42,483 nt of DNA from Roseobacter sp. Lineage in GTDB: Bacteria; Pseudomonadota; Alphaproteobacteria; Rhodobacterales; Rhodobacteraceae. The DNA lies in the NCBI RefSeq assembly GCF_024639605.1, contig NZ_JAHEHZ010000011.1, positions 1 through 42,483 of the forward strand, read 5' to 3'. Below the pieces are notes generated by a model, which was given only the letters and a program-made list of their open reading frames with translations, searched no databases and had not been told where the DNA came from. The position numbers and the translations under genes were made by a program. Positions 1-42,483 of the stretch are shown here, one piece after another. Numbering within the stretch: position 1 is the first letter of the stretch; each line of letters begins with the position of its first letter.

Positions 1-819
1 TTTCAGCGCCCGTTGGCAACGCCCCCCACTTGTGAAAATGCGCCCTGAGCGGTTTTGCCGCCGGGGGCCTTTGACGCTGCCGCTAAATTCCAGCATTTTG
101 TGCAGTTACACACGTTGCTGCGACACCGCAGACGACAGGATGAATGCCTCTCCGAGACGAGAGATAATGTTGCTGAGCGCAAAAATCCCGCTGTTAACGG
201 TCCCGGACAGCCCCCGACAGATACACCGGAGGCAAACGACTTATGCCTGCCTCTCATGCGCCCCCAGACGTGGTTTATCCGGATCCACCATTGCGACGAT
301 CGCGGGCCACGGGGGGCATTCCACCGGGATCGTGAATTTTCACATCGACAACACACAAAAACTCCATGCAGTAACCGTTGTGTGTTTCGCGAAGATGCAT
401 CACGTCAAATGGTTCTGCGAGTGCAGCAAGGCAGGTCTGAGTGCCGGCGAAAAGCCGCTGGCGATTGCGGATTCGCATTTTATTGCCATGATCTGCATCG
501 CCTGAAAGCTTGCAGTCCGGTATACTTTTTTCGGCGCGGATCGGCGCCGCGCCGTCTGCGGTGATTGATCGATACGACTGGCACACGCCGGTTCGCGCTG
601 CCGCTGCCGCATTGCAAGGATCCACAGAATGACGTAGGGTGCAGGTCGGTGGATGCACGCATCTCCGGCCGGTCCTCTGAAGTGTTACCTGACGGTCCTT
701 GCCTGACTGTTCTCATCTTTCCACGCATTGTGCCCCGCAAAGACACGCGCAGACCCGCACCTGTCCGGCGCCGGTCTTTGCCGGTCACTTTACAGCACCC
801 TGAGCCTTCACATCATGCC
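1..819. other. Region without a supportable gene
   Basis: This stretch has several overlapping open frames on both strands, the longest about 150 codons. None starts behind a Shine-Dalgarno sequence, none resembles a family I know, and their composition (many Arg, Cys, Pro and His in all frames) is typical of chance frames in GC-rich DNA. A perfect 7-bp inverted repeat with a 7-base loop lies at 533-553. Its T-run is on the wrong side for a plus-strand terminator, and the minus strand has an A-run instead. The YcaO gene ends at 820 and points into this region, so an unannotated short peptide gene here would be of interest, but I cannot identify one. Confidence 0.5.
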
Positions 820-2046
820 TTAAACGAGCAGTGGCAGTGCCGCCTGCCGCCCTGTCGCGCCTGCGGTGCCGGTCAGCGCCGGCAACAACGCGTCTGCCGA
901 TGGCAGGTTCAGGAACCGCGGTCGCTGTGAGACGAGCCCGGGTGCGATGATCCGCAAGGCGGGCGCCCCAAACTGCGCCCGCGTCATATCAAAAACAGCA
1001 AAAGTTCCGCCCCTTGCGGCACAGCAGTCTGACAGCCCGGCCGTTGTCCGCGGAACGTCCGCTGCCCCGTCGGGAGTGAACCGGGGATCGGCGCGGCTCA
1101 TTCCCGCGATCCAGGGTGTCAGCGGATGCTCCGGGCCATGATGCTGCGCCATGCGGATGCGGAATTCGCTGTCGGCCAGTTCCAGCGCCGCGGCAAGCGC
1201 TGCCGCGCGCAGGTCGGTGCGCGCTGCAAACCCGCAGGCGACGGCACCGCCATCCGGGGCACTGCTCACAGCTGCGACGCAATGCGGGGCCTGCGGTGCT
1301 GCAAGGAGCATCAGCGTTGTTTCGCGTTCACGCGCGCCGAACGCGCGCAACAGATCAGGCACTTCCTCCAGCAATGACAAAGGCAACGCCGCAGCGCGGA
1401 TGCCGCCCCACCACCAGCGACCGATGGCGTCACTCTCAAAGAGTTCCGCAAGGGCTGCGGCAACGGCTGCATCATGGTCCCTGCCCGATGCACAGCCTTC
1501 GCTTCCCGACGGGTTCAGGGCGCTTACGCCATCTCCACCGATCCACACCAGATCAGAGGGCGCGCACACCACGCGACCACTCAGCAGATCCACGCCTTCG
1601 TGCCACATCGCATCCCGGCCCGGCGCGCCCGGCCAGAGGTCCTCATCGCCCCAGCGCTCATTCCAGGACTTATGTGCGGCATACTGTGCCTGAGAAAACC
1701 GCAGAACCTCGGTGCGGTCGAGCCGGCCTCCCACAGGGGCCGCACGCCCGGTATCCGCATCCCCGTTGCGACAGCAGGATACCAGCTCGGCCGCCTCACC
1801 GAGGGCCCGCCGCAGCGCGTCCGCGCGGGTGAGCCCGCGACCTGATGCCACGCGCCCCGTGACCGGCAGAGCCGCCGCCGGAAAACCGGACAGCGCCATG
1901 GCCGCATCACCCGGAACCACCGCCACCAGATGCACCGGCAGATCGGGTGCCTCGAACCAGTGCGGCGTGAAAAGTGCCGCCATCCGCGCCAGATCAGAAC
2001 CAGGTGCCGTCATAAAACTGTTTTCAACCCAAGCGTTAAAAGGCAT
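820..2046 (-). CDS. YcaO-family protein (divergent)
   Basis: YcaO enzymes use ATP to activate backbone amides, forming azolines, amidines or thioamides in peptides or proteins; some have unknown roles. Seen here: a first motif at residues 68-90, containing GRGLTRADAL and then an ExxE pair (E84, E87), and a second at about 184-212, GCASGRDHDAAVAAALAELF followed by ESDA and WWW. These match the YcaO ATP/Mg site (GKG..., ExxE; AAGN...EA...ALxExxER), but the usual Asn of AGN is Arg (R189) and the usual Arg of ER is Ser (S205). The C-terminus lacks the PxPxP tail common in azoline-forming YcaOs. Length with this start is 408 residues. The ATG at 2046 is chosen because the TTG at 2091 would overlap the divergent cyclase; 2013 is also possible. 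No TfuA or E1-like partner is adjacent. The family is secure; the reaction is unknown. Confidence 0.85.
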   Translation of the reverse strand: MPFNAWVENSFMTAPGSDLARMAALFTPHWFEAPDLPVHLVAVVPGDAAMALSGFPAAALPVTGRVASGRGLTRADALRRALGEAAELVSCCRNGDADTGRAAPVGGRLDRTEVLRFSQAQYAAHKSWNERWGDEDLWPGAPGRDAMWHEGVDLLSGRVVCAPSDLVWIGGDGVSALNPSGSEGCASGRDHDAAVAAALAELFESDAIGRWWWGGIRAAALPLSLLEEVPDLLRAFGARERETTLMLLAAPQAPHCVAAVSSAPDGGAVACGFAARTDLRAAALAAALELADSEFRIRMAQHHGPEHPLTPWIAGMSRADPRFTPDGAADVPRTTAGLSDCCAARGGTFAVFDMTRAQFGAPALRIIAPGLVSQRPRFLNLPSADALLPALTGTAGATGRQAALPLLV

Positions 2047-2075
2047 AGTTTCCGCACCGCGCGACCGGAGGAATG

Positions 2076-4487
2076 ATGTCCCAGCGAGCAATCCTTTTTG
2101 CCGACCTTGCCGGTTTCAGCCGGCACATGCGCGAGAACGAACCCGCCACCGTCGCCTATATCGCCGCCCGCCTCACCGAGGCGCGCGATGCCGTCGAAGC
2201 GGTCGGCGGCGAGGTTGTGAAAACGACCGGGGATGGTTTTGTGGCCCATTTCGCCACTGTGCCTGCTGCTCTGACTTTTGCAATCAGCTTTCAGCGCGCA
2301 GAGCCTGACACGCCCGGTGTCCGGCACGGATTTCGCATCGGGGTGCACTTTGGCCCGGTGCATTTCGGCAATGCCGACATCTATGGACATGCCGTCAATA
2401 TCGCCGCACGGCTTGAGGGGATAGCGCCCCCGGGCGGCATCACCATCTCCGGTGCCGCGTTTCGCCGCGCCGAGACCTTTGCGCGCGATTTCAGCGGCCG
2501 CGGGCCGGTGGTGCTGCGCAATATAGGTGAGAACATCACCGCCTATGATTATTCACCCGGCCGCAACGAGCCGGCATCCCTGCCCGCCGATGTGACCGTG
2601 ATCGGCAGCCTGCACATTTCGTCGGAAGACGGTGCCCGGGTTGAGCTGCGCTCAGAGCGCGCGCGGATCCTGCTCGGTATTCTGGTGCTGGGCGGGCCGG
2701 ACCCGCAGCAGCGCACCCAATGCGCGGCCCTGATGGGCAATCCCGAAGATGCCGCGGGGCTCGAAGCGGCCCGGCGCACCCTGGCGCGGGCCTTCCGGCG
2801 CGCCGGGGCCGCCGGACTGCGGCTGCACGATGAAGGAACGATCGGCGTCGACCAGTCGATCGTGCGTGTTGATCTTTACGAGTTGCCCCGCGACGCCAGA
2901 TCGGGCGCGGTAGACCCGAAACTGGTGCGCGGGATCGACTGGGACGTGGAACTTGCGCCCGGACTGGGAGATCAGGGCGGCTCTCTCGCGGGCTGGGCCC
3001 GCGTGATGCGCGGACGCTGGCGTCGCGAGGCCGCCGGCGCGCTTGAGGTCTGTCTGAAACGGTTCCGCGCGGAAGAAGACGGCGCACGGGTGGCCGCTGA
3101 GGCGCTGCTGCTGATCGAGCCCGGCCATGAACCTGCCGCACGGGTGCTGATCCGGCACTATAACGCGCTCGGCAACCGCGCGATGGCCATGCAGGAATAC
3201 GAACGGTTGCGGGACTGGCTGACCGGTCGCTACGACATGGCGCCCTCGGCTGAGACCGAAGCACTGATCGCCGGGATCCGCGCAGGCGAAGCGGCTGATG
3301 CTCTCCCGCCCGGCAGTTTCACCGACACCCGCCGGCCCGATCTGCGTGTCGGTGCCTTTTCCGCCAGTGACAGCAATGCCGATCTGGCCGCCGGCCTGCG
3401 GTCTGATGTGGTGGCTGCGCTGTCACGGTTTCGCGAATGGTATGTTGCGGAATCTTCCGGGCGTGACGGCGGCGATTACCTTCTGACCGCGCGCGTCGGT
3501 GAACAGCACGCCACCTTTTCGTTCACCCGCACCAGTGATGGCGTTGTGCTGTGGCAGGAACGGCTCGCATCCGGCGCGGACTGGAAGCGGTCTCAGGAGC
3601 AGCTTGTCGCCCGCGTCGCCGCCCGTGCCGAAGTCTATGTCTCAGCCGACCGCGTGGCGCGGGCATTTGGCGGGACGGAATCCTCGCAGTTTGACGACTG
3701 GATGCGCGCCGAAGGGTTGCTGGCGCGCTGGGACCCGGATGCTGAAACCGAGGCAGCCGCCCTTCTGGAAAACCTTCTGGAACGCGATCCGGCCTTTGCG
3801 CCGGCTTACGCCAGCCTCGCCAGCATTTATAACGTGCGTCACATCGTACGCCCCGGACTGAACCGCAGCGACGAAGACACCCGCCGCGCGCTGGCAACCG
3901 CGGTGCGGGCCACTGAACTTGATCCGCTGGATGCCCGCGGGCAGCTGGCCTTTGCCTGGGCGTCAGCCATGGCAGGCCATTACGATCTGGGCACGGTGCA
4001 CCTCGATCTGGCGACAACCCTCAACCCTACCAGCTCACGTACAGTGATCTCAGCCGCAATGGGGTTTGCGTTTTTCGGGCGCGCAGAACGGGCGCGCGAT
4101 CTTTTTGAGAAAACAGCACGTACTGCTCCGGTTCTGGCCCGCTGGCAGTGGTGCTACGGCGTTCCGGTGCGGTTTTTCGCAGGTGATTATTCCGGCGCTG
4201 CGGATGCTGCCTTACAGGGGGGCGACGCCATCAAAGACAACTACGGCTGGCTCGCAGCAAGCTACGCAGCCCTTGAGGATCGCGATAATGCCGCGGCGGC
4301 ATTCGACACCCTGAGCGAAACGATCAAACCGTTCTGGGAGGGCTCTGTGCCCCTTGACGCGCTCAGCCTTGCGCGGTGGTTTATCAGCGCCTACCCCCTG
4401 CGGCGGCCCGAAGACACGGTCCGCCTTGCCAGCGCCATCGCCTTTGCCGCAGGGCTGGAGGTCTCCGCCCTTACCGGCAGCGCGTGA
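2076..4487 (+). CDS. Adenylate/guanylate cyclase with BTAD-like and TPR-like regions
   Basis: A predicted soluble class III nucleotide cyclase, 803 residues. Residues 1-165 are the catalytic domain: metal-binding D10 in ILFADLAGFS and D53 in VVKTTGDGF, the purine-selecting Lys K49, and the later DIYGHAVNIAARLE segment with the Asn and Arg used in catalysis. These residues favour ATP as substrate. Residues about 175-410 resemble the bacterial transcriptional activation domain found in SARP/AfsR regulators, but without a clear DNA-binding HTH. Residues about 415-530 look like the TolB-like region seen in such cyclases, and about 545-790 contain alanine-rich helical repeats of TPR type. GGAGG at 2067-2071 supports the ATG at 2076 rather than 2073. 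It starts 29 bp from the divergent YcaO gene and overlaps the convergent 169-residue gene by 17 bp. cAMP output is inferred from residues only. Confidence 0.88.
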   Translation: MSQRAILFADLAGFSRHMRENEPATVAYIAARLTEARDAVEAVGGEVVKTTGDGFVAHFATVPAALTFAISFQRAEPDTPGVRHGFRIGVHFGPVHFGNADIYGHAVNIAARLEGIAPPGGITISGAAFRRAETFARDFSGRGPVVLRNIGENITAYDYSPGRNEPASLPADVTVIGSLHISSEDGARVELRSERARILLGILVLGGPDPQQRTQCAALMGNPEDAAGLEAARRTLARAFRRAGAAGLRLHDEGTIGVDQSIVRVDLYELPRDARSGAVDPKLVRGIDWDVELAPGLGDQGGSLAGWARVMRGRWRREAAGALEVCLKRFRAEEDGARVAAEALLLIEPGHEPAARVLIRHYNALGNRAMAMQEYERLRDWLTGRYDMAPSAETEALIAGIRAGEAADALPPGSFTDTRRPDLRVGAFSASDSNADLAAGLRSDVVAALSRFREWYVAESSGRDGGDYLLTARVGEQHATFSFTRTSDGVVLWQERLASGADWKRSQEQLVARVAARAEVYVSADRVARAFGGTESSQFDDWMRAEGLLARWDPDAETEAAALLENLLERDPAFAPAYASLASIYNVRHIVRPGLNRSDEDTRRALATAVRATELDPLDARGQLAFAWASAMAGHYDLGTVHLDLATTLNPTSSRTVISAAMGFAFFGRAERARDLFEKTARTAPVLARWQWCYGVPVRFFAGDYSGAADAALQGGDAIKDNYGWLAASYAALEDRDNAAAAFDTLSETIKPFWEGSVPLDALSLARWFISAYPLRRPEDTVRLASAIAFAAGLEVSALTGSA

Positions 4488-4980
4488 AGGCAAAGCTCGC
4501 GATAAGATAGTCTTCAAGGCGTTTGCGGTTGGCGTCGCTCTGAGCGGCCAGAAAGTCCGCAACCAGGGCGATCGTATCAGGCACAACGGTTTGCGAGATA
4601 TAGTCATACGCAGAGGTCTGGGCATTCTGCTGAACCACGGCTGTCATCCGGAAGGTGTTGCCGTTTTTGTCGTCAATATCACCACGCAGCTCAAGCTTAT
4701 CATTCACCACATTGCCCGGATTGGCGAGCGTCTCAAGGGCATATTTGTTGCCCTGGCGTTCCAGAACCCTGAAATCATCGCCTGTGGTTGCCAGCACCGC
4801 ATGGCATTCAGTCGCCGGGTCGGCGAATTTATCAAGAATGCCCTGCACAAGATCTTCTGCATCATTTTTGTCCGCAACGCCGCCGGATCCCGCCCGGATA
4901 TCGCTGCCGGCCGAGATCATGCCCTCCCGGCGCGCGGCCGGGGTCATATCTGCTGTCTCAAAGAAAATAACGGATGGCAT
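4471..4980 (-). CDS. Unknown 169-residue protein downstream of heme peroxidase
   Basis: I do not recognise this protein. The start at 4980 is well supported by AAAGGA eight bases upstream; a longer frame to 5037 has no ribosome site and would overlap the peroxidase. The sequence is acidic, has no signal peptide or membrane segment, and has two cysteines: one mid-protein (TECHAVL) and one in the last three residues (TRCR end). Short glycine-rich and charged stretches alternate with predicted helices; the last 45 residues look helical. It lies 31 bp behind the heme peroxidase on the same strand, so the two are almost certainly co-transcribed, and its 3' end overlaps the convergent cyclase gene. 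A role as partner or substrate of the peroxidase, or of the nearby YcaO enzyme, is speculation based only on position. Confidence 0.8.
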   Translation of the reverse strand: MPSVIFFETADMTPAARREGMISAGSDIRAGSGGVADKNDAEDLVQGILDKFADPATECHAVLATTGDDFRVLERQGNKYALETLANPGNVVNDKLELRGDIDDKNGNTFRMTAVVQQNAQTSAYDYISQTVVPDTIALVADFLAAQSDANRKRLEDYLIASFAFTRCR

Positions 4981-5011
4981 AATGAGTGTCCTTTCTGATG
5001 TGTAATACAGT

Positions 5012-6559
5012 TCAGGGCGGAGGAGGCCCCGCGTCAAGTGTGGTCGAGACCCTGAGCAGGTCCGGCAGGGTCAGAATGCCCTGTGCAGGCACCGTGCCGC
5101 CCCGCGCCGCGCAGATTGCAGCATGCAGCGTCTCCGCGACAATCCGGCCGGCAAGCGGCCCAAGCCGCGCGCCACCGCTGAGAAACTGCGCCTCGCGCAG
5201 GGTATAAAACCACAATGGTGTGCGGTCGCAGAGCCGGTCGCCAGCCGCCCCGTCGGTGAGCGCGGCAGTGATGGCCGAGGGCTGGTCTGCGGCAATTTGT
5301 TCGGGCGTCAGCAGTGCACCGCTGAAAATGCCGGGATCTGCGTGCCAGAGCCCCTGTGCGGATGTCAGCCCCACAGACTGCCCGCGCGCCAGCGTCATTT
5401 GCGCAAGATTTGCCGGGCCCGGTTGCTCGCTCAGATGGCCCGGATCAAGCTGCCCCATCTCGTGATACAGAACCGGCGTTATCGGCGCCGCGACATTGTC
5501 CGCCGTCGCGGCATCGGAATCGTGCCAGTCCGCCTCCCAGCGGAAACTCAGAACCCGGTGCCCGTCATCATGCATTGCAAGGCTGGTTCCGTTGAACGTA
5601 TGCGCCAGCAGCTGCGGCATGAAATGGGGCGACGGACCGGTCCGCGACCAGGTGTAGCGGTCACGCACCATGGGGTGCCCGAACCGGTAGGCGGCAAAGG
5701 CAAATTCCGCAGGGATCAGCAGATGTCCCGGATCGGCAGTGCCGGGTGCAACAAGTCTGCGTCCGTTGGCCATGATGTCGGCAAGCGTGCCGGCATCGAT
5801 AATACGCGGCAGAAAATCATAAAGCGTAATCTGATGTACCGCATCGATAAGACCCTGTTTGGGATCAGGCACGCCGTCGCGGCACAGCCTGACATAATAG
5901 CGCAAAAGCGCCACGTGCAGCTGTGCCAGAAACAGGTTCGCATCCGAACGGGTGTCCGGGATCAGTGGCCTGCCACCGGTATCCCGTGGCAGGTCGAGAA
6001 AGCTGTCAAATGAACTGCGTGACGTGCGCCCGAGGGCCACGTCCTGTTCCACCAGTGCGCCGGTCTGCTGATACACGCCGGCCATGTGCTGCAGGTGTTC
6101 TGTCGGGGGCGGAAAAACCGTGTCGAGATCAAGTGCGGCAGTGTTCAGATTAAGCGGCGCACCAGGGTCTGAGACATTGCTCCGGCTGAGATCATGGCCG
6201 AGAAACTGAGCAAAATAAACATATGCCGAAGGCAGCGCGGGCTCTGCTGCGGGCCATGCCGGTCGCACCGAGGATACCATCGCAAGGGCTAAAGCCGCGA
6301 GCGGCCCGTCGCGGGTGTCCTGCTCGCGTGGTCCGAGCCGGCTGTAGCCGGCAACCTGCCCCCCGCCTCCGGCCCCTTCGCGGTTTTCCAGATCAGCCTG
6401 AAGCCCCCCCGGACCGGGCCCGACCGGTACATCTGCAAGAAGTGCACGTCCGGTGCCGAACAGCGTGGCGGAATAGGCACCGGCATCATCAGGGCCTGCG
6501 GTATCGGCCACAAGCTTCAGCCCGCCTCCGTGCATGTGAGCGCAAACGCTTTTGCTCAT
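5012..6559 (-). CDS. Animal-type heme peroxidase family protein
   Basis: Member of the peroxidase-cyclooxygenase (An_peroxidase) superfamily, heme enzymes that use hydrogen peroxide to oxidise halides, phenols or other substrates. Seen in its 515 residues: the distal-heme motif YFAQFLGHDLS with the distal His; the arginine motif PDTRSDANLFLAQLHVALL, equivalent to DTRSSEM...LHTLLLREHNR of mammalian enzymes; and the proximal-His motif AYRFGHPMVRDRY. The residue that would form the heme ester (Glu of DTRSSEM) is Ala, and the Asn that normally contacts the proximal His in the NxxRGR-type helix appears as Thr (QMTLARGQSVGL). No signal peptide is visible, so it may be cytoplasmic or exported by another route. 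It precedes the 169-residue protein by 31 bp and follows the M20 peptidase gene by 57 bp on the same strand, with no terminator between them. Family assignment is firm; substrate unknown. Confidence 0.9.
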   Translation of the reverse strand: MSKSVCAHMHGGGLKLVADTAGPDDAGAYSATLFGTGRALLADVPVGPGPGGLQADLENREGAGGGGQVAGYSRLGPREQDTRDGPLAALALAMVSSVRPAWPAAEPALPSAYVYFAQFLGHDLSRSNVSDPGAPLNLNTAALDLDTVFPPPTEHLQHMAGVYQQTGALVEQDVALGRTSRSSFDSFLDLPRDTGGRPLIPDTRSDANLFLAQLHVALLRYYVRLCRDGVPDPKQGLIDAVHQITLYDFLPRIIDAGTLADIMANGRRLVAPGTADPGHLLIPAEFAFAAYRFGHPMVRDRYTWSRTGPSPHFMPQLLAHTFNGTSLAMHDDGHRVLSFRWEADWHDSDAATADNVAAPITPVLYHEMGQLDPGHLSEQPGPANLAQMTLARGQSVGLTSAQGLWHADPGIFSGALLTPEQIAADQPSAITAALTDGAAGDRLCDRTPLWFYTLREAQFLSGGARLGPLAGRIVAETLHAAICAARGGTVPAQGILTLPDLLRVSTTLDAGPPPP

Positions 6560-6616
6560 TCCCGTTTTCCGTGCATCTTCATCTCACTGAAAGATAACAC
6601 GAAAGTGCCCGGTCTG

Positions 6617-8053
6617 TCAGCCCGCAGTGCCGCAGGCCCCGGTGCGCGGCAGACCCGCGTCCGCAGCACCGATATCCCAGAACAGACCCGTCATAATCTG
6701 CAGCCCCTCGCGACAGATGCTCGCGCGCATATGCTCGTCAGGTGCGTGCTGGCTGCAGCCGCGCCATGAATGCGGGATCCATACGGTCGGCATTCCGAGA
6801 ATTTCGGTGAACACGTGGTTCGGCAGCGATCCTGCAAGATTGGGCAGCAGATGCGGCCGCTTCAGGGTGGTATTCTGCACAGACGCGCAGACAAATTTCG
6901 TCCAGGGATGGTCCGGCGCCAGCCGTGTGGCGGGGAAATGCCCCCCCTGGTGCGGGCGGATTTCAACCCGGCCCAGACCGCGCGCGTCCAGTATCGCTCT
7001 GAGAGCGGGAAGCAGTGCTGCGGTATCTGTGCCGGTCACAAAGCGCAGCTGGCATGTGGCGCGGGCCGTGCCGGAGATTGCGTTGACAGGAGCCTCAGGC
7101 AGGCCACTGGTCATGGCGAGCACCGCAAAGCTGTTCCATCCATAGGCGCGCTCGGCCATGCTCAGATCAGGCGCGCCCCAGTCCTCATCCGGTTCCGGCC
7201 CGTCGCCGCCTGTCACCGGCAGATCGCGCAGCGCCGCGCGCACGTCGGGCGTAAGGCTGTCGGGCCGCCATTCAGGGATCAGCAGATCTCCGCGGGCGTC
7301 GGTGATCAGCGCCAGCGCCTGAGCGATGAGCATGGCAGGATCCGCCAGCAGGCCGCCCCAGTTGCCCGAATGGTGCGCCCCGTCGCGCAGATCCGCCACC
7401 AGATCAAAGGTGACCGCGCCGCGCGATCCGGTGAAAACGGTGGGTGTGTCCGGCTGCAGGCGCGGCCCGTCCGAGGCGATCAGTACATCTGCCGACAGAC
7501 GGTCTTTCATCGCACTGAAAAATTCCGCGAGACCCGCCGAACCGGTCTCCTCGCTCATCTCGATGATAATCCGGCTGTTGAACCCCAGATGTCCCCGCCC
7601 GGCGATCACCTGCTCCAGCGCTATTATATTGATCAGATGCTGGCCCTTGTTGTCCGCCGTGCCGCGCCCGTAGATCTCTTCGCCGTCAACGCTCACCACA
7701 AAGGGCTCAAGGCCCGCGCGCCACTGCCCCTCCTGGCCGTGGATGACATCGCCGTGACCATAGGTCAGAACCGTCGGCAGCCCGTCGCCTTCATGCCGTT
7801 CCGCAACAAGAAACGGTCCGCCACGCGGATCAGGGTTCGGGAAAATCCCGCAGGAATAGCCCGCCGCCTCCAGGCGCGGCATTATCGCCTCCGTGAGGTA
7901 AGCTTGCAGAACCTCTGCACGCGCCGGGTTCTGGCTTTCGGTCGGATAGGCCACAAGCGCCGCCAGATCCCGCACAAACCGCCCGTCATCAAAGAAAGCT
8001 GCAGCTGCAGTAACGGCAGCGTCCCGCGACGATCTGGCCCCGGGCCCCGTCAC
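6617..8053 (-). CDS. M20-family metallopeptidase / amidohydrolase
   Basis: Zinc-dependent exo- or dipeptidase of the M20/ArgE/DapE group, 478 residues, about the usual length for M20 dipeptidases. Metal and catalytic motifs are intact: TYGHGDVIHG (first zinc His and Asp), IYGRGTADNKGQ (bridging Asp), EMSEETGS (catalytic Glu pair), and a C-terminal CSQHAPDEHM that supplies the last His. The dimerisation lid lies between, roughly residues 200-320. The start is a GTG whose last two bases overlap the TGA of the upstream lyase gene (GTGA), so translation is coupled. The context of a lyase and a dehydrogenase in the same operon suggests hydrolysis of an N-acyl or peptide-like intermediate. The substrate cannot be read from sequence. 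Confidence 0.92.
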   Translation of the reverse strand: MTGPGARSSRDAAVTAAAAFFDDGRFVRDLAALVAYPTESQNPARAEVLQAYLTEAIMPRLEAAGYSCGIFPNPDPRGGPFLVAERHEGDGLPTVLTYGHGDVIHGQEGQWRAGLEPFVVSVDGEEIYGRGTADNKGQHLINIIALEQVIAGRGHLGFNSRIIIEMSEETGSAGLAEFFSAMKDRLSADVLIASDGPRLQPDTPTVFTGSRGAVTFDLVADLRDGAHHSGNWGGLLADPAMLIAQALALITDARGDLLIPEWRPDSLTPDVRAALRDLPVTGGDGPEPDEDWGAPDLSMAERAYGWNSFAVLAMTSGLPEAPVNAISGTARATCQLRFVTGTDTAALLPALRAILDARGLGRVEIRPHQGGHFPATRLAPDHPWTKFVCASVQNTTLKRPHLLPNLAGSLPNHVFTEILGMPTVWIPHSWRGCSQHAPDEHMRASICREGLQIMTGLFWDIGAADAGLPRTGACGTAG

Positions 8054-8967
8054 AGACCAAGAGCCTCCAGCCGCACGGCCTGACGGGCGGCGAGTGCATC
8101 AATCTCCTGCATCGCATCCCGGCTCAGCCCGGCACCCGGTTTGCGCACCACCGGATGCGCGATAAACCCGCGTTTTGCCAGCGAATACTTGCGGATTGCG
8201 AGACCAAGCCCCGGCTGCGCCTCATAGCGGATCATCGGCATGTAGGCGTCGAATATGTCCCGCGCACGGTCGGTATCCCCGGCCGCGCAGGCCGCTGTGA
8301 CCTGTGCCATCATCTCCGGATACGCAAAACCGGTCATGGCCCCATCCGCCCCGCGCAACATCTCTTCGAGCAGGTACATCCCGCCATTGCCGCACAGAAT
8401 GGAAATGCGCCTGTCGCCGGCCTCGCTGGCGCGGCGAAGGGCGGTGATCTTTTCCAGCCCCGGCCAGTCCTCGTGTTTCAGCATGACGCAGGTGGGACAA
8501 TCCTTAACAATCTGCAGAATAACCCGCACCGGGATCTGCACACCGGTCGCAAGCGGAAAGTCCTGCAGCACGAACGGCGTGTCGCCCAGCGTTTCAGCCA
8601 CATTCTGGTAATACGCAAGGATCTGCTCATCCGTGCGCAAATATGATGGCGGGGCCACCATCACGCCTGCAGCACCTGCCTGCATCGAGGTATCGGCCAG
8701 TGCCTTCATCGCAGCAAACCCGGGAGCCGAGACGCCGACCACGACCGGCACATCTGCCCGGCCGGTCACCCGGCGCACAATCGCTTCGGATTCCGCCGCC
8801 GAGAGCTTGCCGGCCTCGCCCATCATGCCCAGGATTGTCAGCCCGGTTGCCCCCAGACGCAGATAAGCATCGGTCAGACTGTCGATACTGTCGAAGTCAA
8901 CGGCCCCGTCCGGCACAAACGGCGTGGCCGCGATGGTGAACACGCCACGCGCGGTCTCGTCAAGCAT
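8050..8967 (-). CDS. DapA-superfamily (DHDPS/NAL-like) lyase
   Basis: Class I aldolase-fold enzyme of the dihydrodipicolinate synthase / N-acetylneuraminate lyase superfamily, 305 residues. The Schiff-base lysine is K164 in VMLKHEDWPG, and the N-terminal binding loop is GMMGEAGKLS. In true DapA this loop is GTTGE, with a catalytic Thr, and the segment before the lysine is YNVP, with a catalytic Tyr. Here they are GMMGE and QDFP, so both helper residues are missing. This argues against lysine biosynthesis and for a catabolic aldolase or dehydratase of a keto acid or hydroxy amino acid. It sits between the SAF dehydrogenase (54-bp gap) and the M20 peptidase (4-base overlap). Superfamily certain, reaction unknown. 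Confidence 0.9.
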   Translation of the reverse strand: MLDETARGVFTIAATPFVPDGAVDFDSIDSLTDAYLRLGATGLTILGMMGEAGKLSAAESEAIVRRVTGRADVPVVVGVSAPGFAAMKALADTSMQAGAAGVMVAPPSYLRTDEQILAYYQNVAETLGDTPFVLQDFPLATGVQIPVRVILQIVKDCPTCVMLKHEDWPGLEKITALRRASEAGDRRISILCGNGGMYLLEEMLRGADGAMTGFAYPEMMAQVTAACAAGDTDRARDIFDAYMPMIRYEAQPGLGLAIRKYSLAKRGFIAHPVVRKPGAGLSRDAMQEIDALAARQAVRLEALGL

Positions 8968-9021
8968 CGGCCAGCCTTCCCGATGGCGCAGAGGGACGGA
9001 TCACTGTCTTCTGCCCCCCGA

Positions 9022-10311
9022 TCATGACGCAACAAGGCTCCGATAGAGTTCAGTCACCGCATCCTCTGCAAGGTCTGCATCGCTGAGCTTCAGGGTCTCG
9101 CCGGCGGCAATATCGCGCGTCACCTTCACCCCGTGCGCGAGCCCGACGGGCAACGCATCGCGCGCTGCAGCGACCGGCTGTGCCTTCCCCCAGACAGTAA
9201 AGCCGCCTTCGCCATCCAGCATTTCACCTGCTTTCAGATCGCGTTTGGCCACAGAGGCGACCGTCCCCCGCATCTCGCGCGATGTGCCGGTGGGCTCGCG
9301 GCGCAAAGCCGCACTCAGCACGGACACCGACAATTCCATGCCAATCAGATGAAAGGGTTTATACATGGCAGCAAACCGGCCGGTGTCATCCACCGGCAGC
9401 CCGTACTGGTGAAAACAGGCGGCAGAATAGGCATTCGGGGCCTCGAGCACCACGTAAACGCCCCATCTCAGATCGCGGAAAACAGGCCGGCCATCGCGTT
9501 CCACGGAGGAAATCGTCTCCACCATTTCCGGTCCCTCAAGCTGCCCGCCGACATCACGCGGGCGCAGCACCCGGGCAAGATCATCGACACCGCAGGGCGG
9601 AAAAGCCAGCCCGTTCTGCGGCACATTGAGCCCGCAGGCATTGGCGATCGCGACCATCTCGATGGCGCTCTTGGTTCCGTCGAGAAAGGAGTTGAACATC
9701 TGCGGGTTCATACCGGCGCGCGCTGCCTCTTCGGGTGTCAGGCCGTAATGCGACCAGACATCATCAGGGGTGACACTGTGATAAGCCGGCAGATATTTGG
9801 TCCCCTTGCCGGCGGCGGCCACGCGGAACCCCGTGGCCCGGGCCCAGTCCACCATCTCAGAAACCAGCGCCGGCTGGTCACCGTAAGCCATGGAATAGAC
9901 CACGCCGGCCTCACGCGCCTCTGCGGCCAGCGCCGGACCGACCAGAACATCAGCTTCGACGTTGACCATGACCACATGCCGGCCTGCGGCGATGGCTGCA
10001 CGTGCATGGCGGATGCCGGCCAGCGGATTGCCGGTCGCTTCGATCACCACATCCACACCATCTGCAGCGACGGCCTGCGCGCCGCTGTCGGTGAACTGTG
10101 TGGCCGCGATGCGCGCATCATCCCAGCCCACCGCCCGACAGGCAGCACGCGCCCGGTCGGGATCAAGATCCGCGATAACGGCCACGTCCAGCCCTGCGAT
10201 TGTCGGCACCTGGCTGAGGAACATTGATCCGAATTTTCCTGCCCCGATCAGGGCGGCGCGGACCGGAGTGCCGCGTTCACCGGCGTCGCGCGCCAGGCTG
10301 CTGAGATTCAT
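9022..10311 (-). CDS. Homoserine-dehydrogenase-like NAD(P) oxidoreductase with C-terminal SAF domain
   Basis: 429 residues. The N-terminal Rossmann fold begins AALIGAGKFGSMFLSQ with an acidic residue at the end of the second strand (VIADLDPDRAR), favouring NAD. The central part resembles the homoserine-dehydrogenase / Gfo-like catalytic domain (AGKGTKYLPAYH, then FLDGTKSAIEM). The last 80 residues contain a SAF-type fold (AKRDLKAGEML and TRDIAAGETL). Proteins of this layout are widespread beside sugar-acid or amino-acid degradation genes, but I do not know a proven reaction for this one. It is the first gene of the minus-strand operon, and the 164-bp gap to the divergent glutathione transferase must carry its promoter. 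Confidence 0.87.
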   Translation of the reverse strand: MNLSSLARDAGERGTPVRAALIGAGKFGSMFLSQVPTIAGLDVAVIADLDPDRARAACRAVGWDDARIAATQFTDSGAQAVAADGVDVVIEATGNPLAGIRHARAAIAAGRHVVMVNVEADVLVGPALAAEAREAGVVYSMAYGDQPALVSEMVDWARATGFRVAAAGKGTKYLPAYHSVTPDDVWSHYGLTPEEAARAGMNPQMFNSFLDGTKSAIEMVAIANACGLNVPQNGLAFPPCGVDDLARVLRPRDVGGQLEGPEMVETISSVERDGRPVFRDLRWGVYVVLEAPNAYSAACFHQYGLPVDDTGRFAAMYKPFHLIGMELSVSVLSAALRREPTGTSREMRGTVASVAKRDLKAGEMLDGEGGFTVWGKAQPVAAARDALPVGLAHGVKVTRDIAAGETLKLSDADLAEDAVTELYRSLVAS

Positions 10312-10427
10312 GATGCTCTCCCTTTTTCACGCAAGCTTAGCGCCGGCGACGGGGCGGCGCCAGATCAGACAACAGACCTGTGGTTGAGCCCCGCGCCTGT
10401 GCGAGATAAACCGCCTTTGATGCCGCT

Positions 10428-10465
10428 GCCCGGATCCGCCGGGCGCTGCTGCCCGGATCCGGAGG
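10428..10465 (+). promoter_or_regulatory. Mutually exclusive hairpins next to the GST ribosome site
   Basis: A 14-base direct repeat (GCTGCCCGGATCCG, at 10425-10438 and 10448-10461) surrounds CCGGGC at 10439-10444. That central element can pair with GCCCGG at 10428-10433 (loop 5) or with GCCCGG at 10451-10456 (loop 6), but not both. The second hairpin ends five bases before the GGAGGT ribosome site (10461-10466) that serves the TTG start at 10476. Pairing is seen in sequence; any regulatory role is inference and needs a transcript that includes this leader. Confidence 0.3.
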
Positions 10466-10475
10466 TTTTTGCCCG

Positions 10476-11126
10476 TTGTCGCCTGTCCTGTGGTCATTCC
10501 GTCGTTGCCCCTATGCAATGCGCGCACGCCTGGCTCTCGAGGTGTCGGGGGTAAGGGTTCATCTGCGCGAGGTCGTTCTGCAGGACAAACCGGCGGCTTT
10601 CCTGCGCGCTTCGCCGGGGGCTACCGTGCCCTGCCTGCAAACAGACACCGGAGTGATTGATGAGAGCCTCGACATCATGATCTGGGCGCTGCGGCAGAAC
10701 GATCCCGAAGGATGGCTCCACATGCCGCCCGAAGGATTTGCCCTGATCAAATACGCCGACGGTCCGTTCAAAGAAGCGCTTGACCGCACCAAATATGAAA
10801 CCCGCTATCCCGGATCGGATCCGGAAGCGGCCCGGCAGGTGGCCTCGGAGTTTCTTCAGAAACTGGATGCTCAGACTGACGACTGGCTCTTCGGGCGGCC
10901 GTCGCTGGCGGATTTCGCGATCCTGCCATTCGTCCGGCAGTTTGCCTTCATCGACAAAGCGCGTTTCGATGCCGGGCCCTGGCCCCGTCTGCAGGGCTGG
11001 CTCGCCTCGTTTCTCGCGTCACAAAAATTTGCAGCCGTCATGCACAGGTATCCCCGATGGCAGGACGGTATGACGGGCGATTTGTTTCCGGATCCGGCAA
11101 CAATATCCGGCACCGGCCGGCATTAA
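10476..11126 (+). CDS. Glutathione S-transferase family protein
   Basis: 216 residues with a thioredoxin-like N-terminal domain carrying an RRCPYAMRARLAL motif. The Cys-Pro-Tyr-Ala active site is of glutaredoxin type, as in Cys-type GSTs that act as thiol transferases or dehydroascorbate/disulfide reductases. The cis-proline is in GATVPCLQTD and the glutathione gamma-Glu contact is IDESLDIMIWAL. The C-terminal helical domain (about 85-200) has the typical SLADFAILPFVRQFA segment with the N-capping Asp. The TTG start at 10476 is supported by GGAGGT nine bases upstream. It stands alone, divergent from the dehydrogenase operon; substrate unknown. Confidence 0.9.
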   Translation: MSPVLWSFRRCPYAMRARLALEVSGVRVHLREVVLQDKPAAFLRASPGATVPCLQTDTGVIDESLDIMIWALRQNDPEGWLHMPPEGFALIKYADGPFKEALDRTKYETRYPGSDPEAARQVASEFLQKLDAQTDDWLFGRPSLADFAILPFVRQFAFIDKARFDAGPWPRLQGWLASFLASQKFAAVMHRYPRWQDGMTGDLFPDPATISGTGRH

Positions 11127-11273
11127 CAGCAATCGCGGTTTGCATTAACGGAAATACTGAGATTTACGTATGAATCTTTGCATCAAAGCCTGACAGCGTT
11201 ACTCTTGGCAACGCTTTGGTGAGGGATTCGTTTGGCAGGCGCGCAGATCCGCGCGGTTCGGGAGTTAAGTTAA

Positions 11274-13229
11274 ATGGCGGGTGAAAGGGGCAGAAGCGGT
11301 GCGACCGGCACGACCGGTGCCGAACAAGCCCCCGGGTCTGAGCGCAGCCCTGCACTTGCAGCCAACTGGGACGACCGCGTGGCAGAGGCCCGAAAGAAAC
11401 GTGCCAGAATCCTCGCGCAGCGCGAAGCCTCAGGACAGAAAAAAAAGTCTGTCAGACCGCGTCCGGTGCCGGCGGGCGACGGTATTCTGCCGCTAACAGA
11501 ATCCGTTCTGAAGAAAACCGCGCCTCCAGAGCCCGTAGCCCACAAACCTGCTGCCGACGGGCCGGCGGCGCGCAGCGCGCAAGGTGCCGTCGCATCCGAA
11601 ATCCTGAAGGCCCGCGTTCCCGGCGATATTGCCCGAAAAACGCTGATTTCAGCCTCTGACCAGAAGACCGTCGCGGCACCCGCAGAGTCCGTGCGCGCCG
11701 TCGCGGTTGCTGAGCGCACTGCAGAAACTCCTGAGTTTCGCCAACCTGCCGATGACCAGATAACTCCGCCCGGAACTGAGGGCACCCCAGGACGGGTGCG
11801 TGACAAGCTGCCGCCGCTGGCAGCACAGATCCAGCCCGCCGCCCCCGGCACCCGGTTACGGACCTTCTCACGCTGGCTCGAATCCAGTACGCCCGGCGTA
11901 CGCCTTGCGGTCATCGCCTTTGCGTGCTGCTTCGGGCTGGGCTTCGGCATGGTGCTGAGTTTCGCGATACTTGCCGCAATGGGCTGGATTACACCGTCAC
12001 AGCAAAGCGCAGAAGCGACACGACCCGGTGCATCTGTTGTGTCAGACACGCCACCGGATGTCCTGACCCGTACCGCCGTTACCATGCTGGCTCCTACGCC
12101 AGGTCCGGGGGTGGGCGGGCTGACAACACCGGGCATAGCGCAGCAGGATACGTTGCGCACAGATGTGCCGCCGCTGGCAGGCGCAGCCCCTGCGGATACC
12201 TATCCTGCAGGCTTTTTGTCGCCCGGACCGCTGATCGGCACCTACACCCCGTTGCTTGCCGGTCCGGAACCCGTCGCGGCGCGGCCCGCACCGCTGTCTC
12301 TTTCGGGCGACAAACTGGCATATGTCGCGCAGACGCCGGACCGGCCGGGAATTATCCTGAGACTGACCGATCAGCTTCCTGAACTTGCCGACCGCAACAA
12401 AATATCACTCTGGACAGGTCTTGCGAGCCTGCGTGTGCCAAGCGCTCAGCCCCGTGAATTTGAGGCGCCGGATGCCGTCGTGGCCACGACCGTGTTCATG
12501 CCCTCGCCGGTTCTGCAGGGCGCAGCATCCGGCACTGCCCCGGTTCTCAATGCAGCGATGCGGGTTCTGCCGGTTGCTGTTTCCGTCGCGAGCTCCGGCA
12601 TCCCGGCGACCCTGCCGGCCACGCCGCCACCGGCTGATCCCGCGACGGGGCCTGCGGACATCGGGATCGCGCCACAAATCCCGGCCATCGTCACGCCGGC
12701 GCTCTACTCACCCGATACCGCAGAAGATCTGCCTCAGACAGGCGCTCCGGCTGAGCGCACACCAACCCTCGCGGGCCGGCTCGGACTTGATGTGCCTGAA
12801 CGGTCCCGCTTCAGCCTCGTGACCTTTGCCCCGGACAGCGTGAGCGACACCTCAGTCGAGGAAAACCGTGCCCGGCTGCGCGAAACAGGCTTTCCGCTCG
12901 GCGCGCTGAACCGTGTGTCCTTCCGGGTGTCAAAAACTCATGTGCGGTATTATCATCCCGACGACGCTGAAGTGGCCCGTGCTGTTGCTGAGGAATTCGG
13001 CGCCCCTGTGCGTGATTTCACCAATATCAGCGGCACCGCACCGATCGGCCGGGTCGAGCTCTGGATGACAGGTGATTCAGGTCGCACAGCAGCACCCGCG
13101 CAGAGCCAGCGTCAGACCACGACACGGCGTGCACAGCCCGCCCCGTCTGCCGCAGAACTGCGCGCCGCGGCCGAGCAGCGCCTGCGCAACCGGCTTGTAA
13201 ACAGCCTGCGCAAAAAAGAGTACAAGTAG
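11274..13229 (+). CDS. Single-pass, Pro/Ala-rich envelope protein with LytR_C-like end
   Basis: 651 residues of low-complexity Ala/Pro/Thr-rich sequence around one hydrophobic segment at about residues 205-235 (AVIAFACCFGLGFGMVLSFA), suggesting a cytoplasmic N-terminal third and a large periplasmic part. The last 130 residues are better conserved in character: RARLRETGFPLGALNRVSFR, then THVRYYHPDD and AEVARAVAEEFGAP. This resembles the C-terminal domain of LytR-CpsA-Psr and SPOR-like proteins that contact peptidoglycan or wall polymer. The very end is basic and helical. GGAG nine bases before the ATG supports the start. It heads a run of same-strand genes including two glycosyltransferases, so an anchoring or scaffold role in a surface-glycan system is plausible but unproven. 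Confidence 0.75.
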   Translation: MAGERGRSGATGTTGAEQAPGSERSPALAANWDDRVAEARKKRARILAQREASGQKKKSVRPRPVPAGDGILPLTESVLKKTAPPEPVAHKPAADGPAARSAQGAVASEILKARVPGDIARKTLISASDQKTVAAPAESVRAVAVAERTAETPEFRQPADDQITPPGTEGTPGRVRDKLPPLAAQIQPAAPGTRLRTFSRWLESSTPGVRLAVIAFACCFGLGFGMVLSFAILAAMGWITPSQQSAEATRPGASVVSDTPPDVLTRTAVTMLAPTPGPGVGGLTTPGIAQQDTLRTDVPPLAGAAPADTYPAGFLSPGPLIGTYTPLLAGPEPVAARPAPLSLSGDKLAYVAQTPDRPGIILRLTDQLPELADRNKISLWTGLASLRVPSAQPREFEAPDAVVATTVFMPSPVLQGAASGTAPVLNAAMRVLPVAVSVASSGIPATLPATPPPADPATGPADIGIAPQIPAIVTPALYSPDTAEDLPQTGAPAERTPTLAGRLGLDVPERSRFSLVTFAPDSVSDTSVEENRARLRETGFPLGALNRVSFRVSKTHVRYYHPDDAEVARAVAEEFGAPVRDFTNISGTAPIGRVELWMTGDSGRTAAPAQSQRQTTTRRAQPAPSAAELRAAAEQRLRNRLVNSLRKKEYK

Positions 13230-13350
13230 TCGCGCCGCGCGGCGTAACGAGCCGTTTGATATCTCCACAGCCTTCATGTTAAAATGCTCCCGATGGTATG
13301 GTCCCGGTCGAATCCGGGCTGTCGCAGGGTATTTCCTGACGGGTGTGAGT

Positions 13351-13668
13351 GTGGCGAACGAAAAGCTTCTTGCGATTGTGACAATTCTCAGCCTGATCGG
13401 ATCAACCGGTCTGGCGCAGGAGGATGTGACAATCGATGATCTGCGGACCATTGATGCGCTGATCACCGGCAAGGAATGGAACGCGCTTTATACCTTCGTG
13501 AACTCCAAACCGCAGCTGACGACCGGAAACGACCCGCTGGCGGTGGAATTACGGAGTTTTGTCGATGAAACCAAACGCGGGCTGCTGAACCGTTTTGATT
13601 CAGGCCCCTCGCAGCCGGATGGCGGTGGTCTCGGCAGCACGGAGCGGTCGGTCGCGTCTATCTACTGA
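13351..13668 (+). CDS. Small secreted protein, unknown
   Basis: With a GTG start at 13351 (13345 also possible) the product begins ANEKLLAIVTILSLIGS and ends its hydrophobic stretch with GLAQEDV. This is a short Sec signal peptide with cleavage probably after the Ala of GLA, leaving about 80 residues. An ATG at 13276 in the same frame would add 25 residues in front of the signal and has no ribosome site. The mature part is acidic and helical (DDLRTIDALITGKEWNALYT), with no cysteine and no family I recognise. It lies between the anchored 651-residue protein and the glycosyltransferases, so it may belong to the same envelope system. Confidence 0.6.
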   Translation: MANEKLLAIVTILSLIGSTGLAQEDVTIDDLRTIDALITGKEWNALYTFVNSKPQLTTGNDPLAVELRSFVDETKRGLLNRFDSGPSQPDGGGLGSTERSVASIY

Positions 13669-13696
13669 TGACCCGCCCGAGGTGAGCAGACCGCCA

Positions 13697-14746
13697 ATGA
13701 CCCCGACAATTGCATATGTGACAGATCCGCGGTTTCCCGGCGGCACATCATCAGCCATCGCCGCCGAACTTGCAGCGATCTCGGACATGGTCCGCCCGGC
13801 GGTCTACGGCCTGAGCACCGCAATGTTCCGGGACCGCGAAGATGCACCGGTTCTGACCGACGCGCTTGCCGCACTGAACCTCACTCTGATCCGGGACCCC
13901 GAAGAAATCGCCGCGGACATTGTGATTTTCCACAACCCGGCCTGCCTCAAGTTTCAGAATACTCCCGGCACCCGGATCATCGCCCGGCACCTGATTGTCG
14001 TGACCCACGAGAATTTCCTGCGGCCCGGAGGACATGAGGCCTTTGACGTGGCGAACTGTCTTGACCAGATCGCGGGCGCATCCGTGGCGCTGACACGCAG
14101 CCTCGCGCCGGTCTCTGATGCCAACCGCAGCACAGTGAGCGACTGGATGGATCGGCATCCTGCCGGTGCGCGCTGGCAGCAAACCCAGGACAACTGGCCG
14201 AATATCTGTGACTTTGACCTGATCGCCCCGACGGCCCGGCCCGCAGACAGGCGCGGGCGACATTCCCGGCCGGGGTTCGAAAAATTTCCTTCTCGCGAAA
14301 CCATGGATCTGTGCTTCCCGTCCGATGCAGCATCAAGTGTGATCCTCGGCGCGGATCACCTCGCTGATGACCCGGACCGCCCTCCCCACTGGACGCTGAT
14401 CCCGTTTCAGGGTCTTTCCGTCGCGCAATACTTTGATATGATTGATTTCATGGTTTATTATACCGCCCCGACCTGGCACGAAAGCTTTGGACGCGTGCTT
14501 GCCGAGGCGATCGCGGCGGGCAAGATCGTGATCACCGATCCCGGGACCGCGCAGACTTTTCAGGGGGGCGTGAAGGCCGCAACCCCGGATGAGGTCAGCG
14601 ACATCATCGCCGGGTACATTGCCGATCCCGACCGGTACCAGGCCGATGTGCGGGCCGGACAGCGCAGTCTTGATGCCTTTTCAGCCGCCGCCTTCCGGCG
14701 CATGTTCAGCGATGTTCTGAGCCGTTCCGGCGAGGCTGTGCTGTGA
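13697..14746 (+). CDS. GT-B glycosyltransferase-like protein
   Basis: 349 residues starting TPTIAYVTDPRFPGGTSSAI, a typical GT4-like N-terminal donor/acceptor fold with a glycine-rich loop after the first strand. The C-terminal half carries the GT-B nucleotide-sugar signature APTWHESFGRVLAEAIAAGK, followed by VVITDPG-like strands (IVITDPGTAQTF), where the E of HESFG and the E of LAEAIAAG contact the sugar nucleotide. The ATG at 13697 is preferred (AGGTGA about 11 bases upstream), because the longer frame overlaps the preceding gene. Its stop overlaps the next gene's GTG start in a GTGA, showing tight coupling. Sugar and acceptor are unknown; a role in extracellular or cell-surface polysaccharide is inferred. 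Confidence 0.8.
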   Translation: MTPTIAYVTDPRFPGGTSSAIAAELAAISDMVRPAVYGLSTAMFRDREDAPVLTDALAALNLTLIRDPEEIAADIVIFHNPACLKFQNTPGTRIIARHLIVVTHENFLRPGGHEAFDVANCLDQIAGASVALTRSLAPVSDANRSTVSDWMDRHPAGARWQQTQDNWPNICDFDLIAPTARPADRRGRHSRPGFEKFPSRETMDLCFPSDAASSVILGADHLADDPDRPPHWTLIPFQGLSVAQYFDMIDFMVYYTAPTWHESFGRVLAEAIAAGKIVITDPGTAQTFQGGVKAATPDEVSDIIAGYIADPDRYQADVRAGQRSLDAFSAAAFRRMFSDVLSRSGEAVL

Positions 14747-16809
14747 TCCTGCTCTGCTCCGGTCAGATTTCCCTGCGGCATCTGGATGCGCTGCTGCTGT
14801 TTGCCACCGGCCTGCGCGAGGCCGGGTACAGCGTTGCCATTGACGACCGGTTTGCGCCCGCTGGCATGTCCCGGCACCAGAAATTCGAAGCGGTCCCCTT
14901 TCTGGCGGCCCCGGATGATATAACGCCCGGTTGCATCGTGATTATCGCCGCCGAGGACATCTCCGAAGAGGTCCAGACACTGCTGCGCGCGGCCCCGCCC
15001 CCCCCGGGAACGCCGGTCAGGGCAGTCGGGTATTTCGAGACCCCGCAGGCGCGGATCAACAGCCGCAACAGGATTGCCTATGCTACGGGCACAGAGCCGG
15101 AGGTCATCAACCGCGGCACACCACACAGCAAACAGCTGATTGAAGCACCGGTGGTACCGCTGGTCACCGCCATAGCCCGGGCACCGGTCCAGTCTGAGGG
15201 CGCACGCACCAGCCTGCTCGTCTATATGCCCGAAGACATGCTGGAAGAAGAAGGCGTGCTGCATGATCTGGCCACCCTGCGGCATGCGCCACGCACCGAT
15301 CTGCACATACTGACGACAGCGAAGGGCAAAGCGATCATCCGTCAGTCGCGCCATGCCGGGCTGTCGGTCTTCGGCTATGGCGAGCTTGCACCGGCCAATC
15401 TGCTGACTTATGCGGACGTCTTTGCATTTTTCGGTCCGGGAATACCGGGAGAACGCATGGCGTTTCTGGCGCTGATTGCGATGGGATCGGGCAAAGTGGT
15501 GATCGACTGCACCACCTCGGCGGCCTTCAAAACCGCAGGGGCGCCGGCGCTGAGCGGACCTGAACACGCCGCCGCTCTTGCAGGCTATCTGGCCGATACC
15601 GTGGCCGGCAGCCGGCGCGAGATAGGCCGCCGCATTCTGCTTGATCCGTGGTTGCGGGCCTGCGATATCGCGACCCTCACAGAAAGCCTGTCTCTGCGCC
15701 CTTCCCCGGCAGCCTCGCCGGACGAACGCGCGCCCGCGACGGTTTTTTTCCCCACTAACGGTGTCGGGCTCGGGCATGCACAGCGCTGTGCCCTGATCGC
15801 GGACGGTCTGCCCGGCGAAAGTGCCGTCCGTTTTGCAGCCTTCCCGAGCTGCACCGATTTGCTGCGCCGACGCGGTTACGACTGCATGCCGGTCATCGCC
15901 CGCAGTGATGCGCATGAGGACGCGTTTGCGGCTGATCTGATCAACTATCTGCGGCTGCGCGACATGCTGGCGCCCGGGGACACGCTTGTTTTTGACGGCG
16001 GCTTTGTGTTCGATTCCGTTTACCGCGTTGTGTCCGAGCTGAAAATTCCTGCCTGGTGGATCCGGCGCGGGCTTTGGCAGCCCGAACATATCAATCCCAA
16101 CGTGCTGGAACGAGAACGGGCTTTTACCGGGGTGATCACCCCGGACGAGGCCTTTCCAGAACTCAATGATGTGTATTCCAGCGGTAATCATATTCACCGC
16201 GTGGGCCCGGTGGTCCGCACCGATGCTTCCTCGCCGAAAGAAAGAGCCGGTCTGCGCAAACGTCTGGGCAAAGCCTTCAACCGGCCGGTGGATACACTCG
16301 CCGTCAGCATGCTGGGCAGCGGCATGGCGTCAGAACGTACCGCACAGGTGCAGATGCTGTGCAGTCTGATGGAGGAACGTGAAAACTGCCTGCACCTGGT
16401 CGTTGTCTGGCCTCATGCGGTTGTCGCCAGTGATTTCGGCCAGTGGCACAACAGTTTTGCGGTGCGTACCGACCAGACGCTGAGCCTGTGTGCCGCGGCG
16501 GATCTTGTGGTGTCGGCGGCTGGGTATAATTCATTCCACGAACTGCTTTATGCCGGAATCCCGTCGATCATGATCCCGAACCATGCGACCTATCTTGACG
16601 ACCAGGAGAAACGCGCCCGGGCGGCGGCAGACCGTAACCTTGCGCGCTTTGTAGCGGCAACGGATCTGCTGACCCTGCAACGTGAGGTGGACGGTCTTCT
16701 CGACGGCACGGTTCGCGCAGAGATTGCAGCGGCATTTACAGAAGTGCCACTACCCGAGCGGGGCAACAATGCCGCCGCAGAACTCATCAGAGGGGTAAAC
16801 AGCAGGTGA
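14743..16809 (+). CDS. Double-module GT-B glycosyltransferase (second module MurG/UGT-like)
   Basis: 688 residues, about twice the length of a single GT-B enzyme. Residues 1-320 look like a degenerate glycosyltransferase: an N-terminal Rossmann half, then YADVFAFFGPGIPGERMAFL and MGSGKVVIDCTTSAAF in the position of the donor-binding half. From about residue 333 a fresh GT-B begins: ATVFFPTNGVGLGHAQRCA, with the Gly-rich GxGxGHxxR loop of MurG and glycosyltransferase 28. It ends with a donor site LCAAADLVVSAAGYNSFHEL and YAGIPSIMIPNH, the MurG-type GGxxTxxEL counterpart. GTG start inside the preceding gene's stop; its own stop overlaps the next start. It may be a natural fusion of two sequential transferases; donor and acceptor unknown. 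Confidence 0.78.
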   Translation: MILLCSGQISLRHLDALLLFATGLREAGYSVAIDDRFAPAGMSRHQKFEAVPFLAAPDDITPGCIVIIAAEDISEEVQTLLRAAPPPPGTPVRAVGYFETPQARINSRNRIAYATGTEPEVINRGTPHSKQLIEAPVVPLVTAIARAPVQSEGARTSLLVYMPEDMLEEEGVLHDLATLRHAPRTDLHILTTAKGKAIIRQSRHAGLSVFGYGELAPANLLTYADVFAFFGPGIPGERMAFLALIAMGSGKVVIDCTTSAAFKTAGAPALSGPEHAAALAGYLADTVAGSRREIGRRILLDPWLRACDIATLTESLSLRPSPAASPDERAPATVFFPTNGVGLGHAQRCALIADGLPGESAVRFAAFPSCTDLLRRRGYDCMPVIARSDAHEDAFAADLINYLRLRDMLAPGDTLVFDGGFVFDSVYRVVSELKIPAWWIRRGLWQPEHINPNVLERERAFTGVITPDEAFPELNDVYSSGNHIHRVGPVVRTDASSPKERAGLRKRLGKAFNRPVDTLAVSMLGSGMASERTAQVQMLCSLMEERENCLHLVVVWPHAVVASDFGQWHNSFAVRTDQTLSLCAAADLVVSAAGYNSFHELLYAGIPSIMIPNHATYLDDQEKRARAAADRNLARFVAATDLLTLQREVDGLLDGTVRAEIAAAFTEVPLPERGNNAAAELIRGVNSR

Positions 16810-17240
16810 GCGATCCGCAGACATATCTCGACGTGCTGGCCCGCCTGCCCGCCGCAGCGCCGACCGGTCTTGACGATCTTTTGTCCGGCTCCGGGCAGCC
16901 CGCGCAGGGACACGTGTTGCCGGGCGGACGTTTCATACCCTCGCCAGCTCTGTGGGAGACGGATGCGCCACGTGTCTCGCGCATCGGTCTGCGGGTCACC
17001 CGGCCTCCGGCTGATCTGCGCCGTATCGCCGCGCGTCTTGCCGCCATCGCGCTGGAGCGCGCGGTGTATCCGGTCGTGATCAGCCATGTCGGCGTTTGTG
17101 GCCTGCAGCAGTACGGGTTTCGTGTGGAACAGGTCGCGGGAACGGACGAGGAAGACCGGCGGTGCAGCGAAGAGCAGATCCGTCGCCTATGGAACCTCGC
17201 AATTATCGTGGACGCGCAGGAGCTGACCGGCTTCGGATAG
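16806..17240 (+). CDS. Unknown 144-residue protein coupled to glycosyltransferase
   Basis: The GTG start overlaps the glycosyltransferase stop (GTGA), the third such coupling step in this operon, which is the main argument that it is real. The protein is soluble with no signal or membrane segment. The N-terminal half is Pro/Gly-rich. The middle (RRIAARLAAIALERAVYPVV, then ISHVGVCGLQQYGFRVEQV) is helix-strand, and the end is acidic and helical. I do not recognise a family. It could be an accessory to the two transferases. It is followed by a hairpin terminator about 85 bp downstream. Confidence 0.72.
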   Translation: MSDPQTYLDVLARLPAAAPTGLDDLLSGSGQPAQGHVLPGGRFIPSPALWETDAPRVSRIGLRVTRPPADLRRIAARLAAIALERAVYPVVISHVGVCGLQQYGFRVEQVAGTDEEDRRCSEEQIRRLWNLAIIVDAQELTGFG

Positions 17241-17325
17241 ACGCCAGCTTCCCGGATCAGACACGCCGGATGCAGCGCCTGCTGCGGGACCACTAAGAAT
17301 ACTCTCACAATTGGCGCACAAAGCC

Positions 17326-17346
17326 CGCCGGGTTCCCGGCGCTTTT
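17326..17346 (+). terminator. Rho-independent terminator after the glycosyltransferase operon
   Basis: CGCCGGG at 17326-17332 pairs perfectly with CCCGGCG at 17335-17341 around a two-base loop (four when strained), followed by CTTTT on the plus strand. It sits 85 bp past the stop of the 144-residue protein and before the 3' end of the opposite-strand LOV gene. The T-run is short, so termination may be partial. Confidence 0.6.
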
Positions 17347-17397
17347 ACGTCCGGACAGGCATTTCACGTGCGGAAATAACCGGCACAGGCCTCGCGG

Positions 17398-17940
17398 TCA
17401 GGGCTCGGGCGTGAGCTCATTCAGCACACACCAGGACTGCAACAGACGCACAGCAGAGTCCGAGGCAATCCTGCGTCGCTCAAGCCGCACTCTCAAAGCG
17501 GCACTCTGCGCCTGCGCGAGCGGGCCGTCTTTCACCGGCACCGCATTCAGATCGTCCTCCTCATCCTTGCTCAGAACAAACTGCGTCCCCAGCGCAAGTT
17601 CCGGAAAACCTCTGTATGAACCAATATATTCCAGCAGCAGAAAATTACGGAATACGCTTCCGTCCATGCGCCTGTTTTTCAGGATGACCTGGGTTCGGCG
17701 CCGCTCCCGGAGCGCCAGGCGGACCTCTGCGCGCGCTTCATAGTTGGGAAATTCAGCCTGCAGAAAGCGACAGTTCTGACCCAGTTGCGCATCCGTGCAG
17801 CCGGTCATGTCCTTAAAACTCGAATTCATGAAAATCAGCGGTGCATCTTCAGCGGATAAATTCGACAACGTCAGTGCAAATAGCACCCGATTAAGGGTTT
17901 CCTCCAGGGACCCAAGAGCTAAATTAAAACGGTCGTCCAT
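17398..17940 (-). CDS. Short LOV-domain photoreceptor
   Basis: 180 residues, of which about 15-130 form a PAS fold of the LOV (light-oxygen-voltage) class. The flavin-adduct cysteine is C57 in GQNCRFLQ. The flavin-contacting Asn residues are in KNRRMDGSVFRN and the Gln in GTQFVLS, so all elements for a blue-light cysteinyl-FMN adduct are present; the usual Arg of GRNC is Gln. No output domain follows: the C-terminal 45 residues look helical and could be a dimerisation tail or linker. Start at 17940 is supported by AGAGG about six bases upstream; the longer frame to 18024 overlaps the divergent kinase. Divergent by 40 bp from a CheB-CheR-PAS-HWE kinase, which suggests a light or redox input to that pathway. 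LOV assignment strong, partner inferred. Confidence 0.9.
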   Translation of the reverse strand: MDDRFNLALGSLEETLNRVLFALTLSNLSAEDAPLIFMNSSFKDMTGCTDAQLGQNCRFLQAEFPNYEARAEVRLALRERRRTQVILKNRRMDGSVFRNFLLLEYIGSYRGFPELALGTQFVLSKDEEDDLNAVPVKDGPLAQAQSAALRVRLERRRIASDSAVRLLQSWCVLNELTPEP

Positions 17941-17980
17941 CGTCTGCCTCTTATCCTTCACGCTTCCGGTTTTACCTTCT

Positions 17981-20900
17981 ATGTCCCGAAATACAAATAC
18001 TGACGAGCCTGTCATCATTGGCATCGGCGCGTCCGCCGGCGGGCTCGAAGCCTTTCAGCAACTTCTGACCGGCCTGCCCGACGCGCATGATCTTATTCTC
18101 ATCCTGGTGCAACATCTCGACCCGGACCACGAAAGCCTGATGCCGGAGCTTGTCGCGGCGAAAACGAAATCTCCTGTGCACAGCGTAGAAGACAACATGC
18201 AGATCGAGCGCGGACATATTTATCTGATCCCGCCGGGCTATGAGATGGAAATAATCGGATTGTCGTTGCGGCTGACGAAATTTTCCGCGCCCCGCGGGCT
18301 GCGTCGTCCGATCGACCGGTTCTTTAACAGCCTCGCCAAAGAGCATGGCGAAAACGTCATCGCAGTTGTTCTGTCAGGCACTGGCAGTGACGGTGCGAAC
18401 GGTGCGCGGGAAATTAAAGGACAAGGCGGTCTGGTCTTTGTCCAGGACCCGCGCCAGGCCAAATACGACGGCATGCCACAAAGCGTGCTCGACCTGTGCG
18501 GGGCCGATGTCACGTCGAACGCGGAAGAGATCATCGATGTCGTGCGCGATTATTTCAACCTGCGCACGGGCAGGCACGAGGGCATGGAAACGGATGCCGA
18601 ATTTCTCTCACGGATCATGCGGCATGTCCGCTTTCGCACCGGGCACGATTTCACTGAATACAAAGACGCCACAATGCTCAGGCGGATCGCGGTGCGGATG
18701 TCTGTGCTCAATCTGAGTTCGCCCAATGACTACCTGAAATACATGGCGGAAACAAAAAGCGAAGCCGATCTTCTCTTTCGGGATCTGCTGATCAACGTAA
18801 CCAGCTTTTTCCGCGACGAGGATCATTTTGACACGCTGAAAGCCGAGATCATCCCTGAGCTGGTAGAGCAGACCGAAGAGCACGGCGAACTGCGTATCTG
18901 GGTGGCAGGCTGCTCGACAGGGGAAGAAGCCTATTCCATCGCCATGCTCGCCGCGGAAGAAATCAGTCGGGTAAATAAGCAGTGCAAGGTCGTGATCTTT
19001 GGCACCGACATCGATGAGCAGGCGCTGAGCGTTGCCCGCCACGGCCGCTATCCTGACGCCATTGCAGACGCCATCCCCGCCAACCTGATGGATCGGTATT
19101 TCAAACCCACAAAGGAAGGTTATGAAGTCGGCCCGCAACTGCGCGAGATGGTCCGGTTTTCACGGCACAGCTTTATCAAGGATCCGCCCTTTTCCAAGCT
19201 CGATATGGTCTCGTGCCGGAACGTGCTGATCTATCTCAAGGATACTTTGCAGGAACTGACGGGGCGGGTCTTTCACTACGCTCTGAACGAAAGCGGGTTT
19301 TTGTTCCTGGGGCCCAGTGAAAACCCGAAATCGATCCTGACATACTTTGATGAGATTTCGGCGCGCGCGCGCATCTTCCGGCGCAAGCCGGGTGCCGCGA
19401 AACCGCTGAACCTTGGCAGCCTGTCAGGCGCTGTGATGAACCGGCACAAAACGACGGCAGAAAAAACCGCGACCACGACAGAATTATCAGACCTTGACCG
19501 GGTGATCCTCAATGAATTCGCGCCCGCTTATCTGCACACCGATACCCGGGGCGATGTGATATTCTCTTCGGCCAACGCAAGCAGATATCTCACCATCCGG
19601 GCCGGCAAAGTGAGCACAGGTCTGTTCAGCATCATCGCCCCTGAACTCGAATCGACCTTCCGCAGGGTCGCCCGGACCGACCCGAAGCCGGGTGCCGCGG
19701 GCGAGATTGAATTTCAGGGAGAGATCAGCGGTCGACCCGAACGGCTGATCGTTTCAGCGCGACGGCTTGATGATGGCACGCAGCTTTTCGTCATCCGCGA
19801 CAATCTGCAACTCCTCGACAGCCGGCCAGGAGGGACCGCGGATCAGGGGTCCAAGCAGGACGCCTATGTCAATCAGCTCGAAACGGAGCTTGACGACGCT
19901 AAACAGGCGGTGCGCACCACCGTGGAAGAGCTCGAGACATCAAACGAAGAGCTTAAAAGCTCAAACGAAGAAATGATGTCGATGAACGAGGAGCTGCAAT
20001 CGGCCAATGAAGAGCTGACCACGATCAACGACGAGTTGCAGGAGAAGCTGCGTGCGCTCAATCAGGCCAATGTGGACCTCAACAATTTCGTACAGAGCGC
20101 CCGCGTCCCGTCTGTTTTCCTCGACGCGGATCTGCGGCTGCTGCGCTTCACCCCTGAAGCGGAGCGGTATTTCAGCTTCACCGAAAAAGACCTCGGCCGC
20201 AACCTCGCCGATCTGAGCGCCGAAATTGATCAGGACCGGCTGATTGAACTGTGTAAAAAAACCGTCACGGACCAGCTGGAGCGCGAAGAAGAGTTTCTGA
20301 CAAAGAACGAAAAAGTCAGCCTGTCAGTTCGGGTGATGCCCTATTCGCCTGACGGCAAGGACAGCCTCGGCGCTGTCTTTACCCTGCAGGACGTGACCGA
20401 ACTGCGCAAAGCTGTCCGGACGGCGGATTACGCCAAGGCGCTGGCAGATCGTCAGAAGGCCGAGGTCGAACAGATATATAAACACAGCCCCATGGCCATG
20501 GGTCTGGTGGGCCGCGACATGCGCTATATCAGGCTCAATGAGAAGCTGGCTGAAATTAACGGCGCGCCGGTCGATCAGCACATCGGCCGACGGATCCGCG
20601 ATATCATCCCCGATGTCGCCGATCACACCGAACAGCTGATCCGCACAGTTCTGGAGACCGGAAAACCGATCTTTAAAGAGCGGGTGACCGGCAGCACCCT
20701 GAACGAACCCGACAGAGTTCATATCTGGGAAAGCGACTGGCTGCCTTTTTACACCGGCGAAGGGCTCACAGGCGTCTCAGTCAACGTGAGGAACATCACA
20801 GAACAAGTTGAAACAGCGAACAATTTGCGCCGCATTATGCGCGAACTTGAGCATCGGGTAAAAAACATGCTCTCCAACGTCAACGCGCTGATAAACCGCG

Positions 20901-21427
20901 CGGGGCGCGAGGCGACAACTGATCGGGCCGTTTTCGATACGCTGACCAACCGCATTCAGGGGCTGGCGAAAACCCACTCGCTGCTGACGGCGGAAAACTG
21001 GTCCTCGGCGTTGCTGCGTGACGTGATCGAACCCGAAACGGCAGGCGTTTATGGCGAAGACCGGGTGACGCTCTCGGGACCGGATGTATTCGTGACCTCC
21101 GAGGCCACACTGGCGATCGGAATGGCCATCCATGAACTGGCGACTAATGCCGCTAAATATGGTGCCTTTTCCGGCGAGGACGGGCATGTCAGTGTAAACT
21201 GGTCGCGTATCACCGACGCGAGGAGCGACAGGCTGATTATTCAGTGGAAAGAATCCGGCGGACCGCAGATCGGCGGACCAGACAAAACAGGCTTTGGCAC
21301 GCAACTGATCAACTCCACGCTGGAGGGCAGTCTTGGCGGAACTGTGACGCCGGAATGGGAACAAAACGGGCTGCGCGTGGTTATTGAATTAAATTTCGAC
21401 GATGTCACAGTCTCAAAAGGAGCATGA
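17981..21427 (+). CDS. CheB-CheR-PAS hybrid HWE-family histidine kinase
   Basis: 1148 residues with, in order: CheB methylesterase (about 8-190; triad S18 in GASAGG, H45 in LVQHLDPDH, D137 in SGTGSDG); CheR methyltransferase (about 205-475; WVAGCSTGEEAYS and SCRNVLIYL); a PAS-like region (about 510-610); a long coiled coil (about 627-704, repeated TSNEELKSSNEE-type heptads); PAS domains (about 705-820 and 825-945); then an HWE kinase with phospho-acceptor H958 in ELEHRVKN, N-box HELATNAAKYGA and the IQWKESGGP tryptophan signature. This layout is known in alphaproteobacteria, where HWE kinases often feed stress responses. Start ATG at 17981 has no clear Shine-Dalgarno; a longer frame from 17795 would run antisense through the LOV gene. 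Its stop lies four bases before the response regulator start. Confidence 0.93.
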   Translation: MSRNTNTDEPVIIGIGASAGGLEAFQQLLTGLPDAHDLILILVQHLDPDHESLMPELVAAKTKSPVHSVEDNMQIERGHIYLIPPGYEMEIIGLSLRLTKFSAPRGLRRPIDRFFNSLAKEHGENVIAVVLSGTGSDGANGAREIKGQGGLVFVQDPRQAKYDGMPQSVLDLCGADVTSNAEEIIDVVRDYFNLRTGRHEGMETDAEFLSRIMRHVRFRTGHDFTEYKDATMLRRIAVRMSVLNLSSPNDYLKYMAETKSEADLLFRDLLINVTSFFRDEDHFDTLKAEIIPELVEQTEEHGELRIWVAGCSTGEEAYSIAMLAAEEISRVNKQCKVVIFGTDIDEQALSVARHGRYPDAIADAIPANLMDRYFKPTKEGYEVGPQLREMVRFSRHSFIKDPPFSKLDMVSCRNVLIYLKDTLQELTGRVFHYALNESGFLFLGPSENPKSILTYFDEISARARIFRRKPGAAKPLNLGSLSGAVMNRHKTTAEKTATTTELSDLDRVILNEFAPAYLHTDTRGDVIFSSANASRYLTIRAGKVSTGLFSIIAPELESTFRRVARTDPKPGAAGEIEFQGEISGRPERLIVSARRLDDGTQLFVIRDNLQLLDSRPGGTADQGSKQDAYVNQLETELDDAKQAVRTTVEELETSNEELKSSNEEMMSMNEELQSANEELTTINDELQEKLRALNQANVDLNNFVQSARVPSVFLDADLRLLRFTPEAERYFSFTEKDLGRNLADLSAEIDQDRLIELCKKTVTDQLEREEEFLTKNEKVSLSVRVMPYSPDGKDSLGAVFTLQDVTELRKAVRTADYAKALADRQKAEVEQIYKHSPMAMGLVGRDMRYIRLNEKLAEINGAPVDQHIGRRIRDIIPDVADHTEQLIRTVLETGKPIFKERVTGSTLNEPDRVHIWESDWLPFYTGEGLTGVSVNVRNITEQVETANNLRRIMRELEHRVKNMLSNVNALINRAGREATTDRAVFDTLTNRIQGLAKTHSLLTAENWSSALLRDVIEPETAGVYGEDRVTLSGPDVFVTSEATLAIGMAIHELATNAAKYGAFSGEDGHVSVNWSRITDARSDRLIIQWKESGGPQIGGPDKTGFGTQLINSTLEGSLGGTVTPEWEQNGLRVVIELNFDDVTVSKGA

Positions 21428-21431
21428 TTGC

Positions 21432-21818
21432 GTGTTGAATGGCCTGAAGGTTTTGTATCTGGAAGATGAGCTTCTCGTGGCAATGGATACAGCCGAATAC
21501 CTCGAAACGCTGGGGTTTGAGAGCGTTGCTGTAGCTTACCGTCTGGAAAGCGCGCATCAACTGATGGCAGACACCGATTTCGATCTGGCTGTTCTCGATA
21601 TAAATGTGGACCGCGGACAGACCAGTATCGCGCTCGGACGCCAACTGGCCCAGGCGGGGACCCGCGTGATTTTTGCCTCAGGCAATGGCGGGGACGCAGA
21701 TAAACTGCGCAGCGACGGTTTTGAATTTCTGGACAAGCCGTTTTCGCTGCCCGCGCTGGCGGACAAACTGCAGACGGCTGCAAAGGCTGAACCACAAAAC
21801 AGCGCCCCCATGAACTGA
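21432..21818 (+). CDS. Single-domain response regulator
   Basis: 128 residues containing only a receiver domain. The acidic pair is in LYLEDELL, the phospho-acceptor Asp in LAVLDINV, the switch residue is Ser in IFASGNG, and the conserved Lys is in FLDKPFSL. No output domain follows. GTG at 21432 is preferred because AAAAGGAG lies ten bases upstream; the ATG at 21402 would begin inside the kinase gene without a ribosome site. It directly follows the HWE kinase and is the obvious phosphorylation partner, possibly a phosphate sink or shuttle to a regulator encoded elsewhere. Confidence 0.92.
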   Translation: MLNGLKVLYLEDELLVAMDTAEYLETLGFESVAVAYRLESAHQLMADTDFDLAVLDINVDRGQTSIALGRQLAQAGTRVIFASGNGGDADKLRSDGFEFLDKPFSLPALADKLQTAAKAEPQNSAPMN

Positions 21819-21991
21819 AACCACGGCGGTTGCAGGCATGATACGCAGGGCTTCAGCTTCCGGTCCGCCGGGGCAGTTTCTCAGTGCTAAGGTACCCGTT
21901 TCCCCCTCGCATTTTGCTCAGGCCTGAGATGAGCCAACCGGGATTTGGGGCTGCAACGTGCTGCCGTGACGCCCGCCCCCGGCACAGATGA

Positions 21992-22019
21992 GGCGCCCCC
22001 TGTTGAGGGACGCCCCTTT
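21992..22019 (+). terminator. Possible weak terminator between convergent genes
   Basis: GGCG and CGCC flank an inner C-rich/G-rich pairing (one mismatch, short loop) and are followed on the plus strand by CCCCTTTG. It lies between the response regulator and the convergent TRAP binding-protein gene, where a terminator is expected. The T-run of three makes it weak evidence. Confidence 0.3.
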
Positions 22020-22034
22020 GCTGATCAGGCAGTT

Positions 22035-23072
22035 TTATTCAAAGTTATAGGGCGCACCGGCCTGGTTGATGACGCTGTTATATTCTTTGAAGATGTTGAC
22101 GATCTTCTGGTGCACTTCACCTTCCTGCGCCACTTCTTCCCAGAAAGCTTTGGCCGCATTCTCGACCTCGGCCCACTCTCCGGCGGGTACTGAACGCAAT
22201 TGCAGCTTGTCGCCATTAGCGCGCAGTGCAGCCTCACCACCCCAGTACCACTGATTGCGATATGTGTGTCCCGCTTCGGTTGCCGCCATCACGACCGATT
22301 TCAGATGATCCGGCAGGTCCGCCCAGCGTTCCTGGTTCACAAACCAGGATCCGATCCAGGCACCGGAGATGTTGTTGGTCAGGAAATAGTCCGTCACATC
22401 CGCCCAGCCCACGGTGTAATCTTCGGTGATGCCCGACCATGCCATACCGTCGAGTTCACCGGTCTGCACTGCGACCTCGGCATCCTCATAGGGAATGTTC
22501 ACCGGGACCACGCCGAACTGTGCGAGGAAGCGACCCGCCGTCGGGAATGTATAAAGCTTCAGACCATCAAGATCCGCCACGCTGGTGATCTCTTTTTTGG
22601 TGTTGAAGTTACAGGGATCCTGTCCTGCCGCCGAAAGCCATTTGACGCCGACCTTTGCGTATTCCTCTTCCCAGATGTCCTTCAGACCGTACTGGTTAAA
22701 GAGCACAGGCACGTCAAGTATGTGTTTGGTTGCAAAGGGAAAATAGCCACCGAACTGGCGCAAAGGCGTGGGCGAGGCCATTGAGTCGTCATCCGAGTGA
22801 ACGCCGTCAAGGGTGCCACGCTGCAGCGCCTGGAAAAGCTCTCCGGTGGGCACGATCTGGTCGGCATAGAAAAGCTCTACCTCAAGCTCGCCGTTGGCAT
22901 TGGCGTTGATGTAATCGATCACCGGCTTGGTGACGTGCTCTCCCAGCGCGCTGCCGGCATATGTCTGGAAACGCCATTTGATTGCCGTTTGCGCTTTGAC
23001 GATTGCGGGACTGGCAAGCGTGGCAGCGGCACCGACACCTGCTGTGGTCAGAAACTTACGTCTGGTTGTCAT
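22035..23072 (-). CDS. dctP: TRAP transporter solute-binding protein (DctP family)
   Basis: Periplasmic receptor of a tripartite ATP-independent transporter, 345 residues. The N-terminus TTRRKFLTTAGVGAAATL ending in IVKAQT is a twin-arginine type signal. The body has the DctP fold, with LFQALQRGTLDGVHSDDDS and AEVAVQTGELDGMAWSG as characteristic TRAP segments; the conserved binding Arg cannot be placed confidently. The ATG at 23072 has AGAGGAAAG seven bases upstream; a frame to 23117 has no such site. It is the last gene of the operon after the large membrane subunit. The presence of an N-formylglutamate amidohydrolase-like gene upstream suggests an acylated amino acid or other organic acid as ligand, but that is inference. 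The symbol denotes the component, not a dicarboxylate substrate. Confidence 0.93.
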   Translation of the reverse strand: MTTRRKFLTTAGVGAAATLASPAIVKAQTAIKWRFQTYAGSALGEHVTKPVIDYINANANGELEVELFYADQIVPTGELFQALQRGTLDGVHSDDDSMASPTPLRQFGGYFPFATKHILDVPVLFNQYGLKDIWEEEYAKVGVKWLSAAGQDPCNFNTKKEITSVADLDGLKLYTFPTAGRFLAQFGVVPVNIPYEDAEVAVQTGELDGMAWSGITEDYTVGWADVTDYFLTNNISGAWIGSWFVNQERWADLPDHLKSVVMAATEAGHTYRNQWYWGGEAALRANGDKLQLRSVPAGEWAEVENAAKAFWEEVAQEGEVHQKIVNIFKEYNSVINQAGAPYNFE

Positions 23073-23135
23073 GGGTCTTTCCTCTCTGTTGAAGGTCTTG
23101 TGAATTGCGTCCCGCATACCGGGATCTTTTTGTCT

Positions 23136-24461
23136 TTAATTTCCGTACACATACCCCGGCAGCCAAAGGGCGATTTCGGGGAAGGCCATGATTGTGGCGA
23201 GGGCCACAACCATCACCAGCACAAAAGGCAGGATTGAAGAATAGATGTCTTTCAGCGTTATCTCAGGCGGTGCCATCGCGCGCATCAGAAACAGGTTATA
23301 GCCAAACGGCGGTGTCATATATGCAATCTGTGTGGTGATCGTGTAAAGCACACCATACCATATCAGATCAAAGCCGAGCGCGCCCACCAGCGGCACATAC
23401 AGCGGTGCGACAATTACCAGCATCGCCGTATCATCGAGAAAAGTGCCCATAAGGATAAAGCTGAGCTGCATCAGGATAAGGATCGTCCAGGGGCTGAGAC
23501 CGAATTTCTCGGTAAACAGGCTCTCAATCGCTTTGACGGCACCCAGCCCGTCAAAAACCGCGCCAAAGGCCAGAGCCGCCAGGATGATCCACATGAACAT
23601 GCACGAGATGCCAAGGGTCTTGCGCACGCTTGTCTCGAAGACGTCATAGGTCATCCGGCCTTTGAGCACGGCAGCCAGGAAGGCCGCGATCGCGCCGATG
23701 GCCGAGCTTTCCACCAGCGATGTCCAGCCGTTCACAAAAGGCACCATCATCGAAAAGAAGATAAAGAGCGGCAGCACGCCCGCCCCCAGCAGCCTGATTT
23801 TCTGTGCCATCGGCATGTCACGGTCCTCAGGCGGCAGCACGGGTCCGAGTGCCGGATTGAGGCGGCAACGGATCACGATATAGATCACGAACATCGCGGC
23901 CATCATCAGACCCGGCAGCACCCCGGCAAGCCAGAGCTGTCCCACCGGCTGACGCGCGATCATCGCATAAAGCACCAGCACCACAGAGGGCGGCACAAGG
24001 ATGCCGAGCGATGATCCCGCCTGAATAACACCGGTCACCATGCGTTTGTCATAGCCGCGTTTGAGAAGCTCCGGCAGCGCAATCGTGGCTCCGATCGCCA
24101 TGCCGGCAACCGACAGACCGTTCATCGCGGAGATCAGCACCATCAGCCCGATGGTGCCCACCGCAAGCCCGCCCGACAGCCCGCCCATCCAGACGTGGAA
24201 CATTTTGTAAAGATCATCCGCAATCCGGGATTCCGACAGGATATAGCCCATGAAAATGAACATCGGCAGCGTCAGCAGCGGATACCATTTCATCAGCTTG
24301 ATCGCGGCGGCAAATCCCAGATCATAGCCCCCCCGGTCACCCCAGAGAAAGAACGCCGCCACCACAGCGACAAATCCGATGGCGCCGAAAACACGCTGCC
24401 CGGTCAGCAGCATCAGCATCATCGAAGAGAACATGAGGATCGCGATGGCCTCATAGGACAT
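23136..24461 (-). CDS. dctM: TRAP transporter large permease (DctM family)
   Basis: 441 residues with about twelve hydrophobic segments from EAIAILMFSSMMLMLLTGQR to VMVVALATIMAFPEIALWLP, matching the sodium-coupled DctM subunit. Family hallmarks include the MFIFMGYILSES region near residue 65, SAMNGLSVAGMAIGATIALP and GVIQAGSSLGILVPPSVVLV, and late TPPFGYNLFLMRAM. Its ATG shares one base with the TGA of DctQ (TGATG), so the two are translationally coupled; DctP follows after a 63-bp gap. Length is normal. Confidence 0.95.
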   Translation of the reverse strand: MSYEAIAILMFSSMMLMLLTGQRVFGAIGFVAVVAAFFLWGDRGGYDLGFAAAIKLMKWYPLLTLPMFIFMGYILSESRIADDLYKMFHVWMGGLSGGLAVGTIGLMVLISAMNGLSVAGMAIGATIALPELLKRGYDKRMVTGVIQAGSSLGILVPPSVVLVLYAMIARQPVGQLWLAGVLPGLMMAAMFVIYIVIRCRLNPALGPVLPPEDRDMPMAQKIRLLGAGVLPLFIFFSMMVPFVNGWTSLVESSAIGAIAAFLAAVLKGRMTYDVFETSVRKTLGISCMFMWIILAALAFGAVFDGLGAVKAIESLFTEKFGLSPWTILILMQLSFILMGTFLDDTAMLVIVAPLYVPLVGALGFDLIWYGVLYTITTQIAYMTPPFGYNLFLMRAMAPPEITLKDIYSSILPFVLVMVVALATIMAFPEIALWLPGYVYGN

Positions 24462-24982
24462 CAGATCTTCTCCCCCATGTCGTAGCCTTTGAGGCGCAGT
24501 ATGTCCTTGAAGAACTCGGAGAACGCCTGCAGCAACATCAGGAATATCCCCACAAGCATGATCGCCTTAACCGGCCAGAGATACGGGCGCCAGACTGAAG
24601 AGCTTCGCTCTCCGCCGTAGCTGATCGAATACTGAAAACTTTCCCAGCCGCCCCAGAGCAGAAAGATCAGATAGACAATCAGAAACACAATGGTCATCGC
24701 GTCGACCTGAGCCTTGCGGTGATCCGACCACTCGCCATAAAGCAGGTCCATCCGCACGTTTGCCCCCATCTGTATCGAGTAAGGCCCGCCCAGCATATAA
24801 TAGGCGACCATGGCGAACTGCGCGACTTCCAGCGTCCAGAGTGACGGATCAAAGAAGGTTTTGCTGACAGACGACCAGAGCAGGATCGCCATCATCACAA
24901 AGATCCCGTACATCACCACGCGCCCGATGCGATAGTTCAGCCCGTCGATTATCCGGGTGTATCGCATCGCGAAATTCAGCAT
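24461..24982 (-). CDS. dctQ: TRAP transporter small permease (DctQ family)
   Basis: 173 residues with four hydrophobic segments, the normal DctQ topology: VVMYGIFVMMAILLWSSVSK, then a second around AQFAMVAYYMLGGPYSIQMG, a third at MTIVFLIVYLIFLLWGGWES and a fourth at LWPVKAIMLVGIFLMLLQAF. The PYSIQMGANVRMDLLY stretch is typical of the family. It overlaps the amidohydrolase stop by seven bases and the DctM start by one, making this a single operon. An internal ATG at 24967 could also serve as start; neither has a strong ribosome site, consistent with coupling. Confidence 0.93.
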   Translation of the reverse strand: MLNFAMRYTRIIDGLNYRIGRVVMYGIFVMMAILLWSSVSKTFFDPSLWTLEVAQFAMVAYYMLGGPYSIQMGANVRMDLLYGEWSDHRKAQVDAMTIVFLIVYLIFLLWGGWESFQYSISYGGERSSSVWRPYLWPVKAIMLVGIFLMLLQAFSEFFKDILRLKGYDMGEKI

Positions 24983-25734
24983 ATGGCGGCACCGGCAGGT
25001 GTCAGGGCGCGTCTGATCCAGCCCGACAAAAGATCCGCCATCGCGGCCTGATCGCGCTCGTTTCCGATCAGATCGTTGCGCACTTCGAGCATCACGTTCA
25101 GGTGTCCGGGTCCGAGTGCGTGTTCTTTCAGTGTATGGGTCACACCATCCGCAGGCCCGTAAGGCTCATTTCGCCGCACGACACAGGCCCCCGGCGCATC
25201 TAACAACAGCGCATCCGCCAGACGGGTATCTTTGTCATGCAGAACGCCGATTTCGACATCCCTGTTCTGCCCGTGATACACAGGCGTGAAACTGTGCACC
25301 GTCACAAGCACAGGGTCAGACACGCGGGCCAGCACCTCAGACAGAGCAGCACGGAAAGGTTCATAGTATGTCGCCACCCGATCCGCTTTCTGCGCCGTGC
25401 TAAGGCCTTTGTTGCCCGGCACGTCCACAATCTCGCTGCGTTCCGGCATCGCACCCGCCGCGTCGGGCGGCCGGTTACAGTCATAGATCAGGCGCGAGAT
25501 GCGCGAGGCCACGAGCACCGCATCAAGCTGCCGCGACATGCCCCGGGCCACCGACACTGCGCCCGGATCCCAGGCGACGTGACTGTGCAGGGCATCCCCG
25601 CTCAGACCCAGATCGTCAAATTCGGCCGGAATATGCGCGCTGGCATGCTCGCAGACGAGTACGACAGGCGACGTTGCCTTTGCATTATACACCTCAACCA
25701 CGGCGTCGTCGGATAGGCGTTCCGGATGATTCAT
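24976..25734 (-). CDS. N-formylglutamate amidohydrolase family protein
   Basis: 252 residues of the FGase family, zinc enzymes that release formate from N-formylglutamate or act on related N-acyl amino acids. Supporting features: VVLVCEHASAHIPAEF near the N-terminus with the EHAS motif, HSHVAWDPGAVSVARGMS, the CNRPPDAA segment and VTVHSFTPVYHGQNR. The start at 25734 has GGAG five bases upstream; the longer frame would run into the divergent regulator's leader. It is the first gene of the TRAP operon, so it probably acts on what the transporter brings in. There are no other histidine-degradation genes nearby, so a hutG role is not supported. Confidence 0.9.
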   Translation of the reverse strand: MNHPERLSDDAVVEVYNAKATSPVVLVCEHASAHIPAEFDDLGLSGDALHSHVAWDPGAVSVARGMSRQLDAVLVASRISRLIYDCNRPPDAAGAMPERSEIVDVPGNKGLSTAQKADRVATYYEPFRAALSEVLARVSDPVLVTVHSFTPVYHGQNRDVEIGVLHDKDTRLADALLLDAPGACVVRRNEPYGPADGVTHTLKEHALGPGHLNVMLEVRNDLIGNERDQAAMADLLSGWIRRALTPAGAAIC

Positions 25735-25854
25735 TGCTGCTCCCACCCCGGAAAGGTCTTGCCAGGCGGGCATTCTGTCAACACAATTATGAAATATTTA
25801 TCACAGGCCGCTTTAACCTGTTATTTTATCGCTCAACGACGAGGCATCTCCCCG
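25735..25854. promoter_or_regulatory. Divergent promoter region, amidohydrolase-TRAP operon / RpiR
   Basis: These 120 bases separate two divergent starts. The plus strand contains an unusually AT-rich stretch at about 25780-25810, with AAATATTT inside TGAAATATTTATCA, an imperfect palindrome of the size an RpiR dimer could use. On the minus strand TTGACA (rc of 25776-25781) makes a plausible -35. I could not place a good -10, so the exact promoters are unresolved. Confidence 0.4.
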
Positions 25855-26727
25855 GTGACAGATGCAAACCAGACGATTTCGGACCGCATTCACAAAGAGC
25901 TGGATACCTTTACCCGTGCCGAACGGCAGCTGGCGTTGTCGATCCTCGAGAACTACCCGGCGTCCGGACTCGGCCCGCTGACGGCGCTGGCCAGAAGCGC
26001 TGATGTCTCGGTGCCGACGGTCGCGCGCATGGTGCAGAAGCTGGGCTACAAAGGCTATCCGGATTTCCAGGCCGATCTGCGCGATGAACTGAGCGCAATC
26101 GCCAAAGGCCCGATTGCCAAGCATGAAACCTGGGCCGGGGCCGCTCCCTCAGGGCATATCCTGAACCGCTTTACCGAAGCTGTGATCGACAATATCCGGA
26201 ACACCATGGCGCATATTGATCCGGTTGCCTTTGACGAGGCCTGCGCGCTTGTCGCGGATCAGAAGCGTCATCTCTACATCGTCGGCGGACGGATCACGCA
26301 TACACTGGCCGAATACCTCTTTATGCATATGCAGGTCATCCGCCCGAACCTGACCCATGTGCAGTCGACGTCGAACACGTGGCCTCACTACCTGCTGAAT
26401 GCTGCGGAGGGTGATGTTTTTGTAATCTTCGATGTGCGGCGCTATGAAAACAACACACTGAAACTGGCCGAAATGGCACGGGCGCGCGGGGCGAGACTGG
26501 TGCTCTTTACCGATCAGTGGCGATCGCCGGTGCACCGGCTCGCTGATATCACTCTGACCTGCCGGATCATTGTTCCTTCCGCCTGGGATTCGGTTGCAAC
26601 GACGGTGCTTCTCGTCGAAAGCATGATCTCTCAGGTTCAGAATCTCGACTGGGACAACACCAAAGACCGGATGCAGGAGCTGGAAGAGATCTTTGATAAA
26701 ACACGGCTTTTCCGGAAGTTTACCTGA
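25855..26727 (+). CDS. RpiR-family transcriptional regulator (HTH + SIS)
   Basis: 290 residues: an N-terminal winged HTH (about 1-80, with LTALARSADVSVPTVARMVQ as the recognition part) and a SIS sugar-isomerase effector domain (about 110-260: HLYIVGGRITHTLAEYLFMH and VFVIFDVRRYENNTL). The GTG at 25855 is chosen because GAGG lies ten bases upstream and the HTH then begins normally; upstream ATGs at 25789 and 25726 add sequence unlike the family. Divergent from the amidohydrolase-TRAP operon, which it most likely controls. RpiR proteins usually sense phosphosugars, but members that control amino-acid or organic-acid uptake are known in this bacterial group; the effector here is unknown. Confidence 0.92.
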   Translation: MTDANQTISDRIHKELDTFTRAERQLALSILENYPASGLGPLTALARSADVSVPTVARMVQKLGYKGYPDFQADLRDELSAIAKGPIAKHETWAGAAPSGHILNRFTEAVIDNIRNTMAHIDPVAFDEACALVADQKRHLYIVGGRITHTLAEYLFMHMQVIRPNLTHVQSTSNTWPHYLLNAAEGDVFVIFDVRRYENNTLKLAEMARARGARLVLFTDQWRSPVHRLADITLTCRIIVPSAWDSVATTVLLVESMISQVQNLDWDNTKDRMQELEEIFDKTRLFRKFT

Positions 26728-26961
26728 ACCGGCAGGTAACACCGCGCACCTGAGGCCGACGGTGATACGGTGTGGAGTTCAGGATCTCAGACAGGCGGCC
26801 CCGACGCCATGACGCCGGACAGCGATCCACAATGCCTTTCTGACGATGGATCCATGAAAACGCCAAACAGGGCACGCACTCCACGAGACCATCGCGTTCG
26901 TGAGAAGGTTTCCGGGTCGGATTGTCCGCGTCGCTTTCCCCCGGCAATCATTAGCGACGTC

Positions 26962-28230
26962 TCAGAACCCCAGTCTGTCGCGCAACCGGTAAGCCGCAAT
27001 GGACGGAGCCAGAAACCAGGGGTCCCCGCGATAATATGGCCTGCCGGGAAACGGAAGCTTCGCCAGAGTAGTCTCGCCCGCCGGGTCATCCACCGCCATC
27101 AGGCCCAGTTTCATCCCGAGATAGCTGGCCATCCCGACACCAGAGCCACAATAGCCCATCGCATAGTAAATGCCCTCATCCTGCCCGATGTGCATCAGGC
27201 TGTCGAAGGTATAGCCGACAAAACCGGACCATGAGTGGCTTATCCTGACATCACCCAGTTCCGGAAAGAGCCGGATCAGTTCGGCCCTGAGCAAGGGCGC
27301 TGTTGCCCGGGCATCGGTTTCTCTGAGCGAGACGCGACCACCAAAGAGGATCCGTTTGCGGTCGGGCGACGGACGATAATAATAAACCAGCTTGCGGGTG
27401 TCGGAGAGGATGCGGTCCTTTGGCATCAGGCGGTCCATCACGGGCCTGGGAAGCTCCTCTGTCGCGATGATGTAGGATCCGATCGGGATCACCCGCCGCT
27501 GCAGTGAGGGTGTCAGTCCGGTGGTGTAGCCATTGGTGGCCACAATCACCCGCCCGGCCCTGACGCTGCCATGGCGTGTGCTGACGCGGGTGACACCGTT
27601 ATCAGGTGCCAGCGCCTCCACCGGGCAATGGCTGACGAGCTGAACACCCGCAGCGCGTACCTTTTCCAGCAACCCCGCATGATAGCGCCCCGGATGAAGG
27701 CTCGCGTGATGCGGATAGACGATACCGCCGAAATACGCATCGGTGCCAAGCTCCTCATGCTGGGAGGCGCGGGGCACCATGAACGTATCGTTGCCCCCTG
27801 CCCCGGCGGCCAGTTTTTCGTACTGGCGGGCGGTATGCGCGCCGTGAAAGCGGCCCGGCACCTGAAAGTTACAGTCAATGCCCTCGGATCGCACGAAATC
27901 TTCGATGTACTCCCGCGATGCCTGACCATCAGCCAGAATGCCGTTTGCGATCTCTGCCCCGTATTTCCGGGTCAGGGCCGCTTTGCCCGGTTTGACCGAG
28001 GTCGAAATCTGCCCGCCGTTCCGGCTGCTGGCGCCGTGTCCGTGCGCCTCTGCATCCACGACAAGCACAGAGCGCCCCGCACGGGCGACGCGCAGAGCAG
28101 CATGCAGCCCGGTATAGCCGGAGCCGACAACCAGAACATCGACGGTTCGCGGCAGATCCGTGGGTGTCGGGTCTTCCCGCGGAGCATGATCCCACCAGTA
28201 AGGCGCGGGCCTGAAGTCATCGGTGAACAT
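26962..28230 (-). CDS. FAD-dependent amine oxidase, DAO family (PuuB-like)
   Basis: 422 residues of the DAO/glycine oxidase fold, most like gamma-glutamylputrescine oxidase. It starts [19 protein letters not shown], the short preamble typical of PuuB-like proteins. The FAD-binding [20 protein letters not shown] follows at about residue 30, then [11 protein letters not shown], where the flavin sits. The C-terminal substrate region includes [30 protein letters not shown] and [18 protein letters not shown]. It overlaps the GMC gene by 14 bp and is the last gene of the transporter operon. With a polyamine-type ABC transporter upstream, oxidation of an amine or glutamylated amine is likely; no gamma-glutamylpolyamine synthetase is seen here. 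Confidence 0.92.
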
Positions 28231-29857
28231 GTCTGCCGCCCTCTTCGTGATCAGAAAGGATCAGGTCTGCGCCCTTCTCTCCTACCATAATGGTGGGTGC
28301 ATTGGTGTTGCCTGATGTCACGGTCGGAAACACCGACGCATCCACCACCCGCAACCCCGTTACCCCGTGCACCCGGAGCCGTGCATCAACCACATCGCAT
28401 GTCACATCCGGCCCCATCCTGCAGGTGCTGACCGGGTGAAAGACCGTGCCTGCGGTTTCCCGGATATAGGCAAGCATATCCGCATCTGTGGCGATGTCAG
28501 CACCCGGGCGCGTTTCGCGTTCAATTACCCCGGCCAATGACGGGCTTTGCGACAGTTTGCGCAGCAACCACGCTCCTTCCAGCATTTCCTGAACATCGAG
28601 ATCAGTGCTGAGGTACCGCGGGTGGATCACGGGCGCCACCATCGGATCGGGAGACGCAATCTCCAGATATCCGCGACTTGTAGGGCGCGTCGGCTGCGCC
28701 CCTGTCAGAAAGCCCGAAAACGGATCAGGGTTCATCAGCGGACGCACTCCGGGCGGCGCTTTGGTGTAGCTCACCGGCGAGAAATAAAGCTGGATGTTCG
28801 GGCGCGGCGCGTCCGGGCGGGATTTCACGAAGCCCCCCGCCTGGTTCACGCCCAGCGACAAAGGCCCGCCCCGGGTCAGCACATAGCGCATCCCGTGCCA
28901 CAGCTTCCCCTGCCAGGAATGCAGCTGGTCGTTCAGTGTGGGCACTTTTGAGCGATAGAGAAAATCAACCGCCAGATGGTCCTGCAGATTGCGCCCTACG
29001 CCCGGCAGATTGTGCAGCACGTCAATGCCCTGCGCGCGCAACACCGCTTCCGGCCCCACGCCGGAGAGTTGCAGCAGTTGCGGAGAGTTGACCGCCCCGG
29101 CCGACAACACCACTTCACGCCGCGCGGTCGCCTGACGCAACGCGCCGCGCCGGCTGTATTCCACGCCGGTGGCGCGCGCGCCCCTGAACAGAACCCGCGT
29201 CGCCTGCGCGTGCTTTTCTATACGCAGGTTCTGGCGCCGTTTTGCAGGCCCGATATATGCCCGCGCGGCAGACATGCGCATCCCGCCCCTGGCGGTGTTC
29301 TGATACGTGCCGACGCCCTCCTGGCAAGCGCCATTGAAATCCGGGTTATGTGGCCACTGATTTTCCTGACCGGCCGCGATAAAGGTCTGGCACATCGGGT
29401 GCAGAAACGGATCCATCGTCGAGACATGCAACGGTCCGCTGCCGCCGCGCAGATCATCCGCGCCCCGGTCATTGGTCTCAGATTTCCGGAAAAAAGGCAG
29501 CACGTCTTTCCAGCCCCAGCCGGGATTGCCCATCGCTTCCCAGTCGTCAAAATCCGCAGGCTGACCCCGGATATAGACCATCGCATTAATCGAACTGGAC
29601 CCGCCCATTACACGGCCACGGGGCCAGTATGATCTGCGGTTGTTCAGCGCCGGGTCGGGTTCGGCCTGATAGCGCCAGTTGAGCCGCTTGTGATGGAACG
29701 CTTTGCCATAGCCGATCGGCATCCAGATCCAGGGATGCAGATCACTGCCGCCGGCTTCCAGCAGCAGCACCGTGTATTTGCCGTTCTCGCTCAGCCGGTT
29801 GGCCAGCACGCAGCCTGCCGACCCCGCACCTACGATGATAAAATCGTACTCCGCCAC
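28217..29857 (-). CDS. GMC-family flavin alcohol oxidoreductase (choline-dehydrogenase-like)
   Basis: 546 residues, the normal length for choline dehydrogenase-type enzymes. Seen: FAD-binding [19 protein letters not shown] at the N-terminus, the second GMC signature [20 protein letters not shown], third region [19 protein letters not shown], and the C-terminal active site [13 protein letters not shown] (catalytic His) with [14 protein letters not shown] (Asn). The start is GTG at 29857 with GAAGG about ten bases upstream, 11 bp behind the permease gene. It is in an operon with a polyamine-type transporter and a DAO-family oxidase, so an amino alcohol is a reasonable substrate. Without betB or betI nearby I do not call it betA. 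Confidence 0.92.
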
Positions 29858-29868
29858 CGCCCGTGCCT

Positions 29869-30729
29869 TCAGGTTTCCGGCGGATCGCGCTGCACAAGAA
29901 CGCTGACGAGCGCCAGCAGACCTGAGCCGATGATCAGAAAGAACGACACCGCATTAAGCACCGGCGTCGAGCCGACTTTGGCCATGCGGTCAAACATGGT
30001 GATCGTGAGCGGGGCCTCTGAGCCCACAAGAAAGAGCGTAGTGTTGAAGTTCTCGAAAGAGACGAGAAAGGCCACGATCCATGCCGCAATGATCGCCGGG
30101 CGCAGGAAGGGCAGAGTCACCGTGCGCAGCACGCGCGCCCGGGTGGCGCCGAGGTTCAGCGCGGCTTCCTCCATGGAAGAGTCGAATTTCTTCAGCCGTG
30201 CGGAAATCACCAGTGACGTGATTGTCGTGATGAAGGAGAACTGCCCCAGCACCACCAGCGGCAGACCGGGCCTCAGCATTTCGATCTCAATGCTGAAGTT
30301 GTCCTCCATCCCGTTGGCGATATTGCTGGCCATGACCAGAATGGAGATGCCGAGGATCACGCCGGGGATGACCAGCGGCAGGATCATCAGAATGTAGAAA
30401 AAGTTTTTGGCCGGAAACTCGCCGCGCACAAAGAGAAAAGCGTTGCAGGTCGCCACAAAAACCGAGAGGGACGCCACCAGAACACCAATGACGCCCGAGT
30501 AATAAAGCCCGCGCAACAGGCGACGGTCATGGAACATGCCCAGCTTGGGCTCGGTATCATTAAAGAACCAGTCCAGCGTGAACCCCTGCCAGGGCAGCGC
30601 GGGAAACAGCGAGTCGTTAAAGGCGAAGGTTCCGGCCGCAATCAGCGGCGCTGCGAGAAACACAAAGAAGGCACCGACATAGAGCCGGTAGCCCAGCAGG
30701 AACCCTTTGTTATGTGTGGAAACAGCCAT
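29869..30729 (-). CDS. ABC transporter permease, PotC-like
   Basis: 286 residues with six hydrophobic segments and the inner-membrane binding-protein-dependent transport loop [20 protein letters not shown] near residue 185, which contacts the ATPase. The N-terminal [20 protein letters not shown] and the long first periplasmic loop containing [20 protein letters not shown] are typical of the PotC/YdcV group. It lies nine bp after PotB-like and 11 bp before the GMC gene, so all are one transcript. Confidence 0.93.
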
Positions 30730-30738
30730 CGCGCGCCT

Positions 30739-31605
30739 TCAGTTCTTTGCCACGGTGTTGGCGAGGTTCTGGCCCGTCAGGCGCAGCCCGGCCCAGACCA
30801 CCAGCGATGTAAAGGCCAGCAGCAGAAAGCCAAAGGCCGCCCCGGATTCCCAGTTAAACCGGGTGATGAACTGATCGTAAATCTGTTCGGTGAACCAGCT
30901 GGAGTTTTTGCCGCCCAGCAGGATTGGCGTGAGATAACTGCCTGCGGTGAGCATAAAAACCACGATGCATCCCGCCACGATCCCCGGCATGGCGTAGGGA
31001 ATGATGATGCGGCGCAGCACTGTGGGGCCGCTGCCACCGAGGTTATAGCCTGCCTCGACCATCGCATCATCCATCCCGTCAAGAGTGGAGACCAGCGGTA
31101 CGATCATGAAGAGGATCACCGTATAGACGAGACCGACGATCACCGTGGCGTCGTTATAAAGAAACTCCACCGGCTCCGAAATCAGCCCCATTGTTTGCAG
31201 GCTGGTGGAAATCACGCCGGTTTCTCGCAGCAAAAGGATCCAGCCGAAAGCCCGGATCAGATCGCTGACCCACAGCGGGATCAGACAAAGCAGAAACAGT
31301 GCGCCGCGCGACCGGCGGCCGGCGATTTTCGCAATGTAATAGGCAATAGGAAACCCGATCAGCAGCGCCAGAACGGTCACGAGGATCGACATGGACCCGG
31401 TGCGCAGCAGGGTATTCCAGTAGATCGGTTCCTGTATGAAATCGATGTAATTGCCGAAACCGAACTCATAGACCCGAGGGGCCACCTTTTCACGCAGCGA
31501 CAGATACACCATCCCCAGATGCGGAAGGATGATCAGCAGTACAATCCAGAGCGCAAAGGGCGCGAAAAGCAGGATGAGCGAGAGACGCTTTACGTCACCT
31601 TGCAT
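30739..31605 (-). CDS. ABC transporter permease, PotB-like
   Basis: 288 residues, six hydrophobic segments, and an ATPase-contacting loop VEAGYNLGGSGPTVLRRIII near residue 190. The first periplasmic loop includes REKVAPRVYEFGFGNYIDFI, as in PotB/YdcU. The ATG at 31605 overlaps the ATPase gene by 11 bp; a frame reaching 31647 lies wholly inside it and has no ribosome site. Pairs with the PotC-like permease to form the membrane channel. Confidence 0.93.
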   Translation of the reverse strand: MQGDVKRLSLILLFAPFALWIVLLIILPHLGMVYLSLREKVAPRVYEFGFGNYIDFIQEPIYWNTLLRTGSMSILVTVLALLIGFPIAYYIAKIAGRRSRGALFLLCLIPLWVSDLIRAFGWILLLRETGVISTSLQTMGLISEPVEFLYNDATVIVGLVYTVILFMIVPLVSTLDGMDDAMVEAGYNLGGSGPTVLRRIIIPYAMPGIVAGCIVVFMLTAGSYLTPILLGGKNSSWFTEQIYDQFITRFNWESGAAFGFLLLAFTSLVVWAGLRLTGQNLANTVAKN

Positions 31606-32698
31606 AGCACATCGCCTGTTCAGGCGCCCAGTTGAGCTGCACCGCATCGCCGGGACGCAGATCAGAGGTGCCGCCGGTCACCACCACATCCGCCTCGATC
31701 AGCTCGGCAGAGGGGCCGCGCACCAGAATGCGGCTGTTGGCGCCGTTGAACAGCACAGAATCCACCTTACCCGCCAGGGCGTTGCTGTTTGCATCCGGGG
31801 GTCCGGCCTCGCTGGCGCGTTGCGCGCCGATGAACTCCGGTCGGACAAAAATCGACACCGGCGCACCCGTCACGACGCCCGCCTGCGGCTTGCAGAGCAT
31901 GCTCAGACCGGCCTCCGTCGCGACCTTCGCCACGCCGTCAGAAATCTCTTCCACTTTGCCGGCCCAGCGGTTTGAATCTCCGACAAACCCGGCGACAAAA
32001 GACGTCGCCGGTTTGTGATAAAGTTCCTCCGGTTTGCCCACCTGCTCAAAGCGTCCTTCGTTCATCACGGCGACATTGTCGGACATCACAAGAGCTTCGG
32101 ACTGATCGTGGGTGATGTAAATGAATGTGGTGTTGAACTGATGCTGCAAGAGCTTGAGCTCGATTTTCATGGCCTCGCGCAACTTCAGATCCAGCGCGCC
32201 CAGAGGTTCATCCAGCAGCAGCACATCGGGGTCCAGCACCATGCAGCGCGCAATCGCGATGCGCTGTTTCTGCCCGCCTGACAGCTGATGAATTTCGCGA
32301 TTGCCGACGTCAGGCAGCGCGATGCGTTCAAGCACATCATTGACCTTTTGCGGGATCTCGGATTTCGGGGTGCCTGCACAGCGCAGACCATAGGCGATAT
32401 TCTCAAAGACATTCATCATCGGGAAAAGCGCCAGATGCTGGAACACCATCTTCACGTTGCGCTTGTTCGGCGGGATGTTGAGGACAGAGCGCCCTTTGAT
32501 GTGGATGTCCCCGTCCGAGGGGTTTTCGAACCCCGCAATCATCCGCATCAGCGTTGTCTTGCCACAGCCCGACGGGCCGAGGATCGAAAAGAACGATCCC
32601 TTCGGGATTCTGAAGGACACATCGTCCACCGCCCGCACGGATCCGAAATGTTTGGAGAGCCCTGTGCACTCCAGATCATGTTCCACAGCGTCGTTCAT
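31595..32698 (-). CDS. ABC transporter ATPase, PotA-like
   Basis: 367 residues. Walker A is LGPSGCGKTTLMRMI, Q-loop VFQHLALFPMMNV, signature LSGGQKQRIAIAR, Walker B VLLLDEPLGALD and switch His ITHDQSEAL. The C-terminal 120 residues are a TOBE/MOP regulatory domain (from about residue 250). This matches the spermidine/putrescine and related amine importers. The start at 32698 has GGAG eight bases upstream. It is separated from the upstream binding-protein gene by a strong hairpin, so the permease and ATPase genes may be expressed at a lower level than the receptor. Confidence 0.95.
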   Translation of the reverse strand: MNDAVEHDLECTGLSKHFGSVRAVDDVSFRIPKGSFFSILGPSGCGKTTLMRMIAGFENPSDGDIHIKGRSVLNIPPNKRNVKMVFQHLALFPMMNVFENIAYGLRCAGTPKSEIPQKVNDVLERIALPDVGNREIHQLSGGQKQRIAIARCMVLDPDVLLLDEPLGALDLKLREAMKIELKLLQHQFNTTFIYITHDQSEALVMSDNVAVMNEGRFEQVGKPEELYHKPATSFVAGFVGDSNRWAGKVEEISDGVAKVATEAGLSMLCKPQAGVVTGAPVSIFVRPEFIGAQRASEAGPPDANSNALAGKVDSVLFNGANSRILVRGPSAELIEADVVVTGGTSDLRPGDAVQLNWAPEQAMCYAR

Positions 32699-32728
32699 TG
32701 CGCCTGCTCCCCTGCACCCCGTCGTGAC

Positions 32729-32764
32729 ACAAAAGGGGCGGCGTGTCACCGACATCGCCGCCCC
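32729..32764 (-). terminator. Strong hairpin between binding-protein and ATPase genes
   Basis: On the minus strand GGGGCGGCG (32756-32764) pairs perfectly with CGCCGCCCC (32735-32743), and the loop can extend the stem with TGTC/GACA (one bulged base). TTTTGT follows at 32729-32734. It is 18 bp past the binding-protein stop. Such intercistronic terminators or RNA-stabilising hairpins typically keep the receptor mRNA more abundant than the rest of an ABC operon. Confidence 0.75.
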
Positions 32765-32781
32765 CCGTGCATTTACTTAAC

Positions 32782-33858
32782 TCAGCCGCCTGTGGCTGCC
32801 TTGATCTTCTCCAGCGCTTTGCCTTCCATATCCTCGACGCCCGGGGGAATGTTGGCAAAAAACTTGAGGTTGGCAATGTCCGCGGGGGTGAAGGCCGCGT
32901 TCACCGCGTTCTTCTTGTCCTCAGGCAACAAGTCGAGACCGCCGTTCACGGCTGCAATCGCACCCGTGCTGCCGGACATGATGGTCACATTCTCCGGCCG
33001 CAGTACGAAGTTGATCCATTTATAGGCCGCATCATCCGCTTTGCCCTTGGCGGGCAGTGCAAATGTGTCGATCCAGGCAAGCGCACCTGTTTCCGGCGGC
33101 ACAAACACGATGTCGGGGTTCTGGGCATAGAGTTTATAGGCTGTGGAGTCCCATGTCTCTGAGGCCACAATCTCACCCGACAACATCATCGCGGAGAGGT
33201 CATCGCCACCCTGCCAGTAAGCCTTGATGTTAGATTTGCACGCGATCAGTTTTTCGGAGACCTCATCAAGGATGTCCTGATATTTATCCAGATCGGAATA
33301 GGCCGCGAAGGGATCATGCCCCATTGCAAATGCCGTACCCAGCAGGATCGTGCGCTTCAGGCGCATGGAGGTTTTACCCGCGTACTGAGAGTCGCACAGA
33401 TCATCCCAGCCGTTGAAATCCGCCGCCATGGCTTTGTTCTTCATCAGACCGGAGGTGCCCCACTGGTGCGGGACCGCATAGACTTCACCGTCGATCGTCG
33501 TGTTGGCCTTCACGCCTTCCAGGTGCGTGGACTCCATCACGGAAGTATCGATTTTTGACAGATCCAGCGGCTTGTAAATGTCGTATTCAAGCTGTGCGGC
33601 ATAGATCCGGTCATGGCTCGGCTGCGCAAGATCAAATCCGGCGCCACCTGTCGCGCGCAGTTTGGCGATCATTTCCTCGTTGTTGGAGAAAGTGACCTCG
33701 ACATCGATGTCGGGATATTCTTCTTCAAATTTCTGGATCAGCTCTTCGGGCGCATATGAGCCCCAGGTCAGCAGCCGCAGTGTTTCGGCCTGGGCCACGG
33801 ATGCGGTCGACAGCGCCGCCGTAACCGCAAGTCCGACAATATAGTTTTTCTGTTTCAT
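32782..33858 (-). CDS. Periplasmic polyamine-type binding protein, PotD-like
   Basis: 358 residues. Signal peptide KQKNYIVGLAVTAALSTASV ending AQAE, then the PotD/PotF-type start LRLLTWGSYAPEELIQKFEE. Family segments include GFDLAQPSHDRIYAAQ, VPHQWGTSGLMKNK, SNIKAYWQGGDDLSAMMLSG and FVPPETGALAWIDTFALPAK; the last holds aromatic and acidic residues used to bind amines. AAGGGAG seven bases upstream supports the start. The genes downstream form its ABC importer. The ligand is probably a polyamine or other cationic amine; no exact ligand can be read from sequence. Confidence 0.93.
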   Translation of the reverse strand: MKQKNYIVGLAVTAALSTASVAQAETLRLLTWGSYAPEELIQKFEEEYPDIDVEVTFSNNEEMIAKLRATGGAGFDLAQPSHDRIYAAQLEYDIYKPLDLSKIDTSVMESTHLEGVKANTTIDGEVYAVPHQWGTSGLMKNKAMAADFNGWDDLCDSQYAGKTSMRLKRTILLGTAFAMGHDPFAAYSDLDKYQDILDEVSEKLIACKSNIKAYWQGGDDLSAMMLSGEIVASETWDSTAYKLYAQNPDIVFVPPETGALAWIDTFALPAKGKADDAAYKWINFVLRPENVTIMSGSTGAIAAVNGGLDLLPEDKKNAVNAAFTPADIANLKFFANIPPGVEDMEGKALEKIKAATGG

Positions 33859-33930
33859 GGTTTAACTCCCTTATCAGCGCCGGTTCGCGCTGCGTGGCAT
33901 TCATGGACACCGGGCGATGTTAGTAGAGTA

Positions 33931-33960
33931 TTGGACTGGCCCACATATCCATTATGGAAT
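33931..33960. promoter_or_regulatory. Candidate MocR operator in front of the PotD-like gene
   Basis: TTGGACTG at 33931-33938 is followed by a second TGGA element at 33955-33958, about two helical turns away (23 bp between the two TGGA starts). The same TTGGACTG plus spaced TGGA arrangement occurs between the MocR regulator and the enolase-family gene at 35480-35508. MocR proteins bind spaced direct repeats, so this is a plausible binding site; that it is one is inference. Confidence 0.4.
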
Positions 33961-33975
33961 TTTATACAGACCAAT

Positions 33976-35460
33976 TCACGGGGTGAGTGCAGGCAGCTGC
34001 ATGAGTGCTGAAACACCGCTCTCGATGTCCGGAGGACTGGTGCTGCCAAAGCCCAGCACCAGCCCCTTTTCGACGGTGTCTGACAGGCTGTAGCGGCTGA
34101 TCGGAGCAACCGTCAGGCCCGCGGCCGCGGCCTGCGCCATCAGGGCATTTTCATCCACCCGGTCGTCCAGCAGGGCCGTTGTGTGAAACCCGCTGGTGGT
34201 TTCCTGCAACCGGATGGTATCGGGCAGATGATCGCGCCCCGCCTGCATCAGCGCGTCATACCGGGTCTTGTACAGCCGACGCATCAGGCGGATATGGGCC
34301 GCAAACTGCCCCTCATCCATGAAATCCGCAACCGTGGCCTGGACCGCTGTCGGGGGCGTGCTGATCCAGGAGGCAAAAAGCGTATCAAATGCCGCCGTGA
34401 GTTGCTCCGGCACCAGCATGAAACCCAGACGCAAAGACGGGAAAAGAGTTTTGGAGAAAGTGCCGACATAAATAACCCGTCCCTGGGTATCGATGCTTTT
34501 CAACGGCGGGCGATGGCTTACGCCATAGTGAAATTCGCCGTCATAATCATCCTCTATGATCAGGGCCCGGGCATCATTGGCCGCCTCCAGCAGTTCCAGC
34601 CGGCGCGCAAGTGACATGACATGACCCAGCGGTTGCTGGTGGGACGGCGTGACAAACGCCAGCCGGAAGTGTGGAGCAACCCGCTTCGCCTCCGCAATAT
34701 TTATCCCTTCATCGTCGACACTTACGGGTACCAGCTCGGCGCCGGCGGCAATCAGAGCGTTGCGGGCACCCGTGGCACCAGGGTTTTCGTACCAGACCTT
34801 GTCACCGGGATTGAGCAGCACCCTGCCGGCCAGCGAGAACGCATGCTGCGCGCCGCAGGTGATAAAGATCTGCTCGGGGCTGCACCTGATCCCCCGCGCG
34901 GCATTGAGATGGCTGGCGATGGCGTTGCGCAGACCCTGATGCCCCTGGGGCTGGCCATATCCCATAATCCCGGCACGGTCGCCGCGCAGGTGGCGCGCTG
35001 AAAACCGCGACCATTGCGCAATCGGAAAAGCATCCAGCGCAGGCAGCGCGGTTATAAAGGCACTGGCCTGATGCGGCAGCCATGACCGGGGGGCATAGGA
35101 CGAAAAAGAGTGGTCGATGGCATGCGACAGGCGGGGTTGTGAAGTCTGAGGATCCGGCGGGCGAAGCTCGTTTGTGCGGGGGTGCTGTTGTTCCAGAATA
35201 TCGCTGACGAATGTACCCGCCCCCACCCGCGAGACCAGCATCCCCTCGGCGACGAGTTTATCAACAGCATCTATGACAGTGGTGCGCGACACCCCCACCT
35301 CACGCGCCAGCGTACGGCTTGCCGGGATCCGTTCGCCCGCGCGCAGACCACCCGACAGAATGATTTCACGCAGCACCATATAAAGCTGCACACCGATCGC
35401 CCGCTTGCCGGTGCGGTCAATCTCAATGGAAGAAAGCAACGCACCGTCCTGTCTTTTCAT
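33976..35460 (-). CDS. MocR/PdxR-family regulator (GntR HTH + aminotransferase-like domain)
   Basis: 494 residues. Residues about 20-90 form a GntR winged HTH (LREIILSGGLRAGERIPASR, then TLAREVGVSRTTVIDAVDKL). Residues about 130-490 are a class I aminotransferase fold with the PLP lysine K337 in GTFSKTLFPSLRLGF and the LIIEDDYDGEFHY strand. In this family the domain senses PLP-linked amino compounds (GABA in GabR, PLP in PdxR) and DNA sites are spaced direct repeats. AAGGA eight bases upstream supports the start. It lies between the amine-transporter operon it precedes on the same strand and a divergent enolase-family gene, both probable targets. Confidence 0.93.
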   Translation of the reverse strand: MKRQDGALLSSIEIDRTGKRAIGVQLYMVLREIILSGGLRAGERIPASRTLAREVGVSRTTVIDAVDKLVAEGMLVSRVGAGTFVSDILEQQHPRTNELRPPDPQTSQPRLSHAIDHSFSSYAPRSWLPHQASAFITALPALDAFPIAQWSRFSARHLRGDRAGIMGYGQPQGHQGLRNAIASHLNAARGIRCSPEQIFITCGAQHAFSLAGRVLLNPGDKVWYENPGATGARNALIAAGAELVPVSVDDEGINIAEAKRVAPHFRLAFVTPSHQQPLGHVMSLARRLELLEAANDARALIIEDDYDGEFHYGVSHRPPLKSIDTQGRVIYVGTFSKTLFPSLRLGFMLVPEQLTAAFDTLFASWISTPPTAVQATVADFMDEGQFAAHIRLMRRLYKTRYDALMQAGRDHLPDTIRLQETTSGFHTTALLDDRVDENALMAQAAAAGLTVAPISRYSLSDTVEKGLVLGFGSTSPPDIESGVSALMQLPALTP

Positions 35461-35479
35461 CGGGGCGTTCCTTCAGGAA

Positions 35480-35508
35480 TTGGACTGCTCAATGCGGCTT
35501 AATGGACC
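35480..35508. promoter_or_regulatory. Candidate MocR operator between regulator and enolase-family gene
   Basis: TTGGACTG at 35480-35487 and TTAATGGACC at 35499-35508 form a direct repeat with the TGGA cores 22 bp apart. It sits 20 bases before the regulator start and 67 before the enolase-family start, fitting autoregulation and control of both divergent genes. The same pair occurs at 33931 before the transporter. Confidence 0.42.
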
Positions 35509-35575
35509 TTAATAAATATCCAAAGCCCTGTATCGTCAATACGTTCAGCCAGTCAGCCTACGGCGCGGAGTTTGC

Positions 35576-36682
35576 ATGAAAATCAGGTCTATCGAGACGT
35601 TCACAAATGAATTTGTCTGTTTCACCCGCGTCACCGGCGAAGACGGCGCACAGGGCTGGGGACAGGTCGCGCCCTACTTCGCGGACATCACGGCCCTGGT
35701 CCTGCACCGGCAGGTCGCCCCCTGGACCCTCGGTCAGGATGACGGGGATATCAACGGTTTGCTGGATATTGTGCGCGACCGCGAGCATAAGTTCCCGGGC
35801 TCTTATCTGCGTCGCGCGATGGGTGGTCTTGATACCGCTCTGTGGGACCTCAAAGGCAAACGTGCGGGCAAATCCGTATGCGAACTGATCGGCGGGACGC
35901 CGGGGCCGGTGCGTGCCTACGCGTCGTCAATGAAACGGGACATCACGCCCCGGGATGAAGCAGACCGTCTCCTGCGATTGCGTGATGAAAAGGGCTTTGA
36001 TGCGTTCAAATTCCGCATCGGCGCAGAAGTGGGCCGTAACGTGGATGAATGGCCCGGCCGGACCGAAGAGATTGTACCGACGATGTACAAAGCAATGGGA
36101 GATGATGTGGCGCTGCTGGTTGACGCGAACTCCTGTTATGATCCGGCGCGGGCAATCGAAGTGGGAAAACTGCTGACAGACAACGGCGTGTCTCACTATG
36201 AAGAGCCCTGCCCCTACTGGGAATTTGCACAGACAAAGCAGGTCAAAGATGCGCTGGATATTGATGTCACGGGCGGCGAGCAGGATTGTATGATGGCCAG
36301 CTGGAAGCAGATGATCGATGACCGTGTGGTCGACATCGTGCAGCCTGACGTTTGCTATCTGGGTGGTATTGCGCGCACCCTGCGCGTGGCGAAAATGGCG
36401 GAAACCGCCGGCATACCCGTCACGCCCCATTGCGCGAACCTCTCCATGGTGACGCTTTTCACCATGCACCTGCTGCGGGCGATCCCGAATGCCGGGAAAT
36501 ATCTGGAGTTTGCGATTGAAGGCCCTGATTACTATCCATGGCAGGAGGGACTGTTCGTCAGATCTCCCTTTAGAATCACAGAAGGCAAAGCAGTTGTCAC
36601 CGACGCTCCCGGATGGGGCGTAGAGGTGTCTTCCGACTGGTTGGAACGATCTGCATATCAGATCAGTGAGGCGGACTGCTGA
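35576..36682 (+). CDS. Enolase-superfamily (mandelate racemase/muconate lactonizing) enzyme
   Basis: 368 residues. The N-terminal capping domain is about 1-120. The barrel carries metal ligands D183 (LLVDANS), E209 (HYEEPCPY) and E235 (TGGEQD), with acid/base candidates K145 (KFRIG) and H285 (TPHCANL). The Lys-x-Arg and His arrangement resembles the mandelate racemase subgroup, which dehydrates or epimerises sugar acids and hydroxy acids. GGAG five bases upstream supports the ATG. It is divergent from the MocR regulator and shares its candidate operator, so its substrate probably belongs to the same pathway as the amine importer. Exact reaction unknown. Confidence 0.9.
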   Translation: MKIRSIETFTNEFVCFTRVTGEDGAQGWGQVAPYFADITALVLHRQVAPWTLGQDDGDINGLLDIVRDREHKFPGSYLRRAMGGLDTALWDLKGKRAGKSVCELIGGTPGPVRAYASSMKRDITPRDEADRLLRLRDEKGFDAFKFRIGAEVGRNVDEWPGRTEEIVPTMYKAMGDDVALLVDANSCYDPARAIEVGKLLTDNGVSHYEEPCPYWEFAQTKQVKDALDIDVTGGEQDCMMASWKQMIDDRVVDIVQPDVCYLGGIARTLRVAKMAETAGIPVTPHCANLSMVTLFTMHLLRAIPNAGKYLEFAIEGPDYYPWQEGLFVRSPFRITEGKAVVTDAPGWGVEVSSDWLERSAYQISEADC

Positions 36683-38197
36683 GTCCCTGAAAATCTCCCC
36701 GGCATCCCGGTCGATTGGCGATAGCCCGCCCATGAGCAGGTGACCCGCTGGCGTTCCCGACCTGCGATTGACTTAAATCAATGCCTCACATTCACAGTTT
36801 TAGATATGATTCCGTTGTACGGGCACGTGTCGGACGTTTGTCTCCCCCCGGTATTTGATAAGTTGCTTTCAGTACCATGCAGATTTCGGACCGTCGCCCG
36901 TACACCGAGATCACAAAGGGATGGTATGCAGAAATTCTGTTGAATACTGCAGATGCGGGGCTGTTGCCGGCATCATCGACCCCGATACCCGTGCCTGTTG
37001 AGCATCAGACTGTCGACGGCCGGAATACCTGTGACATGGCCACCGGTGAAGCGCCTGACGATTCATGAAACCGGTGAACGTCTGGTTTGCGACAAAATGC
37101 GTTTTGAAGACAGAAGTGTCATGGATGATGCCAGCACCTGCGGCAACATGGGTTTTACGCCGCCTGAGGCAATCAGCCCCGGAGCGGGGTATCAGAAGTG
37201 CGCTGTCCTGCATCAGGAACGGGCAGTCCGGCAACCCAACAGCCGGGATGCATCAAAACATCTTCCTGTGGCGCTTGTGACGGACCCTCTCAAAGCGGCA
37301 AAAGGATCAAACAGGTGAGCACGATTATGGATGGTCAATGGACCTGGTGATCAATCCTGATCACGATAACCCCGATACCTTTTCGACCTGTCAGGTCGGC
37401 GGGCGCCTTATAACCGGCACCGACCAGCGCCTCGATAGCTTCGAAAACTTTGATGAGGCACTGACATCGTTCAAAGTGCGCACACCCGTTTTCGCTTCTC
37501 AGGTATCTCCGGCGCGCTGCCGGCGGGCACCTCCTTCTTCCGGCGGGCTTTTCGATGATCGGTTTGCTGAAACGACTGCAAACGGTCTGACCTTCTGAAA
37601 CGTCAGTTGCGCCAGTTGGCAAGTGTGCCGGCCGGCGCACTTATTTCGCCACACGCAAACGGCGGGGTCGCACATGAAGCGGGGACGCCGGCTGATCTTT
37701 CGGTCCGTTCCGAATGCGCGCGCCCGCAGGTTCCTGCAGAACTTCAGCACCCTCCCGCCCCGCATGCACAGCGCCCGCGCGCCTGGTCTGATTACAACGT
37801 CACGCTGCTGACCCGCTTTTTCGGGGCATCAGAACAGGCGGAACAATCCGTCGCACGCATTGACTGGTTTCGATACGACACTCACCAGATCACTTCACTA
37901 AAAGCCTTGCGGCGCTACTTGATCGGGAAGACAACAGTTGAAAGACCTTGATGATTGATCAGAATATCCGCCCGGGCATCCGCACGACAATACCAGTTCA
38001 CATGTGTACGGCCCGGCCCGTCTGGCCTGAGGGTCGCACTGCCGTGCGGCACAGCGAAACGACCGGCGCGCAACAACACTGACGCGGCCAGGGGACCCGC
38101 CGGGGATGCGTCCGGCTGGCAGAAGACCGAAATTTCAGTATTGTCCGGTTCCGCAACGACAGCGCGGCCCCGGTCGGCAAGAGGAGGAAAGCCATCC
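36683..38197. other. 1.5-kb region without a convincing gene
   Basis: Apart from the FNR-type promoter at 36768-36810, I find no gene here that I can support. Short frames exist, among them 36877-37068, 37047-37318 (GTG start), 37338-37598 and 37607-37951 on plus, but none has a ribosome site at proper distance and none resembles a known family. Some stretches, especially 37338-37490 and 37790-37951, have codon use close to that of real genes here, so decayed coding sequence is possible. The last 25 bases hold the GAGGAGGA ribosome site of the universal stress protein. Confidence 0.5.
36768..36810 (+). promoter_or_regulatory. FNR/FnrL-type promoter
   Basis: TTGACTTAAATCAA at 36768-36781 matches the FNR consensus TTGAT-N4-ATCAA at nine of ten positions. 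TATGAT at 36805-36810 is a good -10. If transcription starts near 36816-36817, the FNR site is centred at about -42, the classical position for activation under low oxygen. The transcript would run towards the universal stress protein 1.4 kb away. The match and spacing are seen directly; activity is inference. Confidence 0.65.
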
Positions 38198-39052
38198 ATG
38201 CTTAGTAAAATAGTCGTCCCGGTGCGCGGAGACGGTATGATTGAGCCCGTACTCGGACATGCGTCGGCACTGGCGATGCGTCACAACGCGCATGTTGTTG
38301 TCGCCCATTGCCGTTCAAGGACTGAGGATCTGATGCCTTTCAGCCGGCAGTTACCGTCCTTTGCGCGGGAAACGCTTACCGAACAGGCGCGCGAACTGGC
38401 AGATCAGGAAGAACGGGCTGTCCGGGACCAGTTGCACAGGTTCGCCCTGTCCCTGGGGCTGAAAGAAACCAACGTACCGGGTCAGGGCGTGGCATCTATC
38501 GAGTTTGCTGAAGAATACGGGCTGATGGCCGACGTGATCAAACACATCGGCAGGCTTGCGGATCTGGTAGTTGTCGGAAAACCGGACCGGGATCGCAATC
38601 TCGGCACCAATTCACTCAAGTCCGCTTTGTTCCGTACCGGGCGGCCGGTCCTGATGTGCCCGCCCCGCAAGGACGTACAACCGGACTTCGGAAACCACAT
38701 CACGGTGGCCTGGAACGGATCGCTGGAATCGTCGCGCGCCGTTGCGATGACGCTTGATATTGCGAGAACAGCACAGTCGGTGACCATCCTTTCCGGCGGA
38801 AAAGGCGAGCCGCATGGCGCAAGCGCGGAAGAGCTGGTTGACTACTACCGGTTGCGCGGGGTTGTGGCTGAGATTGAGCGGTTCGACGCCCGCAATCCCG
38901 CCGAGGGTTTGCTGAACCGAACAACTGAACTGGGCGCCAATCTGCTGATTATGGGGGCCTACGGGCACAACCACGAACGCGAGACCCTTTTCGGCGGCAA
39001 CACCCAGGCCGTTGTAGATAAAGCAGAAATTCCTGTGGTTTTGGTACACTAA
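38198..39052 (+). CDS. Universal stress protein, two tandem UspA domains
   Basis: 284 residues: a first Usp domain at about 1-145 (SKIVVPVRGDGMIEPVLGHA start) and a second at about 150-284 that begins HITVAWNGSLESSRAVAMTL and ends with the nucleotide-binding GAYGHNHERETLFGGNT loop, followed by EIPVVLVH. The first domain has a weaker loop (VVVGKPDRDRNLGTNSLKSA). The ATG at 38198 is chosen because GAGGAGGA lies nine bases upstream; the open frame extends 81 codons further but has no ribosome site there. Tandem Usps often respond to oxygen limitation or starvation, which fits the FNR-type promoter upstream, though 1.4 kb separates them. A TctCBA transporter follows. Confidence 0.92.
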   Translation: MLSKIVVPVRGDGMIEPVLGHASALAMRHNAHVVVAHCRSRTEDLMPFSRQLPSFARETLTEQARELADQEERAVRDQLHRFALSLGLKETNVPGQGVASIEFAEEYGLMADVIKHIGRLADLVVVGKPDRDRNLGTNSLKSALFRTGRPVLMCPPRKDVQPDFGNHITVAWNGSLESSRAVAMTLDIARTAQSVTILSGGKGEPHGASAEELVDYYRLRGVVAEIERFDARNPAEGLLNRTTELGANLLIMGAYGHNHERETLFGGNTQAVVDKAEIPVVLVH

Positions 39053-39208
39053 GGTATTCATTGGCTGCGCAACAAAGTTTCGCTTGAAAAGCAAATACAA
39101 CAAGATAGTTACTCCCGTACGCCGGATGAAACATGCCTGCGGTGCAGGTCCTGGTTGTGCTGTCAGCATCGGCCGGACTGCTCGGACAATGAACGGGAGG
39201 ACAAAACC

Positions 39209-40180
39209 ATGAAGATTACGAAACGTTTTCTGCTGGGAATCGCCGGAGCCACACTCTTTGCGACAGCGCCCATTTCTGCAGTAGCCGACGGTTGGCAACC
39301 ACGTAAACCCATCGATTTTGTCATCATGGCAGGGGCTGGTGGTGGCGCTGATCAGATCGCACGCTTCATCCAGTCGGTGGCCGAAAAGCAGGATCTGACG
39401 AACCGGCCTCTCGTGCCTAACAACAAGGGCGGTGGTTCCGGCGCGGAGGCGCTGATCCACGTCAGCAACGCCAGCGACCCCGATCACACAATCCTTGTGA
39501 CCCTGAATTCATTTTTCACGACACCGTTGCGTCAGGAAAATCTCGGCATCGACATCCGGACGTTTACGCCTGTCGCGATGATGGGGGTCGATCCCTTTGT
39601 ACTCTGGGTGCACAAAGACAGTGGCATCACCACTATGGACGAGTATGTCAGCACGGTGAAAGACATGGGCGGTGAGTATGTCATGGGCGGCACCGGTGCC
39701 GGTCAGGAAGACAGCATCGTCATTGCCTACATGTCGGATGCCTACGACCTCGACATCAAGTACATCCCCTATGATGGCGGTGGTGCGGTCGCCAAGGATC
39801 TTGCCGGTCAGCAGATCATGGCCAGCGTCAACAACCCCGCAGAAGCCAAGGGGTTTTATGAGGCGGGAGATTTTGTACCGCTGCTGGCCTTCTCGGACGA
39901 ACGTATGCCGGCTTATCCGGACGTTCCCACCATCAAAGAGATGGGCCACGATTTTTCCTATTATAACCAGCGCGCCGTAGTCGGAGCGCCGGGCATGTCT
40001 GACGAAGCTGCGGCCTACTACCAGAACCTCTTCACCACGATCTATGAGAGCGATGAATGGCAGAATTACCTGAAGGCAGAAAGCCTGTCGCCGCTCTGGA
40101 TGGATGCGGACGCGCAGCGCGACTACTGGGGCCTGCAGGTGGAAAACCACAAGAAACTGCTCGCCACACTGAGCGAGTGA
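39209..40180 (+). CDS. tctC: Tripartite tricarboxylate transporter binding protein (TctC family)
   Basis: 323 residues. Signal peptide KITKRFLLGIAGATLFATAP ending AVADG, then KPIDFVIMAGAGGGADQIAR, the TctC/Bug N-terminal lobe with the glycine-rich ligand loop. Later segments NKGGGSGAEALIHVS, VMGGTGAGQEDSIVIAYM and YIPYDGGGAVAKDLAGQQ are typical of the family. GGGAGGA seven bases upstream supports the start at 39209 rather than the earlier ATG. First gene of a tctCBA operon. Such receptors bind citrate, other carboxylates or amide-like solutes; ligand unknown. The symbol denotes the component. Confidence 0.93.
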   Translation: MKITKRFLLGIAGATLFATAPISAVADGWQPRKPIDFVIMAGAGGGADQIARFIQSVAEKQDLTNRPLVPNNKGGGSGAEALIHVSNASDPDHTILVTLNSFFTTPLRQENLGIDIRTFTPVAMMGVDPFVLWVHKDSGITTMDEYVSTVKDMGGEYVMGGTGAGQEDSIVIAYMSDAYDLDIKYIPYDGGGAVAKDLAGQQIMASVNNPAEAKGFYEAGDFVPLLAFSDERMPAYPDVPTIKEMGHDFSYYNQRAVVGAPGMSDEAAAYYQNLFTTIYESDEWQNYLKAESLSPLWMDADAQRDYWGLQVENHKKLLATLSE

Positions 40181-40234
40181 TGCCCACAGACCCATCAGAC
40201 CCCTGAACCGGGACTTAACAGCAAGGAGGGCCAG

Positions 40235-40738
40235 ATGCGCGTTGGCGAGATTATAACCGCCGGATTTCTGGCCCTTCTGTCGCTTTACCTGATGTGGAAA
40301 AGCACTGAACTGCCCATCGGCTTTATTCCCGGAAAGGGGCCCGGCGGAGGCGCCTGGCCATTCTGGCTCTCCGGGATCATGCTGGTCTGCTGTATCTGCA
40401 TCGCCTTCAACTGGTGGCGTGGTACCAGCGCCCCCTCACAGTCCGACGCGCCCGTCCTCGACACACACGGGTGGAAATCTCTGATATTTGTCGGCGGGGG
40501 CGTGATCGTCTTCGTGGTTCTGATCAGCATAATTTCGATGTACGGGGCGGTTGGTGTTTTTTTGTTCTACTACACCTGGTTTCTGGGCCGCCACAGCCTG
40601 TGGCTCAGTCTGTCGATCGCGCTGATCACACCACTCGCTCTGTTTTTCTTCTTTGAAGGTGCGATGCGGATCACGATGCCGTCGGGCCTGCCGTTCACCG
40701 ACCCGGTCTTTAACATCCTCTATGACATTATTTACTGA
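40235..40738 (+). CDS. tctB: Tripartite tricarboxylate transporter small permease (TctB family)
   Basis: 167 residues with four hydrophobic segments: EIITAGFLALLSLYLMWKST, WLSGIMLVCCICIAFNWWRG, IFVGGGVIVFVVLISIISMY, and a longer one at LSLSIALITPLALFFFFEGA. A GKGPGGGAWPFWLSG loop precedes the second segment, as is common in TctB. AAGGAGGG upstream supports the start. It lies 54 bp after TctC and 33 bp before TctA. Confidence 0.92.
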   Translation: MRVGEIITAGFLALLSLYLMWKSTELPIGFIPGKGPGGGAWPFWLSGIMLVCCICIAFNWWRGTSAPSQSDAPVLDTHGWKSLIFVGGGVIVFVVLISIISMYGAVGVFLFYYTWFLGRHSLWLSLSIALITPLALFFFFEGAMRITMPSGLPFTDPVFNILYDIIY

Positions 40739-40771
40739 AGTTATGGCACGCTTCCTGCAAGAAAGTAACCG

Positions 40772-42295
40772 ATGATGGACGTTCTGCACCTGCTTGGCGA
40801 TGGCATGTTGCTGTCCCTCCAGCCCCTGAACCTGCTGATGATCCTGCTTGGCGTAACCGTGGGGCTCTTTATCGGGGCGATGCCGGGGCTCGGATCTGTT
40901 AACGGGGTCGCGATCCTGTTGCCGATAACGTTTCTTGTGCCGCCCGGTTCTGCCATCATTTTTCTGGCAGCAATCTACTACGGGGCGATGTACGGCGGCG
41001 CGGTATCCTCGATCACGCTTGGTATCCCGGGCGCGTCGACGGCCGTGGCCACTACATTTGACGGCCTGCCAATGGCCCGCCAGGGGCGTGCAAGTCTTGC
41101 GCTAGTGACGGCGGCTCTGGCCTCCTTTGTCGGCGGCACGATCGCGAATATTCTCTTCACCCTCTTTGCCCCGCTGCTGGCAACCGTGGCTCTGTCTTTC
41201 GGCCCGCCCGAGGTCTTTGCTCTGATGCTGCTCGCCTTTGCCACCTTTGTCGGCCTGGGCGGCGATGACATTCCCAAGACGATCTTCTCCATCTGCTTCG
41301 GGCTGGTGCTGGGCGCCGTCGGTTTCGACCAGATCTCCGGCGCACCAAGACTTGTTCTGTTCGATTACAATGGTTTCCTGCAGGGCATCGGTTTTCTCGT
41401 ACTCGCCATCGGTGTCTATGGCATCGGGGAAATGCTCTGGACGATTGACCAGACCCGCGGCGAGGTTAAGGCCACGACACCCAAAATGACCGTCAAAGGC
41501 ATGGCCACGGATGCAAGAGACTTTGCCACGCGGGGCTGGAAAGGAACTGCCATCGGGTCATTTCTGGGCTTTTTTGTCGGGATCCTGCCGGCAGCCGGCG
41601 CAACACCGGGATCGCTGATGTCCTACGGCGTGGCAAAGATGGTGTCCCGCAACCCCGGCCAGTTTGGTAAAGGCGCGGTTGACGGGGTTGCCGCCCCGGA
41701 GGCTGCCAATAATTCCGCATCAACAGGGTCCATGCTGCCGATGCTGACTCTGGGGATACCGGGCTCGCCCACGACGGCGATCCTGCTGGGCGGCATGGTG
41801 ATCTGGGGGCTGGTGCCCGGGCCGAGGCTCTTCGTCGACGAAGAGGAGTTCGTCTGGGGGCTGATCGGCTCATTTTATATCTCGAATGTGGCAGCGCTGC
41901 TGATCAATCTCGCATTCATACCGGTGTTCATCTGGATGCTCCGGATGCCTTTCACGATCCTCGCGCCGATGATTTTCGTGCTCTCAATTGCCGGTGGCTA
42001 TGCATCGACACGCGATATGTTCGACATCTGGCTGATGGTCGCCTTCGGGATTGGCGCTTTTTTCATGCGCAAGTTTGAATATCCGCTGGCCCCTGCGGTT
42101 CTGGCTATTGTGCTGGGTCCGATCGCAGAGCCAACGCTGCGCCAGTCGTTGTTGCTCTCATCTGGTGATCCGTCGATCTTTTTCACGCGGCCGGTGGCCG
42201 GGCCGATCACGATCATTGCTCTGATCCTGATCTTTCTGCCTGCCTTCAAGCTGCTGCGCCGGCTGCGGTCAGATGGCAAAGAAACAGCCCGGTGA
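40772..42295 (+). CDS. tctA: Tripartite tricarboxylate transporter large permease (TctA family)
   Basis: 507 residues, about eleven hydrophobic segments and the two family repeats: GLFIGAMPGLGSVNGVAILL near residue 30, the GAMYGGAVSSITLGIPGAST loop, and a second copy, GFFVGILPAAGATPGSLMSY with APEAANNSASTGSMLPMLTL and GIPGSPTTAILLGGM. Length is normal for TctA. Start is ATG at 40772 or 40775, with GAAAG about six to nine bases upstream. It completes the tctCBA set, a secondary, binding-protein-dependent importer. Confidence 0.94.
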   Translation: MMDVLHLLGDGMLLSLQPLNLLMILLGVTVGLFIGAMPGLGSVNGVAILLPITFLVPPGSAIIFLAAIYYGAMYGGAVSSITLGIPGASTAVATTFDGLPMARQGRASLALVTAALASFVGGTIANILFTLFAPLLATVALSFGPPEVFALMLLAFATFVGLGGDDIPKTIFSICFGLVLGAVGFDQISGAPRLVLFDYNGFLQGIGFLVLAIGVYGIGEMLWTIDQTRGEVKATTPKMTVKGMATDARDFATRGWKGTAIGSFLGFFVGILPAAGATPGSLMSYGVAKMVSRNPGQFGKGAVDGVAAPEAANNSASTGSMLPMLTLGIPGSPTTAILLGGMVIWGLVPGPRLFVDEEEFVWGLIGSFYISNVAALLINLAFIPVFIWMLRMPFTILAPMIFVLSIAGGYASTRDMFDIWLMVAFGIGAFFMRKFEYPLAPAVLAIVLGPIAEPTLRQSLLLSSGDPSIFFTRPVAGPITIIALILIFLPAFKLLRRLRSDGKETAR

Positions 42296-42483
42296 TACGG
42301 GCAGCAGCCAAAAAGCGTATAGCACGGAGATCAGGTACCAGCCCCGCCTGTTCCTGACGCCACGCCAGTCGGGACAGACAGGCCTGCCCACGCCTGATCG
42401 CCGATAAGCGATTATCAGCAGGCAGGCGCCTGCTGCATACCGGGTTTGGCGTACGCAACTGACCGTAAGCCTGCAGCCTTATG
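42296..42483. other. 3' flank of tctA, no gene seen
   Basis: Window end. It contains a perfect 12-bp palindrome GCAGGCGCCTGC at about 42423-42434 and a GATAA/TTATC short hairpin just before it, but no T-run after either and no gene with a ribosome site. The next gene lies outside the window. Confidence 0.4.

Follow-up and report, generated by a model that had tools for sequence, protein, structure and literature searches.

What could bring a YcaO-family enzyme, a class III cyclase, a small protein of no known family and an animal-type heme peroxidase together in 5.7 kb of a Roseobacter genome? The window (the whole stretch of DNA that was analysed, 42,483 nucleotides long and an entire contig) carries these four genes near its start. 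A sequence-only reading had suggested, as one possibility, a peptide or protein modification system with an oxidative step and cAMP-linked control. The modification part of that reading gained support from linkage across genomes and from a likely substrate with a conserved cysteine tail, while cAMP-linked control did not turn out to be general.

The four genes of the window

The identities originally assigned to all four genes in 820-6559 were borne out (Table 1), and the reported spacing of 17 to 31 bp was nearly exact: according to the coordinates, the starts of the YcaO and cyclase genes lie 26 bp apart, the cyclase and partner genes overlap by 17 bp, and a gap of 31 bp separates the partner and peroxidase genes. 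The YcaO and regulator genes are divergent, the regulator and partner genes are convergent, and only the peroxidase and partner genes run head to tail, with the peroxidase gene directly upstream and co-directional. Since the strands alternate (-,+,-,-), the four genes do not form one transcription unit, and the whole 5.7 kb was rejected as a single operon. The sequence visible beyond YcaO amounts to 819 bp, so that a further gene on that side is possible in the window strain; its genome is 90% complete, which makes absences in it soft.

Table 1. Features of the locus in the window, with profile scores and the cut-offs of the respective models.
Feature	Position	Strand	Evidence or proposed role
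YcaO-domain enzyme, 408 aa	820..2046	(-)	PF02624, 114 bits (cut-off 25.7)
Cyclase/regulator, 804 aa	2073..4487	(+)	PF00211, 42.6 bits (cut-off 21.9); BTAD, 25.8 bits (cut-off 22.1)
Partner protein, 169 aa	4471..4980	(-)	Candidate substrate/carrier; alpha+beta fold by prediction, with a tail behind the last helix
C-terminal R-C-R tripeptide, proposed modification site Cys168	4474..4482	(-)	Cys in partner tails
Animal-type heme peroxidase, 515 aa	5012..6559	(-)	PF03098, 27.6 bits (cut-off 25); proposed oxidising enzyme

The best solved relatives of the YcaO enzyme are TruD, LynD and MusD. Glutamates E84, E87, E201 and E289 are kept in all eight aligned members and E204 in seven of the eight; we take these five to be ATP/Mg-site residues. 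With the SagD-family model TIGR03604 the window enzyme scored 75.1 bits, under the cut-off of 219.25. It is apparently stand-alone: no TOMM partner gene was seen nearby, and none of the eight window proteins scanned (820-11126) matched the E1-like/Ocin-ThiF (RRE) type. TfuA (PF07812) gave no match in the 90% complete window genome, with a positive control genome, and TfuA-type thioamidation was rejected for this reason.

Judged by its score and heme-pocket residues, the peroxidase is an animal heme peroxidase (PF03098). Its solved relatives are lactoperoxidase, myeloperoxidase and peroxinectin A, and Q118, H122, R292 and H295 occur in 20/20 aligned peroxidases; H122 and H295 presumably act as the distal and proximal histidines, as in myeloperoxidase-type enzymes. 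By eye, no evident signal peptide was found in the window enzyme.

The window regulator combines a cyclase domain (residues 6-154) and a BTAD transcription-activator-like domain (307-403) according to Pfam, and its C-terminal part corresponds to a region with TPR in relatives. Both TPR and BTAD were matched by Pfam in three of these (L038, L041 and L117); the regulator of L116 has cyclase and TPR without a BTAD match, and weak matches to TIGR04510 and TIGR03903. On the grounds of score and catalytic residues the window protein is a class III nucleotidyl cyclase: the metal-binding Asp pair is present in 13/13 cyclase-bearing relatives, the Lys in 12/13 and the adenine Asp in 11/13. The cyclase domain itself is present in 13 of the 17 aligned regulators and absent from the other four, which is why control by a cyclase through cAMP cannot be a general property of these loci.

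Linkage of the module across genomes

The module was found at 29 separate YcaO loci of 5.2-7.1 kb each, in soil and marine bacteria belonging to Rhodobacterales, Hyphomicrobiales and other Alphaproteobacteria; the records include some titled Ruegeria, Shimia, Seohaeicola, Pseudodonghicola, Sulfitobacter, Cypionkella, Mesorhizobium, Pararhizobium and Flavimaribacter. YcaO, heme peroxidase and a small partner occur in 28 of the 29 loci, together with a regulator that has a cyclase domain, a BTAD domain or both. These parts are kept in ten gene orders, one locus (L059) having all four genes on the same strand, so the linkage has outlasted rearrangement. The genes co-occur more than expected by chance. 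Joint occurrence of at least three of them across diverse genera, proposed beforehand as support for a system, is thereby found with all four parts, and the opposite prospect, that YcaO and peroxidase would never co-occur elsewhere, fails in view of the many other genomes that have the pairing.

Among 198 genomes of the same family, eleven have a YcaO relative. All eight short enzymes (290-423 aa, window included) are adjoined by peroxidase and regulator, and no such peroxidase was present in the 12-20 kb fetched around the long, TOMM-like YcaO (700-804 aa) of the three other genomes. Similarly, peroxidase was absent within the 17-21 kb fetched around YcaO matches of 745-774 aa in Burkholderia (two of the three listed) and Variovorax. 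One scan for YcaO loci, which used as queries the sequences alone of YcaOs of known linkage, yielded 302 pattern matches, of which 19 were confirmed. Another scan matched 50 of 385 genomes, and the full module was present in 5 of 16 YcaO regions fetched from it, a non-random set picked by score and length. Gene calls were made with a purpose-written ORF script, in which start codons are uncertain.

No fifth gene was common to the 24 loci compared. In Mesorhizobium M2E (L055) the YcaO, regulator and partner are present in a genome with no match to the peroxidase profile, which means that the peroxidase is not an obligate component. In L124 a YcaO has a Cys-tailed neighbour, and reading 10,000 of the 11,915 bases of the contig revealed no peroxidase. 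A plasmid search with the window YcaO matched one record, which carries the full module, and a search with a Rhizobiaceae partner matched none. In viral contigs, 86 pattern matches to the window YcaO included no confirmed relative, and a viral or proviral context was rejected on this basis.

The partner protein and its C-terminal cysteine

The 169-residue window protein, described in the sequence-only reading as unknown, indeed has no family match in Pfam, NCBIfam or PADLOC. An AlphaFold2 model was obtained with a mean pLDDT of 86.9 and a pTM of 0.84, and it had no match in a viral fold library at E 0.001 or less. The partner bodies share 16-26% identity with the window partner or are unrelated between loci: there are so far three sequence-unrelated families, plus three unassigned cases. 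Only G20, Y127, R167 and C168 are invariant in the 20-member alignment of the main type.

A cysteine lies among the last three residues in 32/32 partners and at position -2 in 28/32, near-copies such as L063, L064 and L067 included; in the background of 421 gene calls the corresponding counts are 21 (5%) and 9. For L038 and L124 the choice of partner was made with knowledge of the tail sequence, and without both the counts are 30/30 and 27/30. The tail cysteine is shared by the three families, between which profile comparison detected no relation (best probability 0.6%, two of the three profiles being built from 3-4 rows). Partners other than those of the main type differ in the residue that precedes it (Q, H, M, N). 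The window partner has a second cysteine outside the tail. The conserved Cys tail makes the protein the likely substrate.

The tightest pairing is that of partner and peroxidase, which are adjacent and co-directional in 24 of the 28 peroxidase-bearing modules and naturally fused in a 25th (L040), with the Cys-tailed partner domain at the peroxidase C-terminus. Additional pairs lie away from YcaO in the window genome (L047) and in Pararhizobium ih9 (L127), both of which also carry a YcaO module. When the longest downstream ORF was considered, a partner followed the peroxidase in 0/15 cases where YcaO was not adjacent, compared to 24/30; the 15 controls are all YcaO-free loci among 20 retrieved (L045 on a 5.1 kb contig), and five of them have no ORF in reach. 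In control L030 a secondary, overlapping ORF behind the peroxidase ends in Cys-Gly-Leu and falls outside this count of longest ORFs.

A proposed modification cassette and its relatives

The explanation we favour, and consider reasonably probable, is a self-contained protein-modification cassette in which YcaO and then the peroxidase modify the C-terminal cysteine of a folded carrier. Linkage, catalytic residues and tail cysteine are all conserved; from these we infer the reactions, their order and the role of the product. The natural fusion, the two extra peroxidase-partner pairs in genomes with a YcaO module, the lack of partners behind peroxidases that do not adjoin YcaO, the separate clade of main-type module peroxidases and the absence of a shared fifth gene also speak for the cassette. 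The carrier's short tail (-Arg-Cys-Arg in the window) would present the cysteine, and YcaO with ATP would activate the backbone amide before it, most likely closing the cysteine to a thiazoline, if known YcaO chemistry is a guide. Thioamidation is less likely in view of the missing TfuA match. The heme peroxidase may then oxidise the modified or free tail, for instance from thiazoline to thiazole, in the role that a flavin dehydrogenase has in classical TOMM pathways. Given its domain type, the TPR-type protein with class III cyclase and/or BTAD would be the cassette's own regulator. Against the cassette, we know of no YcaO substrate with a cysteine beside a free C-terminus. The peroxidase-free locus of Mesorhizobium, the variable residue before the cysteine and the fact that the tail cysteine is the sole one in just 9/20 main-type partners also count against it, and a disulfide or metal role would fit the tail cysteine too.

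The close pairing of peroxidase and partner, also apart from YcaO, could point to a subunit or an electron or thiol partner of the peroxidase, whose tail cysteine would reduce or ligate that enzyme while YcaO acts on the peroxidase or on something else. We regard this as unlikely, since the Cys-tailed protein accompanies YcaO and regulator in the peroxidase-free Mesorhizobium genome, adjoins YcaO and not the peroxidase in L038, L116 and L118, and neighbours YcaO in L124. A RiPP pathway, in which the body would be no more than a leader and the cleaved tail would be released as a small, diffusible product, appears quite improbable, even though RiPP pathways typically contain YcaO enzymes, the L116 and L118 partners (136-176 aa) resemble nitrile-hydratase-like leader (NHLP) precursors by eye, and L124 has an NHLP match below threshold (E 0.065, 13.1 versus 50.9 bits). 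The NHLP model (TIGR03793) matched neither L116, L118 nor any of the 20 main-type partners, so that this identity was rejected for the window partner, and the conserved tail comprises a mere 1-3 residues. The 24 loci compared share no protease or transporter, and only 10 of them have an ABC-ATPase gene within 10 kb; release of a peptide product is therefore poorly supported.

Finally, we consider a Pycsar-like role in anti-phage defence or stress signalling, with the cyclase making a nucleotide signal, highly improbable. In its favour, the PycC model of PADLOC hits the cyclase domain of the window (E 2.6e-11) and the distribution is patchy, with one copy (L072) on a 124 kb plasmid; however, the match is confined to the generic class III cyclase domain, which is missing from the four regulators mentioned above, and no other PADLOC family, and hence no Pycsar effector, was found in the four genes.

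The cassette shares the YcaO domain with TOMM or azol(in)e RiPP clusters (SagD/LynD/TruD-type), and cyclases are named in the peptide-modification models TIGR04510 and TIGR03903, which the L116 regulator matches weakly. It differs from TOMM clusters in that no E1-like/RRE partner was seen and no flavin dehydrogenase or protease is common to the loci, in adding a heme peroxidase, and in its proposed substrate, a protein of ~96-240 aa with a tail cysteine; the window partner, with two cysteines, is not a short precursor with a Cys/Ser/Thr-rich core. YcaO of E. coli thioamidates ribosomal protein uL16 at Met82 and modifies this folded protein without RRE (PMC13063428). There is thus a precedent for a YcaO that works alone, likewise without TfuA, and has a folded protein instead of a leader peptide as its substrate. 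Its substrate is a housekeeping protein, whereas that of the module would be dedicated and fast-diverging, with a C-terminal cysteine and a peroxidase partner. In NHLP RiPPs a large structured precursor is recognised by an azoline-forming YcaO (PMC2887384, PMC12455567), to which the proposed carrier and its YcaO would correspond; the word "peroxidase" does not occur in PMC2887384. The module enzyme has PF03098 and the key heme-pocket residues in common with other bacterial animal-type peroxidases and differs in its linkage to YcaO and a Cys-tailed partner, the main type forming a supported clade of its own (18 members, SH-aLRT 97). The peroxidase of PMC8776678 is unrelated, being of Dyp-type and located in an encapsulin cluster.

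No description of this combination of YcaO, heme peroxidase and Cys-tailed protein was found in searches of the open-licence PMC literature; the initial reading likewise knew of no described system that joins all four genes. We tentatively suggest that it may represent a new YcaO-dependent class, in which a peroxidase and a stand-alone YcaO turn a near-terminal cysteine of a dedicated folded protein into an oxidised heterocycle or another protein-derived cofactor, with an interchangeable body but a constant Cys tail and constant enzymes. If so, animal-type heme peroxidases would be counted among the tailoring enzymes of ribosomal peptides or proteins, and those of bacteria would gain a physiological substrate. 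Two enzymes, one small substrate and one candidate residue would offer a compact test bed for YcaO recognition of a folded protein, and a near-terminal cysteine beside YcaO and peroxidase would give a genome-mining handle on "hypothetical" database proteins.

Gene content and distribution of the cassette

The four genes that the sequence-only reading had placed at 820-6559 are real, and a domain scan confirmed the domains it had named. They lie on contig C235, whose 42,483 bases are the entire window, in a genome of 3.67 Mb in 260 contigs. The YcaO and regulator genes are divergent, with starts back to back and 26 bp between them; the regulator and small-protein genes are convergent, with 3' ends overlapping by 17 bp; and the peroxidase and small-protein genes are in tandem with a gap of 31 bp. 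The locus is compact, but these directions rule out an operon.

Coordinates of the four genes, of other clusters in the window and of loci in other contigs and genomes
Feature	Position	Strand	Remark
YcaO	820-2046	-	domain confirmed
Cyclase-type regulator	2073-4487	+	domain confirmed
Small protein (partner)	4471-4980	-	
Heme peroxidase (PF03098)	5012-6559	-	domain confirmed
Window: M20 peptidase, dihydrodipicolinate-synthase-like and DRL/SAF oxidoreductase genes	6617-10311	-	strand as peroxidase; relatives absent from the other loci in the comparison
Window: TRAP solute-binding protein, DAO and GMC flavoenzymes, ABC transporter subunits, GntR/aminotransferase regulator	22035-35460	-	resembles a standard gene set for uptake and oxidation
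L037 (= L061), Pseudodonghicola flavimaris	9478-10461		transposase/integrase-like gene (by eye) between partner and regulator
L047, window's genome, contig C171, near contig end	8733-10901		extra peroxidase-partner pair without local YcaO, tail RCR
L055, Mesorhizobium sp. M2E	4765-9969		631-aa exported-looking protein (by eye) with CNGCH c-type heme motif, in the peroxidase's place
L076, Sinorhizobium mexicanum plasmid	5607-8987		415-aa YcaO adjoining a 622-aa protein matching the regulator profile (E 6.8e-40); no peroxidase or partner profile match within 16.5 kb
L124, G427, contig C49	1-3211		YcaO cut by contig end; neighbours are a cyclase-TPR protein and a protein of 96 aa with the tail CGCAD
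L127, Pararhizobium ih9	9448-11616		extra peroxidase-partner pair without local YcaO, tail RCA

A sample of 198 genomes of the same family was searched with the window's YcaO, peroxidase and small protein, and relatives were found in 11, 31 and two genomes respectively, the last figure rising to four with a profile. Eight of the 11 YcaOs, the window's included, are 290-423 aa long, and a peroxidase and a regulator adjoin all eight; the other three (700-804 aa) are TOMM-like and have no peroxidase of the window's family within the 12-20 kb retrieved. The peroxidase relatives lie mostly away from YcaO (five module and 15 non-module among 20 loci obtained). With only the YcaO sequence as query, a scan of 84,980 species genomes yielded 302 pattern matches and 19 confirmed loci, three of them repeats from the family search; YcaO, regulator and small protein were present in 18, and a peroxidase also in 17, the exceptions being L055 and L070, an Archangium contig of 5.6 kb. 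A class-wide profile search matched YcaO in 50 of 385 genomes, and five of the 16 regions fetched, picked by score and length, were new loci with YcaO, peroxidase and regulator. A Rhodobacteraceae strain from paddy soil also carries the full set on a plasmid.

Counted once each, there are 29 modules, 5.15-7.08 kb long and arranged in ten gene orders, with all four parts in 28 (including L040, a peroxidase-partner fusion), which upholds the functional linkage inferred from sequence only. Shared ancestry alone can hardly account for linkage kept through such extensive rearrangement. The cassette is uncommon, its small-protein profile matching one of the 385 class genomes, namely the window's own. 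In the neighbourhoods of 24 loci (23 modules plus L070) no fifth gene was shared by all; the extra cluster found most often, named via the window's ABC gene, comprises ABC-transporter ATPases (10/24 loci), with transporter-like companions in four to five.

The Cys-tailed partner and its peroxidase

Twenty main-type partners, recognised by an alignment profile, share 16-26% identity with the window's partner, their sole invariant positions being G20, Y127, R167 and C168, and all 20 end in Arg-Cys-x. In the nine modules with a partner outside this profile, the local protein still has a Cys at or beside the penultimate position: L117 IAQCG, L122 VANCA, L119 SHCGP, L039 RQCL, L041 LMCK, L038 RHCR, L116 CASC and L118 CAAC; L040 has its AQCK tail on the peroxidase itself, as a C-terminal fusion. 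Altogether 32 partners were counted, from the 29 modules, L124 and the L047 and L127 pairs, two of them (L038 and L124) chosen with the tail in view. All 32 have a Cys among the last three residues and 28 have it at -2; the corresponding figures for 421 further gene calls in these loci are 21 and nine. Profile comparison detected no relation among the main family, the L117/L122/L119/L040 family (four rows), with its conspicuous tail R-x-x-D-Y-T-x-x-x-C, and the L116/L118/L124 group (three rows); L038, L039 and L041 were left unassigned. Nine of the 20 main-type partners have no Cys besides the tail one, and the window's partner has a second. Its AlphaFold2 model is of good confidence (mean pLDDT 86.9, pTM 0.84) and predicts a beta-alpha-alpha-beta4-alpha-alpha topology, with the Cys tail after the last helix (residues 149-164).

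A script run over the 30 loci with a module or pair found a Cys of this kind at the end of the gene behind the peroxidase in 24. Six loci did not show this: the L040 fusion; L065 and L068, which fell to the script's overlap limit and whose partners were found by profile; and L038, L116 and L118, with the partner beside YcaO. Among 15 peroxidases not beside YcaO, the longest downstream ORF ended in such a Cys in none, five having no ORF in reach; one minor overlapping ORF at the control L030 ends CGL. A quick tree joins the main-type module peroxidases, with those of the two extra pairs among them, in a clade of 18 members (SH-aLRT 97), separate from the unlinked ones, and L116/L118 and L038 fall among the unlinked group. 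Since supported branches require at least two label changes, the association with the module apparently has more than one origin, though several long branches call for caution. Gln, distal His, Arg and proximal His are kept in 20/20 peroxidases, their roles being assumed here from myeloperoxidase-type enzymes, and no signal peptide was evident by eye. The heme-motif protein of L055 is co-directional with a Cys-tailed partner, possibly one heme protein swapped for another.

YcaO and regulator

The YcaO glutamates, which we take to be ATP/Mg-site residues, are kept in 8/8 aligned sequences (7/8 at one position). No E1-like or RRE partner gene was common to the loci compared, and TfuA was not found in the window's genome. 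On the YcaO tree L116/L118 group with TOMM-like YcaOs and two changes are needed, but by this tree the origin may still be a single one. The regulators keep the class III cyclase metal aspartates in 13/13 domain-bearing members; the domain is absent from four of 17 aligned regulators, the rest of the protein aligning throughout. Pfam found BTAD in all four such regulators scanned (window, L038, L041, L117), and in the more distant L116 regulator it found cyclase and TPR with no BTAD match. No peroxidase was seen in the 10 kb read at L124, possibly a relative of the cassette that lacks this enzyme.

Proposed modification and known systems

We propose that the regulator would turn the cassette on, that YcaO would close the tail Cys onto the preceding amide and that the peroxidase would oxidise the partner tail, the partner body presumably serving as recognition element; the step sequence, like the product and its function, is hypothetical. 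Alternatively, the Cys could directly serve the peroxidase, with YcaO doing something else: peroxidase and partner are the tightest pair in the modules, and a Cys one residue from the C-terminus is no YcaO site known to us, which argues against modification there. On the side of modification by YcaO, the L055 genome has no match to the peroxidase profile and retains YcaO, regulator and partner, which argues that YcaO by itself may act on the partner and that the peroxidase step would be an addition. The partners of L047 and L127, whose genomes each have a YcaO module elsewhere, are possibly substrates modified in trans.

Among solved structures, the YcaO is closest to TruD, LynD and MusD, followed by methanogen and other YcaOs. 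The cassette falls outside the definition of a TOMM: its YcaO scores 75.1 bits against TIGR03604, below the cut-off of 219.25, a partner protein was not seen, and there is no short core. Precedent for cyclases in peptide-modification loci comes from the names of two NCBIfam models, TIGR04510 and TIGR03903, both weak matches of the L116 regulator. A stand-alone YcaO of E. coli is documented to act on the folded protein uL16 (PMC13063428), and structured NHLP precursors are described as bound by a YcaO (PMC12455567). The word "peroxidase" does not occur in PMC4603692 and PMC2887384, and nothing relevant to the combination found in the cassette turned up in the open-licence literature. The cassette would appear to be a variant of YcaO-dependent modification, itself a known kind, with a credible chance of representing a new class because of its heme peroxidase and C-terminal Cys carrier.
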